Notes under the pieces: generated by a model | The model's input: the letters and a program-made list of their open reading frames with translations, nothing else | Told to the model about the DNA's origin: nothing | Database searches by the model: none | Part shown: piece after piece, positions 1-41,711 of the stretch | Layout of the letters: each line of letters starts with the position of its first letter | How positions within the stretch are numbered: position 1 is the first letter of the stretch | Program-made: the position numbers and the translations under genes | IMG/VR virus record: IMGVR_UViG_3300042886_001175 | Location: 1 to 41,711 of that record | DNA: 41,711 bases | Direction: 5' to 3' (one strand) | Source of the DNA: a virus

Positions 1-9
1 TCGGTTCTG

Positions 10-99
10 GGAGAGGTGGTCGAGTGGTCTATGGCACCTGATTCGAAATCAGACGTAGTGTAACAGCTACCGTGGGTTCAAATCCCACCCTCTCCGCCA
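10..99 (+). tRNA. tRNA-Ser (anticodon CGA)
   Basis: The acceptor arm GGAGAGG (10-16) pairs with CCTCTCC (89-95), followed by discriminator G96 and an encoded CCA (97-99). The anticodon loop is TTCGAAA inside the stem CTGA/TCAG, giving anticodon CGA, which reads UCG serine codons. A long variable arm (class II tRNA) and the T-stem GTGGG/CCCAC around TTCAAAT are visible. The gene is intact. An integrase gene starts about 120 bp downstream in the same direction, the usual arrangement for a phage integrated in the 3' end of a tRNA. Confidence 0.96.
60..99 (+). other. probable prophage attachment site (tRNA-Ser 3' end)
   Basis: The 3' half of the tRNA-Ser gene (variable arm, T arm, acceptor strand and CCA) is the likely core of the attachment site, because the integrase lies immediately downstream and phage genes fill the rest of the window. 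This is inference: the second copy of the core should lie beyond the right edge, and I see no repeat of this segment elsewhere in the window. Confidence 0.5.
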
Positions 100-121
100 T
101 CGTTAAAGAGCAATCCCCCAA

Positions 122-191
122 GTCACTCAAAATCAATTGATTGTGACGCTGATGAAGGGGCCGCGACAGGAATTCCAGAAAGAATTCCAGC
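122..191 (+). promoter_or_regulatory. repeat cluster between tRNA and integrase
   Basis: The segment holds a perfect 12-bp palindrome AATCAATTGATT (131-142) framed by GTCAC (122-126) and GTGAC (143-147), then two direct copies of GAATTCCAG (172-180 and 183-191, approximate ends). Such clusters beside an att site are commonly integrase arm sites or Xis/repressor sites. No clear -35/-10 promoter is visible. Confidence 0.4.
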
Positions 192-216
192 ACACTTGAC
201 ACGGCGACCGGGTCCG

Positions 217-1542
217 ATGACCCGAAAACGTAAACGCAGCAGTGTCGTGGAGATCGGAACCGGTCCCGCGAGAGTCAAGATCTACACCGTCAATCGCAAG
301 GACGGCTACTCGATGTTCTCCCTCTATTGGAAGGAAGGTGGCCAGAGAAAGGTTCGCCACCTCGCCTGCATGGAGGAAGCCCGCCTGATCGCCCAGCAAA
401 CCACAGTCAGATTGACGAACGGGTGGAGCGCCAGTGACGAGGTGACCAAACGTGAACTTGAGCTCCTTCGCCACTGCGAGCGGAAAGCCCAAGAATTTGG
501 CGTCAGCCTGACCGCTGCGATGGACGAGTGGGCCAGCGCCCGAAAAGCCGCCGGAGAAATCACTCTCTCCGATGCCGTCCGGTTCTACGCTGCGAATCGG
601 ATTGACCTGCTCGCCGTCCGAACCATCACCCAGACAGCCGACGAGTTCGTCGAATCCCGACGCGGCAGCGGGGTAAGCGACATTTATGTCCGGAACTGCA
701 AGGCTAGCCTGAAGCGGTTCACGGATCGCGTGAGTGGCAACATCACGGACGTGACAGTCGCCGACATCAATCGATTCCTCAAGGGGCTCAAAGGACTTGG
801 GCCTGTCAGCCGGAACGGGATCCGCCGCAATATCGTCACCATGTTCGGATTTGCCAAACGCAACGGCTACCTTCACCCCGACCGGAAGACCGCTGCGGAG
901 CAAAGCGAGTCGTTCAAGCAGGAAGAGACTGAGATTGAAATCTTCACTCCAGAGGAAATGGAACGGCTGCTTTTAGCGGCTCACGCCCGGATACTCCCCC
1001 TCATGGCCATCGGGGCGTTCGCAGGAATTCGGTCGGCTGAAATCCACCGCCTCGATTGGGAGGACATCAAGTGGGATCGCGGCCACATCGAGATCGCTGG
1101 CAAGAAAGCAAAGACAGCAGCGCGGCGGCTCGTCCCCCTCCCGGAAAACCTGAAAGCTTGGCTCGCCCCCTGGCGCGGCGAGACCGGGAAAATCATCTCC
1201 ATCACCGACTACGCCGGCGCTCTGAGCGATACTGCCGTAAAGGCCAAGATTCCCGGCGGATGGCGTCAGAATGCCCTCAGACACTCGTTCATCAGCTATC
1301 GGGTAGCGGAGACCGGCGACGTGGCTCGGACCTCTCTGGAGGCTGGCAACTCCCCGAAAATGATCTTCCGTCACTACCGGGAGATCGTGGATGCGGAAGC
1401 CGCAAAGGCGTGGTTTTCAATCCGGCCGCCTGACGGGTGGGTGCCTCCGGAACTCAAATGGTCAATCAAGCAGCGATTGGAGCGCTTGTCCTGTCGTCAG
1501 GACAGTCCATGCGTTGACACAGCCAACGATGCGCAACCATGA
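217..1542 (+). CDS. tyrosine-type phage integrase
   Basis: Site-specific recombinase expected to integrate and excise the prophage at the adjacent tRNA-Ser. The N-terminal part (to about residue 110) looks like an arm-binding region, residues about 120-235 like the SAM-like core-binding domain, and the rest is the catalytic domain: box I Arg272 (AGIRSAEIHRLDW), box II N352-A-L-R355, then GNSPKMIF and the nucleophile Tyr387 (RHYRE). The usual H of HxxR and of GHS are both Asn here. I chose ATG 217 rather than the in-frame TTG 196: that TTG belongs to a TTGACA hexamer lying 15 nt before ATG 217, the same arrangement as at many other starts in this window. The gene ends in an ATGA overlap with the next. 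Confidence 0.93.
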   Translation: MTRKRKRSSVVEIGTGPARVKIYTVNRKDGYSMFSLYWKEGGQRKVRHLACMEEARLIAQQTTVRLTNGWSASDEVTKRELELLRHCERKAQEFGVSLTAAMDEWASARKAAGEITLSDAVRFYAANRIDLLAVRTITQTADEFVESRRGSGVSDIYVRNCKASLKRFTDRVSGNITDVTVADINRFLKGLKGLGPVSRNGIRRNIVTMFGFAKRNGYLHPDRKTAAEQSESFKQEETEIEIFTPEEMERLLLAAHARILPLMAIGAFAGIRSAEIHRLDWEDIKWDRGHIEIAGKKAKTAARRLVPLPENLKAWLAPWRGETGKIISITDYAGALSDTAVKAKIPGGWRQNALRHSFISYRVAETGDVARTSLEAGNSPKMIFRHYREIVDAEAAKAWFSIRPPDGWVPPELKWSIKQRLERLSCRQDSPCVDTANDAQP

Positions 1543-1808
1543 AAGCCACAATCCTCAAACATCCCGCCCGGACCTCCAACACAAGCCAACCGCTCGAAGG
1601 AGGTGGAAGCTCGGGCTTCATTCAGCCAACCCTGATCAAGAAGAAGGAACTCGCGAAGCGCCTGTCGGTGAGCACTCGATCCATCGATACCTGGGTCGCC
1701 AAAAGAGTGATCCCCTACATCCAGATCACCCCGCGCTTCTACCTGTTTGAGTTCGAGGCCGTGCTAGTGGCCTTGAAAAAGAACTATCAGGTGGAGACCC
1801 GATCCTGA
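1539..1808 (+). CDS. small helix-turn-helix protein, excisionase/AlpA-like
   Basis: An 89-residue protein whose start codon overlaps the integrase stop (ATGA), so the two are translationally coupled. Residues about 33-75 (KKELAKRLSVSTRSIDTWVA followed by IPYIQI and FYLFEFEAV) match the pattern of MerR/AlpA-type DNA-binding domains: recognise DNA with a winged helix, here typically an excisionase or regulator of the integrase. The N-terminal 30 residues are low complexity. Position directly behind the integrase and before a terminator supports a role in excision control. It could instead be a transcription regulator of lysogeny; no target site is identified. Confidence 0.75.
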   Translation: MKATILKHPARTSNTSQPLEGGGSSGFIQPTLIKKKELAKRLSVSTRSIDTWVAKRVIPYIQITPRFYLFEFEAVLVALKKNYQVETRS

Positions 1809-1818
1809 TTCCTGAATA

Positions 1819-1857
1819 CAAAAAACCCCGGACGGTGCGAACCATCCGGGGTTTTTC
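1819..1857 (+). terminator. rho-independent terminator after the integrase operon
   Basis: The arms AAAACCCCGGACGGT and ACCATCCGGGGTTTT form a long stem with one internal C/A mismatch and the loop GCGA, followed by T residues. The A-rich left arm lets it work on both strands. It lies 10 bp after the stop codon of the small HTH gene. Confidence 0.92.
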
Positions 1858-2031
1858 ATGAACTAATCTTGCCCAAGCGGTCTGGATATCTACATCAGCG
1901 GCTCACGAATTTGACCCTCAAAACCTGCAACGGCGTCAGCCACACAGCTGTTTCGTCGCGTTTTTCTTCTCTGCTTACTGCTCACTCGTTACTTTTCACC
2001 TCTTCCGCCCCCTTTCCCCCGCAACCCCCTT

Positions 2032-2075
2032 TTCCCCGCCCTCCGGTCCGGTCCAATGGCTCTTTCAGGGGCCTC
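2032..2075 (+). repeat. 44-bp direct repeat, left copy
   Basis: Begins TTCCCCGCCCTCCGGTCCGG and ends CTCTTTCAGGGGCCTC. It matches 6781-6824 in 41 of 44 positions by hand alignment. The two copies bracket the large exported protein and suggest that the segment between them was inserted or duplicated into the prophage. Confidence 0.85.
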
Positions 2076-2148
2076 CCGCAGAAAGCAAACTCCTAGCAGC
2101 CAAATTCCTATCAGCCAGGTATTTTGTCGTATTTGAGGCCTTATAGCT

Positions 2149-2269
2149 GGCGGCGAATCAAGGGGATGCACAAGGCAACGGCAGCTTCCGCGATCCCGCT
2201 GATCTGATCGCCACCGCCACGGTGGATGAACTCTTCCCGATCTTGAGGGCGAATGACGCAAACGGCTGA
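2149..2269 (+). pseudogene. possible 3' remnant of an unidentified gene
   Basis: The frame ending TGA at 2269 reads through about 40 codons without a stop and has protein-like composition, including segments GNGSFRDPADLIA and VDELFPILRANDANG before the stop. No start codon or upstream continuation is seen; an in-frame TAG lies just upstream. I do not recognise the family. It may be the tail of a gene lost when the adjacent cargo was inserted, or chance. Confidence 0.25.
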
Positions 2270-2395
2270 GTCGCCCTGCGCTATCGAGCGGCGTCACAAG
2301 ACACCCATCGGCGCTTGGAACCCCGGATTGGGACGCATGTAACGCATGCGCATCCGGTTCTCGTATCCACTTGATAGACCACACGCCGAAAGCTG

Positions 2396-2416
2396 TTGCC
2401 AAATAATTCTTGGCAA
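2396..2416 (+). promoter_or_regulatory. 7-bp inverted repeat before the large exported protein
   Basis: TTGCCAA (2396-2402) and TTGGCAA (2410-2416) form a perfect inverted repeat with a 7-nt AT-rich spacer, 22 bp before the chosen start codon at 2439. It resembles an operator half-site pair; which protein binds is unknown. Confidence 0.4.
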
Positions 2417-2438
2417 AGCACTACCGGCACATAGGGTC

Positions 2439-5400
2439 ATGAGCATGGAATTCATCACCATGACCATCCCTGACGGTAGCAGGCTTGTCCCGAGCATCTG
2501 GCTCCGCAGAATCAGCGGGCTGGGCATTCGATGCATACTGGGAACGATAGCCATGCTATGCGCCACGCTCGCGGAAGCGGTGACTCTGGAACCTGAATCC
2601 ATCGGCGGCCTGCCCGGTTACAATAGCAGCCGGGTGCTGGGGATCTCTCCTGACGGCTCGGCGGTCATTTGCTACGCATTCAACAACGGCTTGAGTTTCA
2701 GAATCAATAACCAGTCGTCTGGCATGTACGGCACGGATGTAGTGTCACTGGAGGGAGATTTATTTCGTTGGACACCAGAAACCGGCCCCCAGCCCATGAA
2801 TTGCCCGCATCGGACGGGGAAATATCACTTCAGGTTGTCAGGCGTATCGGATGGAGGGGGAGTGGTGATCGGATACTACGACGATGGGACCGGGCACGAT
2901 CATGGGTTCCGGTGGTCGGAGCTGACGGGGTGGCAGGAGTTCCTGCAGCCCAACGGGCTGCCTGTGTTACCAAAGGCTGTTTCACGGGATGGAGCGTTCG
3001 TTTTCGGACAAATGGTTACTGCGGTAACAGCTGATGGTCACTACGAATTCGAGGCATTCAGATGGACCCCTGCTGGAGGCTTTGAGAGGATCGGAAACCC
3101 TGGTTTATCACCCAGAGAAGGGCAATGGATGGTGACGACACCGGACGGCTCCGCAATGGCCATGTCTTCCGGAAATGGGCCGTTTCTCTGGAAACCAGCC
3201 GGAGGTTTTCAAAGTCTGGGCAGCGTGCCTAACTTCTCTCACTATGAACCAAGACACATCTCGGTGGACGGAATGACGATCGCAGGTTATGTATCCCATT
3301 TGGGATCCATGCCCACAAAACACGCAGCATGGGTGTGGCGGGCAGGGATTGGAATGGAAATCGTGCCATTGCTTCCCAATTCATCGTTAGGCGTCATCCC
3401 AACGAGTGTGGGGATGGCCCCGGATGGATCTAGCATTTCCGGCATAGGGGTTGAAGTAGTCGAATCTTCAGCGCTCCAACACTACTTCCGGTGGACCCCC
3501 GCCGGTGGGACTCAAAATATTCCAGGCGCCATCGCTGGTTCGTCCTGGTTCTCCGAAGATGGTTCGACAGGGTTGAAACAGATAGCACCAGCAGTGCCTG
3601 ATCCTATTTTCAATTACGAATCAGGCTACCAATATGCGCTGCTTCGGGTGGGTGAGCCCGAGCAGCTACTGCAATTTCCAGTTCTTCTCGAACCGACGAG
3701 GGACTTTTGGGCGAGCATCTCAGCCGATGGTGCCGCCGTGGCCGGCAGTGCTTTTATTCTCGACACTGTCGATGATCCTTATTCTGCGAATAACTACACA
3801 ACGCTGTATGAAAACGCTTACCGCTGGCTCTCTGTATCGGGATTTGTAGTCAAAGACACGAGCCGCACTGGCACGCCAGCTGGTGGCATTCCCGGCGTGA
3901 CCGTGCGGTTAGTCGTGGGATCCGAGGTGTTTTCCACGAAAACAACGGATCATCTGGGAAGGGTGAACTTTGCCCAGGCGGAGGTGGATTTAGACAGGGT
4001 TTACAATGTGGAGTTGGAGCTCAATGGCGTGGTGAGGACCTACCAAAACATCCGGCCTTCCACGCTCATCAGTGGCGAGGGATCCCTCGTCTTGCCACTG
4101 AATTTGCGCCGACTCTTCGCTGCGGAGCTGACGAAGTTGGAGACCACTGGCACTCTGGTTCTGCCCTATAACACGACTTCGGCGAGATCCTTGCTCCAAG
4201 AATGGAATTCACCCCTGGCCACGCCGGGGGAAACACTTGCGCTGCGGGACAAATCCTTGGCCCGACTGCTGACGGCGGCAGAGGGCATGAATATCCTCTA
4301 CGGTTCTGCGGAGGCCTTGTCGCTGGATTCGGGAAAACTGATCGCCAATACATTGGTCGGGCTCCTTTCAGTTCAAAAAGCGATGAGCGAGTTGAACCAA
4401 CAGATCAACGGTGAACTCGCGGCTTTGGCAGCAGGCGGAGAGCTGCTGGAGCAGGCGGCGGCGACAGCAGGAGCTTATGTCGCTGCAGGGGGTAAGATCG
4501 CGGTGGACCGCCTGCGCTTGAGCTTTGTCGAATCCACTAAAAAGACCCTACCACCGTGGGGCACTGCGCTGGTGGATGTCGCCACGGGAACCGTGCTCGG
4601 AGGATTTTTCGACGCGATTGCAGAAGGGAAATGGAACCGGGCTGCCGGCAATGCCGGAGGACGCAAAGCGCTGCTAGAGGGGCTGGCGGAAAATCTGGGT
4701 GAGCAACTCGGAGGCCCGGTCTTCGCTTCCGCCTATGTCTCAGCGACGGATGATGATCTGGCCACCGCCGTGACACTGGCCCACTCCCTTGATTCCAGCG
4801 TCACTCCGGTCGCAGGATTTATCGCCTCAACCACACGCGCTAATGAAGCTCATGAGAGAAACTTATTAGCCCTGGACGCATCCGTGCTGCTTGCGGATAC
4901 GACCAAAAAATTCGGATATGTCGCAGACCTTGCATCCGTCGTTGGAAAAGCCCCGGGTGCTCAGCTCGCAGAAATGTTCTCTGTCACGATCAAGGGAATG
5001 AACGTCGCGATTACGGCGGGAACGGCCGCCAAAGACCTCTCGTTGCTCTACCAGACGGGTTTCAACGATGTGCCCGCGGTGGTGGATTTGGCATTTCACC
5101 CGCCAGCCGCGCAGCCCTCTCCTCTGGCATCTCCCACGCAAGCAGCTCCGTCGATATCCGGGGCACCGATATTTGCCGCCAAACTTGCTGGAAACTCATC
5201 ATCGGCCTTCGCCCCGCCGACCGCTTACAGCCAGCTTCTCAGCGGCTTGCGGGGCGCGCTCGTCTCAGCCGATCATGCGATGATTTTATCCGCGGCTACG
5301 AGCCTGATCGATGAAGATGAAGGGTTTCAAGACTCGATGGAGGCCGCCGTGATGAAAATCCGTGCCTTAGCACGTGCGGCCAACCCGCCGCGTCCGGTTT

Positions 5401-6698
5401 TGGATTCCGCCTTCGCCAGTCTGGCGAAGGCTTCGGATGAGGTCCATTTCGCCCAGACCCTATTGTATGCTTCCGTCGCAGGAGTGCTGGTTCCTCAGAT
5501 TGCCGATCCCGACATGACCCTCACCATGGTGATTTCCAAAGTCGATGCGCTCGCCCAGGCCCTTGCCGATTTTGATGCCGCTCTCGCCGCCGCAGGGATC
5601 GAGTCCAGTGATGTGACATCGCCTGCGTTGGTTATGGTTTCCGAGATCGGCCTTCAAAATGCCCCTCTTGCGCAGCTGACCTCGCCGGGACCGATCACCA
5701 TCGTGGGCAAACTGGTGAATATCGGATCGGTTGCAGCCGGAAACGTGACGGTTGAGTTGATACCCGGAGCCTCTTCCGGGCCAATTCCCGCCTGCCAGTT
5801 GACTTCTACGGCGTCGCAGAGTCTGGGAACCATGGCCGCCGGCGAAGTGCGCACTGTGAGTTGGAACGCGGTAGCCACAGATGTATCCGCCTCCGGCTTT
5901 GGTTCAAGTGCGACCTACCGCGTGAATGTCTCCACCTCCAACGGTGAAGGCGAAGGCGCGGCTGGGGCCTTCGATGTCGTCGTATCGGCACCGTCCTTCG
6001 GTCAATGGATCGCAGGTCATCCCGCAGCCGATGCGGCGTCCGAATTCGACGATGATGCGGATGGCGACGGTGTCCTTAACGGACTGGAGCGCTACCTGGG
6101 ACGCGATCCCGTGATCCCGGATGAGCAGGGCTTTGCATTCCTCCCGGGCACCGGGGCGCGTCCATTTTCCCACCCCCGTTCATCCATGGCCGGTTCCGAC
6201 GCGGATGCCAGCTATCAGTGGTCGGCAGATCTTCGCTCATGGCATGATTCCGGAGTGGAGGCAGGTGGCCTCCGAGTTAGTCTTACTCCTAGGGTCGTGG
6301 CTGGAAGTGGCGATGACCTAAAGACGGTCGTCGTCACCCCGGATGTGGTCGGCAACTCCAATTCGCTGTTCTATCGACTGAAGCTGCGGCTCAAGCCGCC
6401 GCTGGAGCCAGAGCCCGTGCCAGTGCAGACCCAGATCATTTCCGACCCTCAAGGAGCTTCGCTGAACAAAGGTGATTCCGTGACATTCACCGTGGTTGCC
6501 ACCGGTTCGCTCCCCCTTCTATATCAATGGCGGAAAAATGGCGCGTTGATTCAGGACGCCAACGGGCCCAGCCTCACTCTGAAACATCTAACCCGTGCCG
6601 ACAACGGAACCTACGATGTGCGGGTGGTTGGCGCGGGTGGCAGCGTAATTAGTTCCGGTGCTGCCCTCTCGGTGGGAGGTGGCGTGGTTAGCTTCTAA
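2439..6698 (+). CDS. very large exported protein: HAF repeats, regulatory-like domain, CARDB-like and Ig-like domains
   Basis: About 1,419 residues. A basic, hydrophobic segment (about residues 21-47, ending ATLAEA) is a signal peptide. Residues about 55-470 carry repeats of the HAF type (SPDGSAVI, FRWTPAGGF, SADGAAVAG), likely a beta-propeller. Then follow a carboxypeptidase-regulatory-like beta domain (about 477-545), a long Ala-rich helical region, a CARDB-like beta domain (about 1065-1185), an acidic DDDADGDGVLNGLE calcium-binding-type segment near 1204 and a C-terminal Ig-like domain (about 1330-1417, with YQWRKNG). These are features of secreted verrucomicrobial surface proteins, not of virions. 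An upstream in-frame ATG at 2346 would put the signal peptide 50 residues inside; ATGs at 2439, 2445 and 2460 are better. It lies between direct repeats, opposite in strand to the late genes, so it is probably lysogenic cargo. Function unknown; adhesion or substrate binding is plausible. Confidence 0.8.
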   Translation: MSMEFITMTIPDGSRLVPSIWLRRISGLGIRCILGTIAMLCATLAEAVTLEPESIGGLPGYNSSRVLGISPDGSAVICYAFNNGLSFRINNQSSGMYGTDVVSLEGDLFRWTPETGPQPMNCPHRTGKYHFRLSGVSDGGGVVIGYYDDGTGHDHGFRWSELTGWQEFLQPNGLPVLPKAVSRDGAFVFGQMVTAVTADGHYEFEAFRWTPAGGFERIGNPGLSPREGQWMVTTPDGSAMAMSSGNGPFLWKPAGGFQSLGSVPNFSHYEPRHISVDGMTIAGYVSHLGSMPTKHAAWVWRAGIGMEIVPLLPNSSLGVIPTSVGMAPDGSSISGIGVEVVESSALQHYFRWTPAGGTQNIPGAIAGSSWFSEDGSTGLKQIAPAVPDPIFNYESGYQYALLRVGEPEQLLQFPVLLEPTRDFWASISADGAAVAGSAFILDTVDDPYSANNYTTLYENAYRWLSVSGFVVKDTSRTGTPAGGIPGVTVRLVVGSEVFSTKTTDHLGRVNFAQAEVDLDRVYNVELELNGVVRTYQNIRPSTLISGEGSLVLPLNLRRLFAAELTKLETTGTLVLPYNTTSARSLLQEWNSPLATPGETLALRDKSLARLLTAAEGMNILYGSAEALSLDSGKLIANTLVGLLSVQKAMSELNQQINGELAALAAGGELLEQAAATAGAYVAAGGKIAVDRLRLSFVESTKKTLPPWGTALVDVATGTVLGGFFDAIAEGKWNRAAGNAGGRKALLEGLAENLGEQLGGPVFASAYVSATDDDLATAVTLAHSLDSSVTPVAGFIASTTRANEAHERNLLALDASVLLADTTKKFGYVADLASVVGKAPGAQLAEMFSVTIKGMNVAITAGTAAKDLSLLYQTGFNDVPAVVDLAFHPPAAQPSPLASPTQAAPSISGAPIFAAKLAGNSSSAFAPPTAYSQLLSGLRGALVSADHAMILSAATSLIDEDEGFQDSMEAAVMKIRALARAANPPRPVLDSAFASLAKASDEVHFAQTLLYASVAGVLVPQIADPDMTLTMVISKVDALAQALADFDAALAAAGIESSDVTSPALVMVSEIGLQNAPLAQLTSPGPITIVGKLVNIGSVAAGNVTVELIPGASSGPIPACQLTSTASQSLGTMAAGEVRTVSWNAVATDVSASGFGSSATYRVNVSTSNGEGEGAAGAFDVVVSAPSFGQWIAGHPAADAASEFDDDADGDGVLNGLERYLGRDPVIPDEQGFAFLPGTGARPFSHPRSSMAGSDADASYQWSADLRSWHDSGVEAGGLRVSLTPRVVAGSGDDLKTVVVTPDVVGNSNSLFYRLKLRLKPPLEPEPVPVQTQIISDPQGASLNKGDSVTFTVVATGSLPLLYQWRKNGALIQDANGPSLTLKHLTRADNGTYDVRVVGAGGSVISSGAALSVGGGVVSF

Positions 6699-6780
6699 GA
6701 TGCGCCTCTTGCGTTTCTATCAGAAACAACCGGACTTGGTCAACATTAGCGGCGATTACCGTCAAATTCCCACCTCCTTA

Positions 6781-6824
6781 TTCCCCGCCCTCCGGTCCGC
6801 CCCAATGGCTCTTTCAGAGGCCTC
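6781..6824 (+). repeat. 44-bp direct repeat, right copy
   Basis: Second copy of the repeat at 2032-2075 with three mismatches. It sits between the stop codon of the large exported protein and the stop of the convergent holin-like gene, 32 bp away. GAGGCCTC inside it is a perfect 8-bp palindrome. Confidence 0.85.
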
Positions 6825-6855
6825 TTGTGAATCTCCCGCAATGGCACCGTGCCGG

Positions 6856-7047
6856 TCAGGCCTTGAAGCTTTGGTTGGGCTGGCCGTCGTCTAGCAAGTC
6901 GCCGATGCGATTCACAGCGTCCTTGAGGATCGAGGCGGCGGCGAATACGAGCACACCGATCTTGGGATCGACGAATGGAATCGATCCAAGAGCGGTAACG
7001 AACCCGGCGACCTTCCCGGCGAAGCTGAGGTATTTGAGTGCTTTCAT
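6856..7047 (-). CDS. small holin-like membrane protein
   Basis: 63 residues starting at ATG 7047. Two hydrophobic stretches (about residues 8-24 and 28-42) precede the charged C-terminus LLDDGQPNQSFKA. The C-terminal 12-residue motif is nearly identical (10 of 12) to LFDDGKPNQSFK inside the larger protein encoded at 36446-36823, so the two are paralogs. Size, topology and position as the last gene of the late operon fit a holin or antiholin. Further upstream in-frame starts exist (to 7155) but would overlap the next gene and add an unlikely Arg-rich leader. Confidence 0.7.
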   Translation of the reverse strand: MKALKYLSFAGKVAGFVTALGSIPFVDPKIGVLVFAAASILKDAVNRIGDLLDDGQPNQSFKA

Positions 7048-7064
7048 GGTGAACCGGGGTGATG

Positions 7065-7259
7065 TCACCTCCCCCGCATTTTCTTCACCATGCTGACGAG
7101 CGACATGATGCCCACGAGCAGGCCGACGCCGAGTGAGGCCACTCGCAGGTGCCATTCGAGCTGCTCTTGATAGGACGTGATGACTCCGACCATCGGCGAG
7201 GCGATGCCGACGAAGGCTTTCATGACAAAGTCGAGGTCGATGTTGATCGGTGCGCGCAT
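7065..7259 (-). CDS. small membrane protein, holin candidate
   Basis: 64 residues with hydrophobic segments at about 12-28 (FVMKAFVGIASPMVGVIT) and 40-57 (VASLGVGLLVGIMSLVSMV) and a basic C-terminus KKMRGR, a class II holin-like layout. It would form lesions in the inner membrane to release the endolysin. It lies in the late operon 17 bp before the other holin-like gene and follows a structural gene. Assignment is by topology only; a tail-associated membrane protein is an alternative. Confidence 0.65.
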   Translation of the reverse strand: MRAPINIDLDFVMKAFVGIASPMVGVITSYQEQLEWHLRVASLGVGLLVGIMSLVSMVKKMRGR

Positions 7260-7290
7260 GGTTGGGAGCTAGATAGGTTGAGATCGGCTG

Positions 7291-7644
7291 TTACGGCTCG
7301 GCTTCGATTTCAGGCTCGGGCGGCGTTACGTGGACAAAAACTGCGCCATCAAACTCGATGTCAGAGCGGCCTTGCTCGGTCGGTGCGCGGTGCGGGAACT
7401 GCGGCAGATTGAGAGCGTCGAGTGATGAGTTGACTGCACCTGCCAGAGCGGAGTTGGCTTGGAAGGTGGCGAGCGTGGCAGGCACGTCGGCGTTCAACAC
7501 GGCGAGCAGACGGTCGGTTGGGAATGACCAGAACCGCTCGTTGGTGGTGGCGAGCACGCTGGCAAGGTGGTGCGTAGCTTCGGCGACTTGCAGGATCAGT
7601 GCGTCTTTGACGTCGAGGTCGGTGGTTTGGCGGATGAGTTGCAT
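7291..7644 (-). CDS. hypothetical phage protein downstream of the tail fibre
   Basis: 117 residues, no signal peptide or membrane segment. The N-terminal half is helical (LDVKDALILQVAEATHHLASVL), and residues about 30-95 have several hydrophobic helices; the C-terminus is acidic and Pro-rich (VTPPEPEIEAEP). It starts 4 bp after the stop of the tail-fibre gene, so it is surely co-expressed. The position suggests a fibre assembly chaperone or a tail accessory protein, but no family is recognised. Confidence 0.65.
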   Translation of the reverse strand: MQLIRQTTDLDVKDALILQVAEATHHLASVLATTNERFWSFPTDRLLAVLNADVPATLATFQANSALAGAVNSSLDALNLPQFPHRAPTEQGRSDIEFDGAVFVHVTPPEPEIEAEP

Positions 7645-7648
7645 GGGA

Positions 7649-9472
7649 TTAGTTGTCGATGTGATAATGCAGTTTGTGGAATCTTACGGTTCCGGCGTTT
7701 TGGGCAGCTGTGGCAGAAGTGGCGAGACCTGTCAGAAATATGGAACCCGGTGCGGGGTCGTAATTCGCAGCAGCCAAGGTCAACTGAGCAGTGGCTGGGC
7801 GGTTTGGGAATGTCGTAAAGCTCGGTGTGCCGACTACCCGTAATTCAACCGCGCCTGCGGCAGTGATTTTCAGCCACATCGCGATGAATTTTCCCGATGA
7901 TCCCAATGAAAAGGCAGGCGAAAAGCTCGCGGTTTCAGAAACGGAAGTTTTCCGAATCAGTCTCAACTTCGTGAATCCGCCCTCGTTGAAAACTTCAATC
8001 GCCAAACCGAAATTTCCAGACTGTTCTAATTGACCGTTTGGCAAGCCGCTACTGATGGCGATCTGATGCCGTGTGCCGGACAAACTATTCACCTGCATCT
8101 CAAAAAGCATGAACATCTCACATCCGCGAGCGTAATTCCAACGATTGCCCGCTTCCTTGAAAATTGAATCCGACAGCTTGTAGTTGTAGAAACTATTTTG
8201 TGATGAACCTGTTGCTTCAGGTGCCGTAATTTCCAAGGTGTAATTGTTCGTGACAAGAGCGTATCCCGCTGTAGCCGATTCGGAATAATACTGAGCGAGA
8301 GGCCTTGTATCCAATTCGCCAACTTTTAGTGGGTTGAGGATGTTTTGATAATACCCATCAGCCTGAGTAATGAGGCTAGTGGAAGCGAGAATGGGTCCCG
8401 CGGATGAGGGGCGAATCGCAAAACTGTTCGATCCATTGTTTGTGGCAAGATTCGGGGCTGTCACGTTGCCCGTAAACGAGGCGTTGCCATTATTGGCGAC
8501 TACGAACTTGCCGATACCTACATTCAAATGCGGCCCTATGAGGCTTGAGATTGCTGCGCCTGTGCCGCTGTAGCTGGAGATGATTGCGCCTGTGCCGGTA
8601 GAGCTTTGTACTAAAGCGCCTGCGCCGCTGCTGCTGGTGATGAATGCGCCGACGCCGCTGCCGCCGCTGGTGCTGATGCTTGCTCCAGTGCCGGTGCCGG
8701 TGGCGCTGATGCTTAATGCGGTGGGATCACCATCAAAATCATTAGAGCCACCCGTGCTGATAATTGTTACGTTTTGACCACCGACACGCGGGTCAGTAAA
8801 AACACACCCACCTCCAAACGACACTCCGCCGCCCTGTGCATCACGCTGCACCAGCGTTTCTGGTGTGGCGGTCGTAGTTCCAGGGACGTGGATTGTGGGG
8901 ACTTTGCCATTGGCATCCAAGGGTGCGTAGCCATTTGCGATTCCTTTGTTGGCTATCATCTCAATGCCCTGAGGAGGAGGGTAAACGGGATTTGCATCGT
9001 CGGGCGCGCCCTCGGTGCCACGGTTCACATCGTTCTCCACGACCACGAGGAAGGTGCGGGTGGAGGTGTGTTCGCCCATTCCTTCCCGCCAAGTGATCTC
9101 ACCCATGAGCGTGATTTCCGAAAGCTCCTCGGAGGACTCCGATCCGACGTTGAGAGCCGAGTTGAGTTGCAGCGTGTTGAAGCTAAGGAAGCATTCGTAG
9201 GTCGGGGTGTCGTCGCCCTCGGATGGCATCGACCAGTCCACGCAGTGCGCGAGATAGGAGTGTTCGAACTGGTTGCGCGGCTTGATGCCGATCTGGATTT
9301 CCAATTCATCTGGATCGCCAATCGTGACCGGGGTTAGTCCGTTTTGAAGGAACACCACCTGAAGCCTGGCTGCATCGCCACGTTTGAAGCGTAAGGCGGC
9401 AACCGCGCTACGCTGGCCGGGTCCCTGGATGAGTTGGAGGGTCTCAAGATCGACGTGGAGGTTCACGCCCAT
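7649..9472 (-). CDS. tail fibre / receptor-binding protein candidate
   Basis: 607 residues. The N-terminal ~150 residues form a beta-rich domain (EITWREGMGEHTSTRTFLVV) that resembles baseplate-attachment domains of tail proteins. Around residues 165-190 is a linker with GYAPLDANGKVP, a motif common in phage fibres. Residues about 245-300 hold a run of short G-T-G-A-x-I-S-S type repeats, typical of beta-helical fibre shafts, followed by a C-terminal jelly-roll-like domain of about 200 residues. It should attach to the tail tip and contact the host. TTGACA lies 13 nt before an in-frame GTG at 9466 and 7 nt before ATG 9472, so the true start could be either. Confidence 0.75.
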   Translation of the reverse strand: MGVNLHVDLETLQLIQGPGQRSAVAALRFKRGDAARLQVVFLQNGLTPVTIGDPDELEIQIGIKPRNQFEHSYLAHCVDWSMPSEGDDTPTYECFLSFNTLQLNSALNVGSESSEELSEITLMGEITWREGMGEHTSTRTFLVVVENDVNRGTEGAPDDANPVYPPPQGIEMIANKGIANGYAPLDANGKVPTIHVPGTTTATPETLVQRDAQGGGVSFGGGCVFTDPRVGGQNVTIISTGGSNDFDGDPTALSISATGTGTGASISTSGGSGVGAFITSSSGAGALVQSSTGTGAIISSYSGTGAAISSLIGPHLNVGIGKFVVANNGNASFTGNVTAPNLATNNGSNSFAIRPSSAGPILASTSLITQADGYYQNILNPLKVGELDTRPLAQYYSESATAGYALVTNNYTLEITAPEATGSSQNSFYNYKLSDSIFKEAGNRWNYARGCEMFMLFEMQVNSLSGTRHQIAISSGLPNGQLEQSGNFGLAIEVFNEGGFTKLRLIRKTSVSETASFSPAFSLGSSGKFIAMWLKITAAGAVELRVVGTPSFTTFPNRPATAQLTLAAANYDPAPGSIFLTGLATSATAAQNAGTVRFHKLHYHIDN

Positions 9473-9490
9473 GCCTGCCTGTCAACCGGA

Positions 9491-9988
9491 TCACACTGCC
9501 GGCCATTTGCGCAGCGGGCAGCCCTGGGATCTGAAACGTGCCTTGGCATCGACGAAACAACCGCACTGGGCACATGTCCGGTTCGATCTCAGTTGGTCGC
9601 ATGATCCGCATGCCGCAAGCCGTGACACCACTTGAGGTGGGGTCAGGTTCGGTTGCCCTTGGACCACCGCTTTGGTTTCCGCGCGGATCGCCTTGACCAA
9701 ACTGCCAGCCCTTTTGATCAAGCCCGGTGAAGGCTGAGCGGGAGAGACTTTTGCTGGAGCATTACCAGCGGCAATCAGGTTGAGAGTGGCCTCGTATTGG
9801 GCATAGATCGCTTCGGCCCGTTTCCTGTATTTCGTCGTCTTCATCCGCGCCTTCCACTTTTCGGCAAGCTCATCTTTGTTGAGGTGGGACATTCCTCCCC
9901 GCCTCCGCATCACAGCCCGTTGATCGATGGATGGCTCTGCATCAATCTCCAGAGCGTAGAGAATCTTCGTTAGTTTTTCTTCGTGCAT
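9491..9988 (-). CDS. tail-region protein with C-terminal zinc-ribbon-like Cys cluster
   Basis: 165 residues from ATG 9988 (longer frames upstream overlap the preceding gene). The N-terminal part is helical and strongly basic (AEKWKARMKTTKYRKRAEAI). The C-terminal 40 residues contain CGSC, then CAQCGCF, then a later C before PLRKW, a four-cysteine-type cluster seen at the C-terminus of several phage tail-associated proteins and expected to bind zinc. It sits between the Cys-rich tail protein and the fibre. Function unknown; a structural or assembly role is likely. Confidence 0.7.
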   Translation of the reverse strand: MHEEKLTKILYALEIDAEPSIDQRAVMRRRGGMSHLNKDELAEKWKARMKTTKYRKRAEAIYAQYEATLNLIAAGNAPAKVSPAQPSPGLIKRAGSLVKAIRAETKAVVQGQPNLTPPQVVSRLAACGSCDQLRSNRTCAQCGCFVDAKARFRSQGCPLRKWPAV

Positions 9989-10005
9989 GGGCTTGAGTGG
10001 CTTTC

Positions 10006-11561
<1,556 letters not shown>

Positions 11562-11565
<4 letters not shown>

Positions 11566-11999
11566 GCCGTCGGTTTGCGGATGTTCTCATACAAGGGCAC
11601 CACCGGGCAGGTTCCATGAACGGCGTTCGGATACATTGGATCGATGACCGGCGCGGTGTCTGCCGGACGCGGGTATGGCTTCTTGCCCTGCCAGCGGTCG
11701 CCGCCGTAGCCGTAGCTCCCCTGGGTCTCCAGGCACGAGGGAGTCAGCACCGTCCAATCTTCGGCATAGAAATCCTCGACCACGAAGTCCGTGTTGCGGA
11801 TGACGCGAGTCACTTTGGCTCCGGTGCCCGATTGTCGATAAAGCAGCCAGAACAACGAGTTTTGATAGACGACCCACCGCAAAGCGCGGCCAGTGTCGCC
11901 GAACAACTCGATGTCATCCCATCCGGCACGACGAACCGCCCACCCGCGACGGGCGTATTCAGCGGCCAAAGGCCAGATCATGCCAGAGCCGTAGGTCAT
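11562..11999 (-). CDS. DUF2829/Tad2-like domain protein
   Basis: 145 residues. The N-terminal ~90 residues are clearly paralogous to those of the downstream 519-residue protein: GMIWPLAAEYARRGWAVRRA, then a beta-rich middle and VIRNTDF...FYAEDWTV. That overall pattern (A..l..G..V.R..W at the start, xDWxV at the end) is the one of the DUF2829 family, which includes Tad2, an inhibitor of the Thoeris defence system. The C-terminal 50 residues are Gly/Pro-rich. It is joined by 4-bp ATGA overlaps to both neighbours, inside the tail-tip region, so it could equally be a structural use of the fold. Ligand-binding residues were not checked. Confidence 0.65.
11920..11985 (-). repeat. 66-bp duplicated segment, copy in the short Tad2-like gene
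   Basis: Partner of 11486-11551; the mismatches cluster toward the middle of the second half. Confidence 0.8.
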
Positions 12000-12739
12000 G
12001 GGGTCGGAACGAGGTCGCGGTCGATGGCGACGCGGAAGGTTTTGGAAGAGCGGATGATTTCGTCAGACAGCGCACCCGGCTCCAGGTAGTCCACGCGCCA
12101 TTCGATTTCAGCGATGGCATCGAAGGTCGTCTGATAGTCTCCTTGATAGTTGCCAAGCGCGTTGAAGAGTTCCGGCGTATCGAGATCGACCAAGATCCGG
12201 TAGCGCGGTTGGTCGCTGGTGCCGATGATTTCCAGTCCGCCATTGCTCTGAAGTAACACCGTCTCGCCGTCAAACTCACGGATGTTCATGATGATCGATC
12301 CCATCGCCAGCGATTGCAATTCAGTCCCCTTGAGGAATCCGATGTCGAGAAACACCTTGTCGCCGTATTTGAGGAACATGACGGCTTGGCTGGCCTGTGA
12401 GGATGGCGTGATGCCTGGAACTGAAACCGCGCCGCTTCGCAGGTCGATGTTCACCTCGATGCCGACGCCATCATTGAAGTTGGTGTCTTCGATGCCCATG
12501 GCCACTTCCAAGGGCGCAGAAGGGCCGGTCGCATTCGTGGCGATGATCTTGATGAGATAGACGCCAGCGGCGGTTGCGGCCCCGCTCACGAGGCCCGCAT
12601 TGCTGATTGTCATGCCCGATGGCAGACCGCTTGCGCTCCAAGATGTCGGTGAGTTGGTTGCCTGCATCTGATACTCGAAATACTGCCCCTTGCGGTAGCC
12701 GAGGACGGAGGTGGTGTTGGAAATGACGGGAATGGCCAT
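11996..12739 (-). CDS. tail-tip protein with putative Ig (He_PIG) domain
   Basis: 247 residues. Residues about 15-80 follow the He_PIG pattern: YFEYQMQATNSPTSWSASG, LPSGMTISNAGLVSG, GVYLIKIIATN, a cadherin/Ig-like fold often found in surface and virion proteins. The rest is a beta-rich domain (MGIEDTNFNDGVGIEVNIDL and onward) ending in a helix-rich segment. It starts 9 bp after the stop of the large tail protein upstream and overlaps the Tad2-like gene by ATGA. A tail tip or fibre-attachment component is likely; no enzymatic motif is visible. Confidence 0.65.
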   Translation of the reverse strand: MAIPVISNTTSVLGYRKGQYFEYQMQATNSPTSWSASGLPSGMTISNAGLVSGAATAAGVYLIKIIATNATGPSAPLEVAMGIEDTNFNDGVGIEVNIDLRSGAVSVPGITPSSQASQAVMFLKYGDKVFLDIGFLKGTELQSLAMGSIIMNIREFDGETVLLQSNGGLEIIGTSDQPRYRILVDLDTPELFNALGNYQGDYQTTFDAIAEIEWRVDYLEPGALSDEIIRSSKTFRVAIDRDLVPTP

Positions 12740-12748
12740 GGTGATGTG

Positions 12749-15100
12749 TTATTGGATGGTTGCTTTGCCGAGACCTTCGGGTTCATCGCCGGTGAGGGTC
12801 GCCTTCAGCCCGTTGAACGCGACGAGTCCGCGTGGGTCGGTCTGGCGGTCGTCGGTGTCGAATCGCACAAGCCGCCCCCGGACGATGAAGTTGGCGGTGG
12901 TCATCGTGGTGGGAGTGGCTTCCGTGGCTCCATAGATCACGCGATCCACTACGCAGGTATCTACCAAGTCCACGAGCTTACGGACGATGCGCAGCCCAAA
13001 CCCGTGCGACGACGGGATGCTTGTGAGCATGAAGCTGTGATCGAGCGACGGCGGCAGGAACGTGACATCCGCGATGTTGCTGGGGTTGGCTGGGTTGCCA
13101 GACGGCAGGCCGATGTCGATGGCCACGCCCCAATGAACTGAGGTGTTCGAGTTGAACACAGCGGCGACAAACGAGAAGTCGAGTGACAGCCGCTTGCCAA
13201 GCCGCAGTTGCTTGCCGTTGACGTGAATCCGGAACAGCTCGCGGGAAAAGTCTGAGGGATAGAACACCTTCTCGCCCGCGATGACTTGCTCCACCTGATA
13301 AAATCCGCGCCCGTCCCAGGCGAAAAATCCCGGTGCGCTGAGCTTGGTCGAGCGGCGACCGAGATAGCCCGGGATCACCAGCGGCGCGGTCGTGTTGGTG
13401 TATTGATAGATGACGCCGGTCACAGGGGACGTCGGCAGGACGTTTGCCGTGGTGAAGGCGATCGGATCGACATACACGGCTGGCAGCAGGCCTCCGACTC
13501 GCGGAAGGTCGGCGGGTTTGATCGACGGCACGTCTTTTGCCTCGATCTTCTGGCGCGTCGGAAACACCTCGAAAAGCTCCGGCAATTCCCACGCGGCAAT
13601 CACGGTTTGCTCGTTTCCAGAGACACCAGGCAGAGAGGTCGGGATGAATGCTTCAAGGTCTTCGACCCGCCCGCCCAGGTCATCGAGGATCAATTGCAGC
13701 CCCTCAATTTGGGCAATCGTATGGCCGTGCGTCTGGAATGCCGAAACTGGGCCTGCGGTGGAAATGATGGCGACGTAGCCATTCACCGCAGGGGGTTCGG
13801 CAAACGTGATGCTCAGATCGTCCTCGCCATCGAGCGTGACGGCCAGCGGCTCGACGATGGCGCGGTTGCCGCCGTTCTGGCGCACGGTGACATGCAGGTC
13901 ACGGGTGCCGAGGTTGTGACTGATGGTGAACTCCGAGTTCACACCGTCTCCGATTGGTGCGACGTAGTGTTGCGAGCCGGTGATGATCTGGTCGGGCGTG
14001 AACGGCACATACGTCCTGCCGTAGGGTGGGCGCAGCCAATCGATGTTGGCAGCGGTTTCGAGTCCCTCCCAGTTGAGTTCACGAATCAACGAGATCGGGG
14101 CGCGGAAAGGAGTGAGTGTATAGATCTTCGCAGGATCGTTCTCATCTTGAATTGCGACTTCAATTTCCAACTCTGGCTTTAACTCTGCGGCACCGCGCAG
14201 TGCGGCGGCGATCTCGGCGGTGTTGAGATCGAGGATGATGGTCGGATCACCGGACGGTGCGGAAAACACGGCGACTTCGATCAACTCCTGATCAATGCCG
14301 GCCATTGAGCCGTTGAAGGTGATGTGGGCGATATTGGTCGCCGGGTTGCTGACAGAGAATGATCCCTCGTCGTCGGCGAGAACCGATAGCGCGTCCTGAA
14401 TTTCGTCGGGTCCGTCATCCACGGACAATTCGCGGGTCTTCTTGAACCCACGGCGTAACTGATAGGTGCCTTTGAAGGTCGGCTGGATCTTGAGTGCCTG
14501 GATCTCGGGCCAGAGCGTGGTGGCCGAAGCTCCGCCTGCTTGCACCTCGCTTACCGTTGGCGCGGGCGGCACGATCAATTCAAAGCTCGCAGTCGATGCG
14601 AGCGGTGCCTGCACAAGCCGGACCTCGTGGCGATATTGTCCGGCCACCTGCGTCGAGCGAACGCGCACGAACGAAACGGGCCGCAATTCGGAAAGCAGTC
14701 CAACGGCAGAGTGTCCGGACAGCGCGATTTCCTGTAGTCCGGTAGAAATGATCCACGAGCCATCCTGTTTGCCAACCACCGCGTCATCCAATCCGATGGC
14801 GGCAAGAGCGGTTTGCACAGCGCCTGCCGTGGCGTCGTGTGGGATCGACGCAGTGTTTTGATCGTCCACTCGCAGCACAAAAAAGCCAGTCGTCGGGCGG
14901 ACATCGACAAATCCAATGGACGCGCGGATATGCGTCACAATCCTCTGGACCTCGATGGGCGAACCTTCGAGCGATTCAGCGAAACGCAGGCCGATGCGCA
15001 CCTTGTCGCCCTGGACGAAGGCAGGGAACGAAATCGCGCTGCCGCCAAGCGTCGTGGTCAGCCTGCGAGTGGTGAGATTGGCGTAAACGGTGGCCTGCAT
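12749..15100 (-). CDS. large tail-tip protein
   Basis: 783 residues, beta-rich almost throughout, no signal peptide or membrane segment. Notable pieces are a segment near residues 380-470 with IISTAGPVSAFQTHGHTI, typical of phage fibre C-terminal/host-contact domains, and several repeated ~100-residue beta modules in the N-terminal half (VQTALAAIGLDDAVVGK, IQDALSVLADDEGSF: both of the form residues predicted to be beta-solenoid or Ig-like). Position after the FGE-fold protein and before the fibre genes suggests a central fibre or baseplate component. The start codon follows one copy of the direct repeat that flanks the FGE gene. A TTGACG lies 25 nt upstream, outside the usual distance for this window. 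Confidence 0.65.
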   Translation of the reverse strand: MQATVYANLTTRRLTTTLGGSAISFPAFVQGDKVRIGLRFAESLEGSPIEVQRIVTHIRASIGFVDVRPTTGFFVLRVDDQNTASIPHDATAGAVQTALAAIGLDDAVVGKQDGSWIISTGLQEIALSGHSAVGLLSELRPVSFVRVRSTQVAGQYRHEVRLVQAPLASTASFELIVPPAPTVSEVQAGGASATTLWPEIQALKIQPTFKGTYQLRRGFKKTRELSVDDGPDEIQDALSVLADDEGSFSVSNPATNIAHITFNGSMAGIDQELIEVAVFSAPSGDPTIILDLNTAEIAAALRGAAELKPELEIEVAIQDENDPAKIYTLTPFRAPISLIRELNWEGLETAANIDWLRPPYGRTYVPFTPDQIITGSQHYVAPIGDGVNSEFTISHNLGTRDLHVTVRQNGGNRAIVEPLAVTLDGEDDLSITFAEPPAVNGYVAIISTAGPVSAFQTHGHTIAQIEGLQLILDDLGGRVEDLEAFIPTSLPGVSGNEQTVIAAWELPELFEVFPTRQKIEAKDVPSIKPADLPRVGGLLPAVYVDPIAFTTANVLPTSPVTGVIYQYTNTTAPLVIPGYLGRRSTKLSAPGFFAWDGRGFYQVEQVIAGEKVFYPSDFSRELFRIHVNGKQLRLGKRLSLDFSFVAAVFNSNTSVHWGVAIDIGLPSGNPANPSNIADVTFLPPSLDHSFMLTSIPSSHGFGLRIVRKLVDLVDTCVVDRVIYGATEATPTTMTTANFIVRGRLVRFDTDDRQTDPRGLVAFNGLKATLTGDEPEGLGKATIQ

Positions 15101-15101
15101 G

Positions 15102-15123
15102 GGGATGTCCTGCCCATGCCCGC
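15102..15123 (-). repeat. 22-bp direct repeat flanking the FGE-fold gene, copy 1
   Basis: Plus-strand GGGATGTCCTGCCCATGCCC, continuing GC; matches 16440-16461 in 20 of 22 positions. It lies just before the start codon of the large tail-tip gene. Confidence 0.75.
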
Positions 15124-15255
15124 CGCGTCAACTCACGGGTCAGAAAAATGCACCCGCTTCGCTGCATTCGAAGACACTTCGCTCCCTTCACTGCGTTGCC
15201 TGCGTTCGTCCCTCACTTGGCCACTCCGTTCCGTTCGCTCCGCTGCTTGCTGGCT

Positions 15256-16332
15256 CTAGGGAACTGAACTGCGAGCAACACGGAAGCCGACGTTCTCGAA
15301 CGCGTAGGACGGGTTGACGTAGTTGCGGTCCGCGACGCGGCAGTAGCCGGCAACGTCGTCCCAGCCGCCGCCCCGGTACACCCGGCTCGAGCCCGAACTA
15401 ACACCCCGGGGATCCGTCGGTGACGCGGTGTCGTAGGTGCCATACCAATCCCAGCACCACTGCCAGACATTGCCCGCCATGTCGTTCAAGCCGTAGCCGT
15501 TCGCCGCGAATGAGCCCACCGGGGATGTATAGGGATAACCACCCGTGGCGTAGGTGGGGTGGAAGTTGTTCACCGCTCCGCTCAGGTCATAGCTGTAGCT
15601 GGAATACGCGTAATAATTTGCCTGGCTCTGGCTGATCGTGTCGCCCCACGGGAAACGCTTGCCGCTCAAGCCGCCGCGCGCGGCTTTTTCCCACTCCGCC
15701 TCAGTCGGCAGGCGGTAGCCGTTGGCGGTCCATTTCACCTGCGCGTTGGTCACATTCACATCCCCCGTCTTGTAAACCGTCGTCTGCGCGTCGTTGGTGT
15801 AATAAGCAGGCGTCAGCCCCTCCTTCTGGCTGCGGGCGTTGCACCACTTCACCATCTGGAACCACAAAATCCTCTGCACCGGATGATTGCTGGCCTTGCC
15901 CGCGCCGGCCTCGAGATCGCTGTAGCCGTTGCTGATGGCCCACGTCCGCACCGTGTCCCACTGCGCCTTGGTCACCAGATTCTGCGCCATGTAAAACGCG
16001 CTGACCGTCACCGTGTGGGTGGGGACCGCGGAATCACCATCCAGCGCATCGCCCATGGTGAAGACACCCGCCGGGATTAGCGCGAAGCCGGTGGGAGCGG
16101 CGGGGGCATCCAGCAGGCGCACTTTCATCCGATAAAACTCCTGCGAGCCGGGAGTCGGCACCAGGAGCTTGCCTGAGCCGCTGATCATCTCGGGTGTGAT
16201 CGTGACGCTTTCCCAAACATTGAGGGTTGAGGATTTTTCCAATTCCAATTCGCTGACACTCTGGGCAGTGAGCGGAGAGACGAGCGACGCAATCGCGAGC
16301 CACAGGGGCAGGGGGCAAAGTAGTGTTTTCAT
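15256..16332 (-). CDS. secreted FGE-sulfatase (C-type-lectin fold) protein, DGR-target-like
   Basis: 358 residues from ATG 16332, chosen because a signal peptide (KTLLCPLPLWLAIASLVSPL, cut near TAQ) follows directly; a GTG at 16374 would add 14 residues. A short beta segment ending FYRMKVRLLD leads into an FGE-sulfatase domain: FALIPAGVFTMGD, YRLPTEAEWEKAARGG, FPWGD, GLNDMAGNVWQWCWDW, YRGGGWDDVAGYCRVADRN and GFRVARSS. The catalytic Cys pair of true formylglycine-generating enzymes is absent (a single Cys in GYCRVADR), so it is probably a binding domain on the C-type-lectin fold. Its C-terminal 40 residues have the layout and NNC-codon bias of variable repeats of diversity-generating retroelements. 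The gene sits between tail genes and is bracketed by 22-bp direct repeats, so it is an insertion. Confidence 0.85.
   Translation of the reverse strand: MKTLLCPLPLWLAIASLVSPLTAQSVSELELEKSSTLNVWESVTITPEMISGSGKLLVPTPGSQEFYRMKVRLLDAPAAPTGFALIPAGVFTMGDALDGDSAVPTHTVTVSAFYMAQNLVTKAQWDTVRTWAISNGYSDLEAGAGKASNHPVQRILWFQMVKWCNARSQKEGLTPAYYTNDAQTTVYKTGDVNVTNAQVKWTANGYRLPTEAEWEKAARGGLSGKRFPWGDTISQSQANYYAYSSYSYDLSGAVNNFHPTYATGGYPYTSPVGSFAANGYGLNDMAGNVWQWCWDWYGTYDTASPTDPRGVSSGSSRVYRGGGWDDVAGYCRVADRNYVNPSYAFENVGFRVARSSVP
15259..15375 (-). other. variable-repeat-like 3' end of the FGE-fold gene
   Basis: From the RGGGW codons to the stop, the positions that vary in DGR display proteins carry codons such as GAC, GGC, TAC, GTC, TTC and AAC, all reachable from AAC by changing A only. 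The surrounding invariant codons (TGG, TGC CGC, CGC, CCG TCC, GGC TTC CGT) match the usual frame. No template repeat or reverse transcriptase is present in the window, so a working DGR is not shown. Confidence 0.4.
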
Positions 16333-16439
16333 CCAATAAAATAAAGGGTTCTTATGGAACTCGTTGAGAGTCACTCAGCACTGTCCGGGGACGTCAAGGC
16401 TTTCCCGGGCAAGAGCACAATTTTTACTGTCAGATTCTT

Positions 16440-16461
16440 GGGATGCCCTGCCCATGCCTGC
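16440..16461 (-). repeat. 22-bp direct repeat flanking the FGE-fold gene, copy 2
   Basis: Plus-strand GGGATGCCCTGCCCATGCCT, continuing GC. It directly follows (minus sense) the stop codon of the 53-residue gene, i.e. the original junction before the FGE-fold gene was inserted. Confidence 0.75.
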
Positions 16462-16465
16462 ATCC

Positions 16466-16627
16466 TCACAGCTCGAAAAACTCCGCGTCAAACCTCGCCA
16501 TGACGTAAGGAAACGGCGGTTCCAACCCGGCGGCTTGCTCAGCCTCCTCCTCTTCCTTGCCCAGGCGCTTTGCGAGAAGTCGCTGTGCCTTGTCGAGGCC
16601 GAAGCCGTCTTTTGGTTCCTCACTCAT
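16466..16627 (-). CDS. small acidic helical phage protein (53 aa)
   Basis: ATG 16627 overlaps the stop of the upstream gene (ATGA), the same coupling used by its neighbours. The product begins MSEEPKDGFGLDKAQRLLAK, continues with an acidic KEEEEAEQAAG helix and ends PYVMARFDAEFFEL. No family recognised. Overlap, codon usage and position in the tail operon argue that it is real. It is the last gene before the inserted FGE-fold gene. Confidence 0.7.
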   Translation of the reverse strand: MSEEPKDGFGLDKAQRLLAKRLGKEEEEAEQAAGLEPPFPYVMARFDAEFFEL

Positions 16628-17676
16628 AGCGACCAGTACCTCCCTGCCAGATTGCGGTTGCGCAGCACCTGGAGCGCGGAATTGAAAGCATCGTTGCCCG
16701 GGGCGAGAAGGCTGCTGAAGATGGGATCCGCAATTCCGGCGGCCAGTCCGGTTTGGAGCCTGATGGGCTCGATGGGTGTCGGGTCGGGGATTTTTTGTGG
16801 CGCGTGGCAGAGATTCCAGAACTGCTCGTGCTTCACGAACGCGGTCCAGGTGTCATCCATCGGCAGATCGGGCGAGAACCCTGGCGGCGAAAGGAAATAG
16901 ATGGTCGCGATCTTGATTGCGTCGAACTCGGGATCAGCAGTTCCTTCCAGCAGGTTACCCATGTCCGCCTCTACGATCGGCTTGTATTTGGCGGTCACGT
17001 TCAGCCACGGGCGGTCCCGCGCCGGTGTGGATCTGCCATAGTTGATGACCAGCAGGGCGCTGAAACCATCAAGGAACGGATTTCCTTGGATGACATCCAG
17101 CTTGGCCGCCGCACGGTCCACGTAGAGCACCACGTCGCAGGCACTCAGCAGTGGTGACTCACCGTCCGATTCGTATTGAACCTCCTGAATGCCGGAATTG
17201 AGGTTGCCTTGGAACACGACCTTTTCATCGGTCACACCGAACTGGATGAAGAACTCGGGCACTGCCTCGAATTCCACGGCGATGTTCCCCGACATCGAAA
17301 CTGAAACCGATTCGGCATCCGCTCCCTTGCCAATGATGCGGGTTCCGGAGACGACGATTTGCGGCGACTCGGTGATGAGCGCGTCCACCGATTGATCCTT
17401 CTCGGGGCGCGTGCCGGTTTCCTCCTCGATCCGGTCGAGTGTGCGTTCCGAGGCGAGCATGGCCGGCGTGGAGATTTCCGGTTCCACCCCGTTAACGAAG
17501 CCGGGGCGGATGCGGAACACCCACTGTTCGGCGGTGTCGCTCCATTCCGGGACGATGGTCCACGGATGCACCCAACGCCGCGACGTTCTCACGAACCGCA
17601 ATGGCAGGCGGCGTGACACCTCGTCGATCATGGCGTTCCATGTCTTGTTATTGATGATGGGAACTTTGCGCTTCAT
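16624..17676 (-). CDS. hypothetical tail-module protein
   Basis: 350 residues, no membrane segment. The N-terminus is basic and helical (IDEVSRRLPLRFVRTSRRWV), the centre is beta-rich (VSVSMSGNIAVEFEAVPEFF) and the C-terminus is helical with LQVLRNRNLAGRYWSL. It is coupled by ATGA overlaps to the genes on both sides in a run of three proteins behind the tape measure gene, where phages of this type encode distal tail and tail-tip proteins. No family recognised. Confidence 0.7.
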   Translation of the reverse strand: MKRKVPIINNKTWNAMIDEVSRRLPLRFVRTSRRWVHPWTIVPEWSDTAEQWVFRIRPGFVNGVEPEISTPAMLASERTLDRIEEETGTRPEKDQSVDALITESPQIVVSGTRIIGKGADAESVSVSMSGNIAVEFEAVPEFFIQFGVTDEKVVFQGNLNSGIQEVQYESDGESPLLSACDVVLYVDRAAAKLDVIQGNPFLDGFSALLVINYGRSTPARDRPWLNVTAKYKPIVEADMGNLLEGTADPEFDAIKIATIYFLSPPGFSPDLPMDDTWTAFVKHEQFWNLCHAPQKIPDPTPIEPIRLQTGLAAGIADPIFSSLLAPGNDAFNSALQVLRNRNLAGRYWSL

Positions 17677-18353
17677 GTCGGGATGAACAGGTGGCGGCCC
17701 ACCGCTTTCGCGTTCGGATCTTTTTTCAGATCGGCTTCAGTTGGTCGGCGCTCTTGGAACTCGTAGCGGATGTTGTGGTGGACGATTTGAAACACCTCCT
17801 CGATGGAGCCGCCGTCACTGGATGCACGGAGGAAGGCAAGCGGATAGTAGCCGAAACCATCGAGCGGTCCCTTGGCGGAGTCGGTCTGAACGATTTCGAC
17901 GTTCTCACTCACCTGCTCGCCGGCCTTGTTTCCCTCCACACCGGAAATCCCGCCGCTCACCGATTGCTTCACCTTGAGCGAAATGTAGATCCGCCCGTCC
18001 TTGGACGACTTCTTCGGATCCAACTTCAGCGCGGGATAGTCCTTGCCGGTTTCGCGGTTGCCATCCTTGTCGCGGTTGTCGATGCGGCGTTTCTGCCCAC
18101 TCTCGGTGATGACGGGAATGAGATCATTCACGGTTCCGGGCGAGACTCGCACCGATGATCCACTCACCATGACGCGGAACGGATGTCGGAACATCTGGTG
18201 GTCGCGGACCCGCACGATAGTTCCGTGCGGGGTGATCCGCACGTCGATGCCGTCGTCCGGAACCACTTTCAACGAATCGACCCAGCGCACGAGGCGTTCC
18301 CACGCATCGCGCACCTTCTCGCCCTTGCGCACCTTGAGTTCACGCGTCGTCAT
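17673..18353 (-). CDS. hypothetical tail-module protein
   Basis: 226 residues, charged and largely beta-rich. Segments DGIDVRITPHGTIVRVRDHQ and IYISLKVKQSVSGGISGVEG suggest a beta-sandwich. A Lys/Asp-rich loop is seen near the middle (RRIDNRDKDGNRETGKDYP). Start and stop overlap the neighbours by 4 bp. It belongs to the distal tail set between tape measure and tail-tip proteins; exact role unknown. Confidence 0.7.
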   Translation of the reverse strand: MTTRELKVRKGEKVRDAWERLVRWVDSLKVVPDDGIDVRITPHGTIVRVRDHQMFRHPFRVMVSGSSVRVSPGTVNDLIPVITESGQKRRIDNRDKDGNRETGKDYPALKLDPKKSSKDGRIYISLKVKQSVSGGISGVEGNKAGEQVSENVEIVQTDSAKGPLDGFGYYPLAFLRASSDGGSIEEVFQIVHHNIRYEFQERRPTEADLKKDPNAKAVGRHLFIPT

Positions 18354-19081
18354 TGCTTGCTGGCCTTTTCATAGATCTCCTCCACCCAGCCGCTCGGCGG
18401 TGAGAGCAGCCATTCGTTTTCGATGCGCCACACGTCGCCGTTCTGTGAAATCTTCGGCGGCATCGCCATCCAGGTCCGACTGCCGAAATCAATAGCCGTG
18501 ATCGAGTCGGGGGCGTCCGGGATGCTGGAATAGACCTTGCCGATGTCGTTGATCGCGTTCTTGGGAATCTGCTTCGCCGACCAGGTGCGGGTGACGCGCG
18601 CGGTCATCACGGCATAGGTCGAGGTGCCGAACATCGGGTTTTTCTCGCCAGGTTTGGCTTTGCCTTTGCCGCCGAGTCCGCCTTTGCCCGTGGCCTCTTT
18701 GGGCATGAACTCCGGGAACTTGAGCGGGCCACCCGGTTCCTCGTAATAGCCGCCGTAGGCCGCCTTGATTTCCTTGAGGTTCGGATGCGACTCAAGCGGC
18801 TCCTCGGAAAAATCAAAGCCGAGGTTCCACTGTTCGGTGTCTTCTGGGGCTGGTTCCTCGTCACCGGCGTAGCCCTTGTAAGTCACGGTGACGATCCAGC
18901 CGTCGGTGCCGTCGTTGAGCGCCTGCCAGGTCCGGCCCTGTTCGACCAGTCCGTGAAACCGCGCATGTCCGACCGTGGTGACCTCCGCGATGCTTTTCGC
19001 ATGATACGACACGGCGAATGACGAAATCATGTTTTCGTCCCTGCCGCCGCTCGCGCCTTCGAGGATGGTGTTCTCAGCCAT
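18350..19081 (-). CDS. hypothetical distal-tail protein
   Basis: 243 residues. Residues about 15-60 are beta-rich (MISSFAVSYHAKSIAEVTTV, GWIVTVTYKGYAG), with a flexible Gly/Lys-rich loop (GKGGLGGKGKAKPGEKNP) near 130-150. It starts 3 bp after the stop of the tape measure gene and overlaps the next gene by ATGA. The gene directly after the tape measure usually encodes the distal tail protein in siphoviruses, which is the best guess here, but no sequence motif confirms it. Confidence 0.65.
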   Translation of the reverse strand: MAENTILEGASGGRDENMISSFAVSYHAKSIAEVTTVGHARFHGLVEQGRTWQALNDGTDGWIVTVTYKGYAGDEEPAPEDTEQWNLGFDFSEEPLESHPNLKEIKAAYGGYYEEPGGPLKFPEFMPKEATGKGGLGGKGKAKPGEKNPMFGTSTYAVMTARVTRTWSAKQIPKNAINDIGKVYSSIPDAPDSITAIDFGSRTWMAMPPKISQNGDVWRIENEWLLSPPSGWVEEIYEKASKQ

Positions 19082-19084
19082 GGC

Positions 19085-20773
19085 TTACGCGAAAACCGCC
19101 TCCCCCGGTGCTTGGGTCGTGCCCTTGTTCTTGGTGTTGTCGTGGATCTTCTTGAGCCAGTCGGTTTGCCGCTTGTTTTCCTCTAGCAGCCCTGCGTTCG
19201 CGCTGCGGCCGAAGAGCATGTTCATGGATTGCGCGAAAGAACCGAGCTGACCTGATCCGCCTGCGATGGCTGCCGGAGCCGTTGGCTTTTCGGCCGCTGC
19301 CGCGATGCCGATTTGCTTGCCCGCCTTCGCCGGAGGAATGGCCGCTTTTATGCGCTCCACGGTGTCGCCGAACTCGCGCTTCATGCCGGACGTGTCGATA
19401 GCCTCCGCCGTATTGGCGAAGGTCTCGCTGAAACGGGTCTTCACGTTCTCACCCGCCTCAGCCAGGCGTTGGGCGATCTTCTGGGCGGCAGGTTCCAACA
19501 GGTCGCCGGCCTTCGAGAACCGTGCTGCGGCGTCTTCGTCGAGAATCGCCGCGCTCTCTTGAATCGTCTTCTGGATGTTGTTGAATGCGTCCCCTTTACC
19601 GAACATTTCAGCGAGCGGGCGGGCCACCTCGATGATTTCAGAGAAGCCCTTTTGCAGGAAGCTGATGGCTGATAGGAAAATCCCGATGATGGCATTGCCC
19701 ATCCCACTCCAGAACTCGGGAGTCGTTAGGACTTGGAAGAAGGTGACCGCCGTTTTGAAATACTCGACGATGTATTGGCCGGCGGCGGCGATGGTCGCCC
19801 GCAGCGTGGCCCACAGGAAATTTACGCTCTGCGCGAACGCCAGCTTGAGCGACGACCAGACGAGGTTGAGTGCCTCGCCGCTGCGGAAGATCGCCACGAG
19901 GAATTGTCCGGCTTCGGCCAGCTTGGGTTTTGCCATTTCCACAAATTCGAGGAACTGCGGCGTGATGGATGCGAGCGCTGCCGCCAGTGGTTTGCCCACT
20001 TCCTCAAATCCCTGATTTAGCGCGGCCTTGATCTGGACGGACGCGTCCGCGGTTGCGGCCGCCGTGCCACCGACCTGCTTTTCGATGGCGGCAAGAACCA
20101 ACGCCTGCGCCTCGTGCATCCGGTTGGATTCGGCCAGAGTCTTGATCTTCGCTTTCTCATCTTCGGTGAAGGTGATGCCCGAACGCCGTAATGCCGCGAG
20201 GCCATTGACCGGATCGTTGAGCGCCTTGCCGAGCTGGACGGCGTTCTGTTCGGCAGCGCCGAAACCAGCCGCCGCCATGTCCACTGCCGCCTGGGTGGCC
20301 CGATCAAAATTGCCGCCCAGCTCGTCGGCGGTGTTGGCGAGATCCTTGAAGGTGAGGAGCTTCGCCTGGGTCATTTGGATCGCATTGCCATCGACTCCGG
20401 TTTGCAACTCGATCTTATCCGCGAGGTTGTTCAGGCGCTCGGCCACCACGTCGGACTGGTCGCCGAACAGCCCCATCGACTTGGCGATGTTGCGGACGCG
20501 GGCGTCAGCGGAATTTGCCGCCTCACCCGACAGAATCAGCTTGTAGGTCAACGCTCCAATCGCAGCACCAGCGGCGGCCACAGCGGCGGCGACAACAGCC
20601 GTTCCCTTGGCGACCGATTTCATGGCGCTGCCCATCGAAGCGAAGCCCTTGGAAGCTCCCGACGACATGCCGGCCATCGAGTTTTTCAAGCCGCCGGTTT
20701 CCGACTTGGCACTCTTCAACGCGGACTGGAATCCAGCCGTGTTGAGTGTCAGCAGTGCGGTGAGCTTGGCCAT
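19085..20773 (-). CDS. tail tape measure protein
   Basis: 562 residues. The N-terminus (LNTAGFQSALKSAKSETGGL, followed by Gly/Ser-rich SSGASKGFASMGSAMKSVAK) and the hydrophobic Ala-rich segment VVAAAVAAAGAAIGALTYKL are typical of tape measure proteins. A region near residues 110-260 resembles the tail-length/minor tail family (ADELGGNFDRATQAAVDMAAAGFG, ALNDPVNGLAALRRSGITFT), with membrane-like helices near 330-400. It sets tail length and is ejected with the DNA. Moderate length predicts a short flexible tail. It lies directly after the G/GT chaperone genes as in lambda. TTGACA is 16 nt before the ATG, and its TGA was the stop of a duplicated upstream gene end. Confidence 0.85.
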   Translation of the reverse strand: MAKLTALLTLNTAGFQSALKSAKSETGGLKNSMAGMSSGASKGFASMGSAMKSVAKGTAVVAAAVAAAGAAIGALTYKLILSGEAANSADARVRNIAKSMGLFGDQSDVVAERLNNLADKIELQTGVDGNAIQMTQAKLLTFKDLANTADELGGNFDRATQAAVDMAAAGFGAAEQNAVQLGKALNDPVNGLAALRRSGITFTEDEKAKIKTLAESNRMHEAQALVLAAIEKQVGGTAAATADASVQIKAALNQGFEEVGKPLAAALASITPQFLEFVEMAKPKLAEAGQFLVAIFRSGEALNLVWSSLKLAFAQSVNFLWATLRATIAAAGQYIVEYFKTAVTFFQVLTTPEFWSGMGNAIIGIFLSAISFLQKGFSEIIEVARPLAEMFGKGDAFNNIQKTIQESAAILDEDAAARFSKAGDLLEPAAQKIAQRLAEAGENVKTRFSETFANTAEAIDTSGMKREFGDTVERIKAAIPPAKAGKQIGIAAAAEKPTAPAAIAGGSGQLGSFAQSMNMLFGRSANAGLLEENKRQTDWLKKIHDNTKNKGTTQAPGEAVFA

Positions 20774-20809
20774 CTGGCACTGGGTGACTTGTCAATCGAA
20801 GCCGGACTT
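20758..20809 (-). repeat. 52-bp duplicated gene junction, copy A
   Basis: Covers the end codons of the upstream gene (AAGTCCGGCTTCGATTGA), an 18-nt spacer and the first codons of the tape measure gene (ATGGCCAAGCTCACCG). The flanks match 20976-21027 exactly, but about half of the spacer bases differ. Confidence 0.9.
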
Positions 20810-20940
20810 AGCATGGACTGGAGTGCTAACAAGAAAGCTTGACTCGTTATTAGAAATTTATGGGAATCCTTTGCGCCGCATTGGATTGTCGGTAGCAGGG
20901 GGACGTTTTCGCAGTTGAAGGCGTCCTCCCTTTGATCCCG

Positions 20941-20991
20941 CTAGAAGTCAGCGCAGGCGAGCGCGTGAGCAGGTTCGGTGAGCTTGGCCAT
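20941..20991 (-). pseudogene. truncated duplicate start of the tape measure gene
   Basis: ATG 20991 begins MAKLTE as in the tape measure gene (MAKLTA), then diverges and stops at TAG after 16 codons. TTGACA is 16 nt upstream, as for the intact gene. It is the relic of the original start region, displaced by about 218 bp of inserted DNA (20810-20975). Confidence 0.8.
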
Positions 20992-21027
20992 CTGGCAACG
21001 ATGGTCATGTCAATCGAAGCCGGACTT
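20976..21027 (-). repeat. 52-bp duplicated gene junction, copy B
   Basis: Contains the true 3' end of the gene encoded at 21010-21684 and the relic start of the tape measure gene. Partner of 20758-20809. Confidence 0.9.
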
Positions 21028-21684
21028 CCCCTTCACGTTGGCGAAGAAATAGAGCAGCCGTTTTTCCATGGAACGGGTCTGCACCCGGAGAGCTGCATTC
21101 ACCCGCGCCCGCAGGCCATTGACCTTGGCGGCCCACTCGACGGCATTGGTGATCGACGCGCTGATCTCCCCGTCACTCACCTTGATGTCGGTGCTACCGG
21201 GGGCGGCGTGGCGGGACACCCATGCGGGCACTCGGATTTTCCCAACGCTCTGTGCCGCCGTTGCCCATGCCGATGCCAGATAGCCTACCCGCGCCTTCTT
21301 CGCCTTGATCAGCTCGGCAATCAGCGCCTTCGGTGCCTTGAGCTTGGTGCCGCCCTTGGCCACACGCATGCTGCCGCTCTTCCGCCGCGACTTGAGGACC
21401 GAGCGCATTTGGGCGACCGAATCAACATCCGCCCGCTTCGGGTCAGACACCCCGCGGAACACGGCGCGGATGTCGCCGGTGATCGCCTGTTCACCCAGCT
21501 TCTTTGCCTTCACCCCGCGTGTGCTGCCCCGGCTCGGGGGCGTGAAGTCCAACAGGTGACGGATGAAGCCACGGATTTGTTCCTTCATGAACGTCTCGCC
21601 GTCGCGCTTCGAATAATGGGCGAGCCGGTCGGCGGCCCGCTGGAACTCGTCGACATGCAGCTTGAATTTCACTTCGTCACCCAT
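21010..21684 (-). CDS. minor tail / tail-completion-like protein
   Basis: 224 residues from ATG 21684. In-frame starts at ATG 21690 and TTG 21705 also exist; I prefer 21684 because a TTGACG lies 15 nt before it, matching other starts here, and it overlaps the stop of the GT extension by only 8 bp. The protein is basic and helical (EFQRAADRLAHYSKRDGETF, LKSRRKSGSMRVAKGG) with a beta-rich centre and ends YFFANVKGKSGFD. The N-terminal half resembles HK97 gp10-type proteins in pattern only. It lies between the tail chaperone and the tape measure, an unusual place for gp10, so the assignment is tentative. Confidence 0.6.
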   Translation of the reverse strand: MGDEVKFKLHVDEFQRAADRLAHYSKRDGETFMKEQIRGFIRHLLDFTPPSRGSTRGVKAKKLGEQAITGDIRAVFRGVSDPKRADVDSVAQMRSVLKSRRKSGSMRVAKGGTKLKAPKALIAELIKAKKARVGYLASAWATAAQSVGKIRVPAWVSRHAAPGSTDIKVSDGEISASITNAVEWAAKVNGLRARVNAALRVQTRSMEKRLLYFFANVKGKSGFD

Positions 21685-21925
21685 CGTCATCTTCGGCTTC
21701 GTCAATCATGCGGTCGATGAGTCCGATCAACGCGTCCGGTGCGAGTGCCTGCATCGTCTCTTCGGTGGGTGGTTCAAGCGTCCAGAGATTGGCCGCTTGG
21801 AGCGAGCAATGGTAATACTGGAGGGCACGCGCCATCGGCAGCCGCCAGATGATGAATTCCTCGCTCCAACCGGTGTCCTTGGCGATGGTGAACACCGCGC
21901 TCGCCAGCCAGCCTGGGTTCAGGAC
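21677..21925 (-). CDS. T-like extension of the tail assembly chaperone (made by -1 frameshift)
   Basis: 82 residues read only after a -1 shift at 21925-21931. The extension begins VLNPGWLASAVFTIAK, continues with GWSEEFIIWRLPMARAL (a pattern typical of T extensions in tail chaperones) and ends IDRMIDEAEDDDG. The frame overlaps the end of the G-like gene, has no good start of its own (a GTG at 21895 lies inside the conserved part) and runs into the next gene. The fused product would be 220 residues. It binds the tape measure protein and recruits tail tube subunits during tail assembly. Confidence 0.85.
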   Translation of the reverse strand, partial: VLNPGWLASAVFTIAKDTGWSEEFIIWRLPMARALQYYHCSLQAANLWTLEPPTEETMQALAPDALIGLIDRMIDEAEDDDG

Positions 21926-22338
21926 TTTCCCGGCGCATCGTCATTGCTGGACGGATACTTGCTTTCGACGCGGACACTGGATGCAGCAAGCATCGCGTTG
22001 ATCCGGTTGATTTCCGCCATCAGTCCCGGGAGCATGTCGAAGGTGACATTGAGAGAGAATTTGAGCACACACCGATCCACGGTGTCGTCACGAACGGCGT
22101 CCGCGATGTCATCTTCATCAGCCGACTGCATCCATGCAAAGGCCATGATCTGCCGCTGCTCTTCCAAATCATCAAGCTCCAACGGTGGATCATCCTTGCC
22201 ACGGGTGAACATGGTGAGCTTGAGCAGATAGGCCAGTTGCATCGAGCCCATGGTGTAGGGACGCAGCTTGAGGTTGCCGATTCGGCGTTCCCCGCTGTCG
22301 ATCATGCCAGTGGCCAGTTGTAGTTCGCGGTCGTTCAT
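21919..22338 (-). CDS. G-like tail assembly chaperone
   Basis: 139 residues when decoded without frameshift. It has the small helical character of lambda G analogs (MQLAYLLKLTMFTRG, DIADAVRDDTVDRCVLKFSL) and ends SSNDDAPGKS. The last codons contain the heptamer G GGA AAG in the correct frame, 3 bp before the TGA stop, so a minority of ribosomes should slip and read on into the T-like frame. Position before the tape measure matches lambda G/GT. Confidence 0.85.
   Translation of the reverse strand: MNDRELQLATGMIDSGERRIGNLKLRPYTMGSMQLAYLLKLTMFTRGKDDPPLELDDLEEQRQIMAFAWMQSADEDDIADAVRDDTVDRCVLKFSLNVTFDMLPGLMAEINRINAMLAASSVRVESKYPSSNDDAPGKS
21925..21931 (-). other. programmed -1 frameshift slippery heptamer GGGAAAG
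   Basis: Minus-strand GGGAAAG is phased X-XXY-YYZ with the zero frame (CCG GGA AAG TCC TGA). It is identical to the lambda G/GT slippery site. Slippage joins the G-like frame to the T-like frame without a stop in between. Confidence 0.9.
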
Positions 22339-22342
22339 AACG

Positions 22343-22810
22343 TTAGAATTCGGAAAGGATTTGCTCGCGGGTGGCCTTGCTCGCCTCGTCAGATCCGCTC
22401 GGCACGATGGCGATGCGCTTGCCTTTTCGGATCAGCAGCATCGGGCGCATCGTCTTCACCTTGTCGAGCAGCCGGTTGTGCTGGTCATTCATCGCCCGCA
22501 GATAGGCAATGGGGTGGTTGGCGTTGGCTTCGCACCAGTCGAGCGATTCATAGCGCTTGCGGAACTCGTCGAAGGTGATGCTTTCCGCGACCTCGATGGG
22601 CTCGAAGCTGAGTTTGGCCGCGCCGTCCATCAGCCAGGTGACGGTGCGTTTCGCTCCGTTGGGCGTCTGTTCGACCGTGTCGGAATAGGCGGCTTCAGTG
22701 GCGAACATGGCACCGCTGGACAGTGCCGCTGCGATCAGGCGGGTGTTGCGGCTTTCGGTGGGTTTGGTGTCGTGGTCTCGCACGATGCTGAGTGTGGTTC
22801 CTTCTTTCAT
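22343..22810 (-). CDS. hypothetical tail-module protein
   Basis: 155 residues, no membrane segment; mixed helical and beta content, with FDEFRKRYESLDWCEANANH in the middle and a basic segment MLLIRKGKRIAIVPSG near the end. It lies between the tail tube paralogs and the tail chaperone, 4 bp before the latter's start. The stretch of A residues before its start (minus sense) contains no Shine-Dalgarno sequence. No family recognised. Confidence 0.65.
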   Translation of the reverse strand: MKEGTTLSIVRDHDTKPTESRNTRLIAAALSSGAMFATEAAYSDTVEQTPNGAKRTVTWLMDGAAKLSFEPIEVAESITFDEFRKRYESLDWCEANANHPIAYLRAMNDQHNRLLDKVKTMRPMLLIRKGKRIAIVPSGSDEASKATREQILSEF

Positions 22811-22831
22811 GGGGTGATCTTTTTTTGGTTG

Positions 22832-23173
22832 TTATGTTGCCGATGCTCCGGCCCCTGGGTGGTTGATTCCCGATAGCTCGAACGAGTTGTAGTCCTCGTT
22901 GGTTTGGGAGTTCTTGACCGTGGTGATGATGGTGGTTCCGCCCGTGATCTGTTCGGGCACGTAGGCGGCGGAAGATCCACCTAGCAGTGATTCGGCAGCG
23001 ACGCCCCGACCCTTGACCGAGAAGCTGAAGGACGGGTCGTAGCGGTTGCCCGTCTCGAATGCGCCATCGCTCTTCTTGATGATCTTGTGTTCAAGCTGCT
23101 TCTGCACGTCCACGCTCTCCACTAGGGCGGCGGTGACGCACTTGACTCCGATTTCGTTGAATGCTGCGGGCAT
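22832..23173 (-). CDS. tail tube-like protein, paralog 2
   Basis: 113 residues, beta-rich. It aligns loosely over its whole length with the 104-residue product of the next upstream gene: both start MPA, both have a central beta segment with a KGxG turn (SFSFSVKGRGVA / RSITLSGKGTVN), and both end in S/T-x-x-E/D-D-Y/F-x-S-F-E-L/I. Two adjacent tube-like proteins before the tail chaperone suggest a major tail protein and a related accessory tube or decoration protein. Which one forms the tube is not clear. Confidence 0.65.
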   Translation of the reverse strand: MPAAFNEIGVKCVTAALVESVDVQKQLEHKIIKKSDGAFETGNRYDPSFSFSVKGRGVAAESLLGGSSAAYVPEQITGGTTIITTVKNSQTNEDYNSFELSGINHPGAGASAT

Positions 23174-23188
23174 GGAAGTGCGTAGGTG

Positions 23189-23503
23189 TTAGGCGTCGTC
23201 GTAGGCGACTGCCTGAATCTCGAAGGACGGGAAATCGTCGTTGCTTTCAGTCACCTTGACTGAGGTCACGAACGCCGCGCCCTTGGTGATGGCACCGGCG
23301 GCGACATCGCCAAAATTCACGGTGCCTTTTCCGGACAGCGTGATGCTGCGGGTGATGAGCTTTTTCGGCTTGGCCACCACGGTGATGCCGAGCGAGTCCC
23401 GCAGGGTGGCCACTTCGATGGATGCGTCGGCGGATGCTTCCTGGGCGTGGCCGGTGGCGGGCGCGAGTCCGTGCAGATTGGTGACTCCGAAGATGGCGGG
23501 CAT
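23189..23503 (-). CDS. tail tube-like protein, paralog 1
   Basis: 104 residues, beta-rich, related to the 113-residue downstream protein (TSVKVTESNDDFPSFEIQAV versus TTVKNSQTNEDYNSFELSGI). Short for a major tail protein, but the location between tail terminator-like genes and the chaperone is right. TTGACA is 16 nt before ATG 23503, inside the last codons of the upstream gene. Confidence 0.65.
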   Translation of the reverse strand: MPAIFGVTNLHGLAPATGHAQEASADASIEVATLRDSLGITVVAKPKKLITRSITLSGKGTVNFGDVAAGAITKGAAFVTSVKVTESNDDFPSFEIQAVAYDDA

Positions 23504-23508
23504 GACTC

Positions 23509-23910
23509 TTACGGCGGGTTGTCAACCGGCGTCCAATCCACCCCGAGAACCCCCTCGATAGTGGTGAGCCAGCGGTCGTCGTCCGTCACGGCGGTGGCGT
23601 GGGCTTTCGTCCGGAATCCGCCGACCGTGAATCCGCTCGCCGCAGGCAAGACACCTTCCATGATACCCTTCACCGCATGGGCGAGCGCGGCGTGTTGGGT
23701 CCGGTTGTCGGTGGGTGACGAGACGAGGATCTTGACCGTTGCTCGATGCAAGGGGCCGACCACGTTTTCAATTGAGTCTGCCAGCACGAGAATTGCATCG
23801 GATTCAGGCGGACGGATGTCGGAGGAGGTCCCGGTGAACACATCGGGCGCGGGGACCAGCTGTGCGGAGGCAAACAGGCCGGCCAAGTAATCTTCAATGG
23901 CTTGGTTCAT
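23509..23910 (-). CDS. tail terminator-like protein
   Basis: 133 residues. It begins with a helix (MNQAIEDYLAGLFASAQLVP), then alternates strands and helices (ATVKILVSSPTDNRTQHAAL AHAVKG is the central part) and ends in a beta hairpin with TTIEGVLGVDW. That layout, its size and its place just after a head-tail joining-like gene and before tube proteins fit lambda gpU-type terminators, which cap the tail tube. Assignment is by context. Confidence 0.55.
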   Translation of the reverse strand: MNQAIEDYLAGLFASAQLVPAPDVFTGTSSDIRPPESDAILVLADSIENVVGPLHRATVKILVSSPTDNRTQHAALAHAVKGIMEGVLPAASGFTVGGFRTKAHATAVTDDDRWLTTIEGVLGVDWTPVDNPP

Positions 23911-23921
23911 GGTGGTGATGT

Positions 23922-24230
23922 TCAGCGGCGGGCCACTCGATATTCGATGATGCCTGCGCCGGGCTTGCGGGTGATCTCGTCGATCTTGTAGCGGTCGCCG
24001 CCGATCAGGATCGTGTCGTTGTGGGCGGGCGGTGGAGTTGGTAGGTGCGCCACCAGCAACCTTACCGTGAGTGCGCCGTCCTGGGTGAAGCCGCCTTCCT
24101 CAAGATCGACGGCAAGTCCGCTGGGCGAAACCATCGCCTGATAGTCCTTGCCGCCGATGGTCAGCGGCACGCCCGCGTCACGCAGGATCTCAACGAAGGC
24201 CTCGGCAGCGGCTGCTTGGATCGCGTTCAC
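23922..24230 (-). CDS. head-tail joining / tail attachment-like protein
   Basis: 102 residues from GTG 24230. TTGACA lies 13 nt upstream. The protein is a small alpha-beta barrel-like sequence: helix (AAAEAFVEILRDAG), strands with IGGKDYQAMVSPS, and a final YKIDEITRKPGAGIIEYRV typical in pattern of lambda FII-type attachment proteins. It is the first gene of the tail module behind the accessory island. An alternative is a gp10-type adaptor. Confidence 0.55.
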   Translation of the reverse strand: MNAIQAAAAEAFVEILRDAGVPLTIGGKDYQAMVSPSGLAVDLEEGGFTQDGALTVRLLVAHLPTPPPAHNDTILIGGDRYKIDEITRKPGAGIIEYRVARR

Positions 24231-24264
24231 GCATCGAGCGGCGTGTCAATCGGCAGATGTGAAG

Positions 24265-25035
24265 CTACACGCCCCGTGACAGCCGCTGCGCACTTTTCCA
24301 TGGTAAACCACAGGCTTTGATCGCCGCCATGGTTTCTTCAACCGGATACGGGGTCCTCCGGAACTCGATTGATCGTGTCTGCGGCTGCCAGAGCGTCCAT
24401 GCGGCCCTCGGGTCTCCCGTTCGCGGTTGCCCGACCGACCCAACGACCACTGCGGAGGCCCGGTCTGCGGGCAGGGTGGACTTGGCTTTGTCGCTGCGCT
24501 TCACCGCTCCCTTGGGCGACTTCGTGAACCACAGCTGATCGTGGCTGTGCCCGAAGAGCCCCAGGGAGAGTTTCCTGGCATCCAGCTCGTCAAGCGTGGC
24601 GATGATGTCGGCATCATCGACCAGATAGGGCCAGTTTTCCACGTCATGCATCGCGGCGTGTCCGACGATGACGCCGGGCAGTTTGAGAAACGTGGGCAGA
24701 TCCAGAAGCCAATCGAAGTCCTCATCTCGGAGCTGGGCGACGGCGTGGAGAATGCCTGCCCAGACCGTATCGCCGCGCAACTCGTCCTCCGCCTCCTGAA
24801 CGGCCTTGTTATTCCTCGCTTCAAGAACGTAAAGGTCATGGTTGCCCAAGACAGATGGAATCTTCCTCTGGCGGAGCAGTTCCACGCACTCGCGGGGATG
24901 AGGACCGTAGCCGACGATGTCGCCGCAAGAGAGGATGTGCTCGATGCCAAGGCCATAGATTTCCTCCAACACCGCCTCAAGAGCCGGAAGGTTGGCGTGA
25001 ATGTCGGAAATGACCGCGATGGATTGCATGTCCAT
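24265..25035 (-). CDS. calcineurin-like metallophosphoesterase
   Basis: 256 residues with all five family motifs: D11-x-H13 (SDIHAN), GD 38-39 (CGDIVGYGP), GNHD 64-67, GH 125-126 and GHSH 162-165. These bind two metal ions and hydrolyse phosphomono- or diesters. Closest in pattern to YfcE/small diadenosine-tetraphosphate-type phosphatases. The C-terminal 60 residues (VVVGSVGQPRTGDPRAAWTL) complete the core. It sits between head and tail genes, not a normal virion location, so it is cargo, perhaps degrading nucleotide signals. TTGACA is 15 nt before ATG 25035; a damaged duplicate of this start lies at 26509-26555. Confidence 0.9.
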   Translation of the reverse strand: MDMQSIAVISDIHANLPALEAVLEEIYGLGIEHILSCGDIVGYGPHPRECVELLRQRKIPSVLGNHDLYVLEARNNKAVQEAEDELRGDTVWAGILHAVAQLRDEDFDWLLDLPTFLKLPGVIVGHAAMHDVENWPYLVDDADIIATLDELDARKLSLGLFGHSHDQLWFTKSPKGAVKRSDKAKSTLPADRASAVVVGSVGQPRTGDPRAAWTLWQPQTRSIEFRRTPYPVEETMAAIKACGLPWKSAQRLSRGV

Positions 25036-25056
25036 TCATTAAAGGGGGGCTGTCAA
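25009..25056 (-). repeat. start region of the metallophosphoesterase, intact copy of a direct repeat
   Basis: TTGACAGCCCCC (minus sense), start codon and the codons for MQSIAVI. It matches 26509-26555 closely at both ends (AATGACYGCGATRGATTGCA and GGGGGCTGTCAA in plus sense), with a diverged centre. Confidence 0.8.
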
Positions 25057-25383
25057 GCGGACCCGCCTACCCGGATGAAACTGCCCGCGCTCTGCTGTGT
25101 ATCACCGGGTGCCATCCTCAAATAGTTCGCAAGGGTCGACTCCGGACATCGGGCCATCCCCGGGCTTTGTGCCCGCACCCGCCATTCGAAGGAATGCGTT
25201 CGCTCCTTGCAATTCAGCAATTTCATGAGATCACTGCCTTTGTTCCGAGGCCCTCGATTCAGAGGGCGATTCCGGTCAGGTTCTAACTCCTAATCATTCA
25301 TTATCGTATTTCCCGTCGTGCGGAAGGCAGGCCTCAGGTGAGGTCGCTTCACGTTCGTGGGCATGCGAAAACAATGAACAACA
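25057..25383. other. divergent intergenic region
   Basis: No gene is evident between the metallophosphoesterase and the plus-strand gene. The right part is AT-richer (CTAATCATTCATTATCG near 25290-25312) and may hold the promoter of the plus-strand gene; no consensus pair with proper spacing is convincing. Repeats of GAATGCGTTCGCTC-type sequence are short and of unclear meaning. Confidence 0.45.
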
Positions 25384-26421
25384 ATGAGTGAACCAAAGAA
25401 TCAACCAGAACCGGAATCAAACGACGTATCGCAAGCCGAGAGTCCTCTCCTCGACGACACCAAGGCAGCCTTGAACGTTGCCGCCGACCTGTTCCGACCG
25501 TTCGGCATGGAGCCGTCGCCAATCGCTTGGTCGGGAGAAGCTGTGGCCGTGCTTATGGGCGAGTTGTGTGACGAGCGTCACGCCATATTCGTCTATCATC
25601 ATACCCAGCCGCCAGCCGATCTCCGGCGTGCTCTTGAACCATCGCCGGAGGCGCTGGCGCTTGCCAGGGATCTCCGCGCCGCTCCGCACGTGCTGCGTTG
25701 CGTGCTGGGACCGCTGGACGGGCTCGACCTCAATTTAATTGCCTGCCTCCGGGACTACGGCGTCGAGCGGACCCTAACTGCCCTGCTGGGTGCCGCCCAA
25801 TTTAATAATCATGTCGCTAAAAGCAGCGGCTACGCCCGGAGTCTGCGCGGGCGTGTGACGGTGGCGGGTCACTTGTCGCGCCTGGGTGGCCGCCTTTCGC
25901 GGCTGCGCTTGGGAATCATCCGCACCGATATTCAACTCGCGCTCCGCCTGCGGATCGACGACCGGGAACCCGCTTCAGAATTTCGCGGATACAAACCGCG
26001 CCGCCCCGGCCATGAAATCCGATGCTGTCCTGACACCTACGAGCTTCTCCGCCTGTCATCCTTGAATGGCAAGGGCACTTTCGTGAACTGCTCATGTGGA
26101 GAGCCGGAATGCATGGGGTTCCGAGGGGGGGTCACTGTAATACAAGAAGGGCCGTTGACCCTGTGGAGAATCAAGGTGCTGAAAAAAGGTCGCAAGATCT
26201 ACGTTTTCGACCGGGCCGCCCTCCGTAGGGAGATTCTGCGTGGCGTTGGTGCCTTGGTCCGAGCCAAACGCTCTGATCCCAAGAAAATAACGATCCCACA
26301 CTTCGCCTGCTGGTGCCTGGAGGAGAAGTTGGCGGATGCCCGCCGCGATACGCCCGTGGACGAGAACGGTCTAGACAGTCTCAACTACATCTGGATGTTC
26401 GCTCGATCACCCCGGGCGTGA
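25384..26421 (+). CDS. cargo protein with CxCGxxxC zinc-binding-like domain
   Basis: 345 residues, no signal peptide. The first 30 residues are acidic and low complexity. Residues about 30-215 are helical with Leu/Arg-rich segments (SRLGGRLSRLRLGIIRTDI). Residues 230-300 hold the most distinctive part: FVNCSCGEPECMGFRGGVTV followed by LTLWRIKVLKKGRKIYVFDR, a pattern found in uncharacterised bacterial and phage proteins (C-x-C-G-x-x-x-C then a GV strand, W, and an F-D-R segment), possibly metal binding. It is on the opposite strand to the late genes, has its own terminator and is bracketed by direct repeats, so it is independently expressed cargo. Function unknown. Confidence 0.75.
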   Translation: MSEPKNQPEPESNDVSQAESPLLDDTKAALNVAADLFRPFGMEPSPIAWSGEAVAVLMGELCDERHAIFVYHHTQPPADLRRALEPSPEALALARDLRAAPHVLRCVLGPLDGLDLNLIACLRDYGVERTLTALLGAAQFNNHVAKSSGYARSLRGRVTVAGHLSRLGGRLSRLRLGIIRTDIQLALRLRIDDREPASEFRGYKPRRPGHEIRCCPDTYELLRLSSLNGKGTFVNCSCGEPECMGFRGGVTVIQEGPLTLWRIKVLKKGRKIYVFDRAALRREILRGVGALVRAKRSDPKKITIPHFACWCLEEKLADARRDTPVDENGLDSLNYIWMFARSPRA

Positions 26422-26447
26422 GCTGAATGGCCGGTGACAAAAACGAA

Positions 26448-26483
26448 GGCCGCCACGGTTGGGGAATCCGTGGCGGCCCTTTT
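26448..26483 (+). terminator. strong rho-independent terminator
   Basis: GGCCGCCACGG (26448-26458) pairs perfectly with CCGTGGCGGCC (26468-26478) around a 9-nt loop, followed by CTTTTG. It ends transcription of the plus-strand cargo gene 27 bp after its stop. Confidence 0.95.
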
Positions 26484-26508
26484 GCAGCTCTCTCGCGGGC
26501 TGGTCCAA

Positions 26509-26555
26509 AATGACTGCGATAGATTGCAGGTCCTTGGACTTTTGGGGGCTGTCAA
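26509..26555 (-). pseudogene. relic 5' end of a metallophosphoesterase gene
   Basis: In minus sense it reads TTGACAGCCCCC, an altered spacer, then codons for DLQSIAVI, matching DMQSIAVI of the intact gene at 25035; the frame then departs from the family (LDQPARELQ). The start codon is lost. It marks the right border of the DNA carrying the plus-strand cargo gene. Confidence 0.75.
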
Positions 26556-26746
26556 CCTCGTGGCATCTCCACAGCGACTTTTCCGAACGGAACACCAAGA
26601 CGTGGAAAGATCTCCAAGAGATGGCTTAACCCGCTTTGCGGTATTGCCGCCGTTCGGCCAATCGAATGCTTTCCATCAAAAAATCCAAAAATTGTTCTAC
26701 CCACCCCCGCTACTTGTCCCACCCCCTATGCCATAATGTCTGAGTT
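26556..26746. other. non-coding stretch before the small secreted protein
   Basis: No gene seen. The last 60 bp are C-rich with CATAAT (26731-26736) as a possible -10 box for the small plus-strand gene; no good -35 at the right distance. Confidence 0.4.
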
Positions 26747-27088
26747 ATGAACCATAAAACGATGAAAGCCACAACCATCCCACTCGCTCTGGCAGGGCTG
26801 ATCCTGCCTCTCACCGCGCAGGAGACCGAATACGAGAAGTGGAGCCGCATCCGCAAGGAGCTCTGCGACGAGAACTCCCGCCGCTTCCGCGAAGATATGC
26901 GCCACGAGGAGACCATCAAGCAGCAGGAGCGCATCCACCGCGAGTCGGTGATCCAGCGCGAGCGCATCGCTGACGACAACCGCAAGCAGCTGGAGCGCAT
27001 CGAGCGGGTGATCCCGCGCTGCCCGGAATACCGGGTCCGTGATTATTACACGCCCCGCCCGATCTTCCCACTTTCCCCACGACCATGA
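26747..27088 (+). CDS. small secreted coiled-coil protein
   Basis: 113 residues (108 if the ATG at 26762 is used, which places the signal peptide MKATTIPLALAGLILPLTAQ at the very start). After cleavage near TAQE the protein is almost entirely charged and helical: EYEKWSRIRKELCDENSRRF and repeated Q-E-R-I-H/A-type heptads to about residue 85, then a Pro/Arg-rich tail. One Cys lies in the helix and one in the tail. No family recognised. It precedes the convergent LRR gene by 116 bp and may be an independently transcribed periplasmic or surface factor. Confidence 0.65.
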   Translation: MNHKTMKATTIPLALAGLILPLTAQETEYEKWSRIRKELCDENSRRFREDMRHEETIKQQERIHRESVIQRERIADDNRKQLERIERVIPRCPEYRVRDYYTPRPIFPLSPRP

Positions 27089-27204
27089 ACTCCCCCCCAC
27101 CCAAGCTACCCACAACGACGACGACCGACTAGGATTCTGCGAAGTCAAAGCCGAAACCCAAACCAGCGAAAATCGATGCCTTGCTCGCTTCCGCTGACCT
27201 CGCC

Positions 27205-28740
27205 TCACTCTTTGCGGCCAAGAAGAGACGCCGCGTTATTGTTCAGCCCCGTAACACCACGAAGGGAAAGATCTCCCTTATGTCGTGAAAGCGCATCAAG
27301 AGCAGCTTCGCCGAGGCTGGTCAGCCCATCGAGAGAGAGAGTTCCGCGATGTTTCGATAGCGACGCTGCCGCTACATCGCTTAGTCTGGTCAGACCATCG
27401 AGGCAAAGCCCCCCTTGGTATCGAGAAAGCGTCTCAGCAACGGCATCGCTAAGGCTGGTCACGCCATTGAGCGAGAGCGTTGCACAAAGCGAGAAGAGTA
27501 ACTTTAGTTCCGGAGTGCTACAGCTATAACGTGTGAGCGCATCCGCTGCTTTGCCACTCAGGCTGGTGAGGCCATCGAGAGAAATCCCTCCCTGATGTCG
27601 CGCGAGCGCCTCGGCGGCCGCATCGCTCAAGACAGTAAGTCCGTCGAGGGTAAGTGAACCATCATGTTGCGAGAGCGCCTTTGCCGCTGTGGCGGTCAGG
27701 CTGGTCAAGCCGTTGAGATGAAGCCGATCGATGGCTACGCCGCCTTTGTTTGAGAGGGCCTTGGCAGCTGCATCATTCAGAATAGTCAAGCCATTGAGGA
27801 AGAGTACCTTGCGATCTATCGTTAATATACCTACCGCCGCATCGCTCAGGCTGGTCAGGCCGTTGAGCGAAAGACATCCCTTATGTCGCGAAAGCACATC
27901 AACAGCAGCATCACTAAGGCTAGTCAGTCCATTGAGGGAAACCGTTCCAAGATGTTTCGAGAGCGACTCTGCCGTTACATCGCTTAGGCTGGTCAGACCA
28001 TTGAGCAACAGAACTCCTTGATGTCGCGAGAGCGACTCGCTAGCCGCATTACTTATGATTGTTAGTCCGTTAAGATGAAGACGTCCCTTATATCGTGACA
28101 GCGCCTCTGCCGCCGTATCGTTCAGGCTGGTCAGGCCGTTGAGGGAAAGGAACCCCGAATTCCGCGAGGACGTCTCAGCCGCCGCATAGCCCAGACTGGT
28201 CCGACGGCTAAAAGGAAGCCAGCCACGATGTTGTGACAGCGCCTCTGCCGCCCTATCACTCAGGCTGGTCAGGCCATTGAGGGAGAGGCTACCCAAATGC
28301 CGTGAGAGTGCCTCTGTCGCCGCATCACTCAAACTGGTCAAGCCGTTGAGGGAAAGTCGCCATTCATGTCGCGAAAGAGCCTCGGCCGCAGCATCGCTTA
28401 GGTTAGTCAGGCTATTAAGGCAAAGCGCCCGTTTATGTTGCGAGAGAGCCTCTGTGGCCATATCGCTCAGGATGATCAGGCCGTTGAGATTTAGAAACAC
28501 CTCGTGTTTAGACAGGATCACTGCCGCGTCGTCATCGAGGAACTTGGCTTTCGAAAGATCCACCGAATCAGGGTCTTCAAGAAAGCGACGTGCCATTTCC
28601 GCGTCGATGCGATCCAACGCATACGCCTGAATCTCACTCAGCAGGCGGCTCACCAGATCCAAACGCTGGTCCATCCGGCGGATCAGCCCGCCGGTTCCGG
28701 TGGTGATCAGTCCATGATTGATGTCTTCAGGCGGCGTCAT
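27205..28740 (-). CDS. leucine-rich repeat protein (19 repeats of 23 residues)
   Basis: 511 residues. After a ~65-residue helical N-terminus (LIRRMDQRLDLVSRLLSEIQ) come 19 tandem units of about 23 residues with consensus LSLNGLTSLSDAAAEALSRH plus KGx. Units 12 and 15 carry inserts of 4 and 13 residues. Such repeats build a curved solenoid used for protein binding. No signal peptide, no membrane anchor and no catalytic domain, so a cytoplasmic recognition scaffold is likely. It is the last gene of a three-gene operon and overlaps the J-domain gene by 14 bp. The repetitive DNA allows repeat number change by recombination. Confidence 0.9.
   Translation of the reverse strand: MTPPEDINHGLITTGTGGLIRRMDQRLDLVSRLLSEIQAYALDRIDAEMARRFLEDPDSVDLSKAKFLDDDAAVILSKHEVFLNLNGLIILSDMATEALSQHKRALCLNSLTNLSDAAAEALSRHEWRLSLNGLTSLSDAATEALSRHLGSLSLNGLTSLSDRAAEALSQHRGWLPFSRRTSLGYAAAETSSRNSGFLSLNGLTSLNDTAAEALSRYKGRLHLNGLTIISNAASESLSRHQGVLLLNGLTSLSDVTAESLSKHLGTVSLNGLTSLSDAAVDVLSRHKGCLSLNGLTSLSDAAVGILTIDRKVLFLNGLTILNDAAAKALSNKGGVAIDRLHLNGLTSLTATAAKALSQHDGSLTLDGLTVLSDAAAEALARHQGGISLDGLTSLSGKAADALTRYSCSTPELKLLFSLCATLSLNGVTSLSDAVAETLSRYQGGLCLDGLTRLSDVAAASLSKHRGTLSLDGLTSLGEAALDALSRHKGDLSLRGVTGLNNNAASLLGRKE
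27230..28560 (-). repeat. tandem ~69-bp repeats encoding LRR units
   Basis: The DNA repeats with a 69-bp period and cores like GGCTGGTCAGGCCATTGAGG in plus sense. Units differ by many substitutions, so this is an old array rather than a recent expansion. Confidence 0.85.
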
Positions 28741-29731
28741 CTTGCATTTCCTCCAATGTCACGCTGAGGCTTTTGATCTCCTGATCCAACAGCAGGGCCT
28801 GTTTCTCAAACAAGCCGGCCCAGTCAGAGTTCTCTGTCATGGTCTGGTAGGTCGAGGAGCGTTTGATCTCCTGGATGTTGCCTCGGGTCCGTTCCAGAGC
28901 CTCGCGGATGCCTGCAATCCTTGCTTTCAGGCGGTCTTTCGTTCGCTGGTCGCCGTCCCCGGTGTCGCCCGATGCGTCGAACAACCCGGCTCCGGCCCTT
29001 TTCACCAGTTGTCGCACCCGTTCAAGGTCGCCCTCGTCATAGGCTTTGCGCAGTTGCCGGAACATTTCTGCGGCAGCGTCGTGGTGCTCGGCCGGGACCA
29101 CGTCCGGATGACAGAGTTTCGATCCTTTCCGGAACAGGCGTTTGAGTTCCGATTGGTCTGTCTCGGAAAGGTCCCATTTGGTCCGGGCGTCCGTCTCTTT
29201 TTGGGTTTCCTGATCCTGTTGAAACTCCTCGAAGTCGCGGCTGGCCTGATCGTATGCCGGCTGCTTTTCCGGATCGGCCTTGAGCTGCCGCTCCAACAGG
29301 CGCATCCGAAGCTGCAGAAGTCGTGCGAGGCGCTCGCCGAGCGTCTCGTTGTGCGCCGCCTGGAAACGGGAGACGAGGTGTTCGAGTTCGGCTTGTTCGG
29401 TTTCAAGGTCGGCCAAATCCGCCGTCACCCGCTCCAGTTCGGCATCGAGCAATGCGATTTCCGGATCGGTCCAGCGGGCAAGCCGGGTGCCGTCGGAGAG
29501 GAGCTCGTCGATCAGGCTAGCGGCTTCGGCATAACGGTGGTTTTCCAAAGCGCCGAGGATCCTGTTGATTTCCGGTTCTTCGCGGACATTCTCAAGGCGC
29601 GATGACGCGACGGAAACAAGTTCCATGTCGCCAAGATCCAGCAGGGACTTGAGAGCGACAAGGCGGTTGATGAGTTCGGGGGATAGATTCAAAGCTGTTG
29701 GGAGTAGAGCGGGTTGGTGAAGAGAGGTCAA
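28727..29731 (-). CDS. J-domain protein with long coiled coil
   Basis: 334 residues. Residues 90-185 are a long coiled coil (ALLDAELERVTADLADLETE, ERLARLLQLRMRLLERQLKA). Residues about 187-245 form a J-like domain with helix II LKRLFRKGSKLC, the diagnostic HPD at 208-210 and helix III AAAEMFRQLRKAYDEGD. J domains stimulate the ATPase of an Hsp70; no Hsp70 gene is present in the window, so it would use the host's. The C-terminus is a second coiled coil. It overlaps the PcfJ-like gene by ATGA and the LRR gene by 14 bp, so the three products are made together. Confidence 0.88.
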   Translation of the reverse strand: MTSLHQPALLPTALNLSPELINRLVALKSLLDLGDMELVSVASSRLENVREEPEINRILGALENHRYAEAASLIDELLSDGTRLARWTDPEIALLDAELERVTADLADLETEQAELEHLVSRFQAAHNETLGERLARLLQLRMRLLERQLKADPEKQPAYDQASRDFEEFQQDQETQKETDARTKWDLSETDQSELKRLFRKGSKLCHPDVVPAEHHDAAAEMFRQLRKAYDEGDLERVRQLVKRAGAGLFDASGDTGDGDQRTKDRLKARIAGIREALERTRGNIQEIKRSSTYQTMTENSDWAGLFEKQALLLDQEIKSLSVTLEEMQDDAA

Positions 29732-31293
29732 GGGGCCTGCCGATTCCGTTTGGATCGTTCATGTGATGTTTCCCGGGCCAGCCACTGAAGGACATGCGTC
29801 CTCATTTCCTCCGACGGCTGTGCGTTCCGCTCGCCGCGGATGTCGTCGATTTGCCACGCCCCATCGGCGGTGCGGCGGATTCCGGCGACGGCGAATTGGT
29901 TCTGGTGGTCAATCCGGTAGAGTGCGTATTCGCCGCGGATGATGTCATCGAGGAATTTTTCGAGGCCGAGGTTGTGGTTGGCTGATAGAATGGGGAGTTC
30001 CTGCGGAGTGTTGATGTGGCGGATGGTTTCGGTCTCGGGCAGTGGGGCGATCAGGTTGCGGAGAGCATCTTGGACGCCGGGCTCAAAGAGGCGGTGCCAG
30101 TAGATGCGGAACCAGTTGGCGATGCGATGGGATTTGTTGAGTTCCTCCGCGCTGCGGGCTCTGCGGTAGAGTGCCCGGATGCGCCGGCCGATGTGGTCGT
30201 CAGGGAAGAAGTCGAGGGTTTGGTCGGTGCAGCTCAATGCAAAGTCGGGCGTCTTCCGGTCGCGGCAGAGTTGGCGGAAAAGGGACCAGCGCAACGGGAA
30301 TTCCTCGTATTGGCATAGACGGACCATCATTTCATCGATGGCGCAGGTGGTGTCGGAAAGCCGTTTGAGAGTGAGCGGCTTGGCGAAGATCTGGCGGATC
30401 ACTGGCAGGTAGGGGCCGATCACGCGCGGTTTTATGCGCGAGAACAGTCGGACGGCTTGGCGGGTGGGCGGTAGGCCGATGCGCTCCATCCATTCCCGAC
30501 GCGGCAGACGTGCGAGACGAGTCACGGTTTCCTGCCATGAGGCATCGTCGGTGTCGTCCAACTCCGGCAAGAGACCCGGCATGCAGAACAAGGTGGCAAT
30601 GGATTTCGAGGAGATGAACAACTGACGGCACTCCGGGATCTGCCAGTAGTGAAACAGGCGGAGTCGGCAGATTTGTCCGGAGCCGATGAGATTCTCGCTG
30701 AAATCGGGATCGAGTGAGAGTTGCCGCGCCCACTCCAGTCTCTGACGTGCATAGGCCGCCCATTGTCGTTCCTCGCGCCGTTCGAGAAGCATCTGGTTCG
30801 AAGATGGGCGGACGACGGGTCCACCGAGGGGAAAATTCCTGTCGGTGGGGTGACGAGAATTATCGTAACCAAACGCCCACCAACCATCCGCTTCATCGAA
30901 CTCGGGAGGCGTGAGATGACAGGAATCGTAATCGGGAGTGCGTTGCCAGTATAGGGAACGTCGGAGGCGTTTGGAGTGAAAGTCAGTGAAAGACTCGGCG
31001 AGGTATTCTGAAAGCAGGACTTCATTGAGTCTGCGGCGCACTTCGCGGAAATCGACGTCGCGCATCTCGCCTTCCCGGTCGAGATCTGCACGGACAGCGA
31101 CTTCATTTCCACGGAACCGAAGGTCCCAGGTGATCGGTCGCAAGGGCACGCCGGGGGCGGGACGAAGGGTCGCACGCCAGCACAAGTGCCGGTCGCCGAT
31201 GTGCAGGAACTCGGGACGCGGTGGAACGGGAGACGGATCGGGAGCAACGCGTGGGGTGCGCTGGCGAGGTCGTCGGTTATTTGCCCGTTTCAT
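29728..31293 (-). CDS. PcfJ-like protein
   Basis: 521 residues. The first 30 residues are very basic. The middle 350 residues are helical (SRIKPRVIGPYLPVIRQIFA, EELNKSHRIANWFRIYWHRL). The last ~90 residues follow the PcfJ-like pattern: a sensor-like H/N segment (ILSANHNLGLEKFLDDIIRG), strands EYALYRIDHQNQFAVAGIRR, then W-x-I-x-D-I-R-G-E-R-N-A-x-P and a helix. The family name comes from a conjugative plasmid protein of unknown function; no activity is established. First gene of the LRR/J-domain operon, with operator-like inverted repeats about 180 bp upstream. No Shine-Dalgarno and no TTGACA precede the start. The family match is from memory of the motif order and is moderately sure. Confidence 0.65.
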   Translation of the reverse strand: MKRANNRRPRQRTPRVAPDPSPVPPRPEFLHIGDRHLCWRATLRPAPGVPLRPITWDLRFRGNEVAVRADLDREGEMRDVDFREVRRRLNEVLLSEYLAESFTDFHSKRLRRSLYWQRTPDYDSCHLTPPEFDEADGWWAFGYDNSRHPTDRNFPLGGPVVRPSSNQMLLERREERQWAAYARQRLEWARQLSLDPDFSENLIGSGQICRLRLFHYWQIPECRQLFISSKSIATLFCMPGLLPELDDTDDASWQETVTRLARLPRREWMERIGLPPTRQAVRLFSRIKPRVIGPYLPVIRQIFAKPLTLKRLSDTTCAIDEMMVRLCQYEEFPLRWSLFRQLCRDRKTPDFALSCTDQTLDFFPDDHIGRRIRALYRRARSAEELNKSHRIANWFRIYWHRLFEPGVQDALRNLIAPLPETETIRHINTPQELPILSANHNLGLEKFLDDIIRGEYALYRIDHQNQFAVAGIRRTADGAWQIDDIRGERNAQPSEEMRTHVLQWLARETSHERSKRNRQAP

Positions 31294-31590
31294 GGATGTG
31301 TGAGCAGACTGCCGGAAATTTTTAGGATCGGCAAGACGGGAGGCCTGGTCCTGTCGGGTTTTGATTCGATCATTCAGCCATCTCAGATCACTCGGATCGA
31401 GCGAGGATTTTCAGATATCCGTCATAGGCGTAGAGACGGCCGTATCTGCCTCCGGTGATCTGCATGCCAAAAATTCCAAATCTTCCGCGAACTTGGAATT
31501 TGTGAGTCCAGAATTCCAAGTTCCCATTGGCGGCGATGTTTGAAATTTGCGCGACAGATCAAGCCCCGCTTTACCTGCTGTGCAGATTTC
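31294..31590. promoter_or_regulatory. control region of the PcfJ/J/LRR operon
   Basis: No gene is seen. The region holds three AATTCCAA/TTGGAATT boxes and a further inverted repeat, listed separately, and lies between the coat-gene terminator and the first gene of the accessory operon. It is the only place for the operon's promoter; AT-rich GAAAATCCTCGC/AAATTT segments are present but no clear consensus promoter. Confidence 0.5.
31472..31522. promoter_or_regulatory. three operator-like AATTCCAA boxes
   Basis: AATTCCAA at 31472-31479, TTGGAATT at 31493-31500 and AATTCCAA at 31512-31519, with centres 21 and 19 bp apart, i.e. about two helical turns. Boxes 2 and 3 extend to a perfect 11-bp inverted repeat (31490-31500 and 31512-31522). 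Typical of a dimeric repressor's sites. Confidence 0.55.
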
Positions 31591-31594
31591 AAAC
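31538..31594. repeat. inverted repeat next to the coat-gene terminator
   Basis: GTTTGAAAT (31538-31546) and ATTTCAAAC (31586-31594) pair perfectly, with partial extension (GCGACAG / CTGTGC). It overlaps the A/T-rich end of the terminator and may extend it. Confidence 0.55.
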
Positions 31595-31625
31595 AAAACC
31601 ACCCCCTCCGGTTTCCCGGAGAGGG
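31591..31625 (-). terminator. terminator of the head operon
   Basis: In minus sense CCCTCTCCGG and CCGGAGGGGG pair around a GAAA loop with one G-T wobble, followed by TGGTTTTGTTT. It begins 34 bp after the coat protein stop and separates head genes from the accessory operon. Confidence 0.92.
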
Positions 31626-31658
31626 CGTTCCCACGATCCACATCCCCAACAGGATGGC

Positions 31659-32555
31659 TCAGGGTTTGACGATGCGCTTGAGTCCGTCAGTCTTGGCAGC
31701 CGCGAAGCCGTAGAGGCATTCCAGGGTGACGAAGATTTTGTTGGAGCGGGTGTCGGTGAAGCGGAGGTAGCCGAAGGTCATGCCGGTGGTCGGATCGGTG
31801 ACGGCTCCGGCTTGTTGGTAGTCGGCGACCGGTTGGAGGTAGCGCATGGCCACCGCGACGGCGCTGGAGTGGGCCGCAAAGCCCACGAGCTTTTCCGCGT
31901 GATCCGACGGGATGAGCGTCGTTTCGTGGAGGTTGAACCCGGCAATCCGTTTGACCATGCCTTCGGTGACGGCTGGGGCGTTGAGGTTCAGGTTGAAACT
32001 CTTGGCCACCACGTCGTCGGCGAGCATGTTGGTGTAATAGCCGGAATCGAGCACCAACGAACGTGGGTTGGGTGGCATCTTGGCATTGCCGCAAGCTTCG
32101 CGCAGGCTGAGCACCTTCTTGTAATCGAAGGCTGTGGGTGCCAGGGCAACGATGCCGGGAGCACCGAAGTTGGCGGCGGTGATGCAGCTGAAGATGTCCA
32201 CCAGCACGTCTTGGGCGAGTTGCTGGGCGGCAGCTTCCACCAAGGTTTCTAGCACGTTGAGGGACACCTCGGCGGATTCCTTGGCGGTGACATGGACGGT
32301 CTTGTATTTGTGGCGGCTGAGCGTGACTGGCACGACGGTGACCGTGGCATCCGCGTTGGCCGAGTAGTCGCCGGTGAAGTCGCTCGACACACTTGGCGCA
32401 CCAACGAGTGGGACGCGAATGGTGTCGAGTTTCTCAGCGGGCAGTGGGCTGAAGTCGGTGGAGAATGCCGTGACCGGCAGGAGGTTCGACATGAAGGGCA
32501 TGAGCGCACGTTGCGCGACCTTGATGTCTTTGACGTTGGTGAGGGTGTTGGACAT
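31659..32555 (-). CDS. major capsid protein
   Basis: 298 residues. The N-terminus (LMPFMSNLLPVTAFSTDFSP) followed by DTIRVPLVGAPSVSSDFTGD and KYKTVHVTAKESAEVSLNVL resembles P22-type (HK97-fold) coat proteins. A central region gives the usual VLDSGYYTNML and GFNLHETTLIP elements. Position directly behind the protease-scaffold gene and before a strong terminator fits the most highly expressed head gene. It forms the icosahedral shell. Confidence 0.85.
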   Translation of the reverse strand: MSNTLTNVKDIKVAQRALMPFMSNLLPVTAFSTDFSPLPAEKLDTIRVPLVGAPSVSSDFTGDYSANADATVTVVPVTLSRHKYKTVHVTAKESAEVSLNVLETLVEAAAQQLAQDVLVDIFSCITAANFGAPGIVALAPTAFDYKKVLSLREACGNAKMPPNPRSLVLDSGYYTNMLADDVVAKSFNLNLNAPAVTEGMVKRIAGFNLHETTLIPSDHAEKLVGFAAHSSAVAVAMRYLQPVADYQQAGAVTDPTTGMTFGYLRFTDTRSNKIFVTLECLYGFAAAKTDGLKRIVKP

Positions 32556-32564
32556 GGCGAGTTA

Positions 32565-33059
32565 TCAGGCTTGGTGTTTGAGAATGAGGGCTTGTTGTTC
32601 GGGGGTGAGCTTGCGCCAGAAGACGGTTTGCTCGGCGGGATCGGTGATGGCGGCAAAGCGCGAGTGGAGATCGGCGGCCTGGGTGGTGTCACCTGCTGGG
32701 GTGACGCGGGCGGGCATCGTGGTGCCGGTGCTGGCAACGACGCGGGCGACTTCGAGTTGCAGCTTGCGGTCGAAATTCACCTGGGACGCTTCCAGTTCGA
32801 TGACCCGGGATTGCAACGTGACGAGATGCGTGCCTGCGGAATCTCGTTGCGTGATCAGGTTGGCGGATTGGATTTTCGCCTCGTCGCACTCTGCTTTGAG
32901 CGTGTCGATTTCAGCGGCAAGTAGCTCCACTTCACCGCGCAGCGATTCGACGTGAGTCGATGCTTCGTTGAGCAGTTCGGTCTGGGCTTGGTGGTCCCGT
33001 GTGAGGTCATCGACCTGCGTGCGGGCTTCGAGGAGTTGGTCTTCGAGTGCGGTAGTCAT
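32565..33059 (-). CDS. nested scaffold protein from an internal start
   Basis: In-frame ATG at 33059 (MTTALEDQLLEAR) begins exactly at the coiled-coil scaffold part of the protease gene, and TTGACA lies 14 nt before it, the spacing seen at other starts here. The product would be 164 residues, analogous to lambda Nu3 inside C. Start evidence is positional only. Confidence 0.5.
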   Translation of the reverse strand: MTTALEDQLLEARTQVDDLTRDHQAQTELLNEASTHVESLRGEVELLAAEIDTLKAECDEAKIQSANLITQRDSAGTHLVTLQSRVIELEASQVNFDRKLQLEVARVVASTGTTMPARVTPAGDTTQAADLHSRFAAITDPAEQTVFWRKLTPEQQALILKHQA

Positions 33060-33878
33060 CGCCCGTGATTTCGTGTCAACCGAGGTGTGATAAACTTTGA
33101 GTCGGCGCATGGCTTCGGCGCGGTCGGGGACCATGCCTGCGAGGTTGTGGCGTTGTGCCTGCTTGCCGCTGAAGGTCTGGCCTTCCATGGCCTCGGCGGG
33201 AATCGCACGACCACGGGAAAGCACCGCATCATGAAATTCAGCGGCGATTTCTGCGAGGTTCGATTGGATAAGTTCGCGTTGGTCGTCGGTCAGCGGGGTT
33301 CCCGGAGCGCCCATCGCCTTGTATTTGCCGACGGAGAACACTTCCACCTTGATGCCTGCCTTGTCGATGGCGGCAGAACTATCCACCACCGCCTGCACCA
33401 CGCCGATGGAGCCCACCTGTGCGGAGGGCGTGGCGTAGATGGCACGGGCTTGTGATGCCACCCAGTAGGCAGCCGAGCACATCAGCCCAGAGGAAAACGC
33501 ATAGACGGGCTTGCGCTCATTCAATGATGTCACAGCGGCGGCGAGTTCCGGAGTGCCGGCCACCGTGCCACCCGGGGAATCGATGTTGAGGAAGACCGCC
33601 TTAATGTCATTTCGTCCCGCTGCCTCACGCAATGCCTCGCCGATTTCCTCGGAACTGGTGGCACCCAGAAACACACGAGCAATGAGGTCTGGCTTGCGGA
33701 GGATAGGCCCCTCGATGGCGATCACGCCGATGCCGTCCTCGATGGTGAGAAGCGGGTTTTCGGCTGCCTGTTTGGGGAAAAATTCGCGCTCCGACAGCCC
33801 CCGCAGCGAGGTGGCCATGGATTGCAGCGCTTCGGGTTGGATCAGCCATTCACGGTTTTGCAGGAGGAGGGAGTTCAC
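32565..33878 (-). CDS. S49 (SppA-type) head maturation protease with C-terminal scaffold
   Basis: 437 residues from GTG 33878, with TTGACA 14 nt upstream. Residues about 45-250 are an S49 serine protease: IGVIAIEGPI, FLNIDSPGGTV (97-105), the nucleophile Ser135 in GLMCSAAYW, and GKYKAMGAP with the likely catalytic Lys187. Residues about 270-360 are a coiled coil (LEDQLLEARTQVDDL onward) that fits an internal scaffold, as in lambda C/Nu3. The C-terminus ends FWRKLTPEQQALILKHQA. It should guide coat assembly and then degrade the scaffold. Lies between portal and coat as in lambda. Confidence 0.9.
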   Translation of the reverse strand: MNSLLLQNREWLIQPEALQSMATSLRGLSEREFFPKQAAENPLLTIEDGIGVIAIEGPILRKPDLIARVFLGATSSEEIGEALREAAGRNDIKAVFLNIDSPGGTVAGTPELAAAVTSLNERKPVYAFSSGLMCSAAYWVASQARAIYATPSAQVGSIGVVQAVVDSSAAIDKAGIKVEVFSVGKYKAMGAPGTPLTDDQRELIQSNLAEIAAEFHDAVLSRGRAIPAEAMEGQTFSGKQAQRHNLAGMVPDRAEAMRRLKVYHTSVDTKSRAMTTALEDQLLEARTQVDDLTRDHQAQTELLNEASTHVESLRGEVELLAAEIDTLKAECDEAKIQSANLITQRDSAGTHLVTLQSRVIELEASQVNFDRKLQLEVARVVASTGTTMPARVTPAGDTTQAADLHSRFAAITDPAEQTVFWRKLTPEQQALILKHQA

Positions 33879-33908
33879 GCACCGGTTGGCGGTGTCAACA
33901 CAGGGTGT

Positions 33909-34265
33909 CTAATCAATATAATCGTGGGAAAATTCCGTGCAGAAGACAATGCCGCCTAAACGACTACGGGTTTGCTTAATCTGGCAGAATTTCCACGGTT
34001 TCATGTATGGGAGAAATGCCCGGTAAAGATCGTCCATGGCGGCCAAAAAATCATCTGGCAGTTCATGAATTTCTTCTGTCGAGTCGGGGTTATACAGAGG
34101 CTTCAGAATCGAGCAAAATTTTTCAGAGGGCTGATCCGCTGCTTGGACCAAAATCACACCTTCGTGCCACCCTGTCGGCACAGATTCTCTCAACATGTTT
34201 TTTAGCCTGAATGAGGCCGGTCCAATCGCCTCTGCCAATGGCAAGCCTCCCTCTTCTAAGTCCAT
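33909..34265 (-). CDS. hypothetical 118-residue protein in the head operon
   Basis: Unlike nearly all neighbours it has a Shine-Dalgarno-like GCGGAG 7 nt before ATG 34265 and lower GC. The protein is acidic overall and alpha-beta (VPTGWHEGVILVQAADQPSE, LPDDFLAAMDDLYRAFLPYM), ending CTEFSHDYID. No family recognised. It interrupts the portal-protease pair and looks like a recently acquired gene; small proteins of this kind in head operons are often accessory (for example immunity or anti-defence) factors, but nothing here proves it. Confidence 0.6.
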   Translation of the reverse strand: MDLEEGGLPLAEAIGPASFRLKNMLRESVPTGWHEGVILVQAADQPSEKFCSILKPLYNPDSTEEIHELPDDFLAAMDDLYRAFLPYMKPWKFCQIKQTRSRLGGIVFCTEFSHDYID

Positions 34266-34292
34266 AATTTCTCCGCTCTGGGGACATCTACC

Positions 34293-35747
34293 CTATTTAA
34301 ATTCTTTTGGCAAGGTGGCTTTGGGATTTTCAAGTGGTTGTGTAATTGCTGGTGACCCGCCGGAAGTTTTCCAAAGCATCTCAATGGGTACGCCGTATTT
34401 CGCCGCGGTATCAATGATCAGCTTGGCATCACTTGCGCGGCGTTCGATTTCCTCGCCGAAGTCGGCACCCTGTTCGTTAAAGTGGTCGGAGAGGGTTTTG
34501 AGGCCCATTTCCACGTCGGAGCGGTTTTGCTGGGCTTCACGTCCGGCGTCCACGGTGACCCGCTTCGGTGGGACGGTGCTGATTTTCCACCACCCCGGTA
34601 TCGGGGGCAGGAATCCACGGGCGATGGCGTCGCCGATCACATACGCCCAGACAGGTTTGATGAGGCGGCTTTCGAGGATCATTTGGCGGAATGAGAAGCG
34701 ACGGTCGGCTTTGGCGACGACCAGCCTTACACCCGCGCCGCCGACCTTGCTGGAATCCGCAGCGAACTCGAATGGGATCATCCCGAGAGCGGAGTCACGC
34801 CGGAGATGTTCGAGGAAGCCGGTGAAGGTGGGCGATGGTCGATTCGACTGAAAGCTGTCGAGCGACTCGTCGGGTTTGAGCGCGATCAACTTGCCGCCGA
34901 CGATGCGTTGGAGCGAAACTGGATCGCTGGTTTCACTGCCGACCGCCCCACCGACCACGAAGTCGCCGTTGTCGTCGATTTCGCCACGCGCTGTTTTGAG
35001 GATGCGGGAGACGTCGGCATTGTCCTTCACGGCGTGTTTTTCGAGAGCGAGCAATTCCATTTCATCGAGCACGTGATTGATCGAGTGCTGGATCGTCGGG
35101 TGAGAGCGGACGCCGCCTGCCCATTCCGGTTCGTGGATGTGAAGGATTGAAGTGGCAGGCAAATCGTTGTGGATGCCATCGTCCTCCAGCATCCGATAAA
35201 AAACCGGTGCGCCCCACGCATCCAGGCCGACTCCGTCGATGGTTTCCTGTGAGCCGAACTTGTCGCCAACGCGGTGGGATTCAATCAACTGGATGCGGGG
35301 TTCGCCTTGGGAGTCGCGGGTCTTGTGGATGAAATACTCGCCGTCGATGTCCATGCCCCGGCAGACGAGTGCTTGGCATTCCTCGAAGGAAAACCGGCGC
35401 GTCACTTCACAGCGGGACGACCACATCGCGAAGTAGGCTTCGGCAGCGCGGTTCCATGCGGGGTCGGGTGATTGTGCTTGGACACGGATACCATCGCCCG
35501 TCGAGTAAATCGCCATGTTCGCGACGAGCTCCCGCACGAATCCGCTGTTTTTGTGCATGTAGCGGGATTTGCGAACCAGCTCGGCGCGCACTCCGGAGGT
35601 GAGTTCGTTGCGTGCATCGGTGGGTGATGCTCCAGGCACGTTACCCCGACGCGGCGACCAGTTGGCCGATTCGTAAGGTGAGCCCCATGCCTTGGGGACA
35701 AGAACAGGAGGCAGGAGCAGGTGTGCGATGTGCTTGAGGCGGATCAT
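34293..35747 (-). CDS. portal protein (lambda gpB family)
   Basis: 484 residues from ATG 35747, which overlaps the stop of the gpW-like gene (ATGA); a longer frame to 35837 lies in that gene. Family features: the N-terminal RSRYMHKNSGFVRELVAN-type segment, IDGEYFIHKTRDSQGEPRIQ with IQLIESHRV, LHIHEPEWAGGVRSHPTIQH, and FEFAADSSKVGGAGVRLVVA near the end. The dodecamer forms the DNA gate in the capsid vertex and binds terminase. Gene order terminase, connector, portal, protease, coat is that of lambda. Confidence 0.92.
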   Translation of the reverse strand: MIRLKHIAHLLLPPVLVPKAWGSPYESANWSPRRGNVPGASPTDARNELTSGVRAELVRKSRYMHKNSGFVRELVANMAIYSTGDGIRVQAQSPDPAWNRAAEAYFAMWSSRCEVTRRFSFEECQALVCRGMDIDGEYFIHKTRDSQGEPRIQLIESHRVGDKFGSQETIDGVGLDAWGAPVFYRMLEDDGIHNDLPATSILHIHEPEWAGGVRSHPTIQHSINHVLDEMELLALEKHAVKDNADVSRILKTARGEIDDNGDFVVGGAVGSETSDPVSLQRIVGGKLIALKPDESLDSFQSNRPSPTFTGFLEHLRRDSALGMIPFEFAADSSKVGGAGVRLVVAKADRRFSFRQMILESRLIKPVWAYVIGDAIARGFLPPIPGWWKISTVPPKRVTVDAGREAQQNRSDVEMGLKTLSDHFNEQGADFGEEIERRASDAKLIIDTAAKYGVPIEMLWKTSGGSPAITQPLENPKATLPKEFK

Positions 35748-36004
35748 TTTGGGAGGTGGCCGATGATGAATGACGCCGCGACGGTGCGGGCTTTGCCGTA
35801 GGTGGCAGGGTCGAGAATCCGCAGTGCGTGGGCGCACTCCTCAAGCACCTGATCGATGGGCATGGTGAACTGCTTGGTGGCGGAGCTGCCCGCCTCGTTC
35901 CAGGTCATGAGAGTTTTGCCCTCGATGAGAAATTCCTTCGCCCGCGACTGGATGGCGAGCACCTCGGAAATCGTGAAGCCGGTGATGAAGAGTCCGCGTG
36001 CCAT
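35744..36004 (-). CDS. gpW-like head-tail connector
   Basis: 86 residues: two helices around a beta hairpin, with VLAIQSRAKEFLIEGKTLMT, then WNEAGSSATKQFTMPIDQ and a final helix. This is the size and pattern of lambda gpW (helix, G-x, hairpin, helix), and it lies directly before the portal gene as W does. It plugs the portal after packaging. The C-terminal extension (YGKARTVAASFIIGHLPK) is longer than in W. Confidence 0.65.
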   Translation of the reverse strand: MARGLFITGFTISEVLAIQSRAKEFLIEGKTLMTWNEAGSSATKQFTMPIDQVLEECAHALRILDPATYGKARTVAASFIIGHLPK

Positions 36005-36007
36005 GAC

Positions 36008-36442
36008 TTATTTGCCTTTCCAAGTGGCATTGCGCCCCCGCGTGTCGATGTGGACGAAGCCCGATGATGGGTAGATGCCGAGACCGCCGGTGAACTTGCC
36101 GGCCTTGCGCCATTCGAGCAGCCGGTCATAGACGCGCTGTGGGCTGATGCCGTCGAATGCGATGTCGAGAGCGGTGAACTCAAGATGCTGACTGGATGAT
36201 GCTCCACCGACCGCCTTGTTGTAGTCGGGCGATCGGTAGGAACTCAGGATGGTGCATGACTTGCCAAACGAATCACGAAGCTCGTCCACGATGCGAAGTG
36301 CGGGCACGATGTTCTTCCAGATGCGGCGTGGAGGCAGGCTGTTTTTCACACCCTTACGCTCGCGGGCGAAGTAGCTGGTGAACTCACCCGCCCCGAAGTT
36401 CCGAAATCCCTGGGAAGCAAACCAATCGCTGAAAGTGTTCAT
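36008..36442 (-). CDS. peptidase M15-type endolysin
   Basis: 144 residues. Zinc ligands of the M15A family are visible: His86 and Asp93 in SSSQHLEFTALDI and His131 in GFVHIDTRG, with the upstream CTILSSYRSPDYN substrate-binding segment. The family (DD-/LD-carboxypeptidases and phage endopeptidases) cleaves peptidoglycan stem peptides. No signal peptide, so release needs a holin; the adjacent upstream gene encodes a holin-like protein. Location inside the head operon is unusual. Confidence 0.85.
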   Translation of the reverse strand: MNTFSDWFASQGFRNFGAGEFTSYFARERKGVKNSLPPRRIWKNIVPALRIVDELRDSFGKSCTILSSYRSPDYNKAVGGASSSQHLEFTALDIAFDGISPQRVYDRLLEWRKAGKFTGGLGIYPSSGFVHIDTRGRNATWKGK

Positions 36443-36445
36443 GGC

Positions 36446-36823
36446 TTACTTGGAGGTGCGGGGTTCGACGACGATTTCAAAGCGACCGTCCGGATGAACC
36501 CGGATGCGTCCGTTCTTGCCGATGAATTCCCCGGTGACGGCAGGTGGCGTGGCGCATGAGGCGAGAAACGGGACGGTCAGAACACCCATCGCCAAACAGA
36601 ACAGTCCAACTTTGAACGATTGGTTCGGCTTGCCGTCGTCAAACAGGTCGCCGAGCACGACCACCAGTTCTTTCACGGCGAGCGCGGCGGGACCGGCGGC
36701 AAGCAGGTATTTTGCCATCGTCGGATCGAAGAGCTGGGCGATACCCGCCAGATCCAGTGCGGCGAGCGTGGACATGCCAGAACCAAGGAACGTGAGGAAG
36801 CGGAGGATGGTGACGGTCTTCAT
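36446..36823 (-). CDS. holin-like / lipoprotein fusion
   Basis: 125 residues. The N-terminal 72 residues have two hydrophobic segments and the motif LFDDGKPNQSFK (60-71), nearly the same as the whole C-terminus of the 63-residue holin-like protein at 6856-7047. Here the chain continues with a second hydrophobic segment VGLFCLAMGVLTVPFLASC that ends in a lipobox-type LASC (Cys90) and a 35-residue exported-type tail with GEFIGKNGRIRVHPDGRF. It may combine holin and spanin-like parts. TTGACA is 16 nt before ATG 36823, inside the terminase 3' end (ATGA overlap). A working lipobox inside a chain is not certain. Confidence 0.65.
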   Translation of the reverse strand: MKTVTILRFLTFLGSGMSTLAALDLAGIAQLFDPTMAKYLLAAGPAALAVKELVVVLGDLFDDGKPNQSFKVGLFCLAMGVLTVPFLASCATPPAVTGEFIGKNGRIRVHPDGRFEIVVEPRTSK

Positions 36824-38640
36824 GCACCCTCGTCCGGAGTGTCAACCGGGGCGACGGCAATGGATTCCCGGCCGACGATCTTGAGCATGGTTGCCGCTGT
36901 CGCCTGCATGGACTCACAGTCAAAAAAGTGATTCGGTCGCGAGCCGATCTGCTTCCACATCCAGTGGCCCTTCTCCTTGATCCGCTGTTCGCTTTCGAGC
37001 TGCGCAAGGTAGTCGTCGTCGATGTCGTCGGGCACTTCCCAGGTCGGTCCTTGGGCGGGATCTTGGTTGCGGCGCAGGCGGGCGAGCGTGTCTTTGATGT
37101 TGAGGTTGCTCCAGTAGTGGACGTGGCAGGACTGGCGATGCGAAAGCACGACCTTGCGCCGGGGCGAGTAGAACCGTTGGACGGTTTTTCCATCGCGCCC
37201 CTTGTGCGCATAGACCGGGCGGCGGTCGCCAATGAGCGCTACCCATCCTCGCTTGGCACACTCACGATAGACGTCGTAGGTCGCATAGCCGGCATCGAGA
37301 AAGACAAGGCTTGGGTGAATCTCGAAGCGTTCCTGCAACACGTCGATGTCGGTAAAGGTCAGGATGCGCTCGTTCCACATCAAGCGGCTCGATCCCTCCG
37401 CCGACCATGAACGCACCACGACAAACAGGTGGTCCATCTGGCAGTCCACTGTGATGAAGCGAAGCGGTATCAGGCCGGTGCGCTCGGGCAGTGGTGCCGC
37501 GAGAATCTTGCCTGATTTCGGCTCAATCGCGCCTTCCTCTTCCCACGTCTCACCGCGCTTGTAGCCCGATTTGACGATCTCCAGCTTGTAGTCTTCGACA
37601 TATTCGCGCCACGGCAGACCGAGCCGCTTCTGGTAGAATTGTTGGAGCAACGAGACATCACCTTTGCGCGCCGATGCCTTGGCCCGCAGGTAGAGTTCGG
37701 CGAGCTGCCCCCAGCTCATCGCGCACAGCGCGTTCCAGTGGAAGCCGACGTTTTCCTTGGAGGCTTTCGGATTCTTGGCGACGAACGCCCCGGTGGCATT
37801 GAGTTCACGCCGTGTCCGCTCGCCGTCGTTGAAGTAGTGGTTGCACGACTCACAGCGCATTGCCGTGGTGCGCCGGACTTCGTCGAAATCCCATTCACCG
37901 AATTCATCCCTGGCCGACTTGCTCCATTCGACGCATTCCCATTTGAACGGCTGCCGGTGATGGCACTCGGGGCAGGCAAACGTCCACTCGCGCTGGTCAG
38001 TGGATTCGAACTTCCTGTGGGTGTCGTCGTCCTCCTCCCCGCCCTGACTCATGAAGATGCACTTGCCGAGCCAGCCGAAGGCAGTGACACGTGCCTCGGC
38101 TTCCGCCATGTGACCGACCGGCCAGCGCCAAGTCTCGTCCCCGATCAACCAGCGAATCGAACGTCGCTGGAGGTTGGTCTTATTGTGAGCCCCGAGAATC
38201 CAGAGCGTCATGCCGTTGTTGAACTGGATCGTGTTGTTCTTGCGCTTGTGGCGGTGGATGCCGGTCGGCATGAGTCGTCTCACAGGCTCGCATTGGTCGA
38301 AGAGCTTCTGCAGGCGCGACTCGGAATAATCGCGGGCATCCTCATCGGTTTGGTCAAGCCAGAGGGCTGGCCCCGGAAGGTTGGCGATGATGTAACAAAT
38401 CGTTAGCTCAGGTGCGGTGGTTTTGGACGACTGGACCGACGCGATGATCGAGACGAGCCGGATGCGCGGATCAACCAGTGATTCCATGACCTCGCGGATC
38501 CATGGTGAGTTCTCGGACCGGAAGCGTCCCGGGTTGGGCGAGTAGGGAATCCCCTCGATGTGATCCTCGCACCATTGCCAGGCAGGGCGCCGGTCGGGCG
38601 GTTGCCATGCTTCGCGCCAGATGTCGTGGAGCACTTTCAT
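36820..38640 (-). CDS. terminase large subunit (GpA family)
   Basis: 606 residues from ATG 38640, which overlaps the small-subunit stop (ATGA); the TTG at 38655 lies in the small-subunit gene. ATPase part: SIIASVQSSKT (about 64-74) as Walker-A-like loop, LWLDQTDEDA as acidic strand and WLIGDETWRWP as Walker-B-like. A zinc ribbon follows (CPEC ... CESC). The nuclease part has TVDCQMDHLFVVVRSW and VFLDAGYATYDVYRECAKRG. It packages DNA into the head with ATP and cuts it. Length and order match lambda gpA-type terminases. Confidence 0.93.
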   Translation of the reverse strand: MKVLHDIWREAWQPPDRRPAWQWCEDHIEGIPYSPNPGRFRSENSPWIREVMESLVDPRIRLVSIIASVQSSKTTAPELTICYIIANLPGPALWLDQTDEDARDYSESRLQKLFDQCEPVRRLMPTGIHRHKRKNNTIQFNNGMTLWILGAHNKTNLQRRSIRWLIGDETWRWPVGHMAEAEARVTAFGWLGKCIFMSQGGEEDDDTHRKFESTDQREWTFACPECHHRQPFKWECVEWSKSARDEFGEWDFDEVRRTTAMRCESCNHYFNDGERTRRELNATGAFVAKNPKASKENVGFHWNALCAMSWGQLAELYLRAKASARKGDVSLLQQFYQKRLGLPWREYVEDYKLEIVKSGYKRGETWEEEGAIEPKSGKILAAPLPERTGLIPLRFITVDCQMDHLFVVVRSWSAEGSSRLMWNERILTFTDIDVLQERFEIHPSLVFLDAGYATYDVYRECAKRGWVALIGDRRPVYAHKGRDGKTVQRFYSPRRKVVLSHRQSCHVHYWSNLNIKDTLARLRRNQDPAQGPTWEVPDDIDDDYLAQLESEQRIKEKGHWMWKQIGSRPNHFFDCESMQATAATMLKIVGRESIAVAPVDTPDEGA

Positions 38641-39242
38641 GATTCGTGGAGGCAAAGAAGAACCTCATCAATCGCCTGTCGGCATTCCCGCTGGATGCCC
38701 GTGGCGTCCAAGCCCGAGAGGATTGGAGGCAACTCTGACTCAAACTTGGCCCGCAGGATGGAAGTCGCTCGGGCGACGTGGCCGATCCACTCGCTCTTCA
38801 CCTGATGGATCGGAACGTATTCGCCCCTTTTCACGGCGATGCGAAGCTCCCGCTCCTCGACTTCGGCGAGCAACTTGCGCGCCTTGAGAGCCTCCTCGTT
38901 GCCGATCGGCACCTTGCCTGCCTTGAGTCCTCGCAGCCGAACGAACTCGCGCCAGTCGGCCACCGGCCACAAGCCATTAGACAGCGGCTTGGGCGCGCCA
39001 TCGAGTTTCTGCCAAGTGGTGAGCGTGCGGCGGGTCACGCCTAACACAGCAGCAAGCTCGACGAGCGTCTTTGCATAGGCGAGTGATTCCTCGCTGCCGG
39101 CCGCCCGTGATTCAATGCGCGCCCGCTCGGCCACGGTGAGCGGTTTTCCCGCCGCAACTTTGCGGATTAGATTCTGCAGATCAGCCTGAAGGATCTTCTC
39201 GGCCGCCTCGGTTGAGATTCCGTCTGTAGGATTTGATTTCAA
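38637..39242 (-). CDS. terminase small subunit / DNA-recognition protein
   Basis: 201 residues from TTG 39242, which overlaps the stop of the HNH gene (TTGA). Residues about 60-90 contain an HTH (LAAVLGVTRRTLTTWQKLDG) resembling the Nu1-like winged helix, followed by a helical oligomerisation region (ALKARKLLAEVEERELRIAV). Position directly before the GpA-type large subunit supports the assignment. It recognises the packaging site and loads the large subunit. Confidence 0.85.
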   Translation of the reverse strand: MKSNPTDGISTEAAEKILQADLQNLIRKVAAGKPLTVAERARIESRAAGSEESLAYAKTLVELAAVLGVTRRTLTTWQKLDGAPKPLSNGLWPVADWREFVRLRGLKAGKVPIGNEEALKARKLLAEVEERELRIAVKRGEYVPIHQVKSEWIGHVARATSILRAKFESELPPILSGLDATGIQRECRQAIDEVLLCLHES

Positions 39243-39916
39243 AGTGGAAGACGTAGCTGTGGCTCGGTGATCTTTCTGTTTTTGCTCAGATTGGCTCGTG
39301 CCGACATCGGCCGGAGATTTGTGAAGTGAAAACAGATCATCACCTGATCCGGACGCGTGAGATCAAACGCGCAGCAGGGCATGACATGGTCGATGTGCCA
39401 TACCCGGCCGTAGTTGTCCCACTTCATCCCCCTCTTGAATTTCAACTCGATCCACTCACGGAATTCGGAAAACGAGCAACCGAGAAGTTCCTGGGTCGAG
39501 TGTCTGCCCGACGATTTTTTGACCCACCGGTTGAGTTGCTTTCGTAGCGTCGATGCAATGCGCCTGTTTGGAGTGGACTTTTCCAGAACGAGCTGGCGCC
39601 TAATGCATCTTTCTCTGTTCTCTTGATAGTATTTCCGCTCGTAAGCTTTTATCCGAAGGATGTTGCGCTTCCGGTAATCCGACTGATAGACTCGAACTTT
39701 ATCCCGATTTTCCTCTAACCACCTCTTGCCGGCCTCAGCGTGAGCTTTCTTGTTTTTCAGGTAGTAAAGCCGCCTAGTCGCAAGTCGAGCCTCGCGATTT
39801 TCAGCGTAGTTCTCGCGGCATAGAATCTTGAGTCGCTCGCGGTTCTCTTCGCGATAATTTGCCATGTATTCGGCTTGGCGTTCCTTGGTCCACTTTTTTG
39901 CAAATTTTCCGCTCAC
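39239..39916 (-). CDS. HNH endonuclease
   Basis: 225 residues from GTG 39916, with TTGACG 14 nt upstream. The first 110 residues are extremely basic and repetitive (YREENRERLKILCRENYAEN, YYQENRERC), likely DNA binding. The C-terminal HNH core reads WHIDHVMPCCAFDL (His174, Asp176, His177), FHFTNLRPM with Asn200, and NLSKNRK. HNH genes next to terminases assist cos/headful packaging in many phages; it could also be a homing enzyme. Confidence 0.85.
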   Translation of the reverse strand: MSGKFAKKWTKERQAEYMANYREENRERLKILCRENYAENREARLATRRLYYLKNKKAHAEAGKRWLEENRDKVRVYQSDYRKRNILRIKAYERKYYQENRERCIRRQLVLEKSTPNRRIASTLRKQLNRWVKKSSGRHSTQELLGCSFSEFREWIELKFKRGMKWDNYGRVWHIDHVMPCCAFDLTRPDQVMICFHFTNLRPMSARANLSKNRKITEPQLRLPL

Positions 39917-39937
39917 ACGAGGTGACTCCCCGTCAAC

Positions 39938-40660
39938 TCATGGTTTCACCGCCACCCACCCGGCGAAGTTCAGATGCCGCCAGAAGCAATCAACCGAGGT
40001 GAAGCCTTCTTCACGAAGCAACTCTTCGTTCCAGCGTGCGGTGACCGGGACCAGCACGCCTTCCAGCGACAGCCGCTTGCGGTCGATCTGACTGTCGGAA
40101 TACCCATTCTCCCGCTTGATGTTGAGAAATAGGTTCACGAATGCTTCGTCGAGTTTGGCGGTCGCGCCGAGAATCTTTTCCACCAGGATGAAGGCTCCAC
40201 CCGGAGCCAGCGACTCGAACACTCGGCGGATGATTTGCTGGCGGTATTCGATAGGCGTGAATTGCAGGGTGAGCACCGAGAGCACGAGGCTGGATGTCAC
40301 ACCAGGGAACTCGTGGCGCAGGTCGGCAGACTGGATGGTGACGCGATTGCCGTGCGGGTGGTAGTTGAAGTTCTGACGCGCCGCCTCGATCATCGGCTCG
40401 CTGATTTCCATGCCGACGTAATCGTTGGCCGCGCCGAAGCTCGAAACGAAAGGCAGGAGCGCCTGTCCGCGGGAACATCCCATGTCGATGATGGCGGTGC
40501 CGGGTTGCACGAAGCGCCGGCCCACCTCGAAGGTCACCATGCGCATCGCATTGTATTGGGGGATGCTCCGCTGGAGCATGTCGTCGAATACGGCAGTCAC
40601 TTCCTGATCGAACTGCCAGGCTCCGCGGGGAACGACTTCATCACGTTGGGCTTCACTCAT
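39938..40660 (-). CDS. SAM-dependent methyltransferase, CmoA-like
   Basis: 240 residues. The N-terminus (FDQEVTAVFDDMLQRSIPQY) and the SAM-binding segment AIIDMGCSRGQALLPF (about 56-71) follow CmoA, which makes carboxy-SAM for tRNA wobble-uridine modification; an acidic residue after strand 2 (VGMEISEPMIEAARQNF) and LSVLTLQFTPIEYRQQIIRR also match. The partner CmoB is not in the window. Phages carry CmoA-like enzymes of unknown target. TTGACA is 14 nt upstream and its TGA is the stop of the HAD gene. Confidence 0.8.
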   Translation of the reverse strand: MSEAQRDEVVPRGAWQFDQEVTAVFDDMLQRSIPQYNAMRMVTFEVGRRFVQPGTAIIDMGCSRGQALLPFVSSFGAANDYVGMEISEPMIEAARQNFNYHPHGNRVTIQSADLRHEFPGVTSSLVLSVLTLQFTPIEYRQQIIRRVFESLAPGGAFILVEKILGATAKLDEAFVNLFLNIKRENGYSDSQIDRKRLSLEGVLVPVTARWNEELLREEGFTSVDCFWRHLNFAGWVAVKP

Positions 40661-40676
40661 GCCCGCGTGGCGGATG

Positions 40677-41129
40677 TCAACGCGGCAGGCGTTTGACGAT
40701 CCGCGTGCCTTCGGTCAGGCAGGTCCCTTCAGGCGTCACCCAGAAGCACGGGATGGAGAACTTCGCATACATCTCGCGAGTCCGTGGGTTGCTCTCAATC
40801 GCGAGGTAGCGGGCATCATCGCCATGAATTGGAAACACGTCCTTCTTGAGCAGGTGCTCCTTGATCGCCGGTGGATTCCACCAACCCTTCGGCGCGAAGC
40901 ACGCATCCTGGGGACGCCAGCCGGTTTGCTCCTCGATGCGGTCGAGCGTCCTGATAGTCCAGGTCTCCGGGCGGGCGGTGATGAGCACGACCGTATGCGG
41001 GCGGACCAGCTCAACCAGCCACTGCCGGTATTGTTCGTTTTCTAATCGCTTCTCCATGCGGACGGGCGTGGTGCCGCGTGCCGGATTGTTGGAAACCAGC
41101 GTGTAGTTGAGGTCTAGCAGGATGATCAT
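40677..41129 (-). CDS. HAD-superfamily phosphatase-like protein
   Basis: 150 residues. HAD motif I is LLDLNYT (Asp6, Asn8), motif II LITARPE, motif III Lys in KEHLLKKDVF and motif IV region IESNPRTREMYAK. Small HAD proteins of this type include polynucleotide 3'-phosphatases and nucleotidases. The second Asp of motif I is Asn, so activity may be altered. ATGA overlap with the upstream methyltransferase-like gene and tight spacing to the CmoA-like gene suggest one nucleotide or nucleic-acid modification set. Confidence 0.75.
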   Translation of the reverse strand: MIILLDLNYTLVSNNPARGTTPVRMEKRLENEQYRQWLVELVRPHTVVLITARPETWTIRTLDRIEEQTGWRPQDACFAPKGWWNPPAIKEHLLKKDVFPIHGDDARYLAIESNPRTREMYAKFSIPCFWVTPEGTCLTEGTRIVKRLPR

Positions 41130-41711
41130 AGGTTAGTCTGAAGACGTTGGCTGAAAGAGTCCATGGCGCATTTCGTGAGATCCATACGAGTGCCGTCTGG
41201 ATAGGGCAGGTTAAACTCAAACTCGATGGCGGCACGAAGGCGGGCAGGATCAACTGGCAGGGCTGACGCGCAGGCCGCGTTGATGTTGTTGGAAAAGTCA
41301 TCCACCTTCACCGAGCGGAAGAACGTGCCGAAGAGATCCTTGAACTCGGATACCGTGTGATACTTCTGGACCTTGGGTTTGTCCTGAAAATCACCGATGC
41401 GAATCCCGGGTTCGTAGTCGAGGCGGAACGCGATGTTGCCCGCGTTGCTCTCGTTCATGAACGCCTTGCCATTGACCTGCCGCCAGCCGGACTCTCCGGC
41501 AGAGGACGCGCAGGCATAGACCTTGGTGAACGGTTTGCACAGAGCGGCGCAGAGGCAGGCGATGTGCTCGCGGTCTTCACGGAACGGCACGGAATTCAGC
41601 ACGCTTGCAATGAAGATGCTGGTCCACTCCTTGCCCGCCGCCACTTCCGCAAGGAATGCGCGTGCCAGTTCCACGCTCTCCGCCTTGTTGATGCCCCCTG
41701 GTCCGAGCCGG
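41126..41711 (-). CDS. methyltransferase-like protein, C-terminal part (cut by window edge)
   Basis: At least 194 residues; the frame is open to the window edge (reads RLGPGGINKAESVELARAFL before the first possible GTG start at 41674), so the gene probably begins outside. The visible part has YACASSAGESGWRQVNGKAF, NAGNIAFRLDYEPGIRIGDF and EFEFNLPYPDGTRMDL, which I recall from the C-terminus of phage-encoded class I methyltransferases, sometimes fused to ParB-like domains. The SAM-binding motif itself lies outside the window. Moderately sure that it is a real gene, less sure of the function. Confidence 0.5.
   Translation of the reverse strand, partial: RLGPGGINKAESVELARAFLAEVAAGKEWTSIFIASVLNSVPFREDREHIACLCAALCKPFTKVYACASSAGESGWRQVNGKAFMNESNAGNIAFRLDYEPGIRIGDFQDKPKVQKYHTVSEFKDLFGTFFRSVKVDDFSNNINAACASALPVDPARLRAAIEFEFNLPYPDGTRMDLTKCAMDSFSQRLQTNL

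Follow-up and report, generated by a model that had tools for sequence, protein, structure and literature searches.

The window, by which we mean the whole 41,711-nt stretch of IMG/VR record IMGVR_UViG_3300042886_001175, is a prophage, i.e., a dormant virus, probably of an Akkermansiaceae bacterium. It opens with a tRNA-Ser (CGA) gene found by ARAGORN (10-99, plus strand), the presumed attachment target. For many related loci, similarity to the window sets in near base 10 or near 67-83, in the 3' half of this tRNA; for others it sets in later, near the integrase, and one (L030; L-numbers denote loci compared and G-numbers genomes searched) carries a different tRNA-Ser-like sequence in its place, as read by eye. 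The tyrosine integrase (196-1542, plus; Pfam Phage_integrase, 3.4e-8; phrog_1, 3.5e-27) is followed by an 89-aa gene that we take to be xis-like (1539-1808, plus), which many relatives match behind their integrase, and by a terminator-like inverted repeat with a T run (1821-1856, plus; 16-nt arms, 94% complementary) that is missing from the list of a stricter scan. The xis-like gene forms the left border of a slot whose right border is h1 (6856-7047, minus; 63 aa), with h2 (7065-7259, minus; 64 aa) beyond; both are phage genes with no Pfam match, and h1 is conserved. Within the slot lies one large gene on the plus strand (2346-6698; 1,450 codons, or 1,419 aa from the in-frame ATG at 2439). A preliminary description had placed a surface-type protein of about 1,400 residues next to the attachment site; the reading frame is real and starts 0.8 kb past the integrase. 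For a possible broken frame to its left (about 2140-2270), no convincing relative was found.

The encoded protein, all on the plus strand, begins with a predicted signal peptide (2445-2579, from the ATG at 2445; presumed cleavage after AEA), called, like the exported proteins below unless judged by eye, by a rule of our own making and not by a dedicated predictor. A region of seven to eight HAF-type repeats follows (2592-3830; assigned by profile and motifs, limits by eye). Its score against the HAF profile NCBIfam TIGR02913 is 20.6 bits (E = 3.1e-4), slightly under the curated cut-off of 22.65, and its motifs lie mostly ~40-55 residues apart, as in HAF repeat proteins. Two motifs, picked post hoc after the protein had been read, far exceed shuffled expectation: eight matches (seven separate places) to a DG motif versus a maximum of five in 2000 shuffles, and seven to an F-R-W-type motif versus a maximum of two. 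The next stretch (3840-5654) has a weak SdrD_B-like start (E only 0.11) and continues into a rare middle region, for which a search of 386 genomes of the taxonomic order gave strong matches in two, G101 and G166; G258 adds a match of 67 residues (E = 3.5e-5). Single-sequence structure prediction of the middle part was unusable (pLDDT 40), and the N-terminal part reached pLDDT 33. Toward the C terminus lie a module with a D-rich start and the pattern YQWSADL...FYRL (5892-6395), TSP3-like by eye only, and an Ig-like domain (6435-6623; Pfam Ig_3, PF13927, 30.1 bits, above the curated cut-off of 30) with counterparts in phage tail proteins in the PDB and in host proteins. Many large host proteins match parts of residues 1183-1350. 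The signal peptide, HAF-type repeats and Ig-like domain proposed earlier thus hold at these strengths, the repeats also through the homologue described below, whereas the CARDB-like domain found no Pfam match at E ≤ 1.

The nearest homologue is a 1312-aa HAF/Ig protein of another Akkermansiaceae genome (L099 in G101), 32-33% identical to the window protein (33% over residues 490-1446). It has HAF repeats (87.2 bits, above the cut-off), the rare middle region and an Ig domain (Ig_3, 32.2 bits) in the same order; it fails our signal-peptide rule. Unlike the window gene, it has no genes of this phage family around it: the surrounding 20 kb gave no match to the integrase, the xis-like gene, h1, h2, h3 or the 607-aa tail proteins. 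This homologue supports the earlier view of the protein as host-type; a bacterial chromosome is the probable source of the gene. When residues 75-1110 were compared with 260 family genomes, the best hit had 34% identity. No relatives were found in pattern-based scans of viral_contigs and genome_contigs, by tblastn on phage records, or by comparing the DNA with plasmids. Nor was the gene seen at the same place without the prophage in viral_contigs, genome_contigs, the phage records or the 260 family genomes, an occurrence that would have spoken against prophage cargo.

Related prophages show the slot both empty and differently filled, which agrees with the claim that the gene is prophage cargo. 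The gap between the xis-like gene and h1 measures 5054 bp (5.05 kb) in the window, where the cargo gene occupies it, versus 89-95 bp in L004/L005, L049, L052, L134 and L138; it is equally short in L038 and L039, but these are filled further on. In the close relatives L021 (96% identical DNA) and L023 (95% identical DNA; integrase 98%), window positions 1859 and 7065 abut except for 5 intervening bases, and h1 is absent. Altogether we distinguished 43 slots, window included: 26 empty ones and 17 with contents, the latter comprising 11 filled at the xis-like-h1 gap and six, including L039 and a slot with a TIR gene, filled only at the h1-h2 gap.

The contents of the filled slots are unrelated: exported proteins (VWA, NHL, RCC1, lipoproteins), an RmrTA pair, a TIR protein and unknowns. 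By our rule, exported proteins occur in five of 17 (the window, L040, L047, L074 and L075), in six if a shorter start is taken for L029, and in seven with L039 judged by eye. Recognized defence genes occupy two of 17, with PADLOC applied to one or more proteins from 16 of these slots (all but L047): RmrA (2.7e-120) and RmrT (3.8e-27) in L017, and the TIR protein in L136 (Pfam TIR_2, 2.3e-17; PADLOC PDC-S66, 4.4e-64). The contents are thus not mainly antiviral. Eight slots (L038, L044, L048, L064, L117, L131, L142 and L147) hold neither class, so the slot is not reserved for surface proteins. Large exported ORFs (≥500 aa) show a weak excess, with four in 40.4 kb of slot DNA versus six in 307 kb of host-side DNA from 32 loci (L057, L062 and L066, which reach past the integrase, left out): 0.8 would be expected (Poisson, 0.009), and three versus 0.7 leaving out the window (Poisson, 0.033). 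As a share of all ORFs ≥500 aa, the figures are 3/6 versus 6/41 (Fisher, 0.07). L074 and L075, which come from one MAG, are not independent; their DNA is 91% identical through the signal peptide, then encodes an NHL protein in one and an RCC1 protein in the other, and is 94% identical thereafter.

The cargo gene lies between two copies of a dispersed Akkermansiaceae repeat of ~80 bp, a left copy (2022-2101, plus) and a 54-nt right copy (6771-6824, plus; 87% to the left copy). L117 has a different integrase (34%), then a repeat, an unrelated 271-aa gene, another repeat and window-like DNA, with window positions 6774 to 8286 matched at 93% identity. A different gene between such repeats, with nearly the same DNA to the right, suggests that the cargo can be exchanged by recombination through the repeats.

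Taken together, these comparisons make it rather probable that the gene is exported lysogenic-conversion (moron-type) cargo, with a putative role in adhesion or phage exclusion. The slot between the integrase and xis-like genes and the late-gene block would house an accessory gene, probably acquired from a bacterial chromosome and swappable through the repeats on both sides. As the cargo gene is convergent with the late genes, which lie on the opposite strand, and is preceded by the terminator-like hairpin, its transcription in the lysogen is presumably independent. The product, a host-type surface protein with HAF repeats, middle region and Ig tail, would be exported and change the lysogen's exterior, most likely by attachment or by hindering other phages. 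The protein may change the host surface, given that this place in related viruses is empty or taken by other exported proteins or by anti-virus genes. Of the original reading, the host-type protein, exported by rule and carried as prophage cargo near the integrase/tRNA end, stands; the conversion of the cell surface we keep as putative.

It is somewhat unlikely that the insert is instead passive host DNA, a chromosomal segment caught between dispersed host repeats and of no use to phage or lysogen. The repeat is indeed scattered over 27 of the 260 family genomes, and L003 combines one copy with genes that look IS-like by eye, a PEP-CTERM protein and a 518-aa protein that our rule calls exported; this locus lacks the phage DNA of window positions 1860-18316 and is thus a decaying prophage. 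However, the 4.3-kb cargo frame is intact with phage genes on either side, and exported-type proteins recur in repeat-free slots (L040, L074 and L075; L039 by eye). Within the lysogenic-conversion reading, a specific role in phage exclusion, by receptor masking or surface blocking, seems doubtful. The anti-phage genes in two sibling slots point toward it, as do known integrase-adjacent prophage hotspots rich in antiviral systems (Rousset et al., 2022; PMC9122126); yet PADLOC matched neither the window protein nor the surface-type proteins of L029, L039 (679 aa), L040, L074 and L075, and the domains of the window protein are those of general surface proteins. We would give similarly little credence to a further proposal, in which a family of Akkermansiaceae/Verrucomicrobiaceae prophages swaps large exported surface proteins in this slot, for one pair (L074/L075) behind a common signal peptide, as interchangeable armour that protects the lysogen surface from rival phages, beside intracellular defence genes. 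That the product is a virion protein, a tail or decoration protein displaying its Ig domain, is very improbable: the domain is similar to Ig domains of phage tail proteins (9ncf, 5.2e-39; 9c2d, 1e-23) and to Hoc-like PHROGs, but the gene has a rule-based signal peptide, lies on the strand opposite to the late genes and is absent or replaced in relatives, and its similarly built homologue has no genes of this phage family in the surrounding 20 kb. The same signal peptide and strand led us to reject a Hoc-like decoration protein, which would be cytoplasmic and encoded among late genes. Finally, an ordinary chromosomal gene beyond the prophage border is hardly credible, for although we located no attR in the window or, for two relatives, in 60 kb toward the phage side, the cargo sits between integrase and late block, which adjoin in the 26 empty slots.

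Morons, or lysogenic-conversion genes, are extra phage genes in their own orientation that are dispensable for the phage. The cargo gene shares these features, its dispensability being judged from the empty slots, and it is a fixed-site gene present or absent within one phage group. It differs in being a multidomain protein of 1.4 kilo-residues with a putative effect on the lysogen, and no sigma-70-like promoter was found for it. The slot also resembles the hotspots of antiviral systems described for prophages and satellites (P4, P2, K139-like and Bacillus) in PMC9122126, where morons are mentioned too: variable genes occupy a fixed locus of the phage, which in several cases adjoins the integrase, and defence genes are among them, different systems likewise occurring at one locus in related phages. 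Compared with that account, large exported host-type proteins are frequent here and recognized defence genes few, the host group is probably Akkermansiaceae/Verrucomicrobiaceae, and in the window and in L117 the cargo is bracketed by the dispersed repeat. The kind of system is therefore already known, and what is new is the cargo type, the host group and the repeat-flanked layout; among the open-licence PMC papers listed for such prophages, cargo and repeats we found no report of such a slot. If our reading is correct, the exchange of entire multidomain exported proteins lets prophages remodel the host surface in a bacterial group represented here mainly by metagenome-assembled genomes, and the slot would offer a direct way to gather, from genomes of Akkermansiaceae and Verrucomicrobiaceae, candidates for factors of surface exclusion or adhesion.

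As to the repeats themselves, an integron-cassette nature, for which they should fold as attC-type hairpins, was rejected: the left copy folds unusually on neither strand (z = -0.07 and 0.82), and genes between repeats run both ways. As a candidate means of mobilization, a transposase of IS91/ISCR-type appearance occurs ~170-220 bp ahead of a repeat in L027/L109 (one genome stretch), L028 and L119; such a transposase is absent at the window cargo. In each stretch compared, all copies of the repeat point the same way, but in G168:C9, outside that set, two copies 7.8 kb apart have opposite orientation.

The record is linear (41,711 bp in IMG/VR) and opens with a tRNA-Ser gene (10-99), followed by an integrase (196-1542), an 89-aa gene that we label xis-like and a terminator-like hairpin (1821-1856), beyond which lies the cargo gene, the plus-strand ORF at 2346-6698. 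To its right stand phage genes, mostly on the opposite strand, including those for tail-type, tape measure, portal, protease, major head protein and terminase. Integrase relatives occur at 54 genome loci, the majority of them in MAGs whose titles name Akkermansiaceae, Verrucomicrobiaceae or related Verrucomicrobia, and the host of the prophage therefore probably belongs among these groups.

The cargo gene occupies an accessory slot of the prophage, between the integrase or xis-like gene and two small minus-strand phage genes, h1 (6856-7047, 63 aa) and h2 (7065-7259, 64 aa), the h1-h2 gap being counted too. We compared 96 sequences (the window and the loci L003-L076, L117 and L131-L150), drawn from integrase searches, which gave 20 viral loci and 54 in genomes, from a search of the host family with one tail protein, which matched 41 of 260 genomes and contributed 20 stretches, or, for L117, from a dispersed repeat. 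An integrase plus h1 or h2 is present in 55 sequences, 43 of them distinct once near-identical ones were merged; L003, L027, L028, L139 and L145, among others, were left out for missing h1/h2 or integrase. Scoring gaps above 400 bp as filled, 26 distinct slots are empty and 17 filled (L070, where a truncated integrase overlaps h2, was scored empty; L049 shows h1 only). Eleven are filled before the first visible h1 or h2 (the window, L017, L029, L040, L044, L047, L048, L074, L075, L117 and L131), L047 also in the h1-h2 gap, and six in that gap only (L038, L039, L064, L136, L142 and L147). Where h1 is present and the first gap empty, h1 lies 82-95 bp from the xis-like gene in loci having one (L140 measures 94 from its xis match, 282 from the integrase); the same distance in the window is 5,054 bp. 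In L136, L142 and L147, with another integrase type and no xis match, h1 is 209-275 bp from the integrase. Two very close relatives, L021 and L023, join window position 1859 to 7065 with five bases between and without h1. Another close relative, L003, is without DNA equivalent to window 1860-18316, and its slot (3428-8540) combines IS-like genes with two proteins, one of 518 aa that passes the signal-peptide rule used below and one of PEP-CTERM type; in L139, a 627-aa cadherin-domain ORF adjoins h2.

The slot contents are diverse. A signal-peptide rule predicts exported proteins in 5 of the 17 filled slots: the window, L040 (1,555 aa with VWA), L047 (several lipoproteins or signal-peptide proteins), L074 (993 aa with NHL and Ig-like domains) and L075 (562 aa with RCC1). 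The last two, from one MAG, have upstream DNA and signal peptide in common at 91% and downstream DNA 94% identical, while their mature proteins differ. L142 encodes a membrane-type protein that passes the rule and was left out for its two further hydrophobic segments; the minus-strand ORF of L029 (569-613 aa, weak matches to propeller-type families) passes when read from a shorter start; and L039, whose h1-h2 gap encodes proteins of 679 and 610 aa (RCC1), was judged exported-type by eye only. Defence genes also occur, namely an RmrA and RmrT pair in L017/L018 (L017 2154-4066) and, in the h1-h2 gap of L136, a defence-like protein with a TIR domain (3661-4419, minus strand). The remaining slots carry RDD and Sel1 proteins (L131), a tail-type protein with Mtd_N (L048/L143), a 286-aa ORF whose nuclease match falls short of the threshold (L147), a 271-aa gene unrelated to the window cargo and with no Pfam or PADLOC match (L117), or small or unknown genes (L038, L044, L064).

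In the slots, whose gaps sum to 40.4 kb, 4 exported ORFs reach 500 aa, versus 6 in 307 kb on the far side of the integrases, an excess with a Poisson probability of 0.009 (0.033 with the window left out). They make up 4/7 of ORFs of this size in the slot versus 6/41 in the control (Fisher 0.027; 3/6 and 0.075 without the window). Because the cases are few and some are related to each other, this enrichment in large exported proteins is only suggestive.

The cargo frame spans 1,450 codons, and an in-frame ATG at 2439 yields 1,419 aa, in agreement with the approximately 1,400 residues of the preliminary description. The signal peptide proposed there passes the rule-based test, and the Ig-like domain is recovered at the C-terminus (Ig_3, 30.1 bits versus a cut-off of 30), whereas the CARDB-like domain finds no support from Pfam. 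The claimed HAF repeats stand as a motif excess of 7-8 repeats (counts of 8 and 7 against shuffle maxima of 5 and 2, for motifs picked after the protein had been read), but TIGR02913, at 20.6 bits, falls slightly below its cut-off. Beyond the repeats, a stretch weakly resembling SdrD_B (E 0.11) is followed by a rare middle region, a YQWSADL...FYRL module and the Ig domain. Single-sequence structure models of the protein gave no usable result.

Of 17 genomes or records searched, 10 encode large proteins that match parts of the module and Ig domain. Among 386 genomes of the order, three have a match to the middle region: G101 and G166, both strong, and G258, where it covers 67 residues (E 3.5e-5). 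The 1,312-aa G101 homologue (33% identity to cargo residues 490-1446, 32% across the whole alignment) has HAF repeats, scoring 87.2 bits, as well as Ig_3, and fails the same signal-peptide rule. The 20 kb around it contain no match to the integrase, xis-like gene, h1, h2, h3 or 607-aa tail protein; other integrases, of 26-42% identity, lie elsewhere in that genome.

A 54-nt repeat flanks the cargo gene (2022-2075 and 6771-6824, 87% identical), part of an approximately 80-bp element (left copy 2022-2101) present in 27 of 260 family genomes (32-base pattern, at most 2 mismatches). Copies, seen also in L109, L112, L114 and other loci, are often clustered and mostly in one orientation inside clusters; orientation is uniform inside each fetched stretch, though not in every listed contig (exception G168:C9). 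L117, from a genome that also has L023, shows in order a different integrase, a repeat, the unrelated gene, a repeat and finally DNA that matches the window at 93% identity from position 6774 until the stretch runs out. This layout fits a putative cargo swap through recombination between repeat copies. The filled slots of L040, L074, L075 and L039 contain no copy, and the repeat is thus dispensable in general.

We read the cargo as a probable lysogenic-conversion gene altering the lysogen surface: the lysogen would make the exported protein, which could act in attachment or against other phages. The latter role is attractive given RmrTA and TIR in sibling slots, but unproven. With its orientation towards the late genes and its position behind the hairpin, the gene is expected to be transcribed separately from them; our search for a sigma-70-like promoter found none for it. 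The main rival, that the cargo is passive host DNA, we regard as less likely, because the 4.3-kb frame is intact and exported proteins recur in related slots. Antiviral systems are reported to concentrate in hotspots of prophages and satellites, several of them adjoining the integrase (Rousset et al. 2022; PMC9122126). The window slot is of the same general kind, but differs in its frequent large exported proteins, host group and repeat-flanked cargo, a combination for which our literature search found no earlier account.

Elsewhere in the window, one gene matches a kinase-annotated PHROG (15256-16374, minus strand, 9.3e-39) and another has a NinI-like phosphatase match (24265-25035, minus strand, 2.4e-13), and a 90-nt direct repeat, 83% identical, lies in neighbouring genes (11484-11573 and 11918-12007). 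Among the phage structural genes, 27205-28740 (minus strand) encodes a 511-aa protein consisting largely of 23-residue leucine-rich repeats (LSLNGLTSLSDAAAEALSRH...), which show as 69-nt repeats in the DNA.
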